From: Rhizobium sp. BT03
GTDB lineage: Bacteria > Pseudomonadota > Alphaproteobacteria > Rhizobiales > Rhizobiaceae
Reading direction: 5' to 3'
Length of the DNA stretch: 64,000 bases
Assembly: GCF_030053155.1 (NCBI RefSeq)
Contig: NZ_CP125641.1
Coordinates: 310,001 to 374,000 of the forward strand
The notes under the pieces are model-generated. The model was not told the DNA's origin and made no database searches. It saw nothing but the letters and a program-made list of their open reading frames with translations. Shown one piece after another: positions 1 to 64,000 of the stretch. Each line of letters starts with the position of its first letter. Within the stretch, counting starts at the first letter, position 1. The position numbers were made by a program, and so were the translations under genes.

Positions 1-1305
1 CCCAAACATTACTGCAGCCAGTTCCTGCCGAAATATAATCCCAATCTCGAAGCCGATGCGAAGAAGGCCGGCGTCACCAGCTGGACGGAACTGTTCCGCA
101 GCCGCTGCGGCGACATCGAGATCCCGTCGCGCTGGGGCAATGTCGACAAGCCGACACTCGATCCCTGGGTGGTCAAGGAGCCCTATGCCGGCGGTGCGAC
201 CCGTGTCGTCATGACACGCAATCCGTATTTCTGGCAGGTCGATACCGCGGGCAACCAGCTTCCCTATATCGACGAAATCAATTTCGGCATCTCGCAGGAC
301 GTCGAATCGCTGATGCTGAACGTCATCTCTGGCAAGATCGACATCCAGGAGCGTCATATCAGCGTGCTCGCCAACAAGCCGACGCTGTCCCAGAACATGC
401 AGAAGGGCGACTATCGGCTACTGACGCTCGTGCCTTCGGCCTCGCAGCAGTGCCAGATCTACTTCAATATCACCCACAAAGATCCGGCCATGCGCAAGAT
501 GTTTGCCGACAAGTCGTTCCGGCAAGCGCTGTCGATGGGCATCAATCGGCCGGAACTCATCGACATCGTCTATTTCGGACAGAGCGAGCCCTACCAGGCC
601 GGGCCGCGTCCGACCCATCCCTGGTACAACGAGAAATACGCGCGCCAGTTCACCGAATATGATGCCGACAAGGCAGGCGCGATGCTCGATGAGGCCGGCT
701 ACAAGAAAGGCGGCGACGGTTTCCGCCTTCGGCCGGATGGCCAGAAGGTGTTCTTCTCGATCGACGTCATTCCGACGCTCTATCCCGACCTCGTCGATGC
801 CCTGGAACTGGTCAAGACGCATTGGGCTCAGATCGGTATCGACATGAAGGTCAACACGATCGAGCGGGCGCTTTATTACACCCGCGGTGACGACAATGCC
901 CATGATGCGGCGGTCTGGCCGGGTCCCGGCGGTCTCGATCCGATGCTCGATCCGCGCGATTTCTTCGCCTTTCATCCTCAAGGCTCGCGTTACGCCATTC
1001 CGTGGACGCTTTGGTACACCTCCAACGGCGCGCGCGGCGAAGAGCCGCCGGAAAGCCAGAAGAAGCGTATGAAGCTTTTCGACGAGGCGCGGTCGACGGC
1101 CGACCTCGACAAGCGCGGTGCGATCATGAAGCAGATCTTCGATATCGCCGCGGAGGAATTCGAGACCGTCGGGCTTTGCCTTGCCGTCGGTGGCTTCGGC
1201 ATCATCCGCAACAATCTGCGTAATGTACCCGAGAAGGAGCCGGACAGCTGGTCCTGGCCCAATCCGGGGCCTGCGCTGCCGCAGCAGTTCACCTTCACGA
1301 GCTGA
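1..1305 (+). CDS. ABC transporter substrate-binding protein, oligopeptide/Dpp type (5' truncated)
   Basis: The frame is open from base 1 to the TGA at 1303-1305, so the N-terminus and signal peptide lie outside the window. The 434 residues present show the family 5 (SBP_bac_5) C-terminal lobe, with stretches such as YIDEINFG, ALSMGINRPELID and the helix DADKAGAMLDEAGYKKG. The protein should be periplasmic and deliver its ligand to the permeases encoded just downstream. The family binds peptides, but also oligosaccharides and sugar acids. The two sugar-acid dehydratase-like genes at the end of the operon make a sugar acid or oligouronide a better guess than a peptide. A strong hairpin follows the stop codon. 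Confidence 0.93.
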   Translation, partial: PKHYCSQFLPKYNPNLEADAKKAGVTSWTELFRSRCGDIEIPSRWGNVDKPTLDPWVVKEPYAGGATRVVMTRNPYFWQVDTAGNQLPYIDEINFGISQDVESLMLNVISGKIDIQERHISVLANKPTLSQNMQKGDYRLLTLVPSASQQCQIYFNITHKDPAMRKMFADKSFRQALSMGINRPELIDIVYFGQSEPYQAGPRPTHPWYNEKYARQFTEYDADKAGAMLDEAGYKKGGDGFRLRPDGQKVFFSIDVIPTLYPDLVDALELVKTHWAQIGIDMKVNTIERALYYTRGDDNAHDAAVWPGPGGLDPMLDPRDFFAFHPQGSRYAIPWTLWYTSNGARGEEPPESQKKRMKLFDEARSTADLDKRGAIMKQIFDIAAEEFETVGLCLAVGGFGIIRNNLRNVPEKEPDSWSWPNPGPALPQQFTFTS

Positions 1306-1318
1306 TTTCGATCTTGAG

Positions 1319-1340
1319 CGCCGTGCCATCAGGCACGGCG
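1319..1340 (+). other. Intercistronic hairpin after the binding-protein gene
   Basis: Arms CGCCGTGCC (1319-1327) and GGCACGGCG (1332-1340) are perfect inverted repeats around the loop ATCA, followed by the pyrimidine-rich TCTTCTTT. It lies between the binding-protein stop and the first permease. It could be a leaky terminator or a 3' mRNA stabiliser that keeps the binding protein in excess over the membrane subunits. Confidence 0.6.
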
Positions 1341-1421
1341 TCTTCTTTCAAGTCCGTCTCCCAATACCTTATCGGTACTGCAGCCGAATGGTCGGGCGGC
1401 GTCCAAGCCAGGAGACGCCTG

Positions 1422-2408
1422 ATGTTGGTGTTTATCGCCAAACGCTTTTTATGGATGATTCCATCGCTTTTTGCCGTGAGCTTCCTCGCTTTCGTGCTGA
1501 TCCAGCTGCCGCCGGGTGACTATGTCACGACCTATATCGCGACATTGGCAGCCTCCAACGAAATCGTCGACCAGAACACGGCGGCGCAATTGCGCGAACG
1601 GTTCGGCCTCGGCGATCCGATGCTCGTCCAATATTTCAAATGGATGTGGGGCATCCTCTCGCGCGGCGATTTCGGTATTTCCTTCGAGTGGCAGCAGCCG
1701 GTCTCGGATCTGATCTGGGAGCGCATGGCGCTGACGCTTGTTCTGGCTCTGTCGACATTGATCGCTACGTGGGCGATCGCGCTGCCGATCGGCGTCTATT
1801 CCGCCGTGCGCAAATATTCGATCGGCGACTATTTCTTCACCGCCTTCACCTTTTTCGGCCTGGCCGTTCCGTCCTTTCTGCTGGCGCTGGTGCTGATGTA
1901 TATCGCGGCGGTCGAATTCGGCCAGGATGTCGGCGGGCTGTTTTCGGCGCAATATGAGAATGCGCCCTGGAGCTTTGCTAAGATGGGTGATCTCTTCTCG
2001 CATCTCTGGCTTCCCGTCATCATCCTTGCCGTCTCCTCGACAGCAAGCCTCATCCGCGTCATGCGCGCGAACATGCTCGATGAACTGCCGAAGCCTTACG
2101 TGACCACGGCACGGGCAAAGGGCCTGTCGGAATTCCGGCTGCTGATGAAATACCCCATGATGATCGCGCTCAATCCGTTCATCTCGACGATTGCCTGGCT
2201 GCTGCCCAATCTCATCTCCGGCTCGGTCGTCGTCGCCATCGTCCTCAATCTGCCAACGGCAGCCCCCTTGCTGCTGCAGGCGCTGATGGCCCAGGACATG
2301 TACCTGGCGGGTGCCTTCGTTCTGCTGATCTGCGCGCTGACGCTGATAGGCTCGCTGATCAGCGATATCCTGCTTGCGCTGGTCGATCCCCGCATCCGGT
2401 TGGAATAG
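1422..2408 (+). CDS. ABC transporter permease, DppB-like
   Basis: A 328-residue inner-membrane permease of the oligopeptide class. The N-terminal helix (RFLWMIPSLFAVSFLAFVLI, residues 8-27) and the following LPPGDYVTTYIA are typical of DppB/OppB. The EAA loop region is ARAKGLSEFRLLMKYPMM, the contact site for the ATPase. The open frame extends upstream to 1314, but the ATG at 1422 is preceded by AGGAGA at 1410-1415 and gives the normal family length. The gene for its partner permease begins 9 bases after its stop. Confidence 0.93.
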   Translation: MLVFIAKRFLWMIPSLFAVSFLAFVLIQLPPGDYVTTYIATLAASNEIVDQNTAAQLRERFGLGDPMLVQYFKWMWGILSRGDFGISFEWQQPVSDLIWERMALTLVLALSTLIATWAIALPIGVYSAVRKYSIGDYFFTAFTFFGLAVPSFLLALVLMYIAAVEFGQDVGGLFSAQYENAPWSFAKMGDLFSHLWLPVIILAVSSTASLIRVMRANMLDELPKPYVTTARAKGLSEFRLLMKYPMMIALNPFISTIAWLLPNLISGSVVVAIVLNLPTAAPLLLQALMAQDMYLAGAFVLLICALTLIGSLISDILLALVDPRIRLE

Positions 2409-2417
2409 GAGCCCCAC

Positions 2418-3539
2418 ATGGCCGACATCGCCGTTACAAATATTCAGCCGGATCGCGCCGCTGTCGCATCGCAATGGCAGCTCATCTGGTGGGCCTTCCG
2501 CCGGCACCGGCTGGCCATGGTGGCGCTCGTCGTCACTGTGATGATGTATATCGTTGCCCTGGTTCCCGGCTTCTTCGCCATCAACGATCCTAACCTGCAA
2601 AATGCGCGGGCGACCTTTCACCCGCCGCAGAAATTGCATCTGATCGATACCGAGAACGGGTTCTCCTTCGGCCCGCATTATTATCCGATGAAGCTCACCC
2701 GCGATCCGGAAACGCTGGCGGCCATCTTCAAGGAAGACACGACGAAGCGCGTCGATGTCCAGTTCTTCGGGCGCGGCTATGAATATTCCGTCTTTGGCCT
2801 GTTCAACACAAACATCCATCTGATCGCCTCGCCCGACAAGACCACCCCGCTGCTTCTCTTCGGTGCCGACCGGCTTGGGCGCGACGTCTTCAGCCGAACG
2901 GTGCAGGGGTCGCAGGTTTCGCTCTCGATCGGCCTCGTCGGCGTCTTCCTGTCTCTAATGCTTGGCATCGTGATCGGCGGCATCTCGGGATATTACGGCG
3001 GCCGCATCGATTTCTTCATGCAGCGGCTGATCGATTTCGTGCTGTCGCTGCCGACGATCCCGATCTGGCTGGCCATGGCCGCGGCCCTGCCGCAGGATTG
3101 GCCGGCGACGCTGCAATATATGATGATCACGATCATCCTGTCGCTGACCGGCTGGGCGCAGCTTGCCCGCGTCGTTCGCGGCCGTTTCCTGTCGCTGCGC
3201 ACCGAGGAATTCGTCGCCGCCGCCAGGCTCGACGGCGTTCGCGAAGGACGCATCATCTTCCGCCATATGCTGCCGAGCTTCGCGAGCCACATCATCGCGT
3301 CGATCACGCTTGCGGTGCCGGCGATGATCCTTGCCGAAACCTCCCTTTCGTTCCTGGGGCTCGGTCTGCAGCCGCCGACCATCTCCTGGGGCGTGCTGCT
3401 GCGCGAGGCCCAGAACATCCGCTCGATCGCCACCGCACCCTGGCTCTTCATGCCCGGCTGTGCCGTCGTCGTCGCCGTGATGGCGCTCAACCTTCTCGGC
3501 GACGGCCTGCGCGATGCGGCCGATCCCTACAACAAATGA
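2418..3539 (+). CDS. ABC transporter permease, DppC-like
   Basis: A 373-residue partner permease. The cytoplasmic N-terminus is followed by a membrane helix (about residues 34-55). A long periplasmic insertion of about 100 residues precedes the core, as in the larger DppC/OppC subgroup. The core contains FGADRLGRDVFSRTVQGSQ, and the EAA loop is ARLDGVREGRIIFRHMLPS. AGGAG precedes the ATG. The stop lies 7 bases before the ATPase start, so the genes are probably translated together. With the DppB-like subunit it forms the membrane channel. Confidence 0.93.
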   Translation: MADIAVTNIQPDRAAVASQWQLIWWAFRRHRLAMVALVVTVMMYIVALVPGFFAINDPNLQNARATFHPPQKLHLIDTENGFSFGPHYYPMKLTRDPETLAAIFKEDTTKRVDVQFFGRGYEYSVFGLFNTNIHLIASPDKTTPLLLFGADRLGRDVFSRTVQGSQVSLSIGLVGVFLSLMLGIVIGGISGYYGGRIDFFMQRLIDFVLSLPTIPIWLAMAAALPQDWPATLQYMMITIILSLTGWAQLARVVRGRFLSLRTEEFVAAARLDGVREGRIIFRHMLPSFASHIIASITLAVPAMILAETSLSFLGLGLQPPTISWGVLLREAQNIRSIATAPWLFMPGCAVVVAVMALNLLGDGLRDAADPYNK

Positions 3540-3546
3540 GGCCGGC

Positions 3547-5298
3547 ATGACCGATATCGTTCCCATTGCCGGCAGGCCGCTGCTCCAGGTGAAAAACCTG
3601 ACCGTCGAATTCCCGCTGCGCACCGGCGTCTTTCGCGCCGTCAGCGATCTGTCTTTTTCGATCGAACCGGGCAAGACGCTCTGTGTCGTCGGCGAAAGCG
3701 GATCCGGCAAGTCGGTGACGGCGCGTTCGATCCTGCAGATCGTCGATGCGCCCGGCCGGATTGCGGCGGGATCGATCGTCCTGAACGACCAGAACGGCGG
3801 CTCGACCGATCTCACCAGCCTCAATCCGCGCGGGCGCCAGATCCGGGCGATCCGCGGCCGTGACATCGCTATGATCTTCCAGGAGCCGATGTCGTCGCTG
3901 TCGCCGATCCACACGGTCGGCAACCAGATCGTCGAGGCGCTTCGCCTTCACACCAGGATGAGCAAGGCGGAGGCGCGCACTGAGGCCATATCGCTGCTCA
4001 AGCAGGTCGAGATTCCCTTTCCTGAGAAAGCTCTGGATCGCTATGCCTTCCAATATTCCGGCGGCATGCGCCAGCGCGCGATGATTGCCATGGCGCTCGC
4101 CTGCAAACCGCAGCTGCTGATCGCCGACGAGCCGACCACCGCCCTCGACGTGACGACGCAGGCCGAAATTCTCGACCTGATCGCCCGGTTGCAAAAAGCC
4201 AACGGCATGGCCGTTCTGTTCATCACGCATGATATGGGCGTCGTGGCGCAGATCGCCGACGATGTGCTCGTCATGCATCACGGTGTTGCCAAAGAATACG
4301 GGCCGGTCGAGCAGATCTTTCATGCGCCGCAAGACGACTATACCCGCATGCTGATCGGCTCGGTGCTGAAGCTGGAGCAGAAGGCCGAGATCCGCCTGGC
4401 GCGCCCGCCGCTCGACAGGACGAAAGCGCCGATCCTCGAACTGCGCAACGTGTCGATGGACTTCGGCGAGGTAAAAGCACTGAACGACGTCTCCATTTCG
4501 CTTCTGCCGGGCGAAACGCTCGGTATCGTCGGCGAAAGCGGATCCGGCAAGACGACGATGGGCCGCTCGATCATGCGGCTGATCGATCCCACGGCGGGCG
4601 AAATCCTCTACCGCAACGCCGGCGGCGACATCATCGATCTGGCAACGGCAAAGGGCCCGACGCTGGCCGCCGCGCGCCGCGAATTGCGCATGGTGTTTCA
4701 GGATCCCTTCGGCTCGCTCAATCCGCGCATGACCGTCTCGCAGATCATCGGCGAGCCGCTGCTCGTCAACGGCGTCGCCAAGGGGCGGGCGCTGGATGAG
4801 CGGGTCTGCCACCTCATGGAGCAGGTGGGCCTCGATCCGCGGGCGCGCGAACGTTACCCACACGCATTCTCCGGCGGTCAGCGCCAGCGTATCGGCATTG
4901 CCCGCGCCATCACGCTCAATCCGCGTGTCATCGTCGCCGACGAGGCGACTTCGGCACTCGACGTCTCGGTGCGCTCGCAGGTGCTCGACCTCCTGATGCG
5001 GCTGCAGGACGAGCTCGGCCTTGCCTATATCTTCATCAGCCATGACATCGGCGTCATCCGCTACATGTGCGACCGTGTCGGCGTCATGTACAAAGGCCAG
5101 CTCGTCGAAATCGGCGAAGCGGAGCAGGTCTGCCGCACACCCGAGCATGCCTACACGCAGGCGCTGATATCGGCGATCCCACGCCCCGATCCGCGCGATC
5201 GCGATCATTCCAGGCGTTTCCGCTACGTCGCGCCCGTCAATTTGGAGCCCGGCAATCTGAAGCCAGACCATCTGAAAAATGGAAGTTCTCAGAGATGA
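3547..5298 (+). CDS. Fused double ABC ATPase, DppD-DppF type
   Basis: A 583-residue protein carrying two complete ABC ATPase domains, equivalent to DppD and DppF joined. Domain 1 (about residues 13-265) has Walker [10 protein letters not shown], signature YSGGMRQR and Walker [10 protein letters not shown]. Domain 2 (about 296-560) has [17 protein letters not shown] and VIVADEAT. Each is followed by the peptide-transporter C-terminal extension (the second has [17 protein letters not shown]). The start at 3547 is chosen because the upstream in-frame ATG lies inside the preceding permease gene. A single polypeptide energising an oligopeptide-class importer is common in rhizobia. Confidence 0.94.
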
Positions 5299-6506
5299 AA
5301 ATCACCGGAATCCGCACGTTTCTCATGCAAGTCGGTCAGCCCGATCCTTCGAACTGGGCTTCCGATCATCGTCCGGGCGGCGCAGCCTCCAAGCAGTTCG
5401 GAGGCACCCGGAACTGGCTCTTTCTGAAGATCGATACCGACGAGGGCATCACCGGCATCGGCGAATGCTCGGGCTGGCCGCGTGTCGTCGAGACGGCGAT
5501 CCGTGATCTGGCACCCCTCCTCATCGGTGAGGATCCGGCCCATATCGAACGGCTGTGGCAGAAAATGCATATCGCGATGATGGGTCACGGCATGCTCGGA
5601 ACCGTCGGCGGCGGTGCGATGACTGGCATCGACATGGCGCTCTGGGACATCAAGGGCAAGGCGCTCGGCGTGCCTGTCTGGATGCTGCTCGGCGGCAAGG
5701 TGCGCGACCGGATCCCGATCTATTCGCATGCGAATACGCCCGAGCGGGCGCTCGCCATCAAGGAGCGCGGCATCAAGGCGATCAAGTGCGGCGGCGTCAC
5801 CGATCCCGTCCGCAAGGTCGCAGCACTCCGCGATGCCGTCGGCGACGACATGGATATCGCCATCGATCTGCATGGGCCGCCGTGGCTGACGCCTGCGGAT
5901 GCCTGCCGGCTGGTACGGGCGCTCGAACCCTATGAGCTGATGTGGGTGGAAGATCCGATCGCGCCGGAAAATATCGACGGCTACCGTCGCATTCGCGACG
6001 CCGCTTACGTGCCGCTTGCGGCCGGCGAGCGCTCGGCGACCATCTTCGGGGAGCGCGAACTCATCGAGAAGGAACTGGTCGACGTAATCCAGCCCGATAC
6101 CGGCCGGGCCGGCGGCATCACCCAGATGAAGAAGATCGCCGCCATGGCCGAGGCCCATCATATCCAGATGGCGCCGCATTCCGGTTCGCTGGGGCCGGTG
6201 GCGGAATATGCGGCGCTGCATCTGCTGGCCGCTATCCCGAACGCCCTCATTCTCGAGCGCCTCGACGACGACTGGGACGGCCGCCGCCAGACGATCGTGC
6301 CGCATCCGCAGCAGGTCGATGGGCTGATCGCCGTTCCCGATGGCCCGGGGCTCGGCTGCGATATCGACGAGGAATTCGTGGCGCGCTTCCCGAGCGGCGG
6401 CAATGTCTCGGTGCCGCAAGCCGCCGGCGCCTACAATCCCGGAACCGACAACGAGCATGTCTACGTGCAGACGCGCGTGGCGCGCCGCAGCTATTTCAAT
6501 CGCTAG
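5295..6506 (+). CDS. Enolase-superfamily (mandelate racemase/galactonate dehydratase-like) protein
   Basis: A 403-residue protein whose ATG overlaps the ATPase stop (ATGA), so it belongs to the transporter operon. The fold shows an N-terminal capping domain and a barrel with metal ligands predicted at Asp191 (in AIDLHGPPW), Glu219 (VEDPI) and Glu245 (AAGER). His193 of the D-x-H motif and His295 (MAPHSGSLGP) are the likely acid/base residues. This arrangement is typical of sugar-acid dehydratases, which abstract the proton alpha to a carboxylate and eliminate water to a 2-keto-3-deoxy acid. The substrate cannot be read from sequence. It is paired with a second, distinct family member directly downstream. 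Confidence 0.88.
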   Translation: MKITGIRTFLMQVGQPDPSNWASDHRPGGAASKQFGGTRNWLFLKIDTDEGITGIGECSGWPRVVETAIRDLAPLLIGEDPAHIERLWQKMHIAMMGHGMLGTVGGGAMTGIDMALWDIKGKALGVPVWMLLGGKVRDRIPIYSHANTPERALAIKERGIKAIKCGGVTDPVRKVAALRDAVGDDMDIAIDLHGPPWLTPADACRLVRALEPYELMWVEDPIAPENIDGYRRIRDAAYVPLAAGERSATIFGERELIEKELVDVIQPDTGRAGGITQMKKIAAMAEAHHIQMAPHSGSLGPVAEYAALHLLAAIPNALILERLDDDWDGRRQTIVPHPQQVDGLIAVPDGPGLGCDIDEEFVARFPSGGNVSVPQAAGAYNPGTDNEHVYVQTRVARRSYFNR

Positions 6507-6515
6507 AAGGACAGA

Positions 6516-7706
6516 ATGATGAAGATCGACCGCATGCGGGTTTTCATGACCCGCGACAAGGACCGTCCGCGCGTGATCGTCGCGCTCGATACCGATGACG
6601 GGCTGACGGGCTGGGGCGAATGCTACAATCACGGCCCCGACAAGGCGCTGCCGCCGCTGCTCGATTATCTCTATGGATTTATTTCAGGCCAGGACCCGAC
6701 GCGCGTCGAGTATCTCGTCAATTTGCTGATCCAGCAAAGCCGCTTCCCCCCAGGTGCTCTCGGCCTTGCCGCGATCTCCGCGCTCGACCATTGCCTGTGG
6801 GATCTCGCGGCCAAGGCGGCGAACGTCCCGGTTTACAAGCTGCTCGGCGGCGAGGTGCGCGACCGCATCAAGGTCTATGCCGGGGTCTACACCGCACCGG
6901 ACGCGCCGGCGGCCCGCGACGAATTCGATCGCCTGAAGGAGGGATGGGGGTTCACCGCCTTCAAGCTCAGCCCCTGGCGGATCGACATGCACGCCAATCG
7001 CTGGGGCAATGTCGTCAAAGCCTCGGCGGATTATTTCCGTTCGCTGCGCGAGACGGTCAACGACGAATACGAGATCGCCTTCGACGCTCACGCCAAGATT
7101 TTTGAACCGATTGCCGCGCGCCAGCTCGGCAATGCGCTGGCGCCCTACGACCCGCTGTTTTTCGAGGAACCGCTGCGGCCTGAAAACATCGAGGCCTGGG
7201 GCGATCTGAAACAGGGGCTCAACTGCGTCCTCGCCACCGGTGAATCGCTCTACAGCAGAAACGAGTTCCTGCGGCTGCTGCAGGTCAAGGGCGCCGATCT
7301 GATCCAGCCGGATATCTGCGTCGTCGGCGGCATCAGCGAGATGCGCCGCATTGCCACCCTTGCCGAAGCCTTCTTCGTCGGCGTTGCGCCGCACAATCCG
7401 ATGGGACCGCTTGCAACGGCGGTCAACGTGCATTTTTCGGCCGCGGCGCAGAATTTCCGCATCCTCGAATACCGGCTGCCGAAGGGCCAGGCCTATGTCT
7501 ATGGCGGCATCGATATCGAGAAGCGGGAAGGGGAAACCCGTTATGTCGTCGATCCCTATCTGCCGAAGGACGGTTATCTCGAACTGCGTCCGGATCGGCC
7601 CGGCTGGGGCGTCGAGATGGACGAGAAGGCGATGGAGGAGGAAGGCTATATCCACTGGCAGCGGCGCGTGCCGAAGCGGCCGGACGGTTCTTACGCCTTC
7701 GCTTAG
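6516..7706 (+). CDS. Enolase-superfamily sugar-acid dehydratase-like protein (second copy)
   Basis: A 396-residue protein beginning 9 bases after the preceding enolase-superfamily gene, with AGAAGG upstream. Predicted metal ligands are Asp190 (in AFDAHAK), Glu217 or Glu218 (FFEEPLRPE) and Glu243 (ATGESL). His192 and His293 (APHNPMGP) match the galactonate/gluconate dehydratase pattern. It is clearly diverged from its neighbour, so the pair is not a recent duplication. They may act on epimeric substrates or on consecutive steps. ATG codons at 6516 and 6519 are both possible. The C-terminal region (from about residue 330) carries the extra strands usual for the family. Confidence 0.88.
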   Translation: MMKIDRMRVFMTRDKDRPRVIVALDTDDGLTGWGECYNHGPDKALPPLLDYLYGFISGQDPTRVEYLVNLLIQQSRFPPGALGLAAISALDHCLWDLAAKAANVPVYKLLGGEVRDRIKVYAGVYTAPDAPAARDEFDRLKEGWGFTAFKLSPWRIDMHANRWGNVVKASADYFRSLRETVNDEYEIAFDAHAKIFEPIAARQLGNALAPYDPLFFEEPLRPENIEAWGDLKQGLNCVLATGESLYSRNEFLRLLQVKGADLIQPDICVVGGISEMRRIATLAEAFFVGVAPHNPMGPLATAVNVHFSAAAQNFRILEYRLPKGQAYVYGGIDIEKREGETRYVVDPYLPKDGYLELRPDRPGWGVEMDEKAMEEEGYIHWQRRVPKRPDGSYAFA

Positions 7707-7731
7707 AAAGTCGAATACCGGGAACTGGCCG

Positions 7732-7748
7732 CTGCCGCCTAGCGGCGG
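7732..7748 (+). terminator. Weak hairpin after the dehydratase operon
   Basis: CTGCCGC and GCGGCGG pair (seven pairs, one of them G:U) around the loop CTA, followed by TCGGTTCCTTTCG. The position, 25 bases after the last stop and before a gene on the other strand, suits a terminator. The T-tract is poor. Confidence 0.4.
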
Positions 7749-7798
7749 TCGGTTCCTTTCGCGGCCGGGCGGCAAGAAGACCTAGTTCCAAGCACTCT

Positions 7799-8371
7799 CT
7801 ATGCATCTTTCGGCAGCACCGAGCGAACCCTTGCGATGAAGACGTGGAAATCCTGCATGAACTTGCGAAGGAAATCCGCGGTTGCCTCGTTCGTGACCTC
7901 GCCGTCATCGGTGATCAGCCCCGGTGTGAACTGGATATAGGCTTCCGGGGCATTCATCTGGGGAGAGTTGCAGAAACTCAGCACGCTGCGCAAATTCTGC
8001 TGGGCGACGGCGGTGCCGATCGCGCCCGGCGAGGTGCCGATAACCGCCGACGGCTTGCGTGTGAACGAGTTGGTGCCGTAGGGGCGGCTCGCCCAGTCGA
8101 TGGCGTTTTTCAGCCCGCCGGGTATGGATCGATTGTATTCGGGCGTGACGAACAGCACAGCGTCGACGGCCGCGATATCAGCCTTGAATGCCTTGCCGGC
8201 CGGAGGGTAGTCGGCGTCATAGTCGTAGCTGTAGAGCGGCAGATCCTTGAAGGATATCTCCGACATTTCAAGTTCCGCCGGGGCGAACCGCACCAACGCC
8301 TTGGCGAGCTTGCGATTGATCGAGCCCTTGGCGAGGCTGCCGATGAGATAGCCTACTTTATGTGTGGTCAT
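7799..8371 (-). CDS. NADPH-dependent FMN reductase family protein
   Basis: A 190-residue flavodoxin-like oxidoreductase of the ChrR/YieF/ArsH type. The FMN-phosphate loop is GSLAKGSINRKLA (about residues 11-23), and TPEYNRSIPGGLKNAIDW is the conserved quinone/FMN-site motif. It would use NAD(P)H to reduce FMN, quinones or azo/chromate compounds in the cytoplasm. The start is placed at the internal ATG (residues MTTHKVGYLIGS) because the 12 upstream codons do not look conserved. The nitroreductase gene lies just upstream on the same strand, so the two are probably co-transcribed. Confidence 0.87.
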   Translation of the reverse strand: MTTHKVGYLIGSLAKGSINRKLAKALVRFAPAELEMSEISFKDLPLYSYDYDADYPPAGKAFKADIAAVDAVLFVTPEYNRSIPGGLKNAIDWASRPYGTNSFTRKPSAVIGTSPGAIGTAVAQQNLRSVLSFCNSPQMNAPEAYIQFTPGLITDDGEVTNEATADFLRKFMQDFHVFIARVRSVLPKDA

Positions 8372-8451
8372 GGCGTTCTCCAATATCGCGGTGGCAAGGA
8401 CGTACACGCAGGAATGATAGGAGGCCTCTCTTGTCCTTCAAGCATAAGCAA

Positions 8452-9117
8452 CTAATCGCCGACGAAAGTGACCGTCTCGGCGAGCGGGGCGCGGCCCGTA
8501 TGAGCAGAACTTGCCGCGGGGTCCTCGTAACCGATCGACATGCCGCAGAAAAGGATGAGCCCGTCCGGGGGCGACAGGGCCTCCGCGACCGTCTCGCGAA
8601 CCTGTGACCATGCCATCTGCGGGCAACTGTGCAGTCCTTCGGCGCGGAGCAGCAGCATGACGGTCTGCAGATACATGCCGACATCGGCCCATTGGGGCAG
8701 GCCGAGGTCACGGTCGATGTAGCAGAACAGGGCGGCGGGCGCGCCGAAGCAGTTCCAGTTGGCGATCGCCGCCCGCTGGCGCGCCTCCCAGTCCTCGCGC
8801 GCAATGCCGAGCGCGCTGTAGCGCTCCTTGCCGAAGGCGGACCGGCGCTCCCCGTACGGGGATTTGAGCGCGGGCGGGTACATCTCGTATTGCCGTTTGT
8901 CCCAGGGGTCGCCGTGGGCCACGCGCTCGACGGCAGTCGTCTTGAGCTCGGCCAGCGACGCGCCGGTCATCACGTAGGTGTTCCACGGCTGGATGTTCGA
9001 TCCTGACGGGGACCAGGCCGCGGCGGCCAGCACGCGCTCGAGTATCTCTCTCGCCACAGGCTTATCTTTGAAACTGCGCACCGACCGTCGGCTTGTGACT
9101 GCCTCATAGACGTCCAT
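8452..9117 (-). CDS. Nitroreductase family protein
   Basis: A 221-residue FMN-dependent nitroreductase. The N-terminal TSRRSVRSF motif binds the FMN phosphate. SGSNIQPWNTYV is the typical FMN/substrate loop, and ADVGMYLQTVMLLLRAEGL is the dimer helix. It probably reduces nitroaromatics or quinones by two-electron transfer. The ATG at 9117 has a good GGAGG Shine-Dalgarno sequence. The open frame reaches 9171, but those extra codons are unlikely to be translated. The ArsR-type regulator encoded 190 bases upstream on the same strand may control it. Confidence 0.87.
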   Translation of the reverse strand: MDVYEAVTSRRSVRSFKDKPVAREILERVLAAAAWSPSGSNIQPWNTYVMTGASLAELKTTAVERVAHGDPWDKRQYEMYPPALKSPYGERRSAFGKERYSALGIAREDWEARQRAAIANWNCFGAPAALFCYIDRDLGLPQWADVGMYLQTVMLLLRAEGLHSCPQMAWSQVRETVAEALSPPDGLILFCGMSIGYEDPAASSAHTGRAPLAETVTFVGD

Positions 9118-9306
9118 GATCGCGTCCTCCTGACTGTTCGTTCCGATGTGATCATTATCTCCATTCGCCATGGAGGCGTAATCACACCGTGGTCTAGGAG
9201 GCCTACATCAAACGTCCATCAGGGATCGATGCGTCCGGCCTGATGCCCGCAAAATCATCCCAAGCGGGATTGGAGGCCGATCATGAGCGGCAGGAACAAC
9301 GCTTTG

Positions 9307-9585
9307 TCATTTCGCCAGGCGCCCGACGCGGTCTGCCGGGGAGCGACGGCGCGATCCGAAGATGTCGGCGAGCGTATCGAGCATCGTTCTGGCCATGCCG
9401 GATTGAAGTGAATAATAGATCGTCTGCGCAGCCCTTCGCGTCTGCACGAGTCCTTGTTCCCGAAGAATTGCAAGATGCTGAGACGTCGAAGATTGGCTCA
9501 ATCCGACTTCATCAGCCAGGACCGTCACGGACACTTCTCCCTCGGTCAACAGATGCAGAATGTGAAGCCGTTTGGCGTTCCCCAT
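9307..9585 (-). CDS. ArsR family HTH transcriptional regulator
   Basis: A 92-residue winged-helix repressor when counted from the ATG. The motif MGNAKRLHILHLLTEGEVSV leads into helices VTVLADEVGLSQSSTSQHLAILREQGLVQTRR, the DNA-recognition unit of the ArsR/SmtB family, followed by a wing (AAQTIYYSLQ). No paired cysteines typical of metal sensors are visible, so a redox or other ligand is likely. The true start may be farther out. The frame continues upstream with residues resembling helix 1 (FDIEASFLSA), and an AAAGGAG Shine-Dalgarno sequence sits seven bases before a CTG at 9660. Confidence 0.85.
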   Translation of the reverse strand: MGNAKRLHILHLLTEGEVSVTVLADEVGLSQSSTSQHLAILREQGLVQTRRAAQTIYYSLQSGMARTMLDTLADIFGSRRRSPADRVGRLAK

Positions 9586-9827
9586 GGCCGACAGGAAGCT
9601 TGCCTCGATATCGAAGGCGTTGGTTTCAGGGGAAGGCGCGGCTGGCGATAGAGTGTTCAGGCGTGATCTCCTTTATGAAATTAAAGCCGGGCTTGAGGTC
9701 ATATCCCCGAGCTTTAATTTAGAGATAACGCATGGGTGCCAGGGCGAAACCCATTGCCGTCGCCGCACCGTCTTTTTTTACGCAAATCGGATACGGCGCG
9801 CATCAAGTGGACAGGCAATTGATAAAA

Positions 9828-10520
9828 TTAACGCGAGCCAGCTTGCCGCATATGCGCCGGCAGCGTCTCCCAGGCCCGGATCAGTTCGCCGATCGAGGCG
9901 GCCTCCATCTTGTGCATGACGTTGCTGCGATGCAGCTTGACCGTCACTTCGCTGATGCCGAGATCGAAGGCGATCTGCTTGTTGAGGCGTCCGCGCGCCA
10001 CTTCGTGCAGAACTTCGCGCTCGCGCTGCGTCAGCGTCTCCAGGCGTTTGACATTGCGTTTGGCGATTGCGGCTTCGGCCCGTCGTTCTGCATCCATCGC
10101 AATGGCCGCAGTGATGGCGTCGAGCAGCGTCTGGTCCCGCACCGGCTTGGTGAGAAAATCCACAGCACCCGCCTTCATCGCCTGGACGGTCATCGGAATG
10201 TCGCCGTGGCCGGTCAGAAAAATGATCGGCTTGGAAATGCCGTTTTCGGCCAGATGGCTCTGCAGGTGGAGGCCGCTTGCTCCGGGCATACGCACATCGA
10301 GGATCAGGCAGCCGGGGTTTTCCAGGATATCGGCATCAAGCAATTCGCGGGTGGAGGCAAAACTGACCGACTGAAAACCCGCTGACAGGATCAACTCCGA
10401 CAGCGCCTCGCGAACCGATGCATCGTCATCGACGATAACGACGAGCGGCTGATCCTCTTCATATCTGCCCTGCAATGATGACGGCGCCGATCTCCGCAGC
10501 AACGGCTGGTCAACTCTCAT
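9828..10520 (-). CDS. FixJ-like response regulator (receiver + LuxR HTH)
   Basis: A 230-residue two-component regulator. The receiver domain (about residues 25-145) has the acidic pocket VDDD, the phospho-acceptor Asp75 in LILDVRMPG, the LTGHGD switch region and Lys in FLTKPV. The LuxR-type output domain (about 165-225) contains LTQREREVL and the recognition helix ISEVTVKLHRSNVM. GGAGG precedes the ATG at 10520. It is the last gene of an operon led by the large kinase, and starts 1 base after the stop of the receiver-only gene. It probably activates transcription as a phosphorylated dimer. Confidence 0.92.
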   Translation of the reverse strand: MRVDQPLLRRSAPSSLQGRYEEDQPLVVIVDDDASVREALSELILSAGFQSVSFASTRELLDADILENPGCLILDVRMPGASGLHLQSHLAENGISKPIIFLTGHGDIPMTVQAMKAGAVDFLTKPVRDQTLLDAITAAIAMDAERRAEAAIAKRNVKRLETLTQREREVLHEVARGRLNKQIAFDLGISEVTVKLHRSNVMHKMEAASIGELIRAWETLPAHMRQAGSR

Positions 10521-10521
10521 G

Positions 10522-10899
10522 TTACCCTCCATCTCTCGATTGACGTAAAGCATTGGCGATAGCCGCCAGCAGGGCCTGGGCATCGAAGGGCTTGCGGAAG
10601 AAACCGCCGCCTCCCTGGGCGCGGCCCTGATCGGCTATCTCGTGGCGGCCGGTGATCAGGAACACCGGCAACTCGGGACGTGATTTTCGCACAAGGTCAC
10701 GAAGCTCGAATCCATCGATGCCCGGCATTCCGATATCGGTGATGAGCAGGTCGAAGTCCGACAGCCCGCTGACGAGCAGCGAGCCCGCCGATGGGAAGCC
10801 GCGGGCCACGTAACCCGCCGATTCCAGCAGGTCGCCCATCGATTCCAGCAGTCTTGGATCGTCATCGACAATTGCGACGACATGTCTTGTCTCGGTCAT
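10522..10899 (-). CDS. Stand-alone response-regulator receiver protein
   Basis: A 125-residue protein consisting only of a CheY-like receiver. It has acidic residues DDD at 12-14, phospho-acceptor Asp55 (LLITDIGMPG), Thr in FLITGRHE and Lys in FFRKPF. There is no output domain, so it probably works as a phosphate sink, an intermediate or an allosteric partner of the kinase. A glycine-rich stretch (AQGGGGFF) replaces the usual helix-4 sequence. ATG at 10899 follows a GGGGGG tract. The gene begins 2 bases after the stop of the upstream FixJ-like gene and ends 1 base before the downstream one. Confidence 0.9.
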   Translation of the reverse strand: MTETRHVVAIVDDDPRLLESMGDLLESAGYVARGFPSAGSLLVSGLSDFDLLITDIGMPGIDGFELRDLVRKSRPELPVFLITGRHEIADQGRAQGGGGFFRKPFDAQALLAAIANALRQSRDGG

Positions 10900-10901
10900 G
10901 T

Positions 10902-11543
10902 TCAATTCCCCCCCACCCGGCGCGAGTGGGTAATCGGTATTTCCAGTTTCTCCGCGATCCGCACGAGATCGGCGAGCGAGGCCGCGGCCATTTTCTGCAT
11001 CACATTTCGTCTATGGATCTGCAGCGTGACTTCGCTGATCCCGAGTTCGGCTGCCGCCTGCTTGTTGAGAAGGCCGCTGACCACGAGCGGCAGCACTTCG
11101 CGCTCGCGCGGGGTCAGGTCGAGATAGTGTCTTTTCAGCATGTCGAGCTCGGCGCGTCCCGATCGCTTTTCCCGGTCCTCGGCGAGTGCTGCATGGATCG
11201 CCGCCAGAAGATCCGCGTCACTGAACGGCTTGGTGAGGAAATCGACTGCGCCATGCTTGATCGCCCGCACGGAGGAGGGAATGTCGCCGTGCCCGGTAAT
11301 GAAGACGATCGGCGGATGGTCCCTGTCGGCGATCTGCCTCTGCAGATCGAGGCCGTTGATATCAGGCAGCTCGATATCGAGGATGAGGCAGGCGGGCACG
11401 TCGGGCTTGTCCGCTTTCACGTAATCGCCGGCCGATTCGAAGGTGACGGCGCGCATGCCGTGCGAGTCCATCAGCTCGCCGAGCGCTTCGCGGATGCGTT
11501 CATCGTCATCGACGATGAAGACGATATGGTCATCGGCCGTCAT
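10902..11543 (-). CDS. FixJ-like response regulator (receiver + LuxR HTH), kinase-proximal
   Basis: A 213-residue regulator whose ATG overlaps the kinase stop codon (ATGA), indicating translational coupling and a cognate relationship. The receiver has phospho-acceptor Asp56 (LILDIELPD), FITGHGD and FLTKPF. The LuxR HTH contains LTPREREVL and the recognition helix ISEVTLQIHRRNVM. It resembles the other FixJ-like protein of this operon over its whole length, so the two probably arose by duplication and may share the kinase as phosphodonor. Confidence 0.92.
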   Translation of the reverse strand: MTADDHIVFIVDDDERIREALGELMDSHGMRAVTFESAGDYVKADKPDVPACLILDIELPDINGLDLQRQIADRDHPPIVFITGHGDIPSSVRAIKHGAVDFLTKPFSDADLLAAIHAALAEDREKRSGRAELDMLKRHYLDLTPREREVLPLVVSGLLNKQAAAELGISEVTLQIHRRNVMQKMAAASLADLVRIAEKLEIPITHSRRVGGN

Positions 11544-14500
11544 GACGCCGCCTTTGTTTCAATGGGCAATGTGAAGATCAACGTCGCGCCGTGCGGATTG
11601 TTCTTCTCTGCCCACAAGCGTCCGCCGTGCAGCTCGACGATCGAGCGGCAAATCGCCAGACCCATCCCCATGCCGTTTTCCTTGGTCGTGAAGAACGGCT
11701 CGAACATCTTCTCGGGAAACTCGATCCCCTGGCCCCGGTCGCTGATCTCGGTCTGAACGGCATTCCCCATATGGCGCACGCGCATTCCGATCACCCTGTC
11801 GCCGGCGACAGTCTCCATCGCCTCGATACCGTTGCGGACGAGATTGATCAGAACCTGCTGGATCTGGATACGATCGATGGCGATGAGCGGAAGGTTTCCA
11901 TCGACTTCCACATCCATCCTGGCGCGCCGCCGCGCCGCTTCGTCGGCCATGAGGTTGCGCGCTTCGTCGATGACGCCGGAGAGCGTCGTGTGCACCCTCC
12001 TGTCTGCGGATTGCTTGAACAGGGCGCGGATGCGGCTGACGACATCGGCGGCCGAGTTGGCATCGCGGATGATGCGCTCGACCGTCCTCTGCGCCCGCTC
12101 CATGTTCGGCGGTTCGGCCATCAGCCAGCGCTGGCAGGCATGCGAGTTGGCGACGACAGCGGCGAGCGGCTGGTTCACCTCGTGAGCGATGGAGGCCGAA
12201 AGCTCGGCAAGGCTCGCCACCTGGCTCGCCCGGGCAAGCCCCTCTCGCGCCTGTCGCAGATCTTCCTCAGCTCGAACCTCTCCGTCGATATCGAGGCAGA
12301 TGACATTCCACTGGACGATGACGCCTTCGGCATTGCGCATCGGCGCAGCGCGCGTCTCGACCCAGCGATATTCGCCATCGAACCGCCGCAGACGATGCCT
12401 GCGCGCATAGGGCTCGCCCGTGCGCAATGAATGGGCATAATTCTCTTTGACCCCGGCCACGTCGTCGGGATGAACGCCGGCGTCGAGCGTGCCGTCCAGC
12501 CGGGTTTTCCCCGTCCCATCGAGTTCTTCGAGCTTATATCCGAGGAAGTCGCGGAGCTGAGGGTTGCGGTATACCGGCTCTCCATCGGGCGCCGCGCAAT
12601 CGATCATGGCCGGCAGCGTTTCGACGATCTGCCAGAGGGAACGTTCCCTCTCGCGCAACTCTTCCTCGATCCGCAGCTGATCGTCGATGTCGTGTGTCAG
12701 GCCGTACCATTGAATGATCCGCCCGCTATCATCCCTCAGTGGCTCGGCGCTGCCTCTGACCCAGCGGTAGACGCCATCGGCGCGCCGCAGGCGATACTGT
12801 TTCGAGAAGCGCTCGCCGGTGGCGAAGGAATGCCTCAGCGCCTCGGCAAGGCTCTCGGCATCGTCGGGATGGATGGCGGCTTCGATGATGGCGGACAGCC
12901 GGTTCATGCCGGGCTTGCCCGCGTCTGCAACATCGGGGCCGAGAAAATTGATCAGCCGCTTGTTGAAGAAGGTCGGTTCGCCCTCTGCATTCAGGCGCCA
13001 GAGAAGGCTCGGAACGATGTCGACGAGCTGTGACAGCTCCCGTTCCCGCTCACGCAGGGCCTGTTGCGCTCGCACCTCGTCATCGATGTCGATCGCAGCT
13101 GCGTACCATTGCACGATCGCTCCACTCTGATCTCGCAACGGCTCTGCGCGGCCTTCCATCCAGCGATATTCGCCGTCCGCCCAACGCCGGCGATATCGTA
13201 TCGTGTAGGGCTCACCGGTCGCAAGCGCTTGGGCGAGTATCTCCCGCATTCGCGGTCCATCTTCTGGATGCACGGTTGCCCCGATGATCGCCGCCGAGCG
13301 GCTGATATCAGGCGTGTCCCAGGCTGCGACGTCGTCCACTCCAATGGATTGCAGGGTGCGCTTGCTGAAGAAGGTCGGTTTGCCGTCGGGCGCCATGCGG
13401 GCAATGTGCACCGGGACCATGTCCACGAGCTGCGAGAGCTCGTGCTCGCGGTCACGCAATGCCTCGAGCGCGCGCACCTCCTCGTCGATATCGAGAGACA
13501 CGCCGTACCATTGCACGACCCTTCCGTCGTTGTCGCGCCGGGGTTCCACTCTGCACTCCGCCCAGCGGTAGACGTCGTCCTTTTCGCGCCAGCGAAACCG
13601 CATCGCGGTGCCGCCGCCGCTTTCGAAACAATTCTGCAGCGTGCGCTGGACATCGGGCGCATCTTCGGGATGGATCAGCTGCTGCAGTAGCTCGTCGATA
13701 CGCGGCTCGCCGAGGGCGTCGAAATCGGCGATGACGGCGCGGAAATGGTCCTGGTAGCGTTTGTTGAAATAGACCGATCCGCTCTCCGGCTCCACGCTCC
13801 AGACGCGAACCGGCACAGCATCGATCATCTGGCGCAGCGTTCGCTCGCTCTGACGCACCGCCTCTTCGGCGCGGACCTGATCGTCGATGTCGTGGCAAAG
13901 GCCATACCACTGGACGATGCTGCCGGCCTGATCCCGCATCGGCTCGGCGCGGCTCGACATCCAGTGATAGACACCGTCGGCGCGGCGCAGCCGATACCGC
14001 ATGGCGAAGTTTTCGCCGGTGGCGAGGCAATGGGTGAGCGCATTGGTGAAGCCGGCGGCATCATCGGGATGAATGACTGCCTCCAACAGGCTCATGCCGG
14101 GCCTGTCCGAATCCGCGACATCGAAACCGAGGAAATCGACCATTCGTCGGTTGAAGAAGGTCGGTTCGCCCTCAGGCGTCAGACGCCAGACGTGGCTTGG
14201 AACCATGTCGACAAGCTGCGAAAGTTCCTGCTCCCGCTCGCGCAGCGTCTCGACGCTTTGGCGCAGGGTCAGTACGGCCAGCTGGTGTTGCCGGGATATG
14301 GCGGCAACGATCAGCGCCGAAAATGCCGAGATGGCCAGAAAGAGCTGCAGCATGATCTGCTTGTGTTTCTGGGACTCGGGATCGCCGACGAACTGGCCGG
14401 CGCCGGTTATCGTGAAGATGGCTGTAATGAGGGCGAGGAGGGCCAGCGATATGGCGGCGCCCTTGAACTCGAAGCGGACCGCGGCCCAAAGAAGGGGCGG

Positions 14501-15166
14501 TATGATGATGTAGGCGAAGGGAAGATAGCCGCTGAGCGACAGCGCGGCGACACCGAGAAAAATCAGCCCAAGGACGCCGGCCTCCACCCATTGCGCGGCC
14601 GAGAGCCGGGTCTTGCCGCGCCAATTGTGGAAGACGGCGAGCGCCAGCGGCGCGACGATCAGCACGCCGGTTGCGTCACCGATCCACCAAAGAGGCCAGG
14701 CCGTCACGAAGGATTGCGATTGGATGCCGAACCAGGCAAGCGTCGCACTTCCGACCGTCGCGCTCACCACCGGCGCAATTCCGGCGCCCAACACGACGAA
14801 TGCGAGAACCTCCTGCAGGGTTTCCAGCTGTGCCGGCCGCTTCAAGACTCGATTGATCAGCCATGCCGCGACCACCGCTTCAAGAGCGTTGCCGACGTAG
14901 ATCAGGAAGGCCGCAGGCAGCGGGCTGTAAAACCAGATGGCGTTGCTGAGCAGCTCCGCCAGGCAGCCTCCCAATATCCACCATGGCCAGCTGCGCCTTG
15001 GGGCGAGGATGAGCGTGGCGATGAAAAGCCCGCCCGGGGGCCAGATGGAAATACCCGTTCCCGGCACGATCGCGAGCGATTGGGCAAAGCCGCAGGCGAG
15101 CACATAGGCGGCGATGAAAAGCCCCAGATACAGGGCTCGGGGGCGGTGCGACCAGACGCTCATCAT
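11540..15166 (-). CDS. MASE1 / five-PAS sensor histidine kinase
   Basis: A 1208-residue membrane sensor kinase. Residues 1 to about 295 form a MASE1-like sensory domain with about eight membrane helices (motif GTGISIWPPGGLF). Residues about 309-972 contain five consecutive PAS/PAC modules of about 130 residues, each ending near a QWYG...DIDDQVR motif. The kinase core has HisKA His995 (SIAHEVNQPLA), the N box around Asn1112 (INLVRNGIEAM), and G boxes DRGQGIEF and GMGMGLAI. AAGGAG precedes tandem ATG codons at 15166 and 15163. The frame is open farther upstream but without a ribosome site. It heads an operon with three receiver proteins. The signal is unknown. PAS modules often bind flavin, haem or small ligands. 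Confidence 0.93.
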   Translation of the reverse strand: MMSVWSHRPRALYLGLFIAAYVLACGFAQSLAIVPGTGISIWPPGGLFIATLILAPRRSWPWWILGGCLAELLSNAIWFYSPLPAAFLIYVGNALEAVVAAWLINRVLKRPAQLETLQEVLAFVVLGAGIAPVVSATVGSATLAWFGIQSQSFVTAWPLWWIGDATGVLIVAPLALAVFHNWRGKTRLSAAQWVEAGVLGLIFLGVAALSLSGYLPFAYIIIPPLLWAAVRFEFKGAAISLALLALITAIFTITGAGQFVGDPESQKHKQIMLQLFLAISAFSALIVAAISRQHQLAVLTLRQSVETLREREQELSQLVDMVPSHVWRLTPEGEPTFFNRRMVDFLGFDVADSDRPGMSLLEAVIHPDDAAGFTNALTHCLATGENFAMRYRLRRADGVYHWMSSRAEPMRDQAGSIVQWYGLCHDIDDQVRAEEAVRQSERTLRQMIDAVPVRVWSVEPESGSVYFNKRYQDHFRAVIADFDALGEPRIDELLQQLIHPEDAPDVQRTLQNCFESGGGTAMRFRWREKDDVYRWAECRVEPRRDNDGRVVQWYGVSLDIDEEVRALEALRDREHELSQLVDMVPVHIARMAPDGKPTFFSKRTLQSIGVDDVAAWDTPDISRSAAIIGATVHPEDGPRMREILAQALATGEPYTIRYRRRWADGEYRWMEGRAEPLRDQSGAIVQWYAAAIDIDDEVRAQQALRERERELSQLVDIVPSLLWRLNAEGEPTFFNKRLINFLGPDVADAGKPGMNRLSAIIEAAIHPDDAESLAEALRHSFATGERFSKQYRLRRADGVYRWVRGSAEPLRDDSGRIIQWYGLTHDIDDQLRIEEELRERERSLWQIVETLPAMIDCAAPDGEPVYRNPQLRDFLGYKLEELDGTGKTRLDGTLDAGVHPDDVAGVKENYAHSLRTGEPYARRHRLRRFDGEYRWVETRAAPMRNAEGVIVQWNVICLDIDGEVRAEEDLRQAREGLARASQVASLAELSASIAHEVNQPLAAVVANSHACQRWLMAEPPNMERAQRTVERIIRDANSAADVVSRIRALFKQSADRRVHTTLSGVIDEARNLMADEAARRRARMDVEVDGNLPLIAIDRIQIQQVLINLVRNGIEAMETVAGDRVIGMRVRHMGNAVQTEISDRGQGIEFPEKMFEPFFTTKENGMGMGLAICRSIVELHGGRLWAEKNNPHGATLIFTLPIETKAAS
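12251..14242 (-). repeat. Five tandem PAS/PAC modules within the kinase gene
   Basis: Five imperfect repeats of about 0.4 kb encode the modules. Near-identical segments recur: LSQLVDMVP, PTFFN, HPDD or HPED, RRADGVY and a REREREL-type linker helix. Modules 1, 3 and 4 are most alike, which suggests internal duplication. Module 2 has a different start (MIDAVPVRVW). Confidence 0.8.
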
Positions 15167-15506
15167 CAACAGCTCCTTCCGGACAGGCAAAGCCCGGGGA
15201 TCGTCAGCATTTGGTACAGCATTCTTTTTCGATATCGGAGCCGGCGAACTCATATTCGAACCGTAACCCTGCCGTACCACAGCCGCAACTCATGGAAATC
15301 CATACATTGTGCGGAGAGGTCGCGTCGCGCCACGGCCGGATTTTCGGTGCAGACGGGAAACGGAAGACCGTCCCCGTTCCTGGCGGGCATCCTAAACTTT
15401 CGGCCTGCTCCGCTATACTTCCGGCCAGGGCGCCAACGCTTTCGCATGATGGAACGTTTTCGGCTTTCCAGTCATTGTCGATCCAATCGATCGCGAGGAT
15501 GCCGAC
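15167..15506. promoter_or_regulatory. Divergent intergenic region between kinase operon and NmrA-like gene
   Basis: There are 340 bases without a supported gene. They must carry promoters for both directions. A short palindrome, ATGGAAATCCAT, lies at 15292-15303, and a CTATACTT hexamer-like element near 15411 could be a -10 for the rightward gene. No convincing -35 was recognised. Confidence 0.4.
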
Positions 15507-16259
15507 ATGAAAATTGCCGTGGTGGGAGCAAGCGGGGTCATCGGAACGCGGCTCAGCGAAAGCCTGCGCCGGTCGGGCCACGAGGTTGCCGCCGCATCCC
15601 TATCGCTTGGCGTCGATACGGTTACCGGCAAGGGCCTCGCCGCAGCCATAGCGGGAACCGACGTCATCGTCGACGTCACCAACGCCGCATCGTTCGGCGA
15701 TAATGCGGCCCTGGATTTCTTCAAGGCGTCGACGAAGAATTTGCTTGCCGCAGCCACTGAGGCCGAAGTCGGGCACTACCTCGCCCTCTCCGTCGTCGGC
15801 ACGCCACGGCTTGTGGAAAGCGAGTATTTTTACGCGAAAATGGTACAGGAAAACCTGATCCAGGCTTCCACTTGCCCCTACACGATCCTCCGCTCCACGC
15901 AGTTCTACGAGTTCATCAGCGGATTGATCGACATCGGTGGGCAAGGCGACATCGTTCGACTGCCGCCAGCCTTGATGAGGCCGGTCGCAGCCGGCGACGT
16001 TGCCGCCTTTCTGGCCGAATTGACCGTCGCAACGCCCTTGGGCGGTATCGTCGAAATCGGCGGCCCGGAACAGTTCGGCATCGATGAAGTCGCCCGGATC
16101 TATCTGGCCGCCAACGAAGACGAGCGGCAGGTGATAACGGATCCGTCCACATCGTATTTCGGCGTCGAATTGACCGACGCGGTACTGCTTCCGGGCGCCG
16201 GCGCGCGGCTGGCGGCCGAGAAGCTCTCCGACTGGCTCTGCCGATCGATGGCGGCTTAG
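15507..16259 (+). CDS. NmrA-like NAD(P)-binding SDR-family protein
   Basis: A 250-residue Rossmann-fold protein beginning MKIAVVGASGVIGTRL, with the GASGVIG dinucleotide loop at residues 7-13. It belongs to the atypical short-chain dehydrogenase group (NmrA/YwnB-like). The usual Tyr-x-x-x-Lys is present as YFYAKMVQEN, followed by the substrate-side motif YTILRSTQFYEF. Such proteins act as NAD(P)H sensors or oxidoreductases. No pathway is indicated by the neighbours. It stands alone, divergent from the kinase operon. Confidence 0.85.
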   Translation: MKIAVVGASGVIGTRLSESLRRSGHEVAAASLSLGVDTVTGKGLAAAIAGTDVIVDVTNAASFGDNAALDFFKASTKNLLAAATEAEVGHYLALSVVGTPRLVESEYFYAKMVQENLIQASTCPYTILRSTQFYEFISGLIDIGGQGDIVRLPPALMRPVAAGDVAAFLAELTVATPLGGIVEIGGPEQFGIDEVARIYLAANEDERQVITDPSTSYFGVELTDAVLLPGAGARLAAEKLSDWLCRSMAA

Positions 16260-16286
16260 CGGCGGCCTTGAAATTTGCCGAATGAA

Positions 16287-16314
16287 GTAATACCTTCTGC
16301 CAGAAGAGTATTAC
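16287..16314. promoter_or_regulatory. Palindromic operator upstream of the toxin-antitoxin pair
   Basis: Left arm GTAATACCTTCTG (16287-16299) and right arm CAGAAGAGTATTAC (16301-16314) are inverted repeats with one central base and one bulged A. It ends 13 bases before the antitoxin ATG, the usual place for autoregulation by an AbrB-type antitoxin or the antitoxin-toxin complex. Confidence 0.7.
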
Positions 16315-16327
16315 AAAGGCGCTTGCC

Positions 16328-16561
16328 ATGGCCACAACCGTTACAGCGAAAGGTCAGGTGACCATCCCCCGGCCCGTGCGGGATATGCTTGGCATCGTTC
16401 CAGGCAGCAAGGTCGATTTTCATCGTGCTCCCGACGGCAATGTGGTTCTGACACGCGCCGACAAGAAACGGCCGGCCAGCCGCTTCGAGAAGCTGCGCGG
16501 CCATGCCGGCGAGGGCCTAGATACGGATGCCATCATGGCTTTGACGCGCGGCGAAACGTGA
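16328..16561 (+). CDS. vapB: AbrB/SpoVT-type antitoxin (VapB-like)
   Basis: A 77-residue protein with the N-terminal swapped-hairpin DNA-binding domain: TTVTAKGQVTIPRPVRDMLG, then GSKVDFHRAPDGNVVL. The basic linker (RADKKRPASRFEKLRG) and C-terminal tail would wrap the PIN toxin. Its stop overlaps the toxin's GTG start (GTGA), the classic arrangement of a VapBC pair. The palindrome just upstream is its likely operator. Its position 0.9 kb from repA suggests a role in plasmid maintenance. Confidence 0.9.
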   Translation: MATTVTAKGQVTIPRPVRDMLGIVPGSKVDFHRAPDGNVVLTRADKKRPASRFEKLRGHAGEGLDTDAIMALTRGET

Positions 16562-16962
16562 CGCTCGTCGATACCAATGTGCTCCTGGACCTCGTGACCG
16601 ACGACCCGAAATGGTCGGATTGGTCTATTGCCCAGCTCGAGGCAGCGAGTATCGAAGGTCCTCTGCTGATCAACGATGTAATCTATGCCGAACTCGCAGT
16701 TCGATATGAAAGGATCGAGGCGCTGGAGGCTTTCGTGGAAGAGGCTGGTCTCGAGATGAGGCCTATCCCCAAGCCCGCTTTGTTTCTTGCCGGCAAGGTC
16801 TTCACGCAGTATCGCAAGGCTGGCGGGACGCGCACCGGCGTGCTTCCTGACTTCTTCATCGGCGCTCACGCTGCCGTGCATCAATTACCGCTCCTGACGC
16901 GAGATGTCGGCCGCTATCGCAGCTATTTCCCCTCGTTGAAATTGATAGCGCCTCGTTCCTGA
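16558..16962 (+). CDS. vapC: PIN-domain ribonuclease toxin (VapC-like)
   Basis: A 134-residue PIN-domain protein starting at a GTG that overlaps the antitoxin stop. The four conserved acidic residues that bind Mg/Mn are visible: Asp5 (LVDTNVLLD), Glu45 (IYAEL), Asp98 (LPDFFIGAHA) and Asp116 (TRDVGRY). This family cleaves specific RNAs (tRNA or rRNA loops) when freed from its antitoxin. All catalytic residues are intact, so the toxin is probably functional. A small hairpin (arms CGCCTC/GAGGCG, 16949-16966) overlaps the stop codon. Confidence 0.92.
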   Translation: MTLVDTNVLLDLVTDDPKWSDWSIAQLEAASIEGPLLINDVIYAELAVRYERIEALEAFVEEAGLEMRPIPKPALFLAGKVFTQYRKAGGTRTGVLPDFFIGAHAAVHQLPLLTRDVGRYRSYFPSLKLIAPRS

Positions 16963-17437
16963 GGCGTAGCCTTGCGTAATCCATGCGAGGTTTCAAAAAA
17001 AACGTCATGGAAGCTCCGGGCTGAAAAGCTTTGCACGGCTCCAAATCCCGCCGACGCGAGCGGCAAGACGGAAAGCATGAGCATATTCGAACCGGACAAA
17101 GCCCCTGACGGGCTGCTGGCGATCAACGGCAGCAATTACCTGAAGGACGACGGCGAATAGTCAGCCAGAACCGTTCCGCCCCGCTGGCAGCATCACATAA
17201 AATTCAATGAATTTCATGTGCATAACGAGGGCGTCGGCCTTGCTCGTCAGTACCTCGGCCGGGCGCGAATCACCCGCCGATTGGTTCATGAAACCACCAG
17301 GTTCCCGCGCTCGTTTCGCATGCCTCGACCCGCCTTTTGGTTAAGCATTTGTAATTCGGTCACGAATCGCGGCATATAGTAACTGCGCAACTGAAGCGCT
17401 TTCGTTCAAAATTGCGCAGTTATTTGGGAAATAGATC
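16963..17437 (+). promoter_or_regulatory. repABC upstream control region
   Basis: This 475-base region has no convincing gene and several palindromes. A 27-base inverted repeat lies at 17194-17220, arms CACATAAAATTC and GAATTTCATGTG (11 of 12 pairs). GGTTCATGAAACC lies at 17282-17294. A perfect 11-base pair of arms lies just before repA (separate entry). A candidate promoter is TTGTAA (17349-17354), 18 bases, then CATATA (17373-17378). In repABC replicons RepA represses its own promoter through such palindromes, with RepB as helper. No match to the 16-base parS consensus was seen here. Confidence 0.6.
17380..17422. promoter_or_regulatory. Inverted repeat overlapping the repA promoter/leader (probable RepA operator)
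   Basis: TAACTGCGCAA (17380-17390) and TTGCGCAGTTA (17412-17422) are perfect 11-base inverted repeats 21 bases apart. They start within the candidate -10 region and end 15 bases before the repA ATG. The placement suits autorepression by RepA. Confidence 0.65.
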
Positions 17438-18631
17438 ATGCAGCCGAGTCTTGCTCTTCAGGACGATCAAGAGCATCTCCCGTCGCTTCTGGCAACAGAC
17501 GCGAAGGAGTTGTCCTATCAACTTCAGCAGCACCAGGCAAAAATCTTCCCGCCGCTTTCCCAAAAGACCATCAGGACATTTTCGCCGGCGGAAGCGGCGG
17601 CCTTCATCGGCATCGGCGAAGGTTATCTCCGGCAGGTGGCCGCCGATGGCCATGGGCCCGATCCGCTGGCAAACGGACGGCGGCTCTACAGCGCAACCGA
17701 TATGGATCGGATTCGCCGGGTCCTCGACGAGCGAAACGGCACGCCGAAATATGTGCCGGCCCGCAGGCCGGGAGAAAAGCTCCAGATCGTCTCCGTCATG
17801 AATTTCAAGGGTGGTTCGGGCAAGACCACCACCGCGGCCCATCTGGCGCAGTTCATGGCGCTGAGGGGCTACCGCGTGCTCGCCGTCGATCTCGATCCGC
17901 AGGCCTCGCTGTCCGCCCTGTTCGGCCATCAGCCGGAATTCGACGTCGGCGAGGGCGAAACGATCTACGGCGCGATCCGCTATGAGCAGCCGCGCCCCAT
18001 CGCCGACATCGTTCGCGCCACCTACACGCCCAATCTGCACCTCATTCCGGGAAATCTCGAGCTGATGGAGTTCGAGCACGAAACGCCGAAGGCGATGTCG
18101 TCGGGTAGGTCGGAGACGATGTTCTTTGCCCGCATCGGCGAGGTCTTGACCGAGATCGAAAGCCTCTACGACATCGTGGTCATCGACTGCCCGCCGCAGC
18201 TGGGGTTCCTGACGATGTCGGCGCTCTGCGCGGCGACCTCGGTGCTGATCACCGTCCATCCGCAGATGCTCGACGTCATGTCGATGTCGCAGTTTCTGAC
18301 GATGACGAGCGAGCTGATGTCGGTCGTGGAGAAGGCCGGCGGACGCACCAGCTATGACTGGATGCGCTATCTGGTGACGCGCTTCGAGCCGAATGACGGA
18401 CCGCAGAGCCAGATGACCGGCTTCATGCGGGCGATCTTCGGCAATCGAATGCTCCACAATGCCATGGTCAAGTCGACGGCCGTCTCCGATGCCGGCGTCA
18501 CCAAGCAGACCCTCTACGAGGTCGAGCGATCGCAGTTCACCCGCGGGACCTATGACCGGGCGCTGGAGTCGCTCAATCTCGTCAACAGCGAGATCGAGGC
18601 GCATATTCGCTCGACCTGGGGGAGGAAATAG
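17438..18631 (+). CDS. repA: Plasmid partitioning protein RepA (ParA-type ATPase)
   Basis: A 397-residue Walker-type partition ATPase of repABC replicons. An N-terminal MerR-like HTH segment (about residues 47-100, RTFSPAEAAAFIGIGEGYLRQ) precedes the deviant Walker A KGGSGKTT (124-131). Asp-rich VDLDPQASLS and VVIDCPPQLG are the A' and B motifs. It should position plasmid copies by ATP-dependent nucleoid binding and repress its own operon. Its stop lies 4 bases before repB. Confidence 0.97.
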   Translation: MQPSLALQDDQEHLPSLLATDAKELSYQLQQHQAKIFPPLSQKTIRTFSPAEAAAFIGIGEGYLRQVAADGHGPDPLANGRRLYSATDMDRIRRVLDERNGTPKYVPARRPGEKLQIVSVMNFKGGSGKTTTAAHLAQFMALRGYRVLAVDLDPQASLSALFGHQPEFDVGEGETIYGAIRYEQPRPIADIVRATYTPNLHLIPGNLELMEFEHETPKAMSSGRSETMFFARIGEVLTEIESLYDIVVIDCPPQLGFLTMSALCAATSVLITVHPQMLDVMSMSQFLTMTSELMSVVEKAGGRTSYDWMRYLVTRFEPNDGPQSQMTGFMRAIFGNRMLHNAMVKSTAVSDAGVTKQTLYEVERSQFTRGTYDRALESLNLVNSEIEAHIRSTWGRK

Positions 18632-18635
18632 ATAG

Positions 18636-19637
18636 ATGGCGCGCAAGAACCTCATCGAAATCTCCGCTCCGAGCCCGGCCAGGGTGGAAATGGTCGCACC
18701 GCGCGACAATCGCCCGATCGCGGGATTCGTGCCGCAGGAGCGCAGTGCGGCGCCCGTCGGCGGCATTACCAAGACGCTCGGCAACATTACCGAAAAAATG
18801 GAACGGGCGAGTGAGCTCGAACGGCAGCTTGCCGCCGGCCAGACCATCGTCGAACTCGATCCCAGCCTGATCGACGCGTCCTTCGTCAGCGACCGATTGG
18901 CAATCGATCCGGCCGAACTCGCACAGCTTGTCGAGCAGATTCGCGAGCATGGGCAGCAGGTTCCGATTCTCGTGCGTCCGCATCCTGAAACCAGGGGACG
19001 CTATCAGGTGGCCTACGGCCATCGCCGCCTGGCCGCCGCGACAGAAATCGGCATCAGGGTGCGCGCGGTCGTTCGCGATCTCACCGACGGTCAGCTGGTC
19101 GTCAGCCAGGGGCAGGAAAACAGCGCCCGCACCAATCTTTCCTACATCGAGCGTGCGCTCTTTGCATCGAGGCTCGAAGAACGCAGCTTCGGCCGCGATG
19201 TGATCATGGCGGCGCTCGGCGTCGATAAGGCGGCGCTGTCGAGAATGCTGATCGTGATACGGCAGGTTCCCCTTGATTTGATCAACGCCATCGGTGCGGC
19301 GCCCGATATCGGCCGCCGGCGATGGCTTGAACTGGGCGAGCGGCTTGAGAAGGCCGATATCGAAAAGATCGTCGCCGAGTTGTCCGCGGACGACGCGCGG
19401 AAAAATTCGAGCGACGAGCGGTTTCAACGGGCACTGGTTCTGGCAACGAAAAAGACAGCGACACAGAAGCCGGCGGTGGCCAAAACCGAGGTCGGCGGTG
19501 TGCCGGTCATGATCAAGAAGACAGCCTCAGGCGCGACCTTCGTCTTCGACGGCAAGAGCGCGCCCGGTTTCGATCAGTTCGTCCAGGAACGGCTGCAGAG
19601 CCTGTTCCAGGAGTTCAAAAAGCACAGAGGAGCGTAA
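18636..19637 (+). CDS. repB: Plasmid partitioning protein RepB (ParB-type)
   Basis: A 333-residue centromere-binding protein. It has a basic N-terminus that contacts RepA, the ParB/Srx nucleotide-binding motifs QQVPILVRPHP, YQVAYGHRRLAA and GQENSARTNLSYIERA, and an HTH around residues 185-215 (RDVIMAALGVDKAALSRM). The C-terminal segment would dimerise. It should load at parS and help RepA repression. It follows repA in the canonical order and is separated from repC by the antisense RNA region. Confidence 0.97.
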   Translation: MARKNLIEISAPSPARVEMVAPRDNRPIAGFVPQERSAAPVGGITKTLGNITEKMERASELERQLAAGQTIVELDPSLIDASFVSDRLAIDPAELAQLVEQIREHGQQVPILVRPHPETRGRYQVAYGHRRLAAATEIGIRVRAVVRDLTDGQLVVSQGQENSARTNLSYIERALFASRLEERSFGRDVIMAALGVDKAALSRMLIVIRQVPLDLINAIGAAPDIGRRRWLELGERLEKADIEKIVAELSADDARKNSSDERFQRALVLATKKTATQKPAVAKTEVGGVPVMIKKTASGATFVFDGKSAPGFDQFVQERLQSLFQEFKKHRGA

Positions 19638-19644
19638 CGCGCAA

Positions 19645-19697
19645 AAGAAAAAGGCCCCCAACGACGGCGTCGTGGAAGCCCTTCTCAGATCTTAAGC
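19645..19697 (-). ncRNA. Antisense counter-transcribed RNA between repB and repC (ctRNA/incA)
   Basis: On the minus strand a strong promoter reads TTGACT (19732-19727), 17 bases, then GATTCT (19709-19704), placing the start near 19697. The transcript ends in a GC-rich hairpin built from GGCTTCC/GGGGGCC plus ACGAC/GTCGT around a GCC loop, followed by TTTTTCTTTT (ending near 19643). The predicted length of about 50-55 nucleotides matches the small antisense RNAs known from rhizobial repABC plasmids, which limit RepC synthesis and set incompatibility. The exact ends are predicted only. Confidence 0.85.
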
Positions 19698-19742
19698 ACA
19701 TCGAGAATCGCATTTCCACGAATCACAGTCAAGCGTCTTAGG

Positions 19743-19769
19743 CACCAAATTGGTGGATGGTTTTCTTTT
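19743..19769 (+). terminator. Attenuator hairpin in the repC leader (S-element-like)
   Basis: The perfect palindrome CACCAAATTGGTG (19743-19755) is followed by GATGG and TTTTCTTTT on the plus strand, giving an intrinsic terminator 22 bases before repC. In repABC plasmids such an element forms when the antisense RNA binds the leader, stopping transcription into repC or hiding its ribosome site. Confidence 0.7.
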
Positions 19770-19790
19770 GCCTGAACGAAGGTGAAGGCA

Positions 19791-21083
19791 ATGGAGAGTG
19801 GATATGTGACGACGCCCTTCGGGCGGCGGCCGATGTCGCTTGGCATGCTGGCGAGCCAGCAACTGGCCGAGACGATCGAGCCGGGAATGAAACGCAGCAA
19901 GTGGAAACTGTTCCGGGCAATCTGCGAAGCGCGGCCGGCACTCGGCGTGACCGATCGGGCGCTGACGGTGCTCGACGCACTGCTGACCTTCTATCCCGAC
20001 GATGAAATCTCCGAGGAGAAAGGCCTGATCGTCTTTCCCTCGAATGCACAGCTATCGTTGCGCGCCCGCGGCATGACGCCGGCGACGCTGCGGCGCCATC
20101 TTGCCGTCCTGGTCGAGGCCGGTCTGATCCTGCGCAAGGACAGTCCGAACGGAAAACGTTATGCCCGCCGCGACAGGGCAGGGGCGATTGGCGAGGCCTT
20201 CGGCTTCAGCATCGCGCCGCTTCTGGCACGCGCGGCCGAGATCGAAAGCCTTGCGGCCCAGGCGATCGCGGACCGGGAACTGCTCCGGGTGACCAGGGAG
20301 CGCCTGACGGTCTGCCGGCGCGATATTTCCAAGCTGATCTCAACGGCGATCGACGAAGCGGTTCCGGGCGATTGGGAGCAGATGACGATGATGTTTCGCG
20401 CGATCGTCGCCAGAATTCCGCGCGTGGCGGGCATCGACGAGCTGGCATCGCTGCTCGACGAGATGGGGCTGCTGCGGGACGAGGCCGTCAACCTGCTGGA
20501 AAGGCACATTAAAAGACAAAAAATAGACGCCAATGAGTCTCAAAATGAGCGTCACAAACAGAATTCAAATCCCGACTCCATTTATGAACTTGAACCAAGC
20601 TTCGACACGAAGCAGGGCGAAAAGGCAGCGACAAACAACGAGGCTATGGCCGAACCGCGGGGTGAGCAAAGGCCGAGGCCGCTCAAGCCATCGGCTGGAA
20701 TGGTCGGCAAGGCAGCTCCGGTGTCCGGCCCAGGCCTGAAATCCTTCCCGCTCGCCCTTGTTCTCCAAGCCTGCCCCCAAATCCTCGACTATGGACCGGG
20801 CGGAACCATCGGCAATTGGCGAGATCTGATGTCGGCCGCGGTCATCGTGCGCTCGATGCTCGGTATCAGTCCATCGGCCTATGAGGAAGCCTGCGCCGGC
20901 ATGGGACCGGAAAATGCCGCGACGGTCATCGCCTGTATCCTGGAAAGGGGAGGGCATATCAATTCGCCCGGCGGCTATCTCAGGGATCTCACCCGCAGAA
21001 CCGAAAGAGGCGAGTTTGCGATCGGGCCGATGCTGATGGCGTTGGTGCGGGCCAATGGGCCGGCAGCAAGGCATGCCGGTTGA
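19791..21083 (+). CDS. repC: Replication initiation protein RepC
   Basis: A 430-residue initiator. The N-terminus (ESGYVTTPFGRRPMSLGMLA) matches the RepC family signature, and a winged-helix DNA-binding region follows (FPSNAQLSLRARGMTPATLRRHLAVL, about residues 82-110). RepC normally binds an origin inside its own coding region, so oriV is expected within this gene. The ATG at 19791 is preferred over the in-frame GTG at 19782 because GAAGGTG stands at the right distance. The linker at residues 240-300 is less conserved and locally AT-richer (20510-20600), a plausible melting region. Expression is probably set by the antisense RNA. Confidence 0.96.
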   Translation: MESGYVTTPFGRRPMSLGMLASQQLAETIEPGMKRSKWKLFRAICEARPALGVTDRALTVLDALLTFYPDDEISEEKGLIVFPSNAQLSLRARGMTPATLRRHLAVLVEAGLILRKDSPNGKRYARRDRAGAIGEAFGFSIAPLLARAAEIESLAAQAIADRELLRVTRERLTVCRRDISKLISTAIDEAVPGDWEQMTMMFRAIVARIPRVAGIDELASLLDEMGLLRDEAVNLLERHIKRQKIDANESQNERHKQNSNPDSIYELEPSFDTKQGEKAATNNEAMAEPRGEQRPRPLKPSAGMVGKAAPVSGPGLKSFPLALVLQACPQILDYGPGGTIGNWRDLMSAAVIVRSMLGISPSAYEEACAGMGPENAATVIACILERGGHINSPGGYLRDLTRRTERGEFAIGPMLMALVRANGPAARHAG

Positions 21084-21140
21084 GGGAATTCCGTTGCGCG
21101 ACAACCATATTGTGTTCGGCTGTAATCACCTCTTTACAAC

Positions 21141-21178
21141 TAACATGTCACTCTGTTACATCAATCCCGATAATCGGG
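21141..21178 (+). promoter_or_regulatory. Operator-like repeats and hairpin before the DapA-family gene
   Basis: TAACA (21141-21145) and TGTTA (21154-21158) form a dyad downstream of a TTTACA hexamer (possible -35). The perfect 13-base palindrome CCCGATAATCGGG (21166-21178) has its right arm fused to the GGGAGGG ribosome site of the next gene. The dyad could bind the GntR protein encoded downstream. The hairpin could mask the ribosome site. Confidence 0.5.
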
Positions 21179-21188
21179 AGGGATATAT

Positions 21189-22073
21189 TTGACCCAGAAA
21201 TTCGGGCTGTCAGTCGCTCTCGCCACGCCGTTCGACGGCAATGGCGATATAGCGATCGAGGTTATGATCGCGCAGGCAAGGCGATGCCTTGCTGCCGGAT
21301 GCTCCAGCGTCACGCTGTTCGGGACGACGGGTGAAGGCTCCTCGATCGGAAGCCGGGAACGGGACCGCGTCTTTGCGGCCTTCCTCGATGCCGGGATCGC
21401 CGCGAAAAACATCATCGTCGGCGTGCTGGTCGACGCTGCCGAGGACGCGGCGATGCAGGCCGATCATGCGCTTTCCGAGGGTGTTCGCAATATCCTTCTT
21501 GCCCCACCGTCCTATTTCAAGAACGTCAGCGACGACGGTGTCTTCCAGTGGTTTTCGGCCGTCTTCGCCATATTGGGCGACAAGGCGCGGGATATCATCG
21601 TCTACAACCTTCCTTCGCTCACCATGGTTCCGCTGACCGTGTCGCTGATCGGAAGGCTGCGGAGCGCCTTCCCCAAGATCGTCACAGGCGTCAAGGATTC
21701 TTCCGGCGACTGGCCGTATACCGAAAGCCTGCTCAAGGCGCATAGCGATCTCATCATCCTGGTGGGTGATGAACGGCATCTCGCCAAGGGTGTGCGGCTC
21801 GGCGGCCAGGGGGCTATCTCCGGGATGGCGAATTTTGTACCCCGCGACGTCAAGCTGATGGCCGAAGAAGGCCAGGACGACCCCCGCATCGAGGGGTTCG
21901 TGGCCGAACTGTTGAAATATCCTGTCGTCCCGGCCGTGAAGGCAATGGTGGCGCACGTGATGTCAGAGGAGATCTGGCTTGCGGTTCGCCCACCGCTCGG
22001 TTCAATATCCGGCGAAGGGCAGGCGCAACTCGTTATGGCTTTCGATAAGCTTTTCCAGTCGAAAGCGGCATAG
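21189..22073 (+). CDS. DapA-family (dihydrodipicolinate synthase/N-acetylneuraminate lyase) aldolase
   Basis: A 294-residue class I lyase. GTTGEG (residues 45-50) binds the pyruvyl carboxylate, Lys169 (GVKDSSGDW) should form the Schiff base and Tyr139 (VYNLP) is the conserved proton-transfer residue. The family condenses or cleaves pyruvate and an aldehyde, for example with 2-keto-3-deoxy sugar acids. The neighbouring GntR regulator, sugar transporter and kinase make a catabolic sugar-acid lyase more likely than lysine synthesis. Translation appears to start at TTG (21189) behind GGGAGGG. Confidence 0.87.
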   Translation: MTQKFGLSVALATPFDGNGDIAIEVMIAQARRCLAAGCSSVTLFGTTGEGSSIGSRERDRVFAAFLDAGIAAKNIIVGVLVDAAEDAAMQADHALSEGVRNILLAPPSYFKNVSDDGVFQWFSAVFAILGDKARDIIVYNLPSLTMVPLTVSLIGRLRSAFPKIVTGVKDSSGDWPYTESLLKAHSDLIILVGDERHLAKGVRLGGQGAISGMANFVPRDVKLMAEEGQDDPRIEGFVAELLKYPVVPAVKAMVAHVMSEEIWLAVRPPLGSISGEGQAQLVMAFDKLFQSKAA

Positions 22074-22079
22074 TCGGGC

Positions 22080-22757
22080 ATGCTGCGGGAAGAGGCGATG
22101 GACGGAATGGACGAGCAGCCGACGCTGCGGGAAAAGGCGTATGCGAGCTTCACGCGCCATCTTCTTGCGCGTGACGTACGTCCTGGCCAGTTCGTGTCGC
22201 AACGCCGTCTGGTGGAACTGACCGGACTGACGCTTGGCGCCATCCGTGAGCTCATCCCAAGGCTTGAAGCCGAGGGGCTGATCAAAACGGTGCCGCAGCG
22301 GGGATTGCAGATCGCCCACATCGATCTCAATCTCATCCGCGAGGCGTTTCAGTTGCGCGTGTTCCTGGAGAAGGAAGCCGTAGCGCTCTTCACCCGGTCG
22401 GCGTCGGACGAGACGATCGCCGGGCTTTTGAAGCAGCATCGGGATATCGCCGACGCCATTCGAAGCGGCGATGGCTCGCATGAGCTCGAACTGCGCGCGC
22501 AGGCCGTCGACTGGGGCATGCACGACGCCTTTATCGATGCGCTTGGCAATACCATCATTTCGAATGCCTACCGGGTGAACTCGATCAAGATGCGCCTGAT
22601 CAGCCAGGATCGGTTTCGCATCGAGGGTCATGTCGGGCCTGTCATGGGCGAGCACCTGAAGGTGCTCGAGGCGATCGAACGACGATCGGCGGAGGACGCC
22701 GTCAACAACCTTGTCGCACACATCAACGGTGCAAGGGACCGTGCGCTGAGGATCTAA
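22080..22757 (+). CDS. GntR family (FadR/FCD-type) transcriptional regulator
   Basis: A 225-residue regulator. The N-terminal winged helix (about residues 15-75) contains VSQRRLVELTGLTLGAIRELIPRL and the wing RGLQIAHID. The C-terminal all-helical FCD ligand domain has the metal/ligand histidines expected in this group (MHDAF and HLKVLEAI). It begins 6 bases after the DapA-family gene, so it is probably the local regulator of this catabolic operon, releasing DNA on binding a sugar acid or related ligand. Confidence 0.9.
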   Translation: MLREEAMDGMDEQPTLREKAYASFTRHLLARDVRPGQFVSQRRLVELTGLTLGAIRELIPRLEAEGLIKTVPQRGLQIAHIDLNLIREAFQLRVFLEKEAVALFTRSASDETIAGLLKQHRDIADAIRSGDGSHELELRAQAVDWGMHDAFIDALGNTIISNAYRVNSIKMRLISQDRFRIEGHVGPVMGEHLKVLEAIERRSAEDAVNNLVAHINGARDRALRI

Positions 22758-22812
22758 TCGGGAATAATCAGCCGGAGGTGAGGAGATCGCCGGCAAAAGG
22801 AGGAGGAATACC

Positions 22813-24141
22813 ATGCCATCATTTTTGAATCCGACGAGACGCGGCTTTCTGGCGGGGACGGCCGCTTTCGGGGCGAGCAGCATGCTCGGCTTGCGCTCGG
22901 CATCGGCTGCCGTCGACTGGAAGCGCTTCGCCGACACTACGCTCGAGGTCAATCTGGTCAAGAGCCCGCGCAGCGAAATACTCCTGAAGTACCTGTCCGA
23001 ATTCGAGGATCTCACCGGCATCAAGGTCAATGCCGAAGCAACGCCCGAGCAGCAGCAGCGCCAGAAGACGACCATCGAGCTCAGCTCCGGCAAGCCGAGC
23101 TTCGATGTCGTGCATATGAGCTATCACGTCCAGAAGCGGCAGTTCGAAAAGGGCGGCTGGCTTGCCGATATCGGCGGCTTCCTCAAGGATCCCGCGCTGA
23201 CCGATCCATCCCTGACGGAAGGTGATTTCGCCGAAGCCGGCCTCGCCTTCGCCAAGGACGCCGGCGGCGTTCTGCGTTCTCTTCCCTTTTCGGTCGATTA
23301 CTGGATCATCTACTGGAACAAGGCGCTGTTCGAGAAGAAGGGGCTTTCCTACCCGACGACGTTCGAAGAGCTGGCAAGTGCGGCCGAAGCACTCACCGAT
23401 CCGTCGACCAACACCTACGGCTTCGTCGCCCGCGGCCTGAAGAACGCCAATACGCCGGTCTGGACGTCGCTGCTGCTCGGCTACGGTTCGAGCCCGCTCG
23501 GCCCAGATGGCAAGCTGCGCACGACATCGCCGGAAGCGATCGATGCCGCCAAGCTTTACCAGAAGCTGATGACCAAGACCGCCCCTCCCGGCGTCTCCGG
23601 CTTCAACTGGGCCGAGGCCCAGTCGGCCTTCCTGCAGGGCAAGATCGGCATGTGGCTCGATGGCGTCGGCTTTGCGCCGCCGATCGAGAATCCTGAGAAG
23701 TCGCGCGTCGTCGGCCAGGTCGGTTACGGCATCATGCCGAAAGGCCCGAAGGCACAGGCTGCGGGAACCTTCGGCGACGGGCTCGGCGTCGTCGCCGCAA
23801 GCCAGAAAAAGGAAGCCGCCTATCTCTTCTGCCAATGGGCGATCTCGCATGAGATGGGCGCCCGTCTGCTGCAGGCCGGCGCCGGTGTTCCTTTCCGCCA
23901 GTCCGTGCTCGAGGATGCCAAGGTCCGCGAAGGCGTCAAGATGCCGGGTGCGTGGCTTGATGCCGTCGTCGGTTCCGGCAAGATCTCGCAGCTCGCGCTG
24001 CCGGTCATCATTCCGGTCACCGAGTTCCGCGACATCTATGGCGTCGGCCTCACCAACATGATTGGCGGCGCCGATCCGGAAAGCGAACTCAAGGCCGCGA
24101 CGGCGCAGTTCGAACCCGTCCTGGCGAAAAGCGAGGGATAA
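22813..24141 (+). CDS. Sugar ABC transporter substrate-binding protein with Tat signal
   Basis: A 442-residue family 1 extracellular solute-binding protein. The N-terminus carries a twin-arginine signal (TRRGFLAGTAAFGASSM) followed by ASA, which means it is probably exported folded. The body shows the usual pattern: LTGIKVNAEATPEQQQRQ, FDVVHMSYH, and PFSVDYWIIYWNKALFEKKGL. AGGAGGA precedes the ATG. Its stop overlaps the start of the first permease. No ATPase gene follows in this operon. Confidence 0.92.
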   Translation: MPSFLNPTRRGFLAGTAAFGASSMLGLRSASAAVDWKRFADTTLEVNLVKSPRSEILLKYLSEFEDLTGIKVNAEATPEQQQRQKTTIELSSGKPSFDVVHMSYHVQKRQFEKGGWLADIGGFLKDPALTDPSLTEGDFAEAGLAFAKDAGGVLRSLPFSVDYWIIYWNKALFEKKGLSYPTTFEELASAAEALTDPSTNTYGFVARGLKNANTPVWTSLLLGYGSSPLGPDGKLRTTSPEAIDAAKLYQKLMTKTAPPGVSGFNWAEAQSAFLQGKIGMWLDGVGFAPPIENPEKSRVVGQVGYGIMPKGPKAQAAGTFGDGLGVVAASQKKEAAYLFCQWAISHEMGARLLQAGAGVPFRQSVLEDAKVREGVKMPGAWLDAVVGSGKISQLALPVIIPVTEFRDIYGVGLTNMIGGADPESELKAATAQFEPVLAKSEG

Positions 24142-25082
24142 TGGCCTCGGCAAGCATCGAAACGGCCGCAGCCGCCAAGGCCGCCTCGAAGGGAAGGAGC
24201 AACGCGGGTCGCGTTGCTCCCAACTATTGGCCCTTCGTCATCCCGGCGCTGATCGTCATTGCGGCGGTCATCGTTTTTCCATGGGTATTTACCCTTTGGA
24301 TGAGCGTCAACAGCTGGACGCTCGGCCAGTCCCAGGTCTTCGCCGGACTGGACAATTATGCCCGCCTGGCCGTGGACATGCGCTTCTGGGAGTCGCTGTG
24401 GCATACGGTGCTTTATACGACGCTCTCCGTGGTGGCGCCCCTTTTTCTAGGGACGCTCGCCGCGCTGATTTTCGATACGCAATTTCCGCTGCGCGGCCTT
24501 TTGCGCGGCATGTTCGTGATGCCGATGATGGCGACGCCGGTCGCCATCGCCCTCGTCTGGACGATGATGTTCCATCCGCAGCTCGGCGTCCTCAATTATC
24601 TTCTTTCCTTCATCGGTATCGGCCCGCAGGAGTGGATCTATAATCAGAGCAGCGTCATCCCCTCGCTGGTGCTGGTCGAGACCTGGCAATGGACGCCGCT
24701 CATCATGCTGATCGTGCTGGGCGGCCTGGCGGCGGTTCCGCGCGAGCCCTATGAAAGTGCCGAGATCGACGGCGCCAATGTCTGGCAGAAATTCCGCTAT
24801 CTGACCCTGCCGATGATCGCGCCCTTCCTGATGATCGCCGTGATCATCCGCAGCATCGATGCGGTGAAGAGCTTCGACATCATCTATGCCATGACCCAGG
24901 GCGGCCCGGGCACGGCATCTGAAACGATCAATATCTATCTCTACAACACCGCTTTCGCCTACTATGATATCGGTTACGGCTCGGCCATGGCCGTGGTTTT
25001 CTTCATCCTCATCGTCCTGCTCTCCTTCGTCCTTCTGATGCTCCGGCAGCGCGCGAACTGGACAGACGGGGAGGCACGCTGA
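24141..25082 (+). CDS. Sugar ABC transporter permease (MalF type)
   Basis: A 313-residue permease with six predicted membrane helices. The cytoplasmic EAA loop is YESAEIDGANVWQKFRYLTLP (about residues 203-223), the site for the ATPase. The hydrophilic, alanine- and lysine-rich N-terminus (residues 1-30) precedes the first helix YWPFVIPALIVIAAVIVFPW. The ATG overlaps the binding-protein stop, and its own stop overlaps the next start, so the three genes are tightly coupled. Confidence 0.93.
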   Translation: MASASIETAAAAKAASKGRSNAGRVAPNYWPFVIPALIVIAAVIVFPWVFTLWMSVNSWTLGQSQVFAGLDNYARLAVDMRFWESLWHTVLYTTLSVVAPLFLGTLAALIFDTQFPLRGLLRGMFVMPMMATPVAIALVWTMMFHPQLGVLNYLLSFIGIGPQEWIYNQSSVIPSLVLVETWQWTPLIMLIVLGGLAAVPREPYESAEIDGANVWQKFRYLTLPMIAPFLMIAVIIRSIDAVKSFDIIYAMTQGGPGTASETINIYLYNTAFAYYDIGYGSAMAVVFFILIVLLSFVLLMLRQRANWTDGEAR

Positions 25083-25897
25083 TGAAGCGCAAGACGCTCG
25101 ATCGCATCGGACTGCTGTTTGTCGCCCTGGTGATGATCTCGCCGGTCGTCCTGTTCTTCCTCTGGATGATCTCGCTGTCGCTGAAATACGAGATCGACAA
25201 CGGCGCCTATCCGCCGATCTTCATTCCGGAGCGTTTCGCCTGGACGAATTATCTGAAGGTCTTCGAGGAGAACAATTTCTTCCTCTATCTCTGGAATTCC
25301 GTACTGGTGACCGGTGCCGCGACGCTTCTGGCGCTGCTGATCGGCGTGCCGGCCGGCTACGGCATCGCGCGGCTGAAGGCGGAGAAGTCGGCGATGGTCA
25401 TCATGATCGCCCGTATGACGCCCGGCCTTTCCTTCCTGATCCCGCTTTTCCTGCTGTTCCAGTGGCTGAACCTGCTCGGCACGTTGATGCCGCAGATCAT
25501 CATCCATCTCGTCGTCACCGTGCCGATCGTCGTCTGGATCATGATCGGCTATTTCGAGACGACGCCGATGGAGCTGGAAGAGGCTGCAAGCATCGACGGC
25601 GCGACGCCCTGGCAGATTTTCCGCCTGGTCGCTTTGCCGATCGCCAAACCCGGCATTGTCGTCGCCTTCATCCTGTCGGTCATCTTCTCCTGGAACAACT
25701 TCGTCTTCGGGATCGTGCTCGCCAGTCGCGAGACGCGTACGCTTCCGGTCGCGGTCTACAACATGCTCTCCTTCGAACAGGTCAGTTGGGGGCCGCTTGC
25801 TGCTGCGGCGCTGATCGTCACCTTGCCCGTGCTGATATTGACGGTGTTTGCGCAGCGGCAGATCGTGGCGGGGCTGACGGCCGGGGCCGTCAAGTGA
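25082..25897 (+). CDS. Sugar ABC transporter permease (MalG type)
   Basis: A 271-residue partner permease with the EAA loop LEEAASIDGATPWQIFRLVALP and the C-terminal signature QRQIVAGLTAGAVK typical of MalG-like subunits. It overlaps the preceding permease by one base (TGATG). An ATPase gene would normally follow, but the next gene is a sugar kinase. The complex must therefore borrow an ATPase encoded elsewhere. Confidence 0.93.
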   Translation: MKRKTLDRIGLLFVALVMISPVVLFFLWMISLSLKYEIDNGAYPPIFIPERFAWTNYLKVFEENNFFLYLWNSVLVTGAATLLALLIGVPAGYGIARLKAEKSAMVIMIARMTPGLSFLIPLFLLFQWLNLLGTLMPQIIIHLVVTVPIVVWIMIGYFETTPMELEEAASIDGATPWQIFRLVALPIAKPGIVVAFILSVIFSWNNFVFGIVLASRETRTLPVAVYNMLSFEQVSWGPLAAAALIVTLPVLILTVFAQRQIVAGLTAGAVK

Positions 25898-25905
25898 GCA
25901 GGTGA

Positions 25906-25953
25906 GACGACGGTTTTGACGATGTCTTCACACTTTCCGGTATCATGCTCTAG
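25906..25953. repeat. RIME-like mosaic element fragment (overlaps kinase start)
   Basis: This segment ends in ATCATGCTCTAG (25942-25953), the same 12-mer and orientation as the element at 26905-26950. It contains the GACGATGTCTTCACACTTTC style sequence seen in rhizobial intergenic mosaic palindromes. It supplies the ribosome-site region and the first 10 or so codons of the kinase gene. Confidence 0.5.
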
Positions 25954-26899
25954 CCCGGCGCGCAGCGTTTTGTGCGTCGGCGCTGCGGTCCTGGACACGC
26001 TGTTTCGCGTGCGCGCGCTGCCGGCCGGCCAGGGCAAAATTCTCCCCTACGATATGCTGCAGGTCGCCGAAGGCATGGCGTCGAGCGCGGCCTTTGCGGT
26101 CGCCCAGCTGGGCGGCAATGCCAGCCTCTGGGGTGCGGTCGGTGATGATGCCACCGGCGAACGCATCATTGCCGACCTCGGCAGCAGCGGCATCGATACG
26201 AGCGGCATGGTCCGTGTGGCAGGCGCCCGCTCGGCCGTCTCGACGATCCTCATCGATGATCAGGGCGAGCGGTTGATCGTGCCCTTCTACGATGCAGCCC
26301 TGCACGCGACGGTCAAACCGGTGACAGAACAGGACGTGTCTGCTTTCGATGCGGTTCTGGTCGACGTCCGCTGGCCGAAGCTGGCATTGCGAACGCTGCT
26401 CGCCGCCGGAAAGGCGGGCAAACCGGCTATTCTCGATGGCGACGTTGCCGGCGACGGCGTGATCGAGATGCTGGCACCGGCGGCCAGCCACATCGTGTTC
26501 TCGCAGCCGGCCGCTGAGCGCCTTGCCGGAACTGCCGAGCCGGCGAAGGCCGTCGGTCTCTTGAAGCGACAGTTCGAGCATGCCTTCATCAGCGTTACAT
26601 CTGGAGAAAACGGCTCCTTCTGGTGCGACGACCGAAGCAGCGAAATCTTCCATCTTGCCGCTCCGAAGGTGAGGGCCGTCGATACGCTCGCGGCCGGCGA
26701 TGTCTTCCATGGCGCTTTCGCTCTTGCGATCGCAGAAGGCATGCCGATCGCTGAGACGATGCGCTTCTCGTCCATGGCGGCGGCGCTCAAATGCCAGGTC
26801 TTCGGCGGCCGTATCGGCGCGCCGGGCAGAGCCGATGTCTGCGATGCGCTGCGGAGCTGGGACGCACCGGTGACGAAGATGAATCCTGTTCTAAATTAA
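25922..26899 (+). CDS. PfkB/ribokinase-family carbohydrate kinase
   Basis: A 325-residue sugar kinase. The core begins VLCVGAAVLDTLFRV. GGNAS contacts the sugar, and DTLAAGDVFHGAF near the C-terminus carries the anion hole and catalytic Asp (about residue 260). It would phosphorylate the incoming sugar or a 2-keto-3-deoxy acid before the DapA-like lyase acts. The first 14 residues (SSHFPVSCSSPARS) are encoded by a mosaic repeat fragment rather than by family sequence, and no good Shine-Dalgarno stands before the ATG, so the start is uncertain. Confidence 0.88.
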   Translation: MSSHFPVSCSSPARSVLCVGAAVLDTLFRVRALPAGQGKILPYDMLQVAEGMASSAAFAVAQLGGNASLWGAVGDDATGERIIADLGSSGIDTSGMVRVAGARSAVSTILIDDQGERLIVPFYDAALHATVKPVTEQDVSAFDAVLVDVRWPKLALRTLLAAGKAGKPAILDGDVAGDGVIEMLAPAASHIVFSQPAAERLAGTAEPAKAVGLLKRQFEHAFISVTSGENGSFWCDDRSSEIFHLAAPKVRAVDTLAAGDVFHGAFALAIAEGMPIAETMRFSSMAAALKCQVFGGRIGAPGRADVCDALRSWDAPVTKMNPVLN

Positions 26900-26904
26900 G
26901 GAGT

Positions 26905-26950
26905 TAGAGCATGATGTCATGAGAAAACCGCTCACGGCATCATGCTCTAG
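26905..26950. repeat. RIME-like palindromic element between kinase and pit genes
   Basis: Arms TAGAGCATGATG (26905-26916) and CATCATGCTCTA (26938-26949) are perfect 12-base inverted repeats around a 21-base centre containing AAAACCGCTCAC. This is the pattern of the Rhizobium intergenic mosaic elements. It separates two convergent genes and probably works as a bidirectional terminator. The pit stop codon lies inside the right arm. Confidence 0.7.
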
Positions 26951-27948
26951 AAGAAGTCCGAAAGCCAGTAGCAGAGCGCTGAAATGGTCGCGGCGGCCGG
27001 GAGTGTGACAACCCAGGCGATAACGATGTTGCCGGCCAGGCCCCAGCGAACGGCTGACAGCCGTCGGGCGGCACCCACGCCGATGATGGCGCCGGTGATC
27101 GTGTGCGTCGTCGAGACCGGGATGCCCAGCCAGGTTGCGCCGAACAGCGTCAATGCTCCGCCGGTTTCGGCACAGAAACCCTGCATTGGGTTGAGGCGGG
27201 TGATCTTCGATCCCATGGTGTGGACGATCCGCCATCCGCCGCAAAGTGTGCCGAGCGCCATTGCGCCCTGGCATGAGAGAACCACCCAGAGCGGCACATG
27301 GAAGCCGCCGGTCAGGTAGCCCTGCGAATAGAGCAGCACGGCAATGATGCCCATCGTCTTCTGAGCGTCGTTGCCGCCATGGCCGAGGGAATAGAGCGAG
27401 GCGGAGACAAACTGGAAAATCCGGAATGTCCGATCGACAGCGAAAGGCGTCTGTCGCACGAAGATCCACGACACGATCAGGATGAGCAACAGCGCAAGGA
27501 GAAACCCGATCGCCGGCGACATCACGATGGCGCCGGCCGTTTTCAACAGGCCGCTCCAGACGATCGAACTGAAACCTGTCTTCATCAGGCCAGCGCCTAC
27601 CAACCCGCCGACCAGTGCATGCGATGAACTCGAAGGGATACCGAAGACCCAGGTGATGATGTTCCAGACGATCGCGCCCACCAGTGCCGCGAAGATGACT
27701 TGCGGGGTGACGATGGCCGGATCGATAATGCCGGTCCCGAGCGTTTCTGCGACGTGCAGACCAAAGAACAAGAAGGCGATAAAGTTGAAAAAAGCCGCCC
27801 AGAACACCGCATATTGCGGACGCAGCACCCGCGTCGACACAATCGTGGCGATCGAATTGGCGGCATCGTGCAGGCCGTTCAAGAAATCAAAGAAGAGGGC
27901 AACAGCCACGAGAGCGGCAAGGAGGGGCAGGGCGAGGGTGGCTTCCAT
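26947..27948 (-). CDS. pit: Low-affinity inorganic phosphate transporter
   Basis: A 333-residue PiT-family symporter with about ten membrane helices. The two inverted PiT signatures are clear: FLNGLHDAANSIATIVSTRV near the N-terminus and SLGHGGNDAQKTMGIIAVLL in the middle. GIPSSSSHALVGG and GIPVSTTHTITGAI are the repeat loops. It imports phosphate, probably as a metal-phosphate complex, using the proton gradient. ATG at 27948 overlaps the stop of the DUF47 gene. An in-frame TTG one codon earlier is less likely. It is the second gene of the pit operon. Confidence 0.95.
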   Translation of the reverse strand: MEATLALPLLAALVAVALFFDFLNGLHDAANSIATIVSTRVLRPQYAVFWAAFFNFIAFLFFGLHVAETLGTGIIDPAIVTPQVIFAALVGAIVWNIITWVFGIPSSSSHALVGGLVGAGLMKTGFSSIVWSGLLKTAGAIVMSPAIGFLLALLLILIVSWIFVRQTPFAVDRTFRIFQFVSASLYSLGHGGNDAQKTMGIIAVLLYSQGYLTGGFHVPLWVVLSCQGAMALGTLCGGWRIVHTMGSKITRLNPMQGFCAETGGALTLFGATWLGIPVSTTHTITGAIIGVGAARRLSAVRWGLAGNIVIAWVVTLPAAATISALCYWLSDFF

Positions 27949-28589
27949 CAAACGTTCTCGATGACGATGCCACTGATTTCATTGGCGACATCCTCGAAAC
28001 GGTCGACGACCTTCTCAAGCTCGCCATAAATCTCGCTGCCGATAAGATAAGCCATCGCATTTGACGCGCCGTGGCGGCGGAAGAGATCCTTCAGGCCCTG
28101 CTCATGCAACTCGTCGGACCGGCCCTCGACGCGCGTTACTTCTTCGGCCAGCGCGGCCAGACGCGGGGCGTTGGCGCTGATCCGGTCGAGAAGGGGAAGG
28201 GCTTCGGCGATCAGATGTGCCGCCTGGACGATCGTCTTTCCCATTTCCTGCATCACAGGGTCGAAGCTTTTCTGCTCGAACAGCCGGATGGTCTTCACCG
28301 TTTTCTGCATCATGTCGATCGCATCATCCATCGACTGGATGAGATCCTTGATATCGCCGCGATCGAAGGGCGTGACAAAACTGCGGCGCACGGCAAGCAG
28401 CACTTGGCGGGTAATCTCGTCCGCTTCATCCTCCAATTGAACGATCCGGGCGCAATGGCCTTCGATGTCCGTGCCGCCCAAGAGTTCGTTGAGCGCTTCG
28501 GCCGCACCGACGACGGTTTTTGAGTGTTGAGCGAAGAGATCGAAGAAGCGATCTTCCCGCGGCATGAGTTTTCGAAACCAGCTTAACAT
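27948..28589 (-). CDS. DUF47/PhoU-like Pit accessory protein
   Basis: A 213-residue helical protein (MLSWFRKLMPREDRFFDLF at the start) of the DUF47 family, distantly related to PhoU. It has the metal-binding style motifs LEDEADEITRQVL and EGRSDELHEQGL. It is equivalent to the product known as OrfA in the rhizobial orfA-pit operon and is thought to modulate Pit. The ATG at 28589 has GGAG upstream. The in-frame extension to 28640 is unlikely to be translated. A PhoB-box-like sequence lies 15 bases upstream. Confidence 0.92.
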   Translation of the reverse strand: MLSWFRKLMPREDRFFDLFAQHSKTVVGAAEALNELLGGTDIEGHCARIVQLEDEADEITRQVLLAVRRSFVTPFDRGDIKDLIQSMDDAIDMMQKTVKTIRLFEQKSFDPVMQEMGKTIVQAAHLIAEALPLLDRISANAPRLAALAEEVTRVEGRSDELHEQGLKDLFRRHGASNAMAYLIGSEIYGELEKVVDRFEDVANEISGIVIENV

Positions 28590-28603
28590 CGGCACTCCAT
28601 GGA

Positions 28604-28621
28604 CTGTCACAAAATCGTCAT
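28604..28621 (+). promoter_or_regulatory. PhoB box-like direct repeat
   Basis: CTGTCAC, AAAA, TCGTCAT: two 7-base units with 4-base spacing, matching the PhoB pattern CTGTCAT-N4-CTGTCAT at 11 of 14 positions. It lies only 15 bases before the DUF47-pit start and about 200 bases before ugpB. The position near pit would suit repression. Activation of ugp is possible but distant. Confidence 0.55.
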
Positions 28622-28719
28622 AAAGCACGGCGGCTGCCATGGAAAGCCGCGAGACCGCAGAAGGGAAGTCATTGACAGAAATCGCAATCCGTCGATCGCG
28701 CTGTCAGGGCACTTTCGGC

Positions 28720-28739
28720 AAATGTTCATTTGAACATTT
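28720..28739. promoter_or_regulatory. Probable DeoR/GlpR-type operator upstream of ugpB
   Basis: Arms AAATGTTCA and TGAACATTT are a perfect 9-base inverted repeat flanking TT. The form resembles GlpR-type operators. It lies 84 bases before the ugpB ATG, and a DeoR-family regulator is encoded inside the same operon. Confidence 0.65.
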
Positions 28740-28823
28740 CATTATTGCAAAGTGAACTATGACTGTTACCATTGCCACACGTCTGGAGCGGGAGGCTGCG
28801 GACCGAGAGCAATGGGAGTGAAG

Positions 28824-30146
28824 ATGAACAAGATCGCTTTTTTCCTGTCCGCAGGATTGACCAGCCTGTCCTTATCCGTCCCGGCCATGGCCGCCACGAA
28901 GATCCAGTGGTGGCATGCGATGGGCGGCGAGAATGGCGCGAAGCTTGAACAGATCGCCAAAGGCTTCAACGCATCTCAGTCCGATTATGAGATCGTGCCG
29001 GTCTATAAGGGCACCTATGACGAGACGCTGACCGGCGCGATCGCTGCGTTTCGTGCCAAGCAGCAGCCGGCAATCGTCCAGGTCTATGAAGTCGGCACCG
29101 GCACGATGATGGCCGCACAGGGTGCGGTCTATCCGGTTTACCAGCTGATGAAAGACGAAGGCGAGGCCTGGGACCAGAGCAAATTCATTGCCCCGGTCGT
29201 CGGCTATTACTCGGACACCAGCGGCAATGTCTTGTCGCTGCCCTTCAATTCCTCGACGCCGATCATGTATTACAACAAGGACGTCTTCAAGAAGGCCGGG
29301 CTCGATCCGGAAACGCCGCCGAAAACATGGGCGGAGGTAGAATCCTTCTCGCGGACCATCATGAAATCGGGTGCGGCCAAATGCGGCTTCACCAGCGCCT
29401 GGATCTCCTGGATCCAGACCGAAAATCTTAATGCCCTGCACGACAAGCCGTACTCCACCAAGGCCAACGGCTTCGGTGGCCTGGACGCCGAATTCACCTT
29501 CAACAACGATTTGACGATCCGCCACTGGGACAATTTGAAGAAGTGGCAGGACGAAGGTCTGTTCAAATTCGGCGGGCCTGTCGGCGGCGACAACGCACCT
29601 CCGATGTTCTATTCGCAGGAATGCGCGATGTATATGAACTCGTCGGCCGGCCGGGCCGGCGTCATCAACAACGCGAAAAGCTTCAAAGTCGGTTTTGCAC
29701 CGCTTCCTTTCTACGATGACGTCATCAAGCAGCCGCTCAATTCGATCATCGGCGGCGCCACCCTCTGGACGCTGAAGGGCCGTCCGGAAGCGGAATATAA
29801 GGGTGTCGCGAAGTTCTTCACCTACCTGCAGAAGCCGGAAGTTCAGGCCGACTGGCATCAGTTCTCCGGCTACCTGCCGATCACCGAAGCTGCCTATAAG
29901 CTCGGCCAGGACCAGGGCTATTATGAGAAAAACCCCGGCGCCGACATCGGCATCAAACAGCTGACGCGGGTGACTCCCACCGACAATTCCAAGGGCATCC
30001 GTTTCGGCAATTACGTGCAGGTGCGTGGCATCATCGACGATGAGTTTGCCGCTTTGCTGGGTGGAAAGAAGACGGCGAAGGAAGCGGTCGATTCCGTCGT
30101 CGCACGCGGCAACGAACAGCTTCGCGATTTCGAGTCCGCCAACTAA
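28824..30146 (+). CDS. ugpB: sn-Glycerol-3-phosphate ABC transporter binding protein
   Basis: A 440-residue periplasmic binding protein. The Sec signal peptide (MNKIAFFLSAGLTSLSLSVP, cleavage after AMA near residue 23) is followed by the family signature KIQWWHAMGGENG. VPVYKGTYDETLT, VQVYEVGTGTMMAAQGA and TSAWISWIQTENLNALHDKP are highly typical of UgpB. It delivers glycerol-3-phosphate or glycerophosphodiesters to UgpAE. The frame is open to 28752, but the signal peptide fixes the start at 28824. A strong hairpin follows the gene. Confidence 0.96.
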   Translation: MNKIAFFLSAGLTSLSLSVPAMAATKIQWWHAMGGENGAKLEQIAKGFNASQSDYEIVPVYKGTYDETLTGAIAAFRAKQQPAIVQVYEVGTGTMMAAQGAVYPVYQLMKDEGEAWDQSKFIAPVVGYYSDTSGNVLSLPFNSSTPIMYYNKDVFKKAGLDPETPPKTWAEVESFSRTIMKSGAAKCGFTSAWISWIQTENLNALHDKPYSTKANGFGGLDAEFTFNNDLTIRHWDNLKKWQDEGLFKFGGPVGGDNAPPMFYSQECAMYMNSSAGRAGVINNAKSFKVGFAPLPFYDDVIKQPLNSIIGGATLWTLKGRPEAEYKGVAKFFTYLQKPEVQADWHQFSGYLPITEAAYKLGQDQGYYEKNPGADIGIKQLTRVTPTDNSKGIRFGNYVQVRGIIDDEFAALLGGKKTAKEAVDSVVARGNEQLRDFESAN

Positions 30147-30157
30147 TGGGCACCGCG

Positions 30158-30186
30158 ACGGGGGCTGGTGAAAGACCGGTCCCCGT
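30158..30186 (+). other. Intercistronic hairpin between ugpB and ugpA
   Basis: ACGGGGGCTGGT pairs with ACCGGTCCCCGT over 12 positions (two G:U) around the loop GAAAG. It begins 11 bases after the ugpB stop. It probably protects the ugpB message or reduces downstream expression. Confidence 0.65.
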
Positions 30187-30211
30187 TTCCCATCCGTCAG
30201 TGTGAGGGCTC

Positions 30212-31096
30212 ATGCAAACCAAACGGACCGTATTTCCCAACAAGCTTTTGCCTTACCTGCTCATTGCCCCCCAGATTTTCGTGACCGTGGTATTCTTCCT
30301 CTGGCCTGCGGCAACGGCCTTCTGGCAATCCTTCCTGCGCGAGGATGCCTTCGGCTTCAAAACGAACTTCGTCTGGTTCGAAAACTACCGTCGGCTTTTT
30401 GCCGATCCGATCTATATCAATGCCTTCGGCCACACGCTGATCTTCGCCATTCTGGTGACGGTGCTGTCGACGTCGATCGCGCTGCTCCTGGCGGCTGCGG
30501 CAATGCGCGTGCTCCGCACCTCCCGAATTTATTCGACTCTGCTGATTTGGCCCTATGCCGTCGCCCCGGCGATTGCCGGTATTCTCTGGTGGTTCATGTT
30601 CAATCCGTCGATCGGCATCGTCGCCTATATGCTGCGGTCGATGGGCGTCGATTGGAACCATCTGATCGATCCCAACGACGCGATGATCCTGATCGTGATC
30701 GCCGCCACCTGGAAACAGATATCCTATAACTTCCTGTTCTTCCTGGCTGCGCTGCAATCCGTGCCCCGCTCGCTTCAGGAGGCCGGCGCCATCGATGGGG
30801 CCGGTCCTACCAAGCGTTTCTGGACGATCGTCTTCCCGCTGATCTCGCCGACGACCTTCTATCTGATCGTCATCAATATCGTTTACGCGATGTTCGATAC
30901 GTTCGGCATCGTTCATGCGACCACCCAGGGCGGGCCGGCGCGCGCAACCGAGATCCTGGTCTACAAGGTCTATTTCGACGGTTTCATCGGACTGAATCTG
31001 GGCTCGTCGGCGGCGCAGTCCGTCATTCTGATGGTGATCGTCGTTGCACTGACGGCGGTGCAGTTCCGCTTCATCGAACGCCGCGTGCAATATTGA
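30212..31096 (+). CDS. ugpA: sn-Glycerol-3-phosphate ABC transporter permease UgpA
   Basis: A 294-residue permease with six membrane helices. It begins with a short basic stretch ([17 protein letters not shown]), and the EAA loop is [22 protein letters not shown]. The C-terminal ERRVQY ending is characteristic of UgpA. It pairs with UgpE as the membrane channel for glycerol-3-phosphate uptake. It is separated from ugpE by 12 bases. Confidence 0.96.
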
Positions 31097-31108
31097 GGGG
31101 TCCCAAGG

Positions 31109-31957
31109 ATGGTTGAAAATCGCCCTTTCCTGAATTTCCTTGCCCACCTTGTGCTGATCCTCGGTGTCACGATCGTGGTGTTTCCCGTTTACGTCGCTTT
31201 CATCGCATCGAGCCACGGACCCAATGACTTCTTGTCGGGTGTCGTGCCGCTGACCCCGGGAAGCCATATCATCGAGAACTACTCGACGATGCTGTCCTCG
31301 GGCATGACAAGCTCGGGCGCTCCGCCGATCGGGCCGATGATGATCAACTCGCTGATCATGGCGGTCGGCGTCGCCGTCGGGAAGATCGCCATCTCGATCC
31401 TTTCGGCCTTTGCCATCGTCTATTTCCGGTTTCCGTTCCGGACCCTGGCATTCTGGATGATTTTCATCACGCTGATGCTGCCGGTCGAGGTGCGCATCGT
31501 GCCAACGTACAAGGTCGTCGCCGACCTCGGGATGCTGAACAATTACGGCGGCCTCATCATTCCGCTGATCGCCTCGGCAACGGCGACCTTCCTGTTTCGC
31601 CAGTTCTTTCTGACGGTGCCTGACGAATTGATGGAGGCCGCGCGTGTCGACGGGGCGGGGCCGATGAAGTTCTTCCGCGATATTTTGCTGCCGCTGTCGA
31701 TCACCAATATCGCCGCCTTGTTCATCATCCTCTTCGTGCTCGGCTGGAACCAGTATCTCTGGCCGCTCATCATCACCACCGACCAGAGCTTCTATACCGT
31801 CGTCATGGGAATTCAGCGCATGGCAGCGGTTGCCGATGCCGAGCCGCGCTGGAACCTCGTGATGGCAGCGGTCATTCTGGCCGCCCTGCCGCCCGTCCTC
31901 GTCATCGTCGCCATGCAACGCCTTTTTGTCAAAGGCCTGGTCGAAACGGAGAAATGA
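31109..31957 (+). CDS. ugpE: sn-Glycerol-3-phosphate ABC transporter permease UgpE
   Basis: A 282-residue partner permease. The first helix is [20 protein letters not shown], the long periplasmic loop contains [16 protein letters not shown], typical of UgpE, and the EAA loop is [22 protein letters not shown]. The C-terminus ([14 protein letters not shown]) also matches the family. The ATPase ATG follows its stop by 1 base. Confidence 0.96.
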
Positions 31958-31958
31958 A

Positions 31959-33005
31959 ATGGCCACGATCAACATCATCGACGTCAAGAAGAATTATGGT
32001 GCCGTTCCGGCTGTCAAAGGCATCAACCTGTCGGTTGCAGACGGCGAACTGATCGTGCTCGTCGGCCCCTCCGGCTGTGGGAAATCAACCCTGCTTCGCA
32101 TGATCGCCGGGCTGGAAACGATCAGCGAAGGCGATGTCGAGATTGCCGGCCGCAATGTCAACAAGGCGGAGCCTGCCGACCGCGACATTGCGATGGTCTT
32201 TCAAAACTATGCGCTTTATCCGCATATGACCGTGCGGGGAAATCTCGAATATGGTTTGAAAAACCGCGGCACCGAACGGGCGGAAATCAACCGCCGCGTG
32301 GCGGAGGCCGCCGAGATCCTCGAAATCGGACCGATGTTGGACCGCAAACCGCGCGAACTCTCTGGCGGACAGCGCCAGCGTGTGGCGATGGGGCGCGCCA
32401 TCGTCCGCGAGCCGGCCGCCTTTCTGTTCGACGAGCCGCTGTCCAATCTCGATGCCAAATTGCGGGTGCAGATGCGCGTCGAAATTCGCCGGCTGCAACG
32501 GCGTCTGAAGACGACCAGCATCTACGTCACGCACGATCAGCTTGAAGCGATGACCCTTGCAGACCGGCTGGTGGTGATGAACGGCGGCCTTGTCGAGCAG
32601 GTCGGCACGCCGGTGGCGGTTTACGATCGGCCGGCAAGTTTGTTTGTCGCCAGCTTCATCGGCTCGCCGCCTATGAACCTTGTGCCGGTCGACGTGCTCA
32701 GGGCTGCCGACAGTGCAGGCACCCTGGCATTGCCTGCCGGCACCGACATGGTCGGCCTTCGCCCCGACGCGTTGCTCGTCACCAGGCCGGCGGAGCCCAC
32801 CGTTCGCCTGAATGCGACGGTCGAGCTGCTCGAGCCAATCGGCGGAGAAAGCCATCTGCATGTACGATTGGGTGAGAGCCAGCGGACGGTCGTCCTGACG
32901 GTGCCGGGTCGCCCGGACTTTGCCGAGAATGCGAATATCGACGTTTTCGCCCGTGTTGACGCGATGCACCCTTTTAACAGCAATACCGGTAAACGCACGG
33001 ATTGA
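31959..33005 (+). CDS. ugpC: sn-Glycerol-3-phosphate ABC transporter ATPase UgpC
   Basis: A 348-residue MalK-like ATPase. Walker [10 protein letters not shown] (36-44), Q-loop [11 protein letters not shown], signature LSGGQRQR, Walker [11 protein letters not shown] and switch His in VTHDQLEA are all present. A C-terminal OB-type regulatory domain runs from about residue 240. MalK-type ATPases can serve several sugar transporters, so this subunit could also energise the ATPase-less systems in the window. The ATG at 31959 is used, since the longer frame lies inside ugpE. Confidence 0.95.
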
Positions 33006-33057
33006 CGCAGGATTTTTATTTCTTCATCCAGCAGAAGACGACGAAAGAGATGAGACG

Positions 33058-33807
33058 ATGACGACCGTAGAGCCGCGATCCGGCCCGCCACGCAGTGAAG
33101 TTCAGGCGCATCGGGGCGCCTCTGCCGTGGCGCCCGAAAATACCATTGCTGCCTTCCAGGCAGCCGCCGAACAAGGCGCGGAATGGGTCGAACTCGACGT
33201 TGCTCTTCTTGGCGATGGCACGCCGGTGGTGATCCACGATGTTTCAATCGATCGCTGCTCGTCGTCAAAGGGAAGTCTTGCCGACCTCACAGCGTCGGAT
33301 CTCAAGGCCATCGACGCCGGCGCATGGTTCGGCCCGCAATTCAAGGGCGAACCGCTGCCGACGCTGGCGCGGGTCGTCTCGGCTCTCGGCGAATTTGGCC
33401 TCAACGCCAATGTCGAGATCAAGCAGCACGCCCATCACAAATCGCTCGACCAGCTGGTCAATGTCGTCGATCAGCATCTGAAGGCACGGGCGCCGCACAC
33501 CAGGATCATGATCTCGAGCTTTGATGCCGCTGCGCTGAAAGGAATGCATGCGCTTGATCCAAGTTACGAGCTCGCCATGCTGTGGAGCAAGGTGCCTGCG
33601 GATTGGCTGGATATCCTTCGGTCGATCCCGGCAACGGCCATCCATCTCGACTATAAGGCTCTCAGTATCGGATTTCTCGAAGAGGCCGTCCGTCACGGCA
33701 TTACGGTGCGGGCCTGGACCTGCAACGACCCAAAGCGGCTCGCATCTTTCTGGGACGCGGGTTTGACCGGCGTGATAACAGACGATCCCAGTGTCTACCT
33801 CACCTAA
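33058..33807 (+). CDS. ugpQ: Glycerophosphodiester phosphodiesterase (GlpQ/UgpQ family)
   Basis: A 249-residue TIM-barrel phosphodiesterase. The catalytic N-terminal motif QAHRGASAVAPENT carries the two conserved active-site elements (His-Arg and Glu-Asn). WVELDVALLGDGTPVVIHD supplies the metal-ligating Glu/Asp and the second His. With no signal peptide it should act in the cytoplasm on imported glycerophosphodiesters, giving glycerol-3-phosphate and an alcohol. It lies 52 bases after ugpC in the same operon, consistent with the UgpQ role. Confidence 0.92.
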   Translation: MTTVEPRSGPPRSEVQAHRGASAVAPENTIAAFQAAAEQGAEWVELDVALLGDGTPVVIHDVSIDRCSSSKGSLADLTASDLKAIDAGAWFGPQFKGEPLPTLARVVSALGEFGLNANVEIKQHAHHKSLDQLVNVVDQHLKARAPHTRIMISSFDAAALKGMHALDPSYELAMLWSKVPADWLDILRSIPATAIHLDYKALSIGFLEEAVRHGITVRAWTCNDPKRLASFWDAGLTGVITDDPSVYLT

Positions 33808-33816
33808 GGAGCGGCG

Positions 33817-34602
33817 ATGGGGCAGCGGATCATATCGAGCCGGCAACGCGAGATCCTTGCGCTGATCGAGACCGAAGGTGTTCAGTACATCGAGGAGCTG
33901 GCACGTCGGTACGATCTGACGACGCAGACCATCCGTCGCGATATCAATGCCCTATGCGACCTGGGGCATGCGCGCCGCTTCCACGGCGGCGTCGACCTGC
34001 CGGTCGAGGGCAGCAACATCTCGCTCAATGCTCGCGCCCAGCTCAACCGGCGGGCCAAGCGGCTTATCGCAAAACGCGTCGCCGCCGACATCGGGGCGGA
34101 GGCGACTGTGTTTCTCGGCATCGGCAGCACGGTGCAATTCGTTGCCGACGCGCTGCGTGATCACCAGGGTCTGACGGTGATCACCAACAACATCCACGTC
34201 GCCTTGAGCCTGTGCGACGCCCCGAGTGTCGAGGTCCATTTGACCGGCGGTCTTTTGCGTCACGATGACCGCGACGTGGTCGGCACGGATGTGATCCGGT
34301 TCGTTGAAAAATTCTATGCAACCCACGCCGTGGTCGGCGCAGGCGCTCTCAGCCCGCTCACCGGCCTGATGGATTTCAGCTACAGCGAAGCCCAGATCAC
34401 CAACGCGCTTCTTGAAAATTCACAAACACAGATTCTCGCCGCAGATGTCAGCAAGTGGACACGCACCGCCTCCGTGCGGGTTGCGCCATTCAGCAAACTC
34501 ACCCGTTTTTACACGGATCGACTGCCCGGCGAAGCGTCGGCCGCCAATGCCCTCGCCGAAAGCGGGTTGGACGTGGTGACATGCAGCGAGGAGACGACAT
34601 GA
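33817..34602 (+). CDS. DeoR family transcriptional regulator (GlpR-like)
   Basis: A 261-residue repressor. The N-terminal DeoR winged helix (about residues 6-60) has RQREILALIETEGVQYIEEL and the recognition helix DLTTQTIRRDINAL. The C-terminal DeoRC sugar-phosphate sensor domain has IGSTVQFVADAL and HLTGGLLRHDDRDVVG. As part of the ugp operon it probably senses glycerol-3-phosphate and binds the palindrome at 28720-28739. AAGGAG stands before its ATG. Its stop overlaps the start of the phosphatase gene (ATGA). Confidence 0.92.
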   Translation: MGQRIISSRQREILALIETEGVQYIEELARRYDLTTQTIRRDINALCDLGHARRFHGGVDLPVEGSNISLNARAQLNRRAKRLIAKRVAADIGAEATVFLGIGSTVQFVADALRDHQGLTVITNNIHVALSLCDAPSVEVHLTGGLLRHDDRDVVGTDVIRFVEKFYATHAVVGAGALSPLTGLMDFSYSEAQITNALLENSQTQILAADVSKWTRTASVRVAPFSKLTRFYTDRLPGEASAANALAESGLDVVTCSEETT

Positions 34603-35396
34603 GCTACGTGGACCTGGCGCCATCAGCGCGGGAGCTGCAGGACGTGCGCTACCTGTTCACCGACATCGACGATACCCTGACGACAGAGGGCAAACTTCTG
34701 CCGCAGACCTTTGAGGCTTTGTGGGATCTCAGCCGCGCCGGCATTGCCGTCGTGCCGGTCACGGGCGGCTCAGCCGGCTGGTGCGAGCATATCGTCCGCG
34801 CCTGGCCGGTGGCCGCCGTCATCGGCGAAAGCGGCGCATATTGCGTCACCCGCCGGGATGGCGACGTCGTCTTCGACTATTGGGAGGACGGCGTCCTGCA
34901 GGGTGAGCGCCAACGCCGGCACCTGCAGGCGATCAAAGCGCTGATCACGCAAAAGCGCAGGCCGTTCAGGATCGCCCACGACCAGGTCTTCCGGCTGGCG
35001 GATGTCGCAATCGACATTCAGGGTCACGATCCGCACGAGGTCGAAGATCTGGCGTCCAGCATTAGAGCCATGGGCGGAACGGTGGCGATCAGCTCCATCC
35101 ACATCAACACCTGGATCGGCGACTACAACAAGAGATCGATGAGCGAGCGGGTTCTGACCGGCCTGTTTGGTGTCGATCCGACTGAGATGCCCACCGTGAC
35201 CGCCTTCGTCGGCGACTCTCGAAACGACGCGCCGATGTTCGGCTTTATCCGCAATTCCTTCGGGGTCAACAATATCATCCCGGTCCTGCCGCACCTGCAA
35301 TTCGCGCCCAAGTGGGTCTCCTCGCAGCCCGCCGGACTTGGCTTTGCCGATATTGCCCGCTCGATCCTGCACGCGGTCGGCGAAGTTTCGCAATAA
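34599..35396 (+). CDS. HAD-superfamily (Cof/IIB type) hydrolase
   Basis: A 265-residue HAD phosphatase with the type IIB cap. Motif I is LFTDIDDTLTTEG (nucleophile Asp22, acid/base Asp24), motif II is VVPVTGGS, and motif IV is FVGDSRNDAPMFG. It is translationally coupled to the DeoR regulator and ends the ugp operon. A sugar- or glycerol-phosphate phosphatase is the natural guess, perhaps to prevent glycerol-3-phosphate build-up or to release phosphate from it. The exact substrate cannot be read from sequence. Confidence 0.88.
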   Translation: MSYVDLAPSARELQDVRYLFTDIDDTLTTEGKLLPQTFEALWDLSRAGIAVVPVTGGSAGWCEHIVRAWPVAAVIGESGAYCVTRRDGDVVFDYWEDGVLQGERQRRHLQAIKALITQKRRPFRIAHDQVFRLADVAIDIQGHDPHEVEDLASSIRAMGGTVAISSIHINTWIGDYNKRSMSERVLTGLFGVDPTEMPTVTAFVGDSRNDAPMFGFIRNSFGVNNIIPVLPHLQFAPKWVSSQPAGLGFADIARSILHAVGEVSQ

Positions 35397-35437
35397 GCCG
35401 TGGCGGATATCAATGCTTAAGACGAATTGCTTCCACC

Positions 35438-36280
35438 TCAGCTTTTGACCGAGCCGGCGGTCATGCCCGCCAGGAAATAGCGTTGGGCAACCAGGTACAG
35501 CACCAGCAGGGGGAGGGAGCCCAGCACGCTCATCGCCATCATTTCATTCCATTCGAAAGCGTGCTGGCCCATCAGCAGCTGGATGCCGATCGGAACGGTT
35601 CTGAGATCCATCGACTTTGTCAGCGTCAGCGCGAAGAGGAATTCGTTCCACGCCAGCAGAAATGTGTAGACGGCGGTGGCGACGATGCCGGGGATGGAGA
35701 CGGGCACGATGACGCGCCAAAGCGCCGTCCAGCTCGAGCCGCCGTCGACAAGGACGGCCTCGTCCAATTCCTTCGGCAAGGTGTTGAGGTAGCCCGTCAT
35801 CAGCAGGACCGCGTAAGGCAGTGTGAAGACCATGTAGGTGAGGATCAGTGCCAGATAGGTGTCGAAGATCCTGAAGGCGACGACCATGCCGAAATAGGGG
35901 ATGAGAAGAGTGATCGGCGGAACGGTCTGGGTGCTGATGATGAAGATGTTCAAGGTGTTCTTGAAGCGGAACGAGTAGCGGCTGAATCCATAGGCGGTCA
36001 GGATGGCGATGACGAGGGTCAGGCAAGTGACGACGCCGGCGACGAAGTAGCTGTTGATGAAGAACCGCACCTTCACCGGATCGTTGAAGATCGTCAGATA
36101 GGCAGCCACGGTGAAATCCTCCGGCAAAAGCCGCGGCGGAAGAGCGAAGATTTCCGTGTTCGATTTCAGCGAGCTGAAAAACATCCAGACGATCGGGAAG
36201 GTCGAAAAGATGAGGCCGACCGCCAGCCCGAGATAGGTCAGGATGGTCGGCAGGGCCGAGTTCTTGGAACGCTTTGCCAT
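35438..36280 (-). CDS. Sugar ABC transporter permease (MalG type)
   Basis: A 280-residue permease with six membrane helices. The EAA loop is LDEAVLVDGGSSWTALWRVIVP, and the C-terminus (RYFLAGMTAGSVKS) is the MalG-type signature. ATG at 36280 has AGGTGA upstream. A GTG at 36289 overlapping the previous stop is the alternative. It is the last gene of a leftward operon of binding protein, permease, permease. No ATPase follows; the next gene is convergent. Confidence 0.93.
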   Translation of the reverse strand: MAKRSKNSALPTILTYLGLAVGLIFSTFPIVWMFFSSLKSNTEIFALPPRLLPEDFTVAAYLTIFNDPVKVRFFINSYFVAGVVTCLTLVIAILTAYGFSRYSFRFKNTLNIFIISTQTVPPITLLIPYFGMVVAFRIFDTYLALILTYMVFTLPYAVLLMTGYLNTLPKELDEAVLVDGGSSWTALWRVIVPVSIPGIVATAVYTFLLAWNEFLFALTLTKSMDLRTVPIGIQLLMGQHAFEWNEMMAMSVLGSLPLLVLYLVAQRYFLAGMTAGSVKS

Positions 36281-36285
36281 GGCGG

Positions 36286-37227
36286 TCACCTGCGCTGCTG
36301 GTGTTTGATGTAGAAGTAGGTGACGCTCATCGAAATGATGAGGATGATCATCGCACTCGCCGAAGCCAGCGAAAATTCATACTGGGAGAAGGCGAGCTTG
36401 TAGGTGAAGGTGGAGAGCACCTCCGTCGAATAGATCGGGCCGCCGCCCGTCGTCATCCAGACGAGCGGAAAAACCTGCATCGTCCAGATGAAGTCGAGAA
36501 GCGCGATGCTGATGATGATCGGCATCAGCTGCGGAATGGTGATGTACCAGAATTTTTCCAGCTCGTTGGCGCCGTCGATTCCGGCCGCCTCGTAAAGCTC
36601 CTTCGAAATGCCCTGCAGGCCGGCAAGCAGGCTGACCATGTAGAGCGGATAACCCGCCCAGATGTTGGCAAAGGTCAGGGCGTGAATGGCGGTGTGGGTC
36701 GACGAGAACCACTCGACTTTGAAGTTGATGATATGGAGCGCCATCAGCACGCTGTTGACGACGCCGTTCGGGTCGAGCAGCAGGCGCCAGATGATGGCGA
36801 TGATGACGGCCGTGAACAACCACGGCAGGATGAAGAGCACACGTAATATGCTCCTGATCAGCGGATCGACGCGGTTGGTGTTCAGCAACAGCGCAAAGGC
36901 CAGGCCGATGATGAAGTGGAAGACGACGCTCATGATCGTGAAATACATCGTCTGGCCGACCGACTGCCAGAAGACCGGATTTTCGAAGATAGTCAGGTAA
37001 TTCTGGACGCCTGCGAATGCAGCGTCCTTTTTCATGATGGCGCCGTCCATCAATGAATATTTGAAGACCATCACCATCGGGAACAGCATCAGCAGAACAA
37101 GCAAAAAGGTCGCCGGCGACACGTAGAAATACGGCACCAGCTTCCTCAAGGTGCTGTAACGAAGCCATCTTTTTTTTTTCCGCGCGTTGACTTGCGCAGC
37201 TACCAGAGCCGGAGCGGAATGATTCAT
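36286..37227 (-). CDS. Sugar ABC transporter permease (MalF type)
   Basis: A 313-residue permease. A basic N-terminal segment (NARKKKRWLRYSTLRK) precedes the first helix, and the EAA loop is LYEAAGIDGANELEKFWYITIP. A poly-A run on this strand (37169-37178) encodes the lysine cluster and is a site where frameshift or sequencing error could arise, though the frame is intact here. It is separated from the binding-protein gene by 152 bases containing a GC-rich hairpin. Confidence 0.93.
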   Translation of the reverse strand: MNHSAPALVAAQVNARKKKRWLRYSTLRKLVPYFYVSPATFLLVLLMLFPMVMVFKYSLMDGAIMKKDAAFAGVQNYLTIFENPVFWQSVGQTMYFTIMSVVFHFIIGLAFALLLNTNRVDPLIRSILRVLFILPWLFTAVIIAIIWRLLLDPNGVVNSVLMALHIINFKVEWFSSTHTAIHALTFANIWAGYPLYMVSLLAGLQGISKELYEAAGIDGANELEKFWYITIPQLMPIIISIALLDFIWTMQVFPLVWMTTGGGPIYSTEVLSTFTYKLAFSQYEFSLASASAMIILIISMSVTYFYIKHQQRR

Positions 37228-37266
37228 GAGCTGTGACTTCCCATTCTGCCGAGATTTGACGACTTA

Positions 37267-37296
37267 CGCCGGCAGCGCCACGTCGCGTTGCCGGCG
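37267..37296 (-). other. Intercistronic hairpin after the binding-protein gene
   Basis: CGCCGGCA (37267-37274) and TGCCGGCG (37289-37296) are perfect 8-base inverted repeats with further GCG/CGC pairing inside. It occupies the same position (binding protein to permease) as hairpins in three other operons here. Confidence 0.55.
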
Positions 37297-37379
37297 ATCT
37301 CGTGAAAGCGATGTGCTTAGTCTTCGGTTTGATGCATCTCGTTATCCCGCAACCGCTGCGCACTTCGGGGCGACAGGCC

Positions 37380-38627
37380 TCAGAACTTCGCGAGCCAGGC
37401 CTTCTCGGTATTGGCAGCCGCGTCCTTGGCCGACTGGCCGCCGTCGAACATCTTCTGAACTTCGACGTTCATGTCGCGCATCAGTTCTTCGGCAACCGGA
37501 AGGCCGACGAATTCGTTGGCAGGATAGCCGCTCTGGAAGATTTTGAAAGCTTCCGCGAAGATCGGGTCCGATGCCACGAAGTCGGGCTTGGCATGGACAT
37601 TGCCGGGGAAGGCATTGGCAATCGACACCAGGCGGCCGTTGACGTCGGGGCTCATCAGGTATTCCACCAGCTTCCAGGCTTCTTCCTTGTGCTTGCTGCC
37701 CTCGCTGATGCCGATGCCCCAGGACGCATAGGGCATGCCGCGTTTGCCGGTATAGCCGTCGGTGGCCGGCAAGGCGGAGATGCCGAATTTGAGCTTCGGA
37801 TTGCGCTCGCGGATGAGATTCACGTGCGCGAGGGAATCGACCATCATGCCGACGCGGCCGTTGACGAATTCCTCGACCTTGTCCTGCTCCTTCTTGGCGA
37901 AAATGCCTGGAGAAATAACGCCTTCCTTGTTGAGGGACGCCAGATAGTCGAGCGTGCCGACGACGGCGTCATTTTCGAGGTCAGGCTTGCCGTCCTTCAT
38001 CATCGAGGCGCCGGAGGCCCAGACCCAGGACATCACGTCGTTCTGGATTCCGCTCGGAGACTGCAGCGATAGCGGCAGAACCCAGCCATACTGGTTCTTT
38101 GACGCGTCGGTCATCTTCTTGGCGGCTTCGGCGAATTCCGTGCGCGTGGCCGGCAGCTTGTCGACACCCGACGCCTTGGCGATATCGAGGTTGACGAAGA
38201 CGGGGTAGACGAAGGATGCCAGCGGGAACATCACGCTCTTGCCGTCGACCTTGACGATATCGGTGATCTGGCTCTTGTCGTATTTCGCCTTCTCCATCAG
38301 GTCGTCCATGGAGGCGATCGCGCCCTGCTTGGAGAGCCCGTTGACCCAGGCGCCATCCAGGCCGACGACGTCGCTTAAGGTCCCGGAGGCGGCGCCGACG
38401 ACGATCTGGTCACGGGTCGTGGCATAGGGACCGCTGACGAGCGTCACCTTGATGCCGGGATTTGCCGCCTCGAAATCGTTCATGATGCCGCGCAGCGCGC
38501 CGGAGGGCATTTCGGGTTCCCACCATTGAATGAACTCGATGGTGGTGTCGGCAAATGCCGAGCTGGCGCAAAGCGCCCACACCGCCACGGCAGCCCGCAT
38601 GGTCACGCTGAATTTTCTGATATTCAT
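37380..38627 (-). CDS. Sugar ABC transporter substrate-binding protein
   Basis: A 415-residue family 1 binding protein. The Sec signal peptide covers residues 1-26 (cleavage after SAFA). The mature start TTIEFIQWWEPEMPSGAL and the later PYASWGIGISEGSKHKEEAWKL are typical of sugar-binding members. It heads a leftward operon controlled from the intergenic region shared with the divergent LacI gene. The ligand is unknown. The nearby esterase, oxidoreductase and TIM-barrel genes suggest an acylated or glycosidic sugar. Confidence 0.93.
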   Translation of the reverse strand: MNIRKFSVTMRAAVAVWALCASSAFADTTIEFIQWWEPEMPSGALRGIMNDFEAANPGIKVTLVSGPYATTRDQIVVGAASGTLSDVVGLDGAWVNGLSKQGAIASMDDLMEKAKYDKSQITDIVKVDGKSVMFPLASFVYPVFVNLDIAKASGVDKLPATRTEFAEAAKKMTDASKNQYGWVLPLSLQSPSGIQNDVMSWVWASGASMMKDGKPDLENDAVVGTLDYLASLNKEGVISPGIFAKKEQDKVEEFVNGRVGMMVDSLAHVNLIRERNPKLKFGISALPATDGYTGKRGMPYASWGIGISEGSKHKEEAWKLVEYLMSPDVNGRLVSIANAFPGNVHAKPDFVASDPIFAEAFKIFQSGYPANEFVGLPVAEELMRDMNVEVQKMFDGGQSAKDAAANTEKAWLAKF

Positions 38628-39000
38628 CTGTGCCTCCCATAGATTTTCAGTGATCGATCCTCCTCAAGACCGTAGGCAAATTAGGTTCCCTGAGGCGCCT
38701 GTCTGTCAATGAAGAAATGCGATGCAGAAAAAAATCGACCTCGGTATAGGCGATGTATGCTTTTCTAAAGCACTGATAAAAAAGAGTATTATACGATATT
38801 GTTGCCGACATTTTTTCGCAGAATTTGTATTGCTTGTGATGCATTTTTTCTTTACTTTCGTAAACAAATGAAAGTTTGCAGCCGCCGGCATAGGAGAGGA
38901 ACGGGCGGATGGAGGCGACTATTTCGTGTTTAGAAAGACAGTGCCGCCAATGCGATTATCAATTGGATCCAGCGTGATCATCCCGTCGTTAAGGAACTGA
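38628..39000. promoter_or_regulatory. Divergent AT-rich promoter region between transporter operon and LacI gene
   Basis: There are 373 bases without a gene, AT-rich compared with the flanks (38740-38880). A 22-base dyad at 38854-38875 has arms ACTTTCGT and ATGAAAGT (7 of 8 pairs) around AAACAA. It is the best candidate operator for the divergently encoded LacI-family protein. Confidence 0.5.
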
Positions 39001-40035
39001 ATGGCCAAGAAGAGTTATAAATCGATGGATGATTTCGCGACCGCCTCCGGCGTGTCGCGTCCGACGCTGTCGAAATATTTCAATGATCCCTCGCAGATCA
39101 AAGAGGTGACCCGCAAACGTATCGAGGCGGCTCTCAAGAAGTCGAATTTCGAGCCGAACCTTTTCGCGCGGCACCTCAATCGCAAACGGACCAGGAATAT
39201 CGGGATACTGGTCCCGACCATGTCGGACCCCTTTTATGTACAGGTCGTGTCGCTGATCGAGCTCGAGTTGCGCGACAAAGGATTTTGGCCGGTCCAGATC
39301 TCGTCGCACACGCGGCCGGAGCTGGAGGCGGAGGCGGTGCGGACCTTGCTGTCACTGAAGGTTGCCGGCGCGATCGTGGCGCCGCTCGGGGCCGGTTCGC
39401 GCCGTTCCGCGCTGGAAAGACTGAAGGACGCCATCCCCGTCGTCTGCTTCGACAATCCGGCCAGCGGCGATCTTCCTTATGTCGGCAACGACAACGCCCA
39501 AAGCATGGCAGCGATTGTGCAATATCTCTGCCGGTCCGGTGAGCCACCGATATTCCTGGAAATTCCGCATCTGACGGAAAACGCCGGCGAGCGGCAGGCG
39601 AGCTACCGTGCGACGATGGCAAGGGAAGGGCATGCGCCGCTGGTCATCGATTGCGACGCACCGCCGTCCTGGGAGTTCGAGCGCCTGGGATACGAGCAGA
39701 TGCAGAGAATTCTTGCGCGCGGCGGCCTGCCCGGCAAAACCCTGCTTTGTGCCAACGACCGCTTCGCTTTCGGCGCCATGGCGGCGGCCTTCGCTTCCGG
39801 CCTCAAAATCGGCCGTGGAGACGGCTGCGACGTGCGCATCGCCGGGCACGACGATCACCCGCTCAGCCGATATACCTGCCCGTCGCTGACAACGATGGCC
39901 CAGAACGCGCCGGAGATCGCTGCCAAATCCGTGGAGCTTCTGCTGGCGCATATCGAAAGCGAGGATGAGGGGACGACCCCTTCAACGAACAGGGTCATCC
40001 TGGAAGCAACACTGGTGATGCGCGACTCGGCTTGA
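39001..40035 (+). CDS. LacI family transcriptional regulator
   Basis: A 344-residue regulator. The N-terminal HTH (SMDDFATASGVSRPTLSKYFNDP) and hinge helix (NLFARHLNRKRTRN) are followed by the periplasmic-binding-like sensor domain from IGILVPTMSDPFYVQVV. AAGGA stands before the ATG. It is divergent from the ATPase-less sugar transporter at 35.4-38.6 kb and probably represses it until the sugar binds. Confidence 0.92.
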   Translation: MAKKSYKSMDDFATASGVSRPTLSKYFNDPSQIKEVTRKRIEAALKKSNFEPNLFARHLNRKRTRNIGILVPTMSDPFYVQVVSLIELELRDKGFWPVQISSHTRPELEAEAVRTLLSLKVAGAIVAPLGAGSRRSALERLKDAIPVVCFDNPASGDLPYVGNDNAQSMAAIVQYLCRSGEPPIFLEIPHLTENAGERQASYRATMAREGHAPLVIDCDAPPSWEFERLGYEQMQRILARGGLPGKTLLCANDRFAFGAMAAAFASGLKIGRGDGCDVRIAGHDDHPLSRYTCPSLTTMAQNAPEIAAKSVELLLAHIESEDEGTTPSTNRVILEATLVMRDSA

Positions 40036-40054
40036 GGCCGGTGCCGGTTACGGT

Positions 40055-40990
40055 TCAACGCGTGAGCGCCGGGTCCATCGTGCGCCATGCCGTTGCAATG
40101 GCTTCGAGCGCCTCCTGCGCCTCGGGAATGGCCCGTCTCTTCGAGACGAAGCCATGGATCTGTCCGGGCCAGGTCCGGCTTGTCGCCGGGGCTTCTGAAC
40201 TCAGCCGCTCGGCATAAAGGGCGCCTTCGTCGAACAGCACGTCGTGGCCAGCAAGGATCACGAAGGCCGGCGCCACACCGGCGAGCGATGCCGCGCGAAG
40301 CGGCGAGGCCCGCCAGTCGGAGCGGCTTGCCATGTCCGGCAGATAGTGATCCCGGAACCATCGCATCGCCGCTGCCGTCAGGCCGAAACCCTCTGCATAG
40401 CGCAAGTAGCTGTCGCTTGCCTGCAACTGGTCGGTCACCGGATAGATCAGCACCTGGCCGATGACATCAGGCACCTCTCCGTCCCGCGCCAAAAGGGCGA
40501 TGACGGCGGCGAGATTTCCGCCGGCACTATCGCCGCCCACGACAATTCGTGCCGGATCTATGCCGAGGGCGTCAGCCTGATCCCTCATCCAGATGAGCGT
40601 GGCTGCGCAATCTTCGATCGCTGCCGGAAAGGGGTGTTCGGGGGCGAGGCGATAGTCGGGCGAGATCACCACGGCGCCAGCCATATTGGCAAGCGTCCGG
40701 CAGATGTCCTCATGGGTTTCCGGCGCGCCGATCACAAAGCCGCCGCCATGGAGATAAAGCAAGGCGGGGGCCCGCTCGCGCGGCGCCGTGCAGCCGCGCC
40801 ATATCTTCACCCGGATTGCGCCGGCATGCCTCTCCGACATCTCGGCCACATCCTCGATCGGCCACTGGATGTCTGCGAAACCGTCCAGATATTGTTGCCG
40901 CGCCAGCGCCGGCGTGCAGTTTTCCACCGGCTCCTGCGGCTCATCAGGCCATGCCAGTGCACGTCTTGCGGATTCATCCAGCTGCGTCAT
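40055..40990 (-). CDS. Alpha/beta hydrolase, hormone-sensitive-lipase-like esterase
   Basis: A 311-residue cytoplasmic esterase. The oxyanion-hole motif HGGGFVIG (residues 81-88) and nucleophile Ser155 in GGDSAGG define the HSL (family IV) group. Asp in GHDVLFDEG and His in GQIHGF complete the catalytic triad. It probably removes small acyl groups, perhaps from an acetylated or feruloylated sugar. Its start overlaps the stop of the oxidoreductase gene (ATGA), so the two are co-translated. Confidence 0.9.
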   Translation of the reverse strand: MTQLDESARRALAWPDEPQEPVENCTPALARQQYLDGFADIQWPIEDVAEMSERHAGAIRVKIWRGCTAPRERAPALLYLHGGGFVIGAPETHEDICRTLANMAGAVVISPDYRLAPEHPFPAAIEDCAATLIWMRDQADALGIDPARIVVGGDSAGGNLAAVIALLARDGEVPDVIGQVLIYPVTDQLQASDSYLRYAEGFGLTAAAMRWFRDHYLPDMASRSDWRASPLRAASLAGVAPAFVILAGHDVLFDEGALYAERLSSEAPATSRTWPGQIHGFVSKRRAIPEAQEALEAIATAWRTMDPALTR

Positions 40991-42123
40991 GCAAGCAGGC
41001 TCCTTGCTTCGTCTTCCCGCAATTCGCTCGGCTGGGCGACAGTATCCGGAATGGTCTGGGCGACACCGGTTTCACCTGCCCGCAGGATTGCTTCCATGAC
41101 GTCGAGCACATGCAGCGCGAGATCGCCCGAAGCGCGCGGTGTCCGGCCCTCGATGATGGCGCGGGCGAGATCGGCAAGGCCAAGCATGCGATAGTTGGCA
41201 CGATCAGGTACTGCGACCGGCCAGTTGACGGCGCCGAAGAGTGCGCCTGACGTATCGGTTTCCTGCCACGGCGCACCACGGCTGGAGAGCGCGATGCGGC
41301 CGCCGAAATTGTCGGGGTCGGGCAGGCGCAGCGAACCTTCGGTGCCGTGCAGCTCGATCGGGTGGTTGGAATGGCGGAAGACGTCCCAGGAGGTGCCGAA
41401 GGTCACGGTGGCGCCGCAATCGAATTCCAGCAGCGAAAGCACGCTGGTCGGTGTGCCGACTTTAAACGTGGTGCCCTGTTTCGGCCCTTCGGCGGTAATG
41501 AGCCGTTCTTCCTGTCCGCTTGTGGCGACGGCCTGCACACGGCGGATCGGCCCCATCAGATTGACCATCATCGTCAGGTAATAGGGGCCCATGTCCATCA
41601 CCGGGCCTGCGCCGGCCTGGTAGTAGAAGCTGGGATCCGGATGCCAATGCTCCATACCGCGGCCCATCATGAAGGCTGTTCCCGTTACCGGCCTGCCGAT
41701 GGCGCCGGCGTCCATCTGCCGCCGGGCATGGCGTCCGGCCGCTCCCAGGAAGGTGTCCGGGGCCGAACCGAGCATGAGACCCTTTTCGGCAGCAGCGCCC
41801 ACCAGCAGGCGGCCTTCCGCGGCCGTGACGCCGAGCGGCTTTTCGGTGAAGACATGTTTGCCCGCCGACAGCGCCCGCATCGAGACGTCGAAATGCGCGG
41901 CCGGGATCGTCAGGTTGAGGATCAGGTCTATGTTCCTGTTGTCGATGAGGGCGTCGACGTCGGCCGCCCGCAGATTGAACTCGGCTGCGCGGCGCTTGGC
42001 GGCGTCCGCATTGAGATCCGCACAGGCGGTGATTTCGACGCCGCGAAACAGCGGCGCGTTGCGCATATAGGCGAGCGAAATGCTGCCGCATCCCACAACG
42101 CCGATCCTGAGTGTCTGTGTCAT
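40987..42123 (-). CDS. Gfo/Idh/MocA-family NAD(P)-dependent oxidoreductase
   Basis: A 378-residue dehydrogenase. The Rossmann domain (residues 1 to about 125) has IGVVGCGSISLAYM and the hallmark TEKPLGVT carrying the catalytic/cofactor Lys. The C-terminal alpha/beta domain includes GPVMDMGPYYLTMMVNLMG, where the conserved Asp and Tyr take the place of the usual D-x-x-x-H pair. The start is set at ATG 42123; the frame extends 30 codons upstream through unlikely sequence. The family oxidises sugar hydroxyls, including C3 of glycosides. It is co-transcribed with the esterase and divergent from a TIM-barrel isomerase. Confidence 0.9.
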   Translation of the reverse strand: MTQTLRIGVVGCGSISLAYMRNAPLFRGVEITACADLNADAAKRRAAEFNLRAADVDALIDNRNIDLILNLTIPAAHFDVSMRALSAGKHVFTEKPLGVTAAEGRLLVGAAAEKGLMLGSAPDTFLGAAGRHARRQMDAGAIGRPVTGTAFMMGRGMEHWHPDPSFYYQAGAGPVMDMGPYYLTMMVNLMGPIRRVQAVATSGQEERLITAEGPKQGTTFKVGTPTSVLSLLEFDCGATVTFGTSWDVFRHSNHPIELHGTEGSLRLPDPDNFGGRIALSSRGAPWQETDTSGALFGAVNWPVAVPDRANYRMLGLADLARAIIEGRTPRASGDLALHVLDVMEAILRAGETGVAQTIPDTVAQPSELREDEARSLLA

Positions 42124-42193
42124 TGAAAACCTGACCTTGCCGTTCCGTGCTCGGAGAGCCGCGGATGCGCGTTGAGTTCGCGAGGAATAAATT

Positions 42194-42213
42194 ATGTTGA
42201 CGCACGCTAACAT
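42194..42213. promoter_or_regulatory. 20-base palindrome in the divergent oxidoreductase/isomerase promoter region
   Basis: ATGTT, CG and their complements form a symmetric pattern ATGTT-NN-CG-NN-CG-NN-AACAT at 42194-42213, 71 bases before the oxidoreductase ATG. The CG-centred dyad resembles LacI-family operators, so the LacI protein at 39.0-40.0 kb is a candidate ligand. Confidence 0.5.
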
Positions 42214-42405
42214 TTTCCCCTACGAAATGACAAGACGTTGGGAGGCGTCGCAGTTGCCCGAGGGAAGAGGCCTCGCCGGGGATCTCGCTCCCTTCTCGAA
42301 GAAGGCTTTTCGGCAATGCCGGATAGCCGGTGCCGCGACGATCGCCGGCGCGGAAGCTCCGGTTTCGATATCGGCTGTCACCAACGACTAGGTCAGGACC
42401 AAGAT

Positions 42406-43224
42406 ATGAACGATGTTGCGCTGAAGATCGGCTGCCAGACATTCACCTGGGAGATGCTGGGCAAGGGGTGGAGCGGCGGGCCGGATGACCTGGTGCGCGC
42501 CATCGCCGATGGCGGATATGCCGGTCTCGAAATTACCGACACGATGATCGGTCACTACGCGCTCAAGCCCGGCGACTTTGCCCGGACTCTTGCGGAGGCC
42601 GGTTTAACGCTGGTTTCCTTTGCCTTCGGCTCGGCTAGCGGTTTCACGCTGACGGAAAAGATCGCTTCCGATCTCGAGATGGCGCGGCGATGGGTGGATT
42701 TCGCGGCGAATTTTCCCGGTGCGATGGTGTCGATGGGATCGGCCACGGTCGTTTCGGATGGGCCGCGTGAGGAAAAGTTTGCCATCGCGGCGGAGTGCTA
42801 TAATCGCGCGACCGAGATCGGACGATCGGCCGGCGTCGCCGTTGCCGTGCACCCTTCCTCGCACCACAATACGCTGCTCTTCACCAGGGCCGACTATGAC
42901 CGGCTGTTTGCTCTCCTGGATCCACGCGTGGGCTGGGTGCCGGATACCGGCCATATCCTGCGGGGCGGCCAGGAGATCGGCGAGACGCTTTCGGCCTATC
43001 GCAACCGCATCCGCTACGTGCATCTGAAGGATGTCGACGCCGGGGGGATCTGGGCGATGCTCGGCGAAGGCGTCTGCGACGTGCCCGCCGTGATTTCGGC
43101 CGTCCGGCAGGCGCCGGAGTTCACCGGCTGGATCGTGGTGGAGGAAGAGTCGGACCATGCCGGAACCGATCCTGCCGCCGCCGTTCGCAAGAATCTCGAG
43201 ACACTTCGAGAGCTGGGGTTTTAG
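42406..43224 (+). CDS. Sugar phosphate isomerase/epimerase-family TIM barrel (xylose isomerase-like)
   Basis: A 272-residue protein beginning ALKIGCQTFTWEML, with the metal-site pattern of the AP-endonuclease-2/xylose-isomerase-like barrel: Glu in GLEITD, His in AVHPSSHHNT, Asp in VPDTGHIL, His in VHLKDVD and Glu in VVEEESD. It resembles inosose dehydratase (IolE)-type proteins. Such enzymes isomerise or eliminate keto-sugars. Divergent pairing with a Gfo/Idh/MocA dehydrogenase suggests it acts on that enzyme's keto product. ATG 42406 fits the family length. Confidence 0.87.
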   Translation: MNDVALKIGCQTFTWEMLGKGWSGGPDDLVRAIADGGYAGLEITDTMIGHYALKPGDFARTLAEAGLTLVSFAFGSASGFTLTEKIASDLEMARRWVDFAANFPGAMVSMGSATVVSDGPREEKFAIAAECYNRATEIGRSAGVAVAVHPSSHHNTLLFTRADYDRLFALLDPRVGWVPDTGHILRGGQEIGETLSAYRNRIRYVHLKDVDAGGIWAMLGEGVCDVPAVISAVRQAPEFTGWIVVEEESDHAGTDPAAAVRKNLETLRELGF

Positions 43225-43240
43225 CCGATCTCGTTTCCCC

Positions 43241-43296
43241 GCGCCGGCCGGCGCCAAAGCCTCTCCCGGCTCGCTTTTCGCGTGAAGAGAGAGGCT
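43241..43296. terminator. Convergent intergenic hairpins
   Basis: A perfect palindrome GCGCCGGCCGGCGC (43241-43254) is followed by AGCCTCTC (43258-43265) pairing with GAGAGGCT (43289-43296). The region separates two convergent genes by 77 bases and probably terminates both transcripts. Confidence 0.45.
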
Positions 43297-43301
43297 GAAG
43301 A

Positions 43302-44063
43302 TCACGCGTAACGGACCTCCACGCCGAGTTTGTCCAGCCGGTGGCGGATGCTGTGCGGCATGTTGCTGTCGGTGATGATCAGATCGACGCGCGACAGCGA
43401 GAAGGCTTTGGAGGAGGCGCCGATATCGAACTTGCTCGAATCCGCCACGAGCACGACGCGCCGGGCCATACGAACCAGGTTGCGCTTGGTCCGCGCAATA
43501 TCCTCGGAGACATCGACGACGTCGAAGGCCTGATCGATCGCATGGGCGCTGACGAAGGCCTGGTGGGCGACGAGCCCGCCGACCGCCTTGTCGGAATCCG
43601 AAACGATCGTGCTGACGGTGCTGGGAAACACCCGGCCGCCGATCATGTGCACGTCGAGCCCCGGCCGGTACATCAGATGCTGGGCGATGTTCATCGCCGT
43701 CGTCGCCACCACGACGTTGTTGACCGGCGGCATCTGCATGGCCACCTGCAGCAGCGTCGAGCCGCTATCGAAGACGATCGACTGGTTGTCGATGATCTGC
43801 CGCGCGGCCATCTGGGCAATGCGCCGCTTCGCATCGAAATTGCGCTGCATGCGCTCCTCGAAGGCTGCGGCCGGCGAGTCGGACGGCAGGGCGATTGCCC
43901 CGCCATGCGTTTTGATCAACTGCTTCTTCGCGTCCATGATTTCGAGATCGGAGCGGATGGTGACTTCCGAAACCTCGAAGAATTCCGCGAGCTGGCGGGT
44001 GCGGGCCTGACCGACCCGTTGAAGTTCCAGCATGATCTGCTGCCGCCTCTGTTCTGCAAGCAT
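43302..44063 (-). CDS. DeoR family transcriptional regulator
   Basis: A 253-residue repressor. The HTH is MLAEQRRQQIMLELQRVGQ then RTRQLAEFFEVSEVTIRSDL (about residues 1-55). The DeoRC domain has FDSGSTLLQVAMQM and HMIGGRVFPSTVSTIVSD, the sugar-phosphate sensor. The start at 44063 fits the family; the frame extends upstream without a ribosome site. It is divergent from the aldolase/kinase block, which it probably controls through the CGAAA-type repeats between them. Confidence 0.92.
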   Translation of the reverse strand: MLAEQRRQQIMLELQRVGQARTRQLAEFFEVSEVTIRSDLEIMDAKKQLIKTHGGAIALPSDSPAAAFEERMQRNFDAKRRIAQMAARQIIDNQSIVFDSGSTLLQVAMQMPPVNNVVVATTAMNIAQHLMYRPGLDVHMIGGRVFPSTVSTIVSDSDKAVGGLVAHQAFVSAHAIDQAFDVVDVSEDIARTKRNLVRMARRVVLVADSSKFDIGASSKAFSLSRVDLIITDSNMPHSIRHRLDKLGVEVRYA

Positions 44064-44311
44064 GTGCGATCCCGGCTGCCGCGCGCCTCGTTGCGATAAG
44101 GCGACTTTTGAAAAACGAAAGATAGCCGTCTGGTGGTGCGGCTTAGACTGCATAAATAGCCCCAGCTAGCAAAAAATGCACGTCAAAAATTCTCTTTCCG
44201 CGTGAAAACGAAAGAATTCGAAATATTGAACATTTGTTTGTTTTCGAGTTAGGATTTTCTCAACAACGACGCCGGCACTCCCAACGCCGCAATCGCAAAG
44301 GAAGCATCGCC
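44064..44311. promoter_or_regulatory. Divergent control region with direct repeats (DeoR operator candidates)
   Basis: The 11-mer AAAACGAAAGA occurs twice in the same orientation (44112-44122 and 44205-44215). A reverse partial copy, TTTTCG, lies at 44241-44246. DeoR-family proteins commonly bind multiple CGAAA/TTTCG half-sites, sometimes with looping, so these are the best candidates for the adjacent DeoR regulator. Confidence 0.55.
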
Positions 44312-45112
44312 ATGGGTCTCGGAACCAAAGTCCGCCTCGCACGCCTGTTCTCGAACCCATCGGGGCATTTGTTCGGGGGCGCGGTCGATCATTTTGTCGG
44401 TTACGGCAATGTTCGTGAGGGCGGGCTTGCCGATCTGCCGGGCGCGCTCAGACGCGTCATGGCGGGTGGCCCCGACTACATCAGCATCCAGCCCGGCGCT
44501 GCGCGTCACCTCTGGGCGGATTATGCCGGAAAGGCAGCCCTCGTCATTCAGGGCGGCTGCTTCACCGCCGACGACCGGATTCGCCAGCTCATCGCCACTC
44601 CGGAAGATGCGGTGCGTTATGGCGCGGACGCACTGGCTGTCGCCATTCCGGTGCGCGGCGCCACCGAAGGAGAGTACATCCGCTGGCTGACCGATACGGT
44701 CAACGCCGCCGCCCGCTTCGAAATGCCGGTCGTCGCCCATGTCTATCCCCGTGATTTCTCCGACGGCGGCAAGATCGTGTTCACCCCGGATGAAATCGCC
44801 TATGCGGTGCGCATCGGTTTCGAAGCCGGCGTCGACGTGATCAAGGTCGGCTATACCGGAGATTTCGAATCCTTCCGCGAAACCGTCGCGACTTGCCCGG
44901 TCCCGGTGGTGATTGCCGGCGGCCCGAAGACCGATACGCTGCTCGGCGCGCTCGTCCAGACATCGGAAGCGTTGCGCGCCGGCGCCAAGGGCGCGGTCGT
45001 CGGCCGCAATCTCTGGGGCCATGGCGATACGACCATGGCCGCGCGCGCCTTCAAATTCGTCATTCATAAAGGCATGGCGCCGGAGGAGGCGCTGGCGGCT
45101 GCCGGCGCTTGA
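44312..45112 (+). CDS. Class I aldolase, DhnA/FbaB/LsrF family
   Basis: A 266-residue TIM-barrel aldolase. The probable Schiff-base Lys178 lies in DVIKVGYTGD. GGPKT (203-207) and AVVGRN form the phosphate-binding end, and AHVYPRDF provides a further catalytic region. The family cleaves phosphorylated ketoses (fructose-1,6-bisphosphate, or phospho-autoinducer-2 for LsrF). Adjacent PfkB kinase and DeoR regulator genes make a phosphorylated ketose the likely substrate. The start is set at ATG 44312 rather than 26 codons earlier. Confidence 0.87.
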   Translation: MGLGTKVRLARLFSNPSGHLFGGAVDHFVGYGNVREGGLADLPGALRRVMAGGPDYISIQPGAARHLWADYAGKAALVIQGGCFTADDRIRQLIATPEDAVRYGADALAVAIPVRGATEGEYIRWLTDTVNAAARFEMPVVAHVYPRDFSDGGKIVFTPDEIAYAVRIGFEAGVDVIKVGYTGDFESFRETVATCPVPVVIAGGPKTDTLLGALVQTSEALRAGAKGAVVGRNLWGHGDTTMAARAFKFVIHKGMAPEEALAAAGA

Positions 45113-45115
45113 GAC

Positions 45116-46057
45116 GTGTCGCCCCCGCTCCAGGTTCTGGGCTTCGGCGCCCTTGCCATCGATGACATCATCTATGTCGATCGGGGGCTTTCGGCCGGCA
45201 AGGGAAAGGTGACCAAGCGGGCCACGGACCATGGCGGCAACGTGGCGACGGCCCTTGTCACTGTCGCCAGGCTTGGTGGGCGCGCCGGCTTCATCGGCTG
45301 GCTCGGCGAGGATCCCGCGGCCGATCCGGCCGGCGCCGAGCTCGAGCGCGAGGGCGTCGACATATCCCTGGCGCCGCGCCATGCCGCTGCCGCGCCGATC
45401 CGCTCGGTGATCACCGTCGGTCCTGACGGCGACCGGTTCATAGCCTATGACGACGATGTGCTGCACGGGACGTCGGATGCACTGCCCGACGATGTTTTGA
45501 TGCAGGCCCCGGTCCTGCTGATCGATGGCTATGCCGCACACTCGGAAAGGGTGGTGGCACGGGCGCGCGCGCTGGGCCTGGCCGTGATAGCCGATATCGA
45601 ATGGACGGTCGGTGCCGCGACGGACCGGCTCCTCGCCTGCGCCGACCATCTGGTGCTGCCGCTCGCTTTCGCGAGGGAGTACACCGGCGAGACCGATCCG
45701 GCGGCCATTCTGGAGCAGCTCTGGTCAGCGGAGAGGTCCGCTGTCGTGCTGACCGATGGCGAACGAGGGGCCTGTCTCCGCCAGAAAGGCGATCCCACCC
45801 GGTGGCATTTGCCGGCCTATCAGGTTCAAGCGGTGGACACGACCGGCGCCGGCGACTGTTTTCACGGCGCCTATGCTCTTGCCCTTGCCGAGGGGAAGAG
45901 CCCGCTCGATTGCGTAGCCTATGCCACAGCGGCTGCCGCCATTTCCGTGACCGCGCGGGGAGGGCGCAGGGGCCTGCCGGACAACCGGACGTGCCTCGCA
46001 TGGATGGCAGGGGGAAATGCACCCGTGGCGTGCCCCATCCCGGGATGTCACGATTAG
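45116..46057 (+). CDS. PfkB/ribokinase-family carbohydrate kinase
   Basis: A 313-residue kinase starting at GTG 3 bases after the aldolase stop. GGNVATALVTVARLGG is the first family signature and DTTGAGDCFHGAYALA the second, with catalytic Asp247. It would phosphorylate a ketose or ketose-phosphate, giving the substrate for the aldolase, as in tagatose, fructose or sulfo-sugar routes. The C-terminus (NAPVACPIPGCHD) is less typical. Confidence 0.9.
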   Translation: MSPPLQVLGFGALAIDDIIYVDRGLSAGKGKVTKRATDHGGNVATALVTVARLGGRAGFIGWLGEDPAADPAGAELEREGVDISLAPRHAAAAPIRSVITVGPDGDRFIAYDDDVLHGTSDALPDDVLMQAPVLLIDGYAAHSERVVARARALGLAVIADIEWTVGAATDRLLACADHLVLPLAFAREYTGETDPAAILEQLWSAERSAVVLTDGERGACLRQKGDPTRWHLPAYQVQAVDTTGAGDCFHGAYALALAEGKSPLDCVAYATAAAAISVTARGGRRGLPDNRTCLAWMAGGNAPVACPIPGCHD

Positions 46058-46374
46058 CGTGCCGTTGACAGGTGTCGACCTTGTTGGCCGCCCGAGCGGA
46101 ACCACACGCCGATCGCAGGGTTTGAAAGATCCTTCAGCCGCTGCCGCGTTGGCCATAAAAATTACGCGCGTAAAAAAATATTAGCGCGCAAATAAATGGC
46201 ATAAATGTAAGATATTTCAAATTGATATGCTGATTTTTCGATAATTTATGACGAAATTCTCTCGATTCTTTTGTTGACTTTGACGCTCAGGCCTGAGCCT
46301 TCTTGTCGAAAGGATCGGAGGTGGCGGGGGGCGCCGATCGAAGACGTGAGCGGACGGATACGGGAGGACGAGAC
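46058..46374 (+). promoter_or_regulatory. Promoter region of the orphan-ATPase operon with repeated operator-like sites
   Basis: These 317 bases are AT-rich at 46155-46275. TTACGCGCGTAA (46162-46173, a perfect palindrome) and TTAGCGCGCAAA (46181-46192) are two related sites 19 bases apart. A TTGACT hexamer (46274-46279) precedes the perfect 14-base palindrome GCTCAGGCCTGAGC (46285-46298). No gene was found. The pattern suggests control of the next operon by at least one dimeric regulator. Confidence 0.55.
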
Positions 46375-47520
46375 GTGGCCGTGGTTGTATTAGACAAGAT
46401 CTGCAAGACCTATGGAAACAGCTACCATGCGATCAAGGATCTGAGCCTGACGATCCATGACGGCGAGTTTCTGATTCTGGTCGGTCCGTCCGGATGCGGA
46501 AAATCGACCGCGCTCCGCATGATTGCTGGGCTTGAGGAGATCAGCAGCGGAACGTTGAGCATCGGCGGCCAGGACGTTGTCGATCTTGCGCCGAAGGACC
46601 GGGACATCGCCATGGTCTTTCAGAGCTATGCGCTTTATCCGCACATGACCGTGTTCGACAACATCGCCTTTTCGATGAAGCTGGCCGGAAAGAGCAAGGC
46701 CGAGCGAACCAAGCGCGTGCACGAGATCGCCAAGATCCTGCAGCTGGAAACCTTGCTCGGCAACAAGCCCGCCCAACTTTCCGGCGGCCAGCGCCAGCGT
46801 GTTGCGATGGGGCGCGCCATGGTCCGCGAACCCGCGGCATTCCTCATGGACGAGCCGCTTTCCAACCTCGATGCCAAGCTGCGTGTGCAAATGCGCGCCG
46901 AAATCGCAAGCCTGCAGCGACAATTGGGGGTAACGACGATCTACGTGACGCACGACCAGACCGAAGCCCTGACCATGGGCGACCGTGTCGCCGTACTGAA
47001 GGGCGGCGTGCTTCAGCAGGTGGACACGCCCAAGGCCCTCTATCACCGCCCGGTCAATGCCTTCGTCGCAGGCTTCATCGGCTCGCCGTCGATGAACCTG
47101 TTCGAAGGGCGTCTGGAGGGTATGCGGATCCATTTGCCGGGATTCTCCATCCCCTTGTCCGACGGCGCCTTCGAGCGGGCGTCCGGCCTTTCCGCCTTCG
47201 AGGGAAAGGCGCTGATCTTCGGCGTTCGGCCCGAGGATCTCTACGACAGCCAGCTGCCGTCCGGGGCGTCCTATCCGACGATCCCGGTTGTGGTGAAGTC
47301 GATCGAGGAGCTCGGCTCCGAGTTGATCGTGCATTTGAAGATCGACGCGGTTCGGATCGATTCGGGCGACCCCGACGCCGTCGAAGACCTGAGCGGTGCG
47401 GCCAACGCCGTCGCCCGCTTCGAAGCCGTCAGCACGGTCGAGACAGGCCAATCGATCAATCTGGCAATCGATCCGGCGAAACTTCATTTTTTCCATCCTC
47501 AAACGCATGTGGCGCTGTGA
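46375..47520 (+). CDS. MalK/UgpC-like ABC transporter ATPase (orphan)
   Basis: A 381-residue ATPase starting at GTG behind GGGAGGA. Walker [11 protein letters not shown]-loop [11 protein letters not shown], signature LSGGQRQR, Walker B AAFLMDEPLS and VTHDQTEAL are intact. The C-terminal OB/TOBE region extends to the end. No permease or binding-protein gene is adjacent, which is unusual. It may serve the two transporters in this window that lack an ATPase (22.8-25.9 kb and 35.4-38.6 kb). An in-frame TTG at 46303 would add 24 residues without family similarity. Confidence 0.93.
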   Translation: MAVVVLDKICKTYGNSYHAIKDLSLTIHDGEFLILVGPSGCGKSTALRMIAGLEEISSGTLSIGGQDVVDLAPKDRDIAMVFQSYALYPHMTVFDNIAFSMKLAGKSKAERTKRVHEIAKILQLETLLGNKPAQLSGGQRQRVAMGRAMVREPAAFLMDEPLSNLDAKLRVQMRAEIASLQRQLGVTTIYVTHDQTEALTMGDRVAVLKGGVLQQVDTPKALYHRPVNAFVAGFIGSPSMNLFEGRLEGMRIHLPGFSIPLSDGAFERASGLSAFEGKALIFGVRPEDLYDSQLPSGASYPTIPVVVKSIEELGSELIVHLKIDAVRIDSGDPDAVEDLSGAANAVARFEAVSTVETGQSINLAIDPAKLHFFHPQTHVAL

Positions 47521-47573
47521 AGCGAAGACGAAACCGGCGTTCATCTTCAACATCCGACCTAGAGGGCTTATCG

Positions 47574-48650
47574 ATGCCAGCAAAACAGGAACGGCGCCTC
47601 CGCATCGGCGTACTGGGAGCCGGCCAGATTGCCCAGGCCGCGCACTTCGAGAGCTGCACGAAGGCTGTGAATGCCGATCTCTATGCGATCTGCGACGTCG
47701 CCGCGGATCTCCGCGAACGAATGGCGATCACCCATGGAGCGGAAAAAACCTACGACGATTATGACAGGATGCTGGCCGATCCCGACCTTGATGCGGTGAT
47801 CATCGCCACCGCCGATGCCTTTCACGTCCCGGCCTCGATCCGCGCCCTTCAGGCGGGCAAGCATGTGCTGTGCGAGAAACCGGTCGGTGTCACCGTCGAG
47901 GAATGCCTTGAATTGAAGGCTGAAGTCGAGACGTCGGGAAAGGTGTTTCAGGTCGGGCATATGAAGCGTTTTGACGCGGGGCTCCAGGCGGCGAAATCCT
48001 TCATCCGCGACGAGATGGGTGAGATGGTTGCTCTGAAGGCATGGTATTGCGACAGCACCCACCGCTATCCGATGACCGATGCGGTCCAGCCGCTGATCGT
48101 TGCCAGCGCCAATGCGCGAAAACCCGCCGCCAATCCGAAAGCCGACCTGCGCCGCTACTACATGCTGGCGCATGGTTGCCACCTGATCGACACGGCGCGT
48201 TATTTTGCCGGCGACATCGTTTCCGTCACCGCGCGTCTGAGTGAGCGAGCCGGCATCTGGTGCTGGTTCGTCGACGTGGAGTTTGCCTGCGGCACACTCG
48301 GTCACCTCGATCTCACCGTCCAGGTGCGCATGGACTGGCACGAAGGTTTCCAGATCTATGGCAGGAGCGGCAGCATTTTGGGCAAGACCTATAACCCGTG
48401 GTACTACAAAACCAGTGAGGTCGACATTTTCCGGGAAGCCGATGGCGCAACCCATCGCGTTCTCGGCGCCGACGGTCATTTCTATCGCCGTCAGGTCGAA
48501 GGCTTTGCCCGCACGATTCTGGATGGCGCAGTGATGGAGGGCGCCGACATCGATGATGGCCTGGCCTCCGTACGGGCCATGGTCGCCGTCGCGCGCTCCG
48601 TCGAAACCGGCAAGCCGGTCGCGCTCACCGACGTCACGGGTGGCGTGTGA
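47574..48650 (+). CDS. Gfo/Idh/MocA-family NAD(P)-dependent oxidoreductase
   Basis: A 358-residue dehydrogenase. The Rossmann motif is IGVLGAGQIAQAAHF, and CEKPVGVT carries the cofactor-site Lys. LAHGCHLIDTARYFAG gives the D-x-x-x-H-like catalytic segment (His and Asp near residues 200-204). It follows the orphan ATPase and overlaps by one base the TIM-barrel gene downstream, so the two products probably act in sequence: oxidation of a glycoside or polyol to a keto compound, then isomerisation or elimination. Confidence 0.9.
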   Translation: MPAKQERRLRIGVLGAGQIAQAAHFESCTKAVNADLYAICDVAADLRERMAITHGAEKTYDDYDRMLADPDLDAVIIATADAFHVPASIRALQAGKHVLCEKPVGVTVEECLELKAEVETSGKVFQVGHMKRFDAGLQAAKSFIRDEMGEMVALKAWYCDSTHRYPMTDAVQPLIVASANARKPAANPKADLRRYYMLAHGCHLIDTARYFAGDIVSVTARLSERAGIWCWFVDVEFACGTLGHLDLTVQVRMDWHEGFQIYGRSGSILGKTYNPWYYKTSEVDIFREADGATHRVLGADGHFYRRQVEGFARTILDGAVMEGADIDDGLASVRAMVAVARSVETGKPVALTDVTGGV

Positions 48651-49495
48651 TGAAGCTCGGCATCTTCGCAAAGACCTTCGAGGGAACGGAACCCTCGACC
48701 GTCCTCAATTCGGTCGCCCGGGCCGGCTTCGCCGCAGCACAATACAACATGGCCTGCTCGGGCCTGCCGCCGATGCCGGAGACGATGACCGAGGCTCAAG
48801 CGCGTGCGGTCACCGAGGCGGCGCAGAGCAGTGGCGTCGAGATCGTCGCCGTTTCCGGCACCTACAACATGATCCATCCCGATCCCGCCCTGCGCCAAAC
48901 CGGCCTTCGCAACCTGGCGACGCTGGCTGCGCGCTGCGCCGGCATGTCGACCGCCCTGATCACGCTCTGCACCGGCACCCGCGACCCCATCGACCAGTGG
49001 AAAGCGCATGCCGACAACGACACGCCGGCAGCCTGGCGCGATCTTCTCGAAGCCATGGGGGCGGCCATCGAGATCGCCGAGCGCTATAATGTGGATCTGG
49101 CTATCGAGCCGGAGCTTGCCAATGTCGTCAACTCGGCTGAGAAAGCCCATCGGCTGATCGCAGCGCTCAATAGCCCCCGCGTCAAGATCGTCCTCGATCC
49201 GGCCAATCTTTTCGAGGTCGCAACGTTGGATGAGCAGCGGCGCATCGTTTCCTCAGCCATCGATCTTCTCGCCGATCGGATCGTCATGGCGCATGCGAAA
49301 GACCGCAATCCCGACGGCAGTTTCGCGACCGCCGGCAAGGGCGTTCTCGACTACGCGCATTATCTCGGCCGTCTCAAGGCAATCGGCTTTGGCGGCAGTC
49401 TCGTCACGCACGGTCTTTCGGCCTCGGAAGCGGCCGGTGTGGCGTCCTTCCTAAAAAGGGCGCTCGACGGCGAAGGCGCGGGGAGAGGACGATGA
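48650..49495 (+). CDS. Sugar phosphate isomerase/epimerase-family TIM barrel
   Basis: A 281-residue barrel of the xylose-isomerase-like superfamily. The start (KLGIFAKTFEGTEP) leads into metal-site residues Glu in AIEPELAN, Asp in VLDPANLF, His in MAHAKDRN and a C-terminal THG. ATG 48650 overlaps the oxidoreductase stop. The function is not recognisable beyond the superfamily. Coupling to a Gfo/Idh/MocA enzyme points to a keto-sugar substrate. Confidence 0.87.
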   Translation: MKLGIFAKTFEGTEPSTVLNSVARAGFAAAQYNMACSGLPPMPETMTEAQARAVTEAAQSSGVEIVAVSGTYNMIHPDPALRQTGLRNLATLAARCAGMSTALITLCTGTRDPIDQWKAHADNDTPAAWRDLLEAMGAAIEIAERYNVDLAIEPELANVVNSAEKAHRLIAALNSPRVKIVLDPANLFEVATLDEQRRIVSSAIDLLADRIVMAHAKDRNPDGSFATAGKGVLDYAHYLGRLKAIGFGGSLVTHGLSASEAAGVASFLKRALDGEGAGRGR

Positions 49496-50301
49496 GACGG
49501 GCTGAAGCGTTCGAAACCAGCGACGGAACCATTCTCAACGTCGATATGGCCGGCGAGGGCGCGCCGGCAATATTCCAGCACGGCCTCTGCGGAGACGCGA
49601 CGCAGACGGACGAGGTCTTTCCGCGCGAAAGCGGATATCGCCGGGTTACGGTCGAAGCCCGCGGCCACGGGCGTTCCGGGGCCGGCAATGTCGAGCGGCT
49701 GTCGATTTCGGCCTTCTGCGATGATATTGCCGCTTATATCGAGAAGAACTTTGCGGCGCCGGTCGTGATCGGCGGCATCTCGATGGGGGCCGCGATCGCC
49801 TTGCGTCTCGCCGTCAAACGGCCCGATCTCGTCAAGGCACTGATCCTGGCAAGGCCGGCCTGGCTGACGGCATCGGCGCCGGACAATATGGCGCCCAATG
49901 CCGAAGTCGGGCGGCTTCTGAAAACCCTGCCACTGGGCAAGGCAAAGCAGGCATTCCTTGCCGGGCCGGTCGGCGTGCGGCTCGCCGCCGAGGCGCCGGA
50001 CAATCTCGCCTCGCTTGCCGGGTTTTTCTCCCGCACGCCTCTGGATGTGACCGCCGAACTGCTGACCAGGATCTCCAGCGACGGCCCTGGCGTCACCGAC
50101 GCGGAGGTCGGCAATCTCGCCCTGCCGGTGCTCGTCATCGGCCATGATCGCGACAGCATCCACCCTCTCCGGCATGCGCGTGCGCTTGCCGCGCGGATTG
50201 CCGGCGCGCGTTTCGTGCAGATCACGCCGAAAACGGAGAGCCGTCCGCAATATGTTGCCGACTTCAGGCTCGCCGTCGGCAATTTTCTAAAGGAGCTCTG
50301 A
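49492..50301 (+). CDS. Alpha/beta hydrolase
   Basis: A 269-residue hydrolase that overlaps the preceding gene by four bases (ATGA). The oxyanion segment is FQHGLCGDA, the nucleophile elbow is GGISMGAA (Ser near residue 100), and the acid region is VIGHDRDSIHP. The usual late catalytic His is not obvious: candidates are His in IHPLRHA, while the C-terminus reads ITPKTESRPQY. It may be a lactonase or esterase acting on an oxidised sugar of this pathway. Confidence 0.85.
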   Translation: MRRAEAFETSDGTILNVDMAGEGAPAIFQHGLCGDATQTDEVFPRESGYRRVTVEARGHGRSGAGNVERLSISAFCDDIAAYIEKNFAAPVVIGGISMGAAIALRLAVKRPDLVKALILARPAWLTASAPDNMAPNAEVGRLLKTLPLGKAKQAFLAGPVGVRLAAEAPDNLASLAGFFSRTPLDVTAELLTRISSDGPGVTDAEVGNLALPVLVIGHDRDSIHPLRHARALAARIAGARFVQITPKTESRPQYVADFRLAVGNFLKEL

Positions 50302-50305
50302 AACA

Positions 50306-51007
50306 ATGCCTGTCCCCTCCAAGACCTGGATCGCCGATCTTCCGAAGGATCGACTGATTGCCGAGTTCTCCGTCTGGTCGGCCGATCTCATGCGTCTCGC
50401 CGATGATCTCGCGCGTGTCGATCCTCACGTCGACATCCTCCACATCGATGTCGCCGATGGCCATTTTGCGCCGGCGATGTTGTTCTTTCCCGATCTCGTC
50501 GCCGCTGTGCGCAAAGCCTCCACGCGCCCGATCCATGTTCACTTGATGGTTGCCGATAGCATTATCCTGTCGCAGATCGAGCAGTTCGCCGATGCCGGCA
50601 GCGACCTGATCAGTCTTCATGTCGAAAACGAAAGCGTCGCCGACCAGGCTCTCGATCTTCTCGATCGCCGCGGTGTCGCAGCCGGCATGGTTCTCAAGGT
50701 CGATACCCCCGTCGAGCGGATCGAGACATATGCTTCCCGGCTGCGTTTTGTGACGCTGCTCGGCACGGCGATCGGCGTCAAAGGCCAGGGCCTCGACGAG
50801 AAGGCCGGCGCCCGGCTTCAACAGGCAAAGCAGATCATCGCCGGCTGCGGTGCGGCCGATCGGATCGTGCTGGCGGCCGATGGCGGCATTCGCGAGCACA
50901 CTGTGCCTCTGCTTCGCCAATCCGGTGCGGAAACGGTCGTTCTCGGTTCCCTGGCTTTCAATGCGCCGTCGCTCAATGAGCGGATGGCATGGATGCGCGC
51001 ACTCTAA
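50306..51007 (+). CDS. Ribulose-phosphate 3-epimerase family protein
   Basis: A 233-residue TIM barrel of the RPE/AlsE family. HIDVADGHFAPAM carries the metal-binding His and catalytic Asp, HVHLMV the next ligand His, and AADGGI the second catalytic Asp, followed by the phosphate-binding VLGSLAF. It epimerises C3 of a ketose phosphate. Its neighbour, a ROK kinase, parallels the AlsE/AlsK pair of D-allose use, so allulose-6-phosphate or a similar ketohexose phosphate is a possible substrate as well as ribulose-5-phosphate. Confidence 0.9.
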   Translation: MPVPSKTWIADLPKDRLIAEFSVWSADLMRLADDLARVDPHVDILHIDVADGHFAPAMLFFPDLVAAVRKASTRPIHVHLMVADSIILSQIEQFADAGSDLISLHVENESVADQALDLLDRRGVAAGMVLKVDTPVERIETYASRLRFVTLLGTAIGVKGQGLDEKAGARLQQAKQIIAGCGAADRIVLAADGGIREHTVPLLRQSGAETVVLGSLAFNAPSLNERMAWMRAL

Positions 51008-51021
51008 CCGGCGGTCTTCAC

Positions 51022-51987
51022 ATGCAGCAGGTTGCCATTGGCATAGACCTCGGCGGAACGCAGGTGCGCGCCGCCCTTGTCGACGAGCAAGGCAGGATCC
51101 TGATGCGATTGGCCGAGCCAACGGATGCGCTGGCCGGGCCCGACCGGGTGCTCGCCCAGATTTGCGGCCTCGCCGATCGGCTGCTTGCGGCATCGAAGAC
51201 TGCTTCGGTCGTGGGCGTCGGCGTATCCGCCCCAGGCCCGCTCGATACGGTCGCCGGTGTCGCGACCGATATCCCGACCCTTTCCGGCTTCGTCGATTTT
51301 CCGCTGAAGGCGGAACTGCAGACGCGGTTTCCGTTTCCGGTCGATCTCGAAAACGACGCCATTGCCGCGGCGATCGGCGAGTGGCAGTTCGGGATCGGCA
51401 AGGGACTTGATAACCTCGTCTATGTCACGGTGAGCACCGGGATCGGCGGCGGCGTTATCTCGGACGGCCGGGTGGTGCGCGGCCGCAAGGGCATGGCAGC
51501 CCATGTCGGCCACATGTCGGTCATGCCGAACGGAGACCTCTGCCCTTGCGGCAACAGGGGCTGTTTCGAGGCCTATGGATCCGGACCGGCATTTGCGCGG
51601 CGCGCCCAAATGCGGGCCATGGAAAGCCGAGAGACGACGTTAGGCAGCAACGGCGGCGCCATCGACAGCCGCAGCGTTTTTGCGGCAGCCAGAAATGGCG
51701 ATCGGCTCGCCAACCAACTGGTCGACGAGGAAGCGGAAATTCTCGGACGCGGCTTCACCAGCCTGATCCACATCTTCAGTCCCGATATCATCGTCATGGG
51801 GGGAGGGCTCTCCCACGAATTCGACCGTCTGCAACCGGGCATTCAAGCCTATATCGGCCAATGGGCGATGCCGGCATTCAAGGATGTCAAGGTGATGCTG
51901 GCGGCGTTGGATCAGAACTCGGGCCTTGTCGGCGCGGCGGCTCTGGCGTTCTTGGCGGGGAAGGTCGCTCCGATCGGTCGTCCTTAG
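51022..51987 (+). CDS. ROK-family sugar kinase
   Basis: A 321-residue kinase. The ATP phosphate loop is IGIDLGGTQVRAALV, ENDAIAAAIGEWQFG holds the catalytic Asp, VTVSTGIGGGVIS follows, and the zinc cluster CPCGNRGCFEAYGSG is the ROK signature. It probably phosphorylates a hexose (glucose or allose type) as the first cytoplasmic step. An upstream in-frame ATG (50989) overlaps the epimerase gene. The ATG at 51022 fits the family start better. Confidence 0.92.
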   Translation: MQQVAIGIDLGGTQVRAALVDEQGRILMRLAEPTDALAGPDRVLAQICGLADRLLAASKTASVVGVGVSAPGPLDTVAGVATDIPTLSGFVDFPLKAELQTRFPFPVDLENDAIAAAIGEWQFGIGKGLDNLVYVTVSTGIGGGVISDGRVVRGRKGMAAHVGHMSVMPNGDLCPCGNRGCFEAYGSGPAFARRAQMRAMESRETTLGSNGGAIDSRSVFAAARNGDRLANQLVDEEAEILGRGFTSLIHIFSPDIIVMGGGLSHEFDRLQPGIQAYIGQWAMPAFKDVKVMLAALDQNSGLVGAAALAFLAGKVAPIGRP

Positions 51988-52026
51988 AGAACACTCTGGT
52001 CCTGTGCGCGCAGAGAGGCTGTTCCG

Positions 52027-53040
52027 TCAGGGCGGTGGCGCGGTACTTTCCCTGAGGATCAGTTCGACCGGCCACAATTCATGGACCTCATCCGCGGCAC
52101 GTCCGGCGATCAGCTGTAGCGTTAACTCGGCACAGCGCGTGCCCGCAGCACGCATCGAGGATCGTGTTGTCGAAAGCGACGGCACCATGTTTTCGGCCGT
52201 CAGATAAGGGAAGACGTCGTCATGGGCGATGACCGACACATCCTGTCCCACCGTCATCCCGAGCGAACGGACGGCGCGGTAAACACCAAGCGCCGTCATC
52301 GTGGAGCCCGCGACGATCGCGGTCGGCGCATTTGCTCTCTCGAGGAAGGAGCGAGCATGGCGAAAGCCGCTTTCGTCGGAGAATTTATCGCAGACCATCA
52401 GGTTGGGATCGGCATTCAGCCCACGCTCCTGATGGGCCAGCCGAAAGCCCTGTTCGCGATGGATCGAATAGGTCTTGCCCCTGAGGCCGTTGATCATGGC
52501 GATGCGCCGGTGCCCGAGATCGAGCAGGTGTTCGGTGGACCTGCGCACGGCACCTTCATTATCGATATCGAGCCAGGCGTGAACGTGCTCGGTCTCCGAG
52601 CGGCCGTGAACCAGGAAGGGCACGCCGAGGCTGTTCAGCATCTCGATCCTGGGGTCCCGGGGGCGTGGCGAGTGAATGATCACCGCATCCACCCGGCGGC
52701 TTTCGACTAGGCGTCGATAGGCCTGGATCTCGTCGTCATCATTGTGTGCGGTGATGGGTGTGATGAGAATATCCGTATCGGCCGTTTCCAGGCGCTGCGC
52801 CATTCCCGACACGAATTCAGCGAAATGAATTTCTCCCGAACGTCCCATCATAACGCCGACCGCTCCGGCTCGTCCGGTCTTTAGGCGCACGGCATTGATG
52901 TCGGGGCGATAGCCGAGCCGCACTGCTTCGCTTGCCACCCGGGCACGCGTGGCTTCGCTCACCTCTGGATAGCCGCTGAGCGCACGGCTGACCGTCGTCG
53001 GAGAAAGCCCAAGCTGCTTTGCAAATTCACGAAGTTTCAT
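52027..53040 (-). CDS. thuR: LacI family regulator of the thu operon
   Basis: A 337-residue LacI-type regulator. The HTH is LREFAKQLGLSPTTVSRALSGYPEVSE, and the hinge and sensor domain start at AGAVGVMMGRSGEIHFAEFV. It is divergent from thuE, matching the known thuR-thuEFGKAB layout of Sinorhizobium. It probably binds the two TTGAAATCGATTTCAA-like sites in the intergenic region and is released by trehalose or a related disaccharide. The start is set at ATG 53040. Confidence 0.9.
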   Translation of the reverse strand: MKLREFAKQLGLSPTTVSRALSGYPEVSEATRARVASEAVRLGYRPDINAVRLKTGRAGAVGVMMGRSGEIHFAEFVSGMAQRLETADTDILITPITAHNDDDEIQAYRRLVESRRVDAVIIHSPRPRDPRIEMLNSLGVPFLVHGRSETEHVHAWLDIDNEGAVRRSTEHLLDLGHRRIAMINGLRGKTYSIHREQGFRLAHQERGLNADPNLMVCDKFSDESGFRHARSFLERANAPTAIVAGSTMTALGVYRAVRSLGMTVGQDVSVIAHDDVFPYLTAENMVPSLSTTRSSMRAAGTRCAELTLQLIAGRAADEVHELWPVELILRESTAPPP

Positions 53041-53119
53041 CGGATGTCTTCTTTGTCCAGGCAATCAATGGACGATGCGTTGGAGATGCGCAACGGGCAC
53101 CGGCTCAATCAGATAATAA

Positions 53120-53135
53120 TTGAAATCGATTTCAA
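53120..53135. promoter_or_regulatory. LacI-type operator O1 (thuR side)
   Basis: TTGAAATCGATTTCAA is a perfect 16-base palindrome with the central CG typical of LacI-family operators. It lies 80 bases upstream of thuR, which suits autoregulation. Confidence 0.8.
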
Positions 53136-53277
53136 GTTAATCGGCTTGGAGCTGGGGCTTTAGAGGCTATTAAGTTTCCCTTAAGCTGTATATCTTGCTA
53201 AAATCGCCGTTTGGCGCAACTGTGAAGTGCTAATTTGGCGGGTTGACGCGGTCCATGCCTTCTGCAATGTTCTGTCG

Positions 53278-53293
53278 GCCAAATCGATTTCAA
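53278..53293. promoter_or_regulatory. LacI-type operator O2 (thuE side)
   Basis: GCCAAATCGATTTCAA matches the O1 palindrome at 13 of 16 positions. It lies just downstream of a candidate thuE promoter (TTGACG 53243-53248, 17 bases, AATGTT 53266-53271) and 16 bases before the ATG, a natural repressor position. The two centres are 158 bases apart, so looping is possible. Confidence 0.75.
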
Positions 53294-53309
53294 TTTCTGG
53301 GAGGAGATC

Positions 53310-54575
53310 ATGAAAAAGTTTGCTTTAGGCCTGTCCGCGCTCGGCGTCGCCATCGCGGTCGCCGGCCCGATCCGTGCCGCCGAGATTTCGTTTGCCGCCA
53401 ACACCACGGGAAAAAACGTCGAATTCCTCAATAAGCAGCTGGCGATTTTCGAGAAGGAGACCGGCAATCAGGTCAAGCTCGTCACCATGCCGTCATCGAG
53501 CAGCGAGCAGTTCTCCCAATATCGCCTGTGGCTCGCCGCCGGAAACAAGGACATCGACGTCTATCAGACCGATGTCATCTGGGCGCCGCAGCTTGCCGAC
53601 CAGTTCGTGGATCTGAAGGAGGTCACCGAGGACGTGGCCGGCCAGTTCTTCCCGTCGATCATCGCCTCGCAGACGGTCAACGGCCGGCTCGTGGCGCTGC
53701 CGTTGTTTACCGATGCTCCGGCGCTGTTTTACCGGAAGGACCTGCTTGAAAAATACGGCAAGCAGCCGCCGAAGACCTGGGACGAGATGGCTGCGACCGC
53801 CAAGGAAGTTCAGGATAAGGAGCGCCAGGCCGGACAGAAGGACCTCTGGGGCTACGTCTTCCAGGGCAATTCCTATGAAGGGCTGACCTGCAACGCGCTG
53901 GAATGGGTGAAGTCGTCGGGCGGCGGCCAGATCGTCGAGCCGGACGGGACGATCTCGATCAACAACGAGAAGGCGGCAGCTGCACTTGAACGCGCCAAGG
54001 GCTGGATCGGCACCATCTCACCGCCTGGTGTGCTCGCATATCAGGAAGAAGAATCGCGCGGCGTCTGGCAGACCGGCAACGCCGTCTTCATGCGCAACTG
54101 GCCCTATGCCTATTCGCTCGGCAATGGCGCCGACAGCGCTGTGAAGGGCAAGTTCGACGTCATGACGCTGCCGGTTGCGGCGGCCGGCGACAAGCCGTCC
54201 TCGACTCTCGGCGGTTGGAACCTGGCGGTTTCGAAATATTCCGAAAAGCAGGACGCAGCCATCGCGCTGGTAAAATTCCTGGCGTCGAAGGACGTTCAAA
54301 AGGCGCGCGCCATCGAGCTGTCCAACTTGCCCACGCTGACCGACCTCTATGACGACAAGGATGTTGCCGCCGCGCAGCCCTTCATGCCGAACTGGAAACC
54401 CATTTTCCAGAACGCGGTGCCGCGTCCTTCGGCGACCGCCAAGGTCAAGTACAACGAAGTGTCTTCGAAGTTCTGGACCGCGGTGCACAACACGCTGTCC
54501 GGCAGCGGCTCGGCTGCCGAGAACCTCGAGCTGCTGGAAGCCGACCTCACGACCCTCAAGGGCGACGCCTGGTAA
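53310..54575 (+). CDS. thuE: Trehalose/disaccharide ABC transporter binding protein
   Basis: A 421-residue periplasmic binding protein. The Sec signal peptide (KKFALGLSALGVAIAVAG) is cleaved near RAA (residue 24). EISFAANTTGKNVEFLNKQ, VYQTDVIWAPQLADQFVDL and VALPLFTDAPALFYRKDLL are typical of the ThuE/trehalose-sucrose binding proteins. It follows the promoter and operator region and is preceded by GGAGG. In Sinorhizobium the Thu system takes up trehalose, maltose and sucrose. Confidence 0.92.
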   Translation: MKKFALGLSALGVAIAVAGPIRAAEISFAANTTGKNVEFLNKQLAIFEKETGNQVKLVTMPSSSSEQFSQYRLWLAAGNKDIDVYQTDVIWAPQLADQFVDLKEVTEDVAGQFFPSIIASQTVNGRLVALPLFTDAPALFYRKDLLEKYGKQPPKTWDEMAATAKEVQDKERQAGQKDLWGYVFQGNSYEGLTCNALEWVKSSGGGQIVEPDGTISINNEKAAAALERAKGWIGTISPPGVLAYQEEESRGVWQTGNAVFMRNWPYAYSLGNGADSAVKGKFDVMTLPVAAAGDKPSSTLGGWNLAVSKYSEKQDAAIALVKFLASKDVQKARAIELSNLPTLTDLYDDKDVAAAQPFMPNWKPIFQNAVPRPSATAKVKYNEVSSKFWTAVHNTLSGSGSAAENLELLEADLTTLKGDAW

Positions 54576-54581
54576 GATTCC

Positions 54582-54607
54582 GGCCGGCGGCTGTGAAGCC
54601 GCCGGCC
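54582..54607 (+). other. Intercistronic hairpin between thuE and thuF
   Basis: GGCCGGCGGCT and AGCCGCCGGCC are perfect 11-base inverted repeats around GTGA, starting 7 bases after the thuE stop. It is the strongest of the four hairpins found after binding-protein genes in this window. Confidence 0.7.
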
Positions 54608-54641
54608 CGGTTTCGAACGAGCGAACGGGGAGAGACGTTTC

Positions 54642-55627
54642 ATGACTGAAATCGTAGTTTCGCAAGCAGTTGAACCAAGGATTTCCGCTCTCAGAACCTC
54701 TACGGAGCTGCGATCCGAGCGGGTTCGATCCGCCTGGATGTTCCTGGCGCCGACGCTGCTGATCCTGGCGATCGTCGCCGGATGGCCGCTGTTCAGAACG
54801 ATCTATTTCAGCTTTACGAATGCGTCGCTCAACGACCTCGGCAATGCTCGCTTCGTCGGCTTTGACAATTATCTGTCGTGGGTGACGCTGAAGAGCGGCA
54901 AGACCGTCTATCGCGGGCTGCTCGCCGATCCGGTCTGGTGGAAAGCCGTCTGGAACACGGCCAAATTCACCGTGCTTTCGGTGGTGATCGAGACCGTGCT
55001 CGGATTGATCGTCGCGCTGGTGCTGAACGCCCGGTTCGTCGGCCGTGGCGTTGTTCGGGCGGCAATCCTCATTCCCTGGGCGATCCCAACGATTGTCTCG
55101 GCCAAGATGTGGGCCTGGATGCTCAACGACCAGTTCGGCATTCTGAACGACATCCTGCTCGGCTTCGGGCTTATCGCCGAGAAGATCGCCTGGACCGCCA
55201 ATCCGGAAACGGCGATGGTCGCGGTGCTCGTCGTCGACGTCTGGAAGACGACCCCCTTCATGGCGCTGCTGATCCTTGCCGGGCTGCAGATGGTTCCGGG
55301 CGATATCTATGAGGCCGCCAAGATCGACGGCGTCAATCCGATCAAGGTTTTCTGGCGCCTGACGCTGCCGCTGATCCGGCCGGCCATCATGGTTGCGGTG
55401 ATCTTCCGGATGCTCGATGCGATGCGCATCTTCGATCTGATCTATGTGCTGACGCCCAACAATGCGCAGACGAAGACCATGTCGGTCATGGCGCGCGAGA
55501 ACCTGTTCGACTTCGACAAGTTCGCCTACGGCGCGACTGCCTCGACGGTGCTTTTCCTGATCATTGCCTCGGTCACCATTCTTTATATCTGGCTCGGCCG
55601 CGTCAGGCTCGGCGGGGAGGAACGCTG

Positions 55628-55628
<1 letters not shown>
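54642..55628 (+). CDS. thuF: Trehalose/disaccharide ABC transporter permease ThuF
   Basis: A 328-residue MalF-type permease. After a hydrophilic N-terminus the first helix is AWMFLAPTLLILAIVAGWPL, and the EAA loop is IYEAAKIDGVNPIKVFWRLTLP. GGGGAGAG precedes the ATG, and the stop overlaps the thuG start (TGATG). It forms the channel with ThuG. Confidence 0.93.
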
Positions 55629-56458
<830 letters not shown>

Positions 56459-56469
56459 GGGAGTAAGAT

Positions 56470-57495
56470 ATGGCAGAGATCCGACTGGAGAATATCCGCA
56501 AGAGCTTCGGCGCCTTCGAGGTGATCAAGGGCGTAACGATGGATATCCGCCGCGGCGAGTTCATGGTGTTCGTGGGGCCGTCGGGATGCGGCAAGTCCAC
56601 GCTGCTCAGGCTTATCTCCGGCCTCGAGGACATCACATCGGGAACGCTTTCCTTCGACAACGCGATGGTGAACCAGCACGCGCCCTCGAAGAGGGGGATC
56701 GCCATGGTGTTCCAGTCCTACGCGCTCTATCCGCATATGACGGTTTTCGACAACATGGCGTTCGGCATGAAATTGTCGGGACGCACCAAGGACGAACGCC
56801 GCAAGCGCGTCGAACAGGCGGCCGGCATGCTGCAGCTCTCATCTTACTTGGAGCGCCTGCCGCGGCAGCTTTCCGGCGGACAGCGCCAGCGCGTCGCAAT
56901 CGGCCGGGCGATCGTTCGCGATCCCAAGGTCTTTCTCTTCGACGAGCCGCTGTCCAATCTCGATGCGGCGCTGCGCGTGGCGACGCGGCTGGAAATCGCC
57001 AAGCTTCATCGCAGCATGCGCAATACGACGATGATCTATGTGACGCATGATCAGGTCGAGGCCATGACGCTCGCCGATCGGATCTGCGTGCTGCGGGACG
57101 GCGTCGTCGAGCAGATCGGCACGCCGCTGGAACTTTACGAAAGCCCCAATTCCCTCTTCGTGGCCGGCTTCATCGGGTCGCCGAAAATGAACTTTCTGTC
57201 GGGCGAACTGGCGCAACCCTATGGCTGCCATACGATCGGCGTGCGCGCGGAGCATGTTCGCATCGCCCCAGAGGCGCCGGTTTGGAGCGGCACGGTCGTC
57301 CATTCGGAAATCCTCGGCTCCGACAGCTTCGTCTACGTGGATATCGGAACGGACGAGCCGCTCATCGTGCGCGAGGCCGGGGTTTCCCGCCACGAGCCGG
57401 GGCAGACGCTTGGCCTTGCCCCGCTTGCCGGCCACGTCCACCGTTTTGACCGTTCGGGCTGTGCGCTCGAACGGCAATCCATGCAGGCTGCCTGA
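56470..57495 (+). CDS. thuK: Trehalose/disaccharide ABC transporter ATPase ThuK
   Basis: A 341-residue MalK-like ATPase. Walker [38 protein letters not shown] and VTHDQVEAM are intact. Like the usual family, a C-terminal OB/TOBE region follows ([15 protein letters not shown]). GGGAGTAAGAT precedes the ATG. It completes the ThuEFGK importer, and like other MalK-type subunits it could also serve transporters lacking their own ATPase. Confidence 0.94.
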
Positions 57496-57555
57496 TCTTC
57501 CCAGGATCGACGTTCCTCCCAAGGCTCGATCCGTTTTAACGACAAGGAGAAAATG

Positions 57556-58341
57556 ATGACCATTCGCACCGTTGTGTGGGGTGAAAACATCCACGAAAAT
57601 ATCAATGAGATCGTCCGCGGCATCTATCCCGAGGGCATGCACACGACGATCGCCAACGCGCTGAATGCCGATCCTGCCATCTCCGCGACGACGGCGACGC
57701 TGCAGGAGCCGGAGCATGGCCTCAGCGAAGCCCGGCTTGCCGAAACCGACGTCTTGACCTGGTGGGGCCACAAGGATCATGGCGCGGTCTCCGACGTCGT
57801 CGTCGAGCGGGTCGCCAGGCGCGTCTGGGAAGGCATGGGCCTGCTGGTGCTGCATTCCGGCCATTTCTCCAAGATCTTCAAGCGGCTGATGGGCACGCCC
57901 TGCGCGCTGAAATGGCGCGAGGCGGGCGAGCGCGAGCGGCTGTGGACGATCAACCAGCGCCACCCGATCGCCGCCGGCATCGGCGAGCATTTCGAGCTCG
58001 AGAACGAGGAAATGTACGGCGAGCAGTTCTCGGTGCCGGAGCCGCTTGAAACGGTGTTCATCTCCTGGTTCCAGGGCGGCGAGGTGTTCCGCTCGGGCCT
58101 GACCTGGCGGCGCGGCGCCGGCAACATCTTCTATTTCCGCCCCGGCCACGAGACCTATCCGACCTATCATGACGCCACCATCCAGAAGGTGCTGATCAAC
58201 GGCGTCAAGTGGGCCTATAACCCTGAAGCAGCGTTGACTGGTATTACCGACGCTCCAAATGTGCCGGTAGAAAAGGCGCTGGAGCCGATCGTCGAACGTG
58301 GCCCGAGACTGCACCAGGCCGGCGAAGCCGGTTACCGCTGA
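57556..58341 (+). CDS. thuA: Trehalose utilization protein ThuA
   Basis: A 261-residue ThuA-like protein with a class I glutamine-amidotransferase-like fold but no catalytic cysteine nucleophile motif visible. The sequence matches the ThuA family throughout ([46 protein letters not shown]). In Sinorhizobium ThuA acts with ThuB to turn trehalose and related disaccharides into 3-keto derivatives. The ATG at 57556 is spaced better from AAGGAG than the one at 57553. Confidence 0.93.
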
Positions 58342-58445
58342 GAGATGAGACGCCATGGGCGCGGGCGCCTCGCTCGGCCTAGCAAGCTGCGGCGATGATC
58401 TCGCGGCCGCTCACGCTTTGATTGATAATCATGAGGATAAAAAGA

Positions 58446-59483
58446 ATGCGCTTGATCATTCTCGGTACCGGAGGATGGGCAAACACCCATGCCATGCATT
58501 TTTCGGAAATCGCCGGCGTCAAAATCGTCGCGGCCGTCGATACCGACGACGTTCGGCTGCGGGCCTTCGCGCTCAGGCATGCTATCCCGCTGACGTTCAC
58601 GTCGCTCGATGACGCCCTTGCCTGGGGTGAGTTTGACGCCGTCACCAATGTCACGCCAGACCGCGCCCACTATTCCACGACGATGACGTTACTTGCCGCC
58701 GGCAAGCATGTGCTCTGCGAGAAGCCGCTGGCGGTCAACTACCGAGAGGCCAAGGAGATGGCCGAGGCTGCGGTGGCCTCCGGCAAGGTCACCATGGTAA
58801 ACCTGACCTATCGCAATGTGGCGCCGCTGCAAGCCGCCCGCAAGATGGTGCTGGACGGGCGTCTCGGCGCCATCCGCCACTTCGAAGCGTCCTATCTTCA
58901 GAGCTGGCTGGTCTCGAAGGCCTGGGGCGACTGGACCAAGGAATCGCAATGGCTCTGGCGGCTGTCGACGAAGCACGGCTCCAATGGGGTGCTGGGCGAT
59001 GTCGGTATCCACATCCTCGACTTCGCGGTCTTTGCCGCCGGAAGCGACGTCAAGGCGGCGGCATCGCATCTCAAGGTGTTCGACAAGGGCCCCGGGAACC
59101 GCATCGGCGAGTATGATCTCGACGCAAACGACAGTTTCCTGATGATGGCCGAACTGGAAAACGGTGCAGCTGGCGTCATCCATGCGACGCGCTGGGCGAC
59201 CGGCCACCTGAACGAATTGCGGCTGCGTCTGCACGGAGACAAGGGCGCCCTGGAGGTGGTGCACACGCCTGAAGGCTCCACCCTCAGAACCTGTGAAGGC
59301 GCCGATGCCGACAAGGCGATCTGGCGCACGATCGAGGTCAAACCGGTCCTCACGAATTTCCAGCGATTTGCTAACGCCGTGCAAAAGGGGCAGCCGGATG
59401 AGCCGGGCTTCGGCCACGCGGCCAAGCTGCAATATGTTCTTGATCACGCCGTGAAGACGGCCGGCGCACTGACCGAGCTTTAG
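58446..59483 (+). CDS. thuB: Trehalose utilization oxidoreductase ThuB (Gfo/Idh/MocA family)
   Basis: A 345-residue dehydrogenase. The Rossmann motif is LIILGTGGWANTHAM, with CEKPLAVN as cofactor-site motif and GVLGDVGIHILDFAVFAAG providing the D-x-x-x-H catalytic pair. It completes the thu operon and should oxidise C3 of a glucosyl unit, probably with ThuA. The start at ATG 58446 is preferred over 58422. It ends 30 bases before a convergent gene. Confidence 0.92.
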   Translation: MRLIILGTGGWANTHAMHFSEIAGVKIVAAVDTDDVRLRAFALRHAIPLTFTSLDDALAWGEFDAVTNVTPDRAHYSTTMTLLAAGKHVLCEKPLAVNYREAKEMAEAAVASGKVTMVNLTYRNVAPLQAARKMVLDGRLGAIRHFEASYLQSWLVSKAWGDWTKESQWLWRLSTKHGSNGVLGDVGIHILDFAVFAAGSDVKAAASHLKVFDKGPGNRIGEYDLDANDSFLMMAELENGAAGVIHATRWATGHLNELRLRLHGDKGALEVVHTPEGSTLRTCEGADADKAIWRTIEVKPVLTNFQRFANAVQKGQPDEPGFGHAAKLQYVLDHAVKTAGALTEL

Positions 59484-59512
59484 ACAAGACGCTCCGGTTC
59501 AGGGTGGCTTCG

Positions 59513-59905
59513 TCAGATGTGCCGGTTCAGCTCGTCCTCGCTCACGCCGAAGTGGTCGAGGATGATGCCGACGTTGCGGCGGTGAGACTTGAAATAGACA
59601 TCGAAAATATCGCCGATCAGGGGAACCGTCCCGCAGGCGGCGTCGACGCCGAGATTGACCGCCATGCGGGCGAGCTTGTGAGCGGGAAGGCCGAGCCGCC
59701 TTGCGTCGTCGATGATGAAAAGACCGATCAGCGATCCGGCAATGTCGCCCACCGCCGGGATGAGACCGAGCACCGAGTCCGCCCCGATCCGCACGCCGAC
59801 GACCGGCAATCGGACCGCAGTATCCATCAGACGGGCTATGCCGGCAGCGCGCCGAATTCGCCCGAGCTCGGCAGCGGTGAGGTATGTCGTTTTGCCCGTG
59901 TCCAT
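59513..59905 (-). CDS. DUF4112 domain protein
   Basis: A 130-residue small membrane-associated protein. The core RLMDTAVRLPVVGVRIGADS, then LIPAVGDIAGSLIGLFIIDDA, is the DUF4112 signature, with two short hydrophobic helices and a conserved GDIFDVYFKSHRRN. The function of the family is unknown. A TTG at 59923 would extend it by six residues. No operon partner is evident; it lies convergent to thuB. Confidence 0.85.
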   Translation of the reverse strand: MDTGKTTYLTAAELGRIRRAAGIARLMDTAVRLPVVGVRIGADSVLGLIPAVGDIAGSLIGLFIIDDARRLGLPAHKLARMAVNLGVDAACGTVPLIGDIFDVYFKSHRRNVGIILDHFGVSEDELNRHI

Positions 59906-59963
59906 GGCCGTGAAACGCCGCAAAACCGATAAGGTTCGGCGGCGCGCATGATCGCAGACCGCG

Positions 59964-61037
59964 CTATCTCTGGTCGGGAACCACGACCAGTTTGCCGACG
60001 AAGTTCTTCGCCATGAAATCGGTCTGGGCGCGGTGGAATTCCGACAGCGGGTAGACGCCGCCGACGAGGGGCCGGATTTTCCGGCTTTCGATATAGCCGA
60101 CGAGCCGGCGGAAATCGGCGCGACTTCCCTGGCTGGAGCCGTGCAGTTCCAACTGCTTCAAATACATGGTCCTGAGGTCGAGCTGGACGACCGGGCCGGC
60201 GATCGCGCCGGCCGTGGTATAGCGGCCTTCGGGGCGCAGGATCTTCAGGAGGTCGTTGAACAGCGGCCCGCCAACGAGATCGGCGACGACATCGATCGGC
60301 TCGCCGCGGCTGGCGGAATGCACGGCTTCGACCAGATCGCCCTTGCCGCGGGTGACGACCGCTTCGGCGCCGATCTCGAGCATCGCCGCCTCCTTGCCGG
60401 GACCGGCGACGGCGATCGGGACGGCACCGCGGGCACGCGCAAGCTGGATGATCGCCGAGCCGACACCGCCGGAGGCGCCGGTCACCAGGACGCGCTCGCC
60501 GGCGGCAAGCCTTGCCCGCTCCAGCATGCGCTCGCCGGTCAGATAGGCGCAGCAGAAGGTGGCGAGCTCGACGTCGGCCAGATCGGTTGCGACGACATGA
60601 GCGTTTTCGGCCGGCAGCGCCATATATTCGGCATACCCGCCGTCGCGGCCATGACCCATGTAGTCGATGTCGGCGAGGCTGTCGTCGTCGCGATTGTAAA
60701 TCGAGAAATCGACCATGACGCGTTCGCCGATGCGCGCCGGATCGATGCCGGCGCCGACGCCGACGATATGGCCGACCGTATCCGTGCCCTGAATGCGCGG
60801 GAAGCTCAGCGTATTGCCCTGCCTGCGCCAGGTGGAGACGGCGGATGGATCGTCCTCGGTGCCGTAGGCGCCCTGACGTACCCAGACATCGGTATTGTTC
60901 ATGCCGCAGGCGGTGACGCGGATCAGAACCTCGCCGTCCGCTGGTGTCGGGACCGGCACGTCCCTGTCATAGACGAGCTTCTCCAGGCCGCCATGGCCGG
61001 TCAGCAATACGGCGGCCATCTTTTCCGGGATCGTCAT
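59964..61037 (-). CDS. Quinone-reductase/alcohol-dehydrogenase-like protein (MDR family)
   Basis: A 357-residue medium-chain dehydrogenase/reductase. The GroES-like domain begins MAAVLLTGHGGLEKLVYDRD and contains TACGMNNTDVWVRQGAYG. The nucleotide-binding motif is VLVTGASGGVGSAIIQLA. The cysteine and histidine ligands of zinc alcohol dehydrogenases are not arranged as usual, so it is more like zeta-crystallin-type quinone oxidoreductases. The aminotransferase gene lies 11 bases upstream on the same strand, suggesting co-transcription. Confidence 0.88.
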   Translation of the reverse strand: MTIPEKMAAVLLTGHGGLEKLVYDRDVPVPTPADGEVLIRVTACGMNNTDVWVRQGAYGTEDDPSAVSTWRRQGNTLSFPRIQGTDTVGHIVGVGAGIDPARIGERVMVDFSIYNRDDDSLADIDYMGHGRDGGYAEYMALPAENAHVVATDLADVELATFCCAYLTGERMLERARLAAGERVLVTGASGGVGSAIIQLARARGAVPIAVAGPGKEAAMLEIGAEAVVTRGKGDLVEAVHSASRGEPIDVVADLVGGPLFNDLLKILRPEGRYTTAGAIAGPVVQLDLRTMYLKQLELHGSSQGSRADFRRLVGYIESRKIRPLVGGVYPLSEFHRAQTDFMAKNFVGKLVVVPDQR

Positions 61038-61048
61038 GCGGCTTCTCC

Positions 61049-62428
61049 TCAGATCGTCTTGAAAACGCTTTCGATCGCCTCCGCTGCCGCCCTGACGACG
61101 ACGTCCGCCTCTTCGCGTGTGAGGCAGAGCGGCGGCGCAAAGCCGAGAATATCGCCTTGCGGCATGGCGCGACCGATGACGCCGCGTTCGAGAAGAGCGG
61201 CGGCGACCTGCGGCCCGATCTTGCGGCCGGCATCGAAGAATTTTCGATCGTCTTTGTCCTCGACGAATTCGATTGCCGCCATCAGGCCGTCGCCGCGGAC
61301 GTCGCCGACGTTCCGGTGGCCGCCCACCGCTTTTACCAGTTCCGAGCGGAAATAGGCGCCGGTCGCGCCGGCATTTTCGACGATGCCGAGTTCGTCGATC
61401 AGCTCCAGGTTGGCGATGCCGGCGGCAGCGCAGATCGGATGGGCGGAATAGGTCCAGCCGTGGCCGATTGCTCCCAATTCATCGGAACCCTGCACCAGCA
61501 CCTGCCACATCTTGTCCGAAACGATGCTGCCGGAAAGCGGGGCATAAGCGGAGGTCAGGCCCTTGGCGATGGTGATCAGATCCGGCTTCATGCCGTAATG
61601 ATCCGAGCCGAACATCGTGCCGAGACGGCCGAAGCCGGTGACGACTTCGTCGGCGACGAGCAGGATGTCGTATTTGTCGAGGACGGACTGGATCTTCTGC
61701 CAATAGCCCTTCGGCGGCGGCACGATGCCGCCGGTGCCGAGAATGGGTTCGCCGATGAAGGCGGCGATGGTATCAGGACCTTCGGTGAGGATCATTTCCT
61801 CAAGCTTGTCGGCGCAATAATGCGAGAACTGCTCCTCGTCCATCGCGCGGTCGGGCCGGCGGAAATAATAGGGCGCTTCGGTGTGCAGGATCGGCGCGCG
61901 CGGCAGGTCGAAGGCATTGTGGAAGAGCGCCAGGCCGGTGAGGCTGCCGGTCATGACGCCGGAGCCGTGATAACCGCGCCAGCGCGAGATGATCTTTTTC
62001 TTGTCCGGCCGGCCGAGAATGTTGTTGTAGTACCAGATGAGCTTGATGTTGGTCTCGTTGGCGTCCGAGCCCGAGAGGCCGAAATAGACGCGGCTCATGC
62101 CAGCAGGCGCACGATCGATGATCATCTTCGAAAGCGCAATCGAAGCTTCCGTGCCGTGGCCGACATAGGCATGATAATAGGCGAGATCCTTCGCCTGTTC
62201 GGCGATGGCATCGGCAATCTTCTGGCGGCCATAGCCGACATTGACGCAATAGAGCCCGGCAAAGGCGTCGAGGCTTTTGCGTCCCGTCGTGTCGGTGATG
62301 TAGACGCCTTCGCCGCCGGCGACGACGCGGGTCGGCGTCTCGCCGCGCGCATGCATGCCCATATGGGTGGAGGGATGGAAGAAGTGATCGCGGTCCCAGG
62401 CGGTGAGTTCGTTGCTTTTATCGAGCAT
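61049..62428 (-). CDS. Class III (omega) aminotransferase, PLP-dependent
   Basis: A 459-residue aminotransferase. PLP-binding Lys289 (ITIAKGLTSAYAPLSG), LLVADEVVTGFGRLG (Asp260 contacting the pyridine N), GLSGSDANETNIKL (phosphate contact) and FIGEPILGTGG are all clear. It is close to aspartate/beta-alanine or putrescine-pyruvate aminotransferases of rhizobia. It would transfer an amino group to pyruvate or 2-oxoglutarate, producing a semialdehyde for the dehydrogenase gene upstream. Confidence 0.93.
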   Translation of the reverse strand: MLDKSNELTAWDRDHFFHPSTHMGMHARGETPTRVVAGGEGVYITDTTGRKSLDAFAGLYCVNVGYGRQKIADAIAEQAKDLAYYHAYVGHGTEASIALSKMIIDRAPAGMSRVYFGLSGSDANETNIKLIWYYNNILGRPDKKKIISRWRGYHGSGVMTGSLTGLALFHNAFDLPRAPILHTEAPYYFRRPDRAMDEEQFSHYCADKLEEMILTEGPDTIAAFIGEPILGTGGIVPPPKGYWQKIQSVLDKYDILLVADEVVTGFGRLGTMFGSDHYGMKPDLITIAKGLTSAYAPLSGSIVSDKMWQVLVQGSDELGAIGHGWTYSAHPICAAAGIANLELIDELGIVENAGATGAYFRSELVKAVGGHRNVGDVRGDGLMAAIEFVEDKDDRKFFDAGRKIGPQVAAALLERGVIGRAMPQGDILGFAPPLCLTREEADVVVRAAAEAIESVFKTI

Positions 62429-62522
62429 GTCCTATCCTCTTCTTGAAATGGGCGGCTTAGTGCATGTCGCCCGGAAGTGTGCCGCGGTTCCGGGATAACG
62501 ACATGCATGAAAACAAAGAGCT

Positions 62523-64000
62523 TTAAGCGGCGGTGTCGATGCAGAGATATTTGAGCTCGGTGAAGGCTTCGAGCCCGTGGCGTGAGCCCTCGCGGCCAAG
62601 ACCTGATTGCTTCCAGCCGCCGAAGGGTATCGGGCCGCCGGTGATCTTCACGCGGTTGACCGCTACCATGCCGTATTCCAGCGCCCGCCCGAGGCGCATC
62701 TGCCGCGCGCCGTTTTCCGTGACGATATAGGCGACGAGGCCGTATTCGGTATCGTTGGCGCGGGCGACGACCTCGTCTTCGGTGTCGAACGTGGTCAGTG
62801 CCGCCACAGGCCCAAAAGTCTCCTCGCGCATGATCAGCGCATTCGCCGCCACATCAGTCAAAAGCGTCGGCTCGTAGAACAGCCGGCCGGCCTTATGGCG
62901 CCTGCCGCCGGTGACGAGCCGGGCGCCGCGCGCCAGCGCGTCGGCGACCTGTTCCTCGACTTTGACGACGGCGCGCTCATGCATCAGCGGCCCGATCTCG
63001 GCGCCATCCTCAAGCCCGGCGCCGACCTTCAGCGCGGCGATGCGGGCGGCGAAAGCCTTGGCGAAGTCGTCAGCGATCCGCCGCTGGACGAAGATCCGGT
63101 TGGCGGCAAGGCAATCCTGGCCCGATGTGGCAAACTTGGCGTTGACGGCAATTTCGACCGCCTTGGCGATATCGGCGTCTTCGAAGACGATCAGCGGAGC
63201 GTGGCCGCCGAGTTCCATCACCAGCCGCTTCAGGGTCGGCGCGCATTGGCTGACAATAAGCTTGCCGATGCTTGTCGAACCGGTAAAGCTCAATGCACGC
63301 ACCCGGACGTCTTCACAGAGCGCGCCCACAATCGGCGCGGCTTGGCCGGTAACGACATTGAAGACCCCTGGGGGAATGCCGGCCCTTTCGCCGAGTTCGG
63401 CAAGGGCAAGTGCTGAAAGCGGCGTCTCGGAAGAGGGGTGAGCGACGACCGTGCAGCCGGCGGCAAGGGCGGCGGCAGCCTTGCGCGTGACCATGGCCGA
63501 GGGAAAATTCCAGGGTGTGACGATGCCGACGACGCCGAGCGCCTCGCGCCGGATGATCATTTCCGCGTCCGGCAGATGGCTGGTGACGCTTTCGGCATTC
63601 AACCGCTTGCCTTCCTCGGCATACCATTCGAGGAAGGAGGCGGCGTAATCGATCTCGCCGCGCGATTCCGCCAGCGGCTTGCCTTGCTCGAGCGTCATGA
63701 TCAGCGCTAGATCCTCCTTGGCCCCGAGCACCAGCGCGTGCCACTTCCGCAGGATCGCCGCCCGGTTCTGCGGCAGCATGGCACGCCAGCCGGCAAAAGC
63801 CTCTGACGCTGCATCGATCGCCGCCTCTGTCTCGTCCGTGCCAAGGCTTGCCACCCAAGCCAGCGTCGCTGAGGAGGCCGGATCGGTAACCTCGAAACTT
63901 TCGCCGATCTTGCCGGCGATCCAGCGGCCGCCGACATAGGCGAGATCGCGCAGGAGATGGCGATCGGAAAGCCGCGACAGCGCATCATGATAGGCGGGGC
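62523..64000 (-). CDS. NAD(P)-dependent succinate-semialdehyde dehydrogenase-like aldehyde dehydrogenase (5' truncated)
   Basis: The frame is open from the right edge of the window (64000) to the stop at 62523; the start codon lies outside. About 492 residues are present, including the N-terminal LLRDLAYVGGRWI typical of GabD. Catalytic features: Glu in MELGGHAPLIV, nucleophile Cys in SGQDCLAANRI, GFTGSTSIGK-like loop (LSFTGSTSIGK), and EETFGPVAAL. It should oxidise a semialdehyde to the acid. The adjacent class III aminotransferase supports a gamma-aminobutyrate-like route. Internal GTG at 63854 is not the true start. Confidence 0.93.
   Translation of the reverse strand, partial: PAYHDALSRLSDRHLLRDLAYVGGRWIAGKIGESFEVTDPASSATLAWVASLGTDETEAAIDAASEAFAGWRAMLPQNRAAILRKWHALVLGAKEDLALIMTLEQGKPLAESRGEIDYAASFLEWYAEEGKRLNAESVTSHLPDAEMIIRREALGVVGIVTPWNFPSAMVTRKAAAALAAGCTVVAHPSSETPLSALALAELGERAGIPPGVFNVVTGQAAPIVGALCEDVRVRALSFTGSTSIGKLIVSQCAPTLKRLVMELGGHAPLIVFEDADIAKAVEIAVNAKFATSGQDCLAANRIFVQRRIADDFAKAFAARIAALKVGAGLEDGAEIGPLMHERAVVKVEEQVADALARGARLVTGGRRHKAGRLFYEPTLLTDVAANALIMREETFGPVAALTTFDTEDEVVARANDTEYGLVAYIVTENGARQMRLGRALEYGMVAVNRVKITGGPIPFGGWKQSGLGREGSRHGLEAFTELKYLCIDTAA

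What the first reader, a model, noticed from the sequence alone, without database searches (positions are those of the whole stretch)
43302..51987. Unassigned DeoR-controlled catabolic block with two kinases, an aldolase, an epimerase and an oxidoreductase-isomerase pair
Seen: DeoR divergent from a DhnA-type aldolase and PfkB kinase, then an orphan ABC ATPase, a Gfo/Idh/MocA dehydrogenase, a xylose-isomerase-like barrel, an alpha/beta hydrolase, an RPE/AlsE-type epimerase and a ROK kinase, the last five nearly without gaps. Known: ROK plus AlsE-like proteins occur in D-allose use, and PfkB plus DhnA-type aldolase in ketose phosphate cleavage. Inference: a route that oxidises a glycoside, isomerises and hydrolyses it, phosphorylates the hexose, epimerises C3, phosphorylates again and splits it to trioses. 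I recognise no named pathway with this exact set, so it is the best candidate for an undescribed system.
Basis: partly seen in the sequence, partly recalled or inferred. Interest (0 to 1): 0.72.

Follow-up and report, generated by a model that had tools for sequence, protein, structure and literature searches.

The report
Conserved rhizobial sugar-catabolism gene island
Some root-nodule and related soil bacteria share an island of about 16 genes that looks like the import machinery and enzymes for eating one specific sugar-like compound whose identity is still unknown.

Summary
The genes are as described, but the unit is larger: about 16 genes, window 35438-51987, adding an SBP and two permeases (partners of the "orphan" ATPase), a LacI regulator and a second hydrolase, Gfo/Idh and TIM barrel. 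The same region lies on pRL12 of Rhizobium johnstonii 3841. In 148 Rhizobium genomes the aldolase (43) occurs only with the IolE-like TIM barrel (71), and that only with the epimerase (84): strict nesting. Gene order varies while content is mostly kept, so the parts probably form one system; presence is patchy. A putative DeoR box marks mainly the aldolase-kinase promoter (69 of 69 loci). The D-allose-type route is not supported: ROK and RPE proteins score well below the allose models. Best reading: importer plus an oxidise / beta-eliminate / rearrange front end (Gfo/Idh enzymes with TIM barrels, one related to IolE and 3-keto-glucoside lyase), feeding a ROK kinase and C3-epimerase and, in a subset, a PfkB kinase and class I aldolase. 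The substrate is unknown; a glycoside or cyclitol fits best. Searches of an open-access library found no description. An undescribed pathway built from known enzyme families.

The parts
35438..36289 (-). perm2, sugar ABC permease
   Evidence: ORF; annotated homologue; conserved in island
36286..37227 (-). perm1, sugar ABC permease
   Evidence: ORF; annotated homologue; conserved in island
37380..38627 (-). SBP, sugar-binding protein of the importer
   Evidence: best PDB sequence match SmoF, 72 bits
39001..40035 (+). LacI-family regulator
   Evidence: ORF; annotated homologue; conserved with hydA-gfoA
40055..40990 (-). hydA, HSL-type alpha/beta hydrolase; S155, D250, H279 conserved (catalytic roles inferred)
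   Evidence: NCBIfam LipP1 309.5 bits, cut-off 350; residues
40987..42135 (-). gfoA, Gfo/Idh/MocA oxidoreductase (exact start not settled)
   Evidence: best PDB match scyllo-inositol/L-glucose dehydrogenase 66 bits, then DgpA1
42406..43224 (+). timA, PF01261 TIM barrel of the IolE / 3-keto-glucoside-lyase branch
43302..44063 (-). DeoR-family repressor
   Evidence: PF00455 and PF08220
44209..44223 (+). putative DeoR operator CGAAA-N5-CGAAA
   Evidence: 69 of 69 DeoR|aldolase intergenic regions, 0.8 expected (motif was read off this region); sequence
44312..45112 (+). ald, DhnA-type class I aldolase; Lys180 conserved in 73 of 73
45116..46057 (+). pfkB, PfkB-family sugar kinase
   Evidence: PF00294; best PDB match sulfofructose kinase 118.7 bits
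46375..47520 (+). ATPase of the importer (MalK/UgpC type)
   Evidence: just upstream of SBP in 55 of 91 sequences
47574..48650 (+). gfoB, Gfo/Idh/MocA oxidoreductase
   Evidence: PF01408; IolG model 135.6 bits, cut-off 355; best PDB match DgpA
48650..49495 (+). timB, PF01261 TIM barrel; E153, D183, H215, H254 invariant
   Evidence: fold near UlaE/DTE epimerases, YcjR and AtHYD
49492..50301 (+). hydB, alpha/beta-hydrolase fold without a conserved late His
   Evidence: S97, D221, H224, K247 conserved in 81 sequences
50306..51007 (+). rpeB, ribulose-phosphate 3-epimerase family; H46, D48, H79, D192 conserved
51022..51987 (+). rokB, ROK-family sugar kinase, nearer glucokinase than allose kinase

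Best explanation
A catabolic island for one imported carbohydrate. An ABC importer (SBP, two permeases, ATPase) brings in the substrate. Gfo/Idh enzymes (gfoA, gfoB) oxidise a hydroxyl to a ketone. timA uses that ketone for metal-assisted beta-elimination of an aglycone or of water, as IolE and the 3-keto-glucoside lyases do. timB, with hydB, rearranges or hydrates the product, and a Gfo/Idh enzyme may reduce it. rokB phosphorylates the freed sugar and rpeB epimerises C3 of the resulting ketose phosphate into central metabolism. In a subset of species a further DeoR-controlled branch phosphorylates a ketose (pfkB) and cleaves it to trioses (ald). Shown here: families, conserved residues, co-occurrence, synteny, a putative DeoR box. 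Inferred: every reaction, their order, and the substrate class (glycoside more likely than cyclitol).
Confidence: 0.5

Rival explanations
1. A cyclitol pathway parallel to inositol catabolism: Gfo/Idh oxidises a cyclitol or its methyl ether, IolE-like timA dehydrates the ketone, a hydrolase opens the ring, PfkB phosphorylates and the class I aldolase cleaves, in the order of iolG-iolE-iolD-iolC-iolJ.
For: timA's best solved relative by sequence is IolE and its best NCBIfam model is IolE, 77.7 bits; gfoB's best model is IolG, 135.6 bits; gfoA's best PDB match is a scyllo-inositol dehydrogenase.
Against: All scores are far below the curated cut-offs (355, 290). No IolD or IolB model hit any protein scanned. 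The ROK and RPE genes have no place in it, yet rpeB is the most widely kept gene of the three traced and the aldolase the least.
Confidence: 0.2
2. Two or three independent pathways that merely share an address: an importer-kinase-aldolase ketose pathway (A1) and a separate Gfo/Idh-TIM pathway (A2+B).
For: A1 sits alone in 4 of 80 loci and is unlinked to rpeB in G261 and G292; B occurs with other neighbours in 6 of 15 loci; the DeoR box is regular only at the aldolase promoter; Palleronia has A1+A2 without B.
Against: One-way nesting: 0 of 43 aldolase genomes lack timA or rpeB, even when unlinked. Shared descent inflates this, so the hypergeometric values are not used as proof.
Confidence: 0.18
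3. One reading: oxidise a glycoside, isomerise, hydrolyse, phosphorylate the hexose, epimerise C3 of the 6-phosphate as in D-allose use, phosphorylate again and cleave.
For: rpeB matches AlsE at 30% identity and keeps conserved H46, D48, H79, D192; a ROK kinase is present.
Against: Allose kinase and AlsE models are missed by wide margins; no RpiB match in the island; aldolase absent from 41 of 84 rpeB genomes; hydB lacks a conserved late His.
Confidence: 0.08
4. A sulfosugar pathway of the sulfo-EMP type.
For: Best PDB matches of PfkB and SBP are sulfofructose kinase (118.7 bits) and the sulfoquinovosyl-glycerol binder SmoF (72 bits).
Against: Of the sulfonate-binding residues of YihV (recalled as K27, N109, R138), K27 is kept in 83 of 83, but N109 falls in a gap in 83 of 83 and R138 is Gly (43) or Ser (40); the aldolase shows no real similarity to YihT (E 0.59); no significant YihS match.
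Confidence: 0.02

Closest known systems
Levoglucosan cluster lgdA-lgdB1-lgdB2-lgdC (Bacillus smithii; PMC7676230, passages)
   Same: Two Gfo/Idh oxidoreductases, two sugar-phosphate-isomerase-type TIM proteins, ABC importer, LacI regulator; oxidation, elimination, hydration, reduction logic.
   Different: gfoA and gfoB score 70.3 and 67.9 bits against a cut-off of 650 for levoglucosan dehydrogenase; the island adds ROK, RPE, two hydrolases, PfkB and aldolase.
Agrobacterium GlycDH-AtOGE-AtHYD-Gfo operon (PMC10628242, passages)
   Same: timA shares the His-Asp-His-Glu type of metal site; timB's fold relatives include AtHYD.
   Different: No flavoprotein GlycDH among the families found; the catalytic-base position is Ser in timA; the AtHYD chain is 58 residues longer than timB.
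E. coli ycj cluster (YcjN to YcjW)
   Same: ABC importer, Gfo/Idh 3-dehydrogenase (gfoB-YcjS 25%, E 1e-19), TIM-barrel epimerase YcjR, repressor.
   Different: timB-YcjR not significant by BLAST (E 0.11); no sugar phosphorylase found here.
myo-Inositol pathway (IolG, IolE, IolC, IolJ)
   Same: timA nearest IolE; Gfo/Idh, PfkB kinase and aldolase steps.
   Different: No IolD or IolB hit; class I aldolase (IolJ is class II, from recall); all models below cut-off.
E. coli D-allose operon als
   Same: RPE-family epimerase and ROK kinase.
   Different: Kinase and epimerase below the curated cut-offs; the als transporter is of another type (recalled) and rpiB has no match in the island.

Membership tests
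Levoglucosan (Lgd) pathway | Levoglucosan dehydrogenase LgdA | tested here: not met
   NF052479 cut-off 650; gfoA 70.3, gfoB 67.9
Levoglucosan (Lgd) pathway | Two Gfo/Idh, two sugar-phosphate-isomerase-type TIM proteins, importer and LacI regulator together | tested here: met
   cluster make-up from PMC7676230 passages
3-keto-glycoside beta-eliminase (AtOGE type) | Metal ligands His, Asp, His, Glu on strands 5-8 | tested here: met
   H149, D180, H206, E246-E248 invariant in nine sequences; matched by motif and by HMM alignment to IolE and lyases, not by superposition on AtOGE
3-keto-glycoside beta-eliminase (AtOGE type) | Catalytic His two residues after the first metal His | tested here: inconclusive
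   Ser151 there; H153 and H154 follow
3-keto-glycoside beta-eliminase (AtOGE type) | Elimination activity on a 3-keto-glycoside | not testable with these tools
   needs an enzyme assay
D-allose pathway (als) | D-allose kinase | tested here: not met
   NF007251 111.7 bits, cut-off 253
D-allose pathway (als) | D-allulose-6-phosphate 3-epimerase | tested here: not met
   NF007266 108.8 bits, cut-off 271
D-allose pathway (als) | RpiB-type isomerase in the cluster | tested here: not met
   E. coli RpiB matched none of the island proteins at E 1
myo-Inositol catabolism (iol) | IolG and IolE | tested here: not met
   135.6 of 355 and 77.7 of 290 bits
Sulfo-EMP sulfoglycolysis | Sulfonate-binding residues of the kinase (recalled K27, N109, R138) | tested here: not met
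   K kept 83 of 83; N109 in a gap in 83 of 83; R138 Gly 43, Ser 40
Sulfo-EMP sulfoglycolysis | YihT-type aldolase and YihS isomerase | tested here: not met
   YihT E 0.59; YihS only chance-level matches
DhnA-type class I aldolases | Schiff-base lysine (role recalled; LsrF K203) | tested here: met
   aligned Lys180 in 73 of 73
DhnA-type class I aldolases | A named subfamily (FBP aldolase, ADH synthase, LsrF) | tested here: not met
   136.1 of 430, 163.3 of 299.45, 95.2 of 297 bits
thuEFGKAB operon | Belongs to the same unit as the island | tested here: not met
   20 of 32 genomes with thuB at 94% or more identity lack the aldolase (by eye)

The most novel reading that the evidence does not exclude
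An undescribed modular catabolic pathway of rhizobia that cleaves a plant-derived glycoside (or cyclitol) not by hydrolysis but by oxidation, ketone-driven elimination and rearrangement, and routes one product through a ROK kinase and an RPE-type C3-epimerase and, where the DeoR module has been added, another through a kinase and class I aldolase to trioses.
Probability: 0.42. Interest if true: 0.65.

Novelty: new variant of a known kind. Interest (0 to 1): 0.5.

Why it matters
Rhizobia carry many plasmid-borne catabolic systems with unknown substrates, thought to matter for life around roots (general knowledge). This one recurs as a set in Rhizobium, Shinella and Mesorhizobium, sits on pRL12 of the model strain 3841, and is directly testable there. 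If the front end is redox elimination, it widens the known uses of that chemistry and shows how its products can be routed onward.

Tried and rejected
D-allose route: models missed. Sulfo-EMP: tempting because two best PDB matches are sulfosugar proteins, rejected on residues. Link to the neighbouring thuEFGKAB-like operon (52027-59483), whose relatives make 3-keto disaccharides (PMC6515357 passages; the 2013 Ampomah paper was seen only as a citation): rejected as part of the unit because 20 of 32 genomes with that thuB (94% or more) lack the aldolase, and thuB relatives are in 148 of 148 genomes, 77 of which lack timA. One DeoR regulon for the whole block: the box is absent from gfoA|timA (0 of 29) and ATPase|gfoB (0 of 17), and rare at pfkB|ATPase (3 of 80), ATPase|SBP (5 of 55) and SBP|LacI (5 of 22); no LacI-type palindrome shared between promoters stood out. 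Family-level sample: aldolase in 4 of 199, too sparse for co-occurrence. Literature: nine answered searches of an open-access library; only looked for the 3841 locus tags (pRL120010-pRL120039), the others for enzymes and pathways. The only mention found is pRL120027 (aldolase) and pRL120033 (labelled D-allulose-6-phosphate 3-epimerase), both marked NE in two conditions of a transposon screen (PMC5118466 passages); that these are ald and rpeB is my inference from gene order. Fold matches of timA and timB are many and tied; AtOGE itself (8BVK) is not in the rows shown. Limits: the genome search scored at most 17 to 19 candidates per genome.
Full report
What is there. In R. johnstonii 3841 the region is RL_RS33030-RL_RS33105 on pRL12.

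The unit is bigger. In the same genomes the block is accompanied by two permeases, an SBP, a LacI regulator, an HSL-type hydrolase (hydA), a second Gfo/Idh oxidoreductase (gfoA) and a second PF01261 protein (timA). I split the genes into A1 (DeoR, aldolase, PfkB, ATPase, SBP, two permeases), A2 (LacI, hydA, gfoA, timA) and B (gfoB, timB, hydB, rpeB, rokB). The orphan ATPase belongs to the SBP-permease set: they are neighbours in 55 of 91 sequences examined and separated here by rearrangement.

Conservation. A scan of GTDB representative genomes with an aldolase profile gave 104 confirmed loci, of which the best 80 were kept; they are therefore chosen for the aldolase. Of these 80, 70 carry ald and pfkB, gfoA and timA, and all of gfoB, timB, hydB, rpeB; 3 carry A1+A2 with part of B (L064, L066, L079: rpeB and rokB but no gfoB-timB-hydB seen); 4 carry A1 alone; 1 A1+A2 without B; 1 A1 with B; 1 A1 with part of B (flanks of 10 kb limit what can be seen). 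hydA is undetected in several loci. At least four gene orders occur. The 4 genomes with A1 alone hold rpeB elsewhere (4 of 4 at 1e-40). Exceptions: Lichenibacterium (whole genome, no rpeB at 1e-40) and the Palleronia plasmid. In a sample of 199 genomes of the family, mostly one per genus, the aldolase is in 4, so the island is patchy.

Phylogenetic profile. In 148 Rhizobium genomes (the number answered for a request of 200), the aldolase is in 43 (E 1e-90), timA in 71 (1e-80) and rpeB in 84 (1e-60). The sets are strictly nested: 43 of 43 aldolase genomes have timA and rpeB, and 71 of 71 timA genomes have rpeB; aldolase lies within 12 kb of rpeB in 41 of 43 and timA in 71 of 71 (lists copied by hand from the three outputs). 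Shared ancestry inflates any P value. Of 15 loci looked at more closely, 9 have A2+B with an SBP and permeases related to thuEFG at 34-46% identity (and a thuK-like ATPase at 50-51% in 6 of them) and no aldolase or PfkB match in the stretch; two of these nine (L105, L106) are from genomes G261 and G292 that hold A1 elsewhere. The other 6 have B with other neighbours. So within Rhizobium B looks like the core, A2 an extension, and A1 a further extension with its own importer.

Regulation. The box CGAAA-N5-CGAAA (up to one mismatch), read off this promoter, is in 69 of 69 DeoR|aldolase intergenic regions (0.8 expected from mononucleotide shuffles) and rare or absent elsewhere. DeoR therefore most likely controls mainly the aldolase-kinase operon; LacI may serve the rest, but no operator for it was found.

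What it is not. Not the D-allose operon, not sulfo-EMP, not the inositol operon and not the levoglucosan operon, by the tests in the membership table. It resembles the levoglucosan and AtOGE systems in gene make-up without being a proven member.

Standing. One functional system: likely (about 0.8, my estimate). Redox-elimination front end: about even. Substrate: unknown. Novelty in print: nine answered searches of an open-access library found no description; most subscription papers could not be searched.

Noticed in passing
window 57553-58341: thuA here is 97% identical in protein (96.6% in DNA, over just the gene) to a second thuA on contig C1 of the same genome, while the thuB beside each is only 63% identical; looks like recent gene conversion or single-gene replacement.
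   Followed up: partly
window 52027-59483: A thuEFGKAB-like operon with its own LacI regulator follows the island here; its thuB occurs at 94% or more in 32 of 148 Rhizobium genomes, 20 of them without the aldolase.
   Followed up: yes
L005, L046, L052, L061 and others (23 loci in one cluster): A tagatose-kinase-like PfkB gene and a GatZ-like gene often lie beside the island in Mesorhizobium, Pararhizobium and Palleronia; names are from the Palleronia annotation and my reading of the sequences.
   Followed up: partly
window 21189-26899: Separate operon: DapA-family protein, GntR regulator, SBP, two permeases and another PfkB kinase; relatives of its DapA, GntR and SBP lie near the island in five Mesorhizobium loci.
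   Followed up: no
window 28752-35396: ugp-like ABC operon with a glycerophosphodiester phosphodiesterase, a second DeoR regulator and a HAD-IIB hydrolase (ORFs, annotation of the pRL12 homologue).
   Followed up: no
L007 and L010: Module B (gfoB-rokB) occurs next to other importers, one ribose-type by annotation and one maltose-type by my reading of the ORFs.
   Followed up: partly
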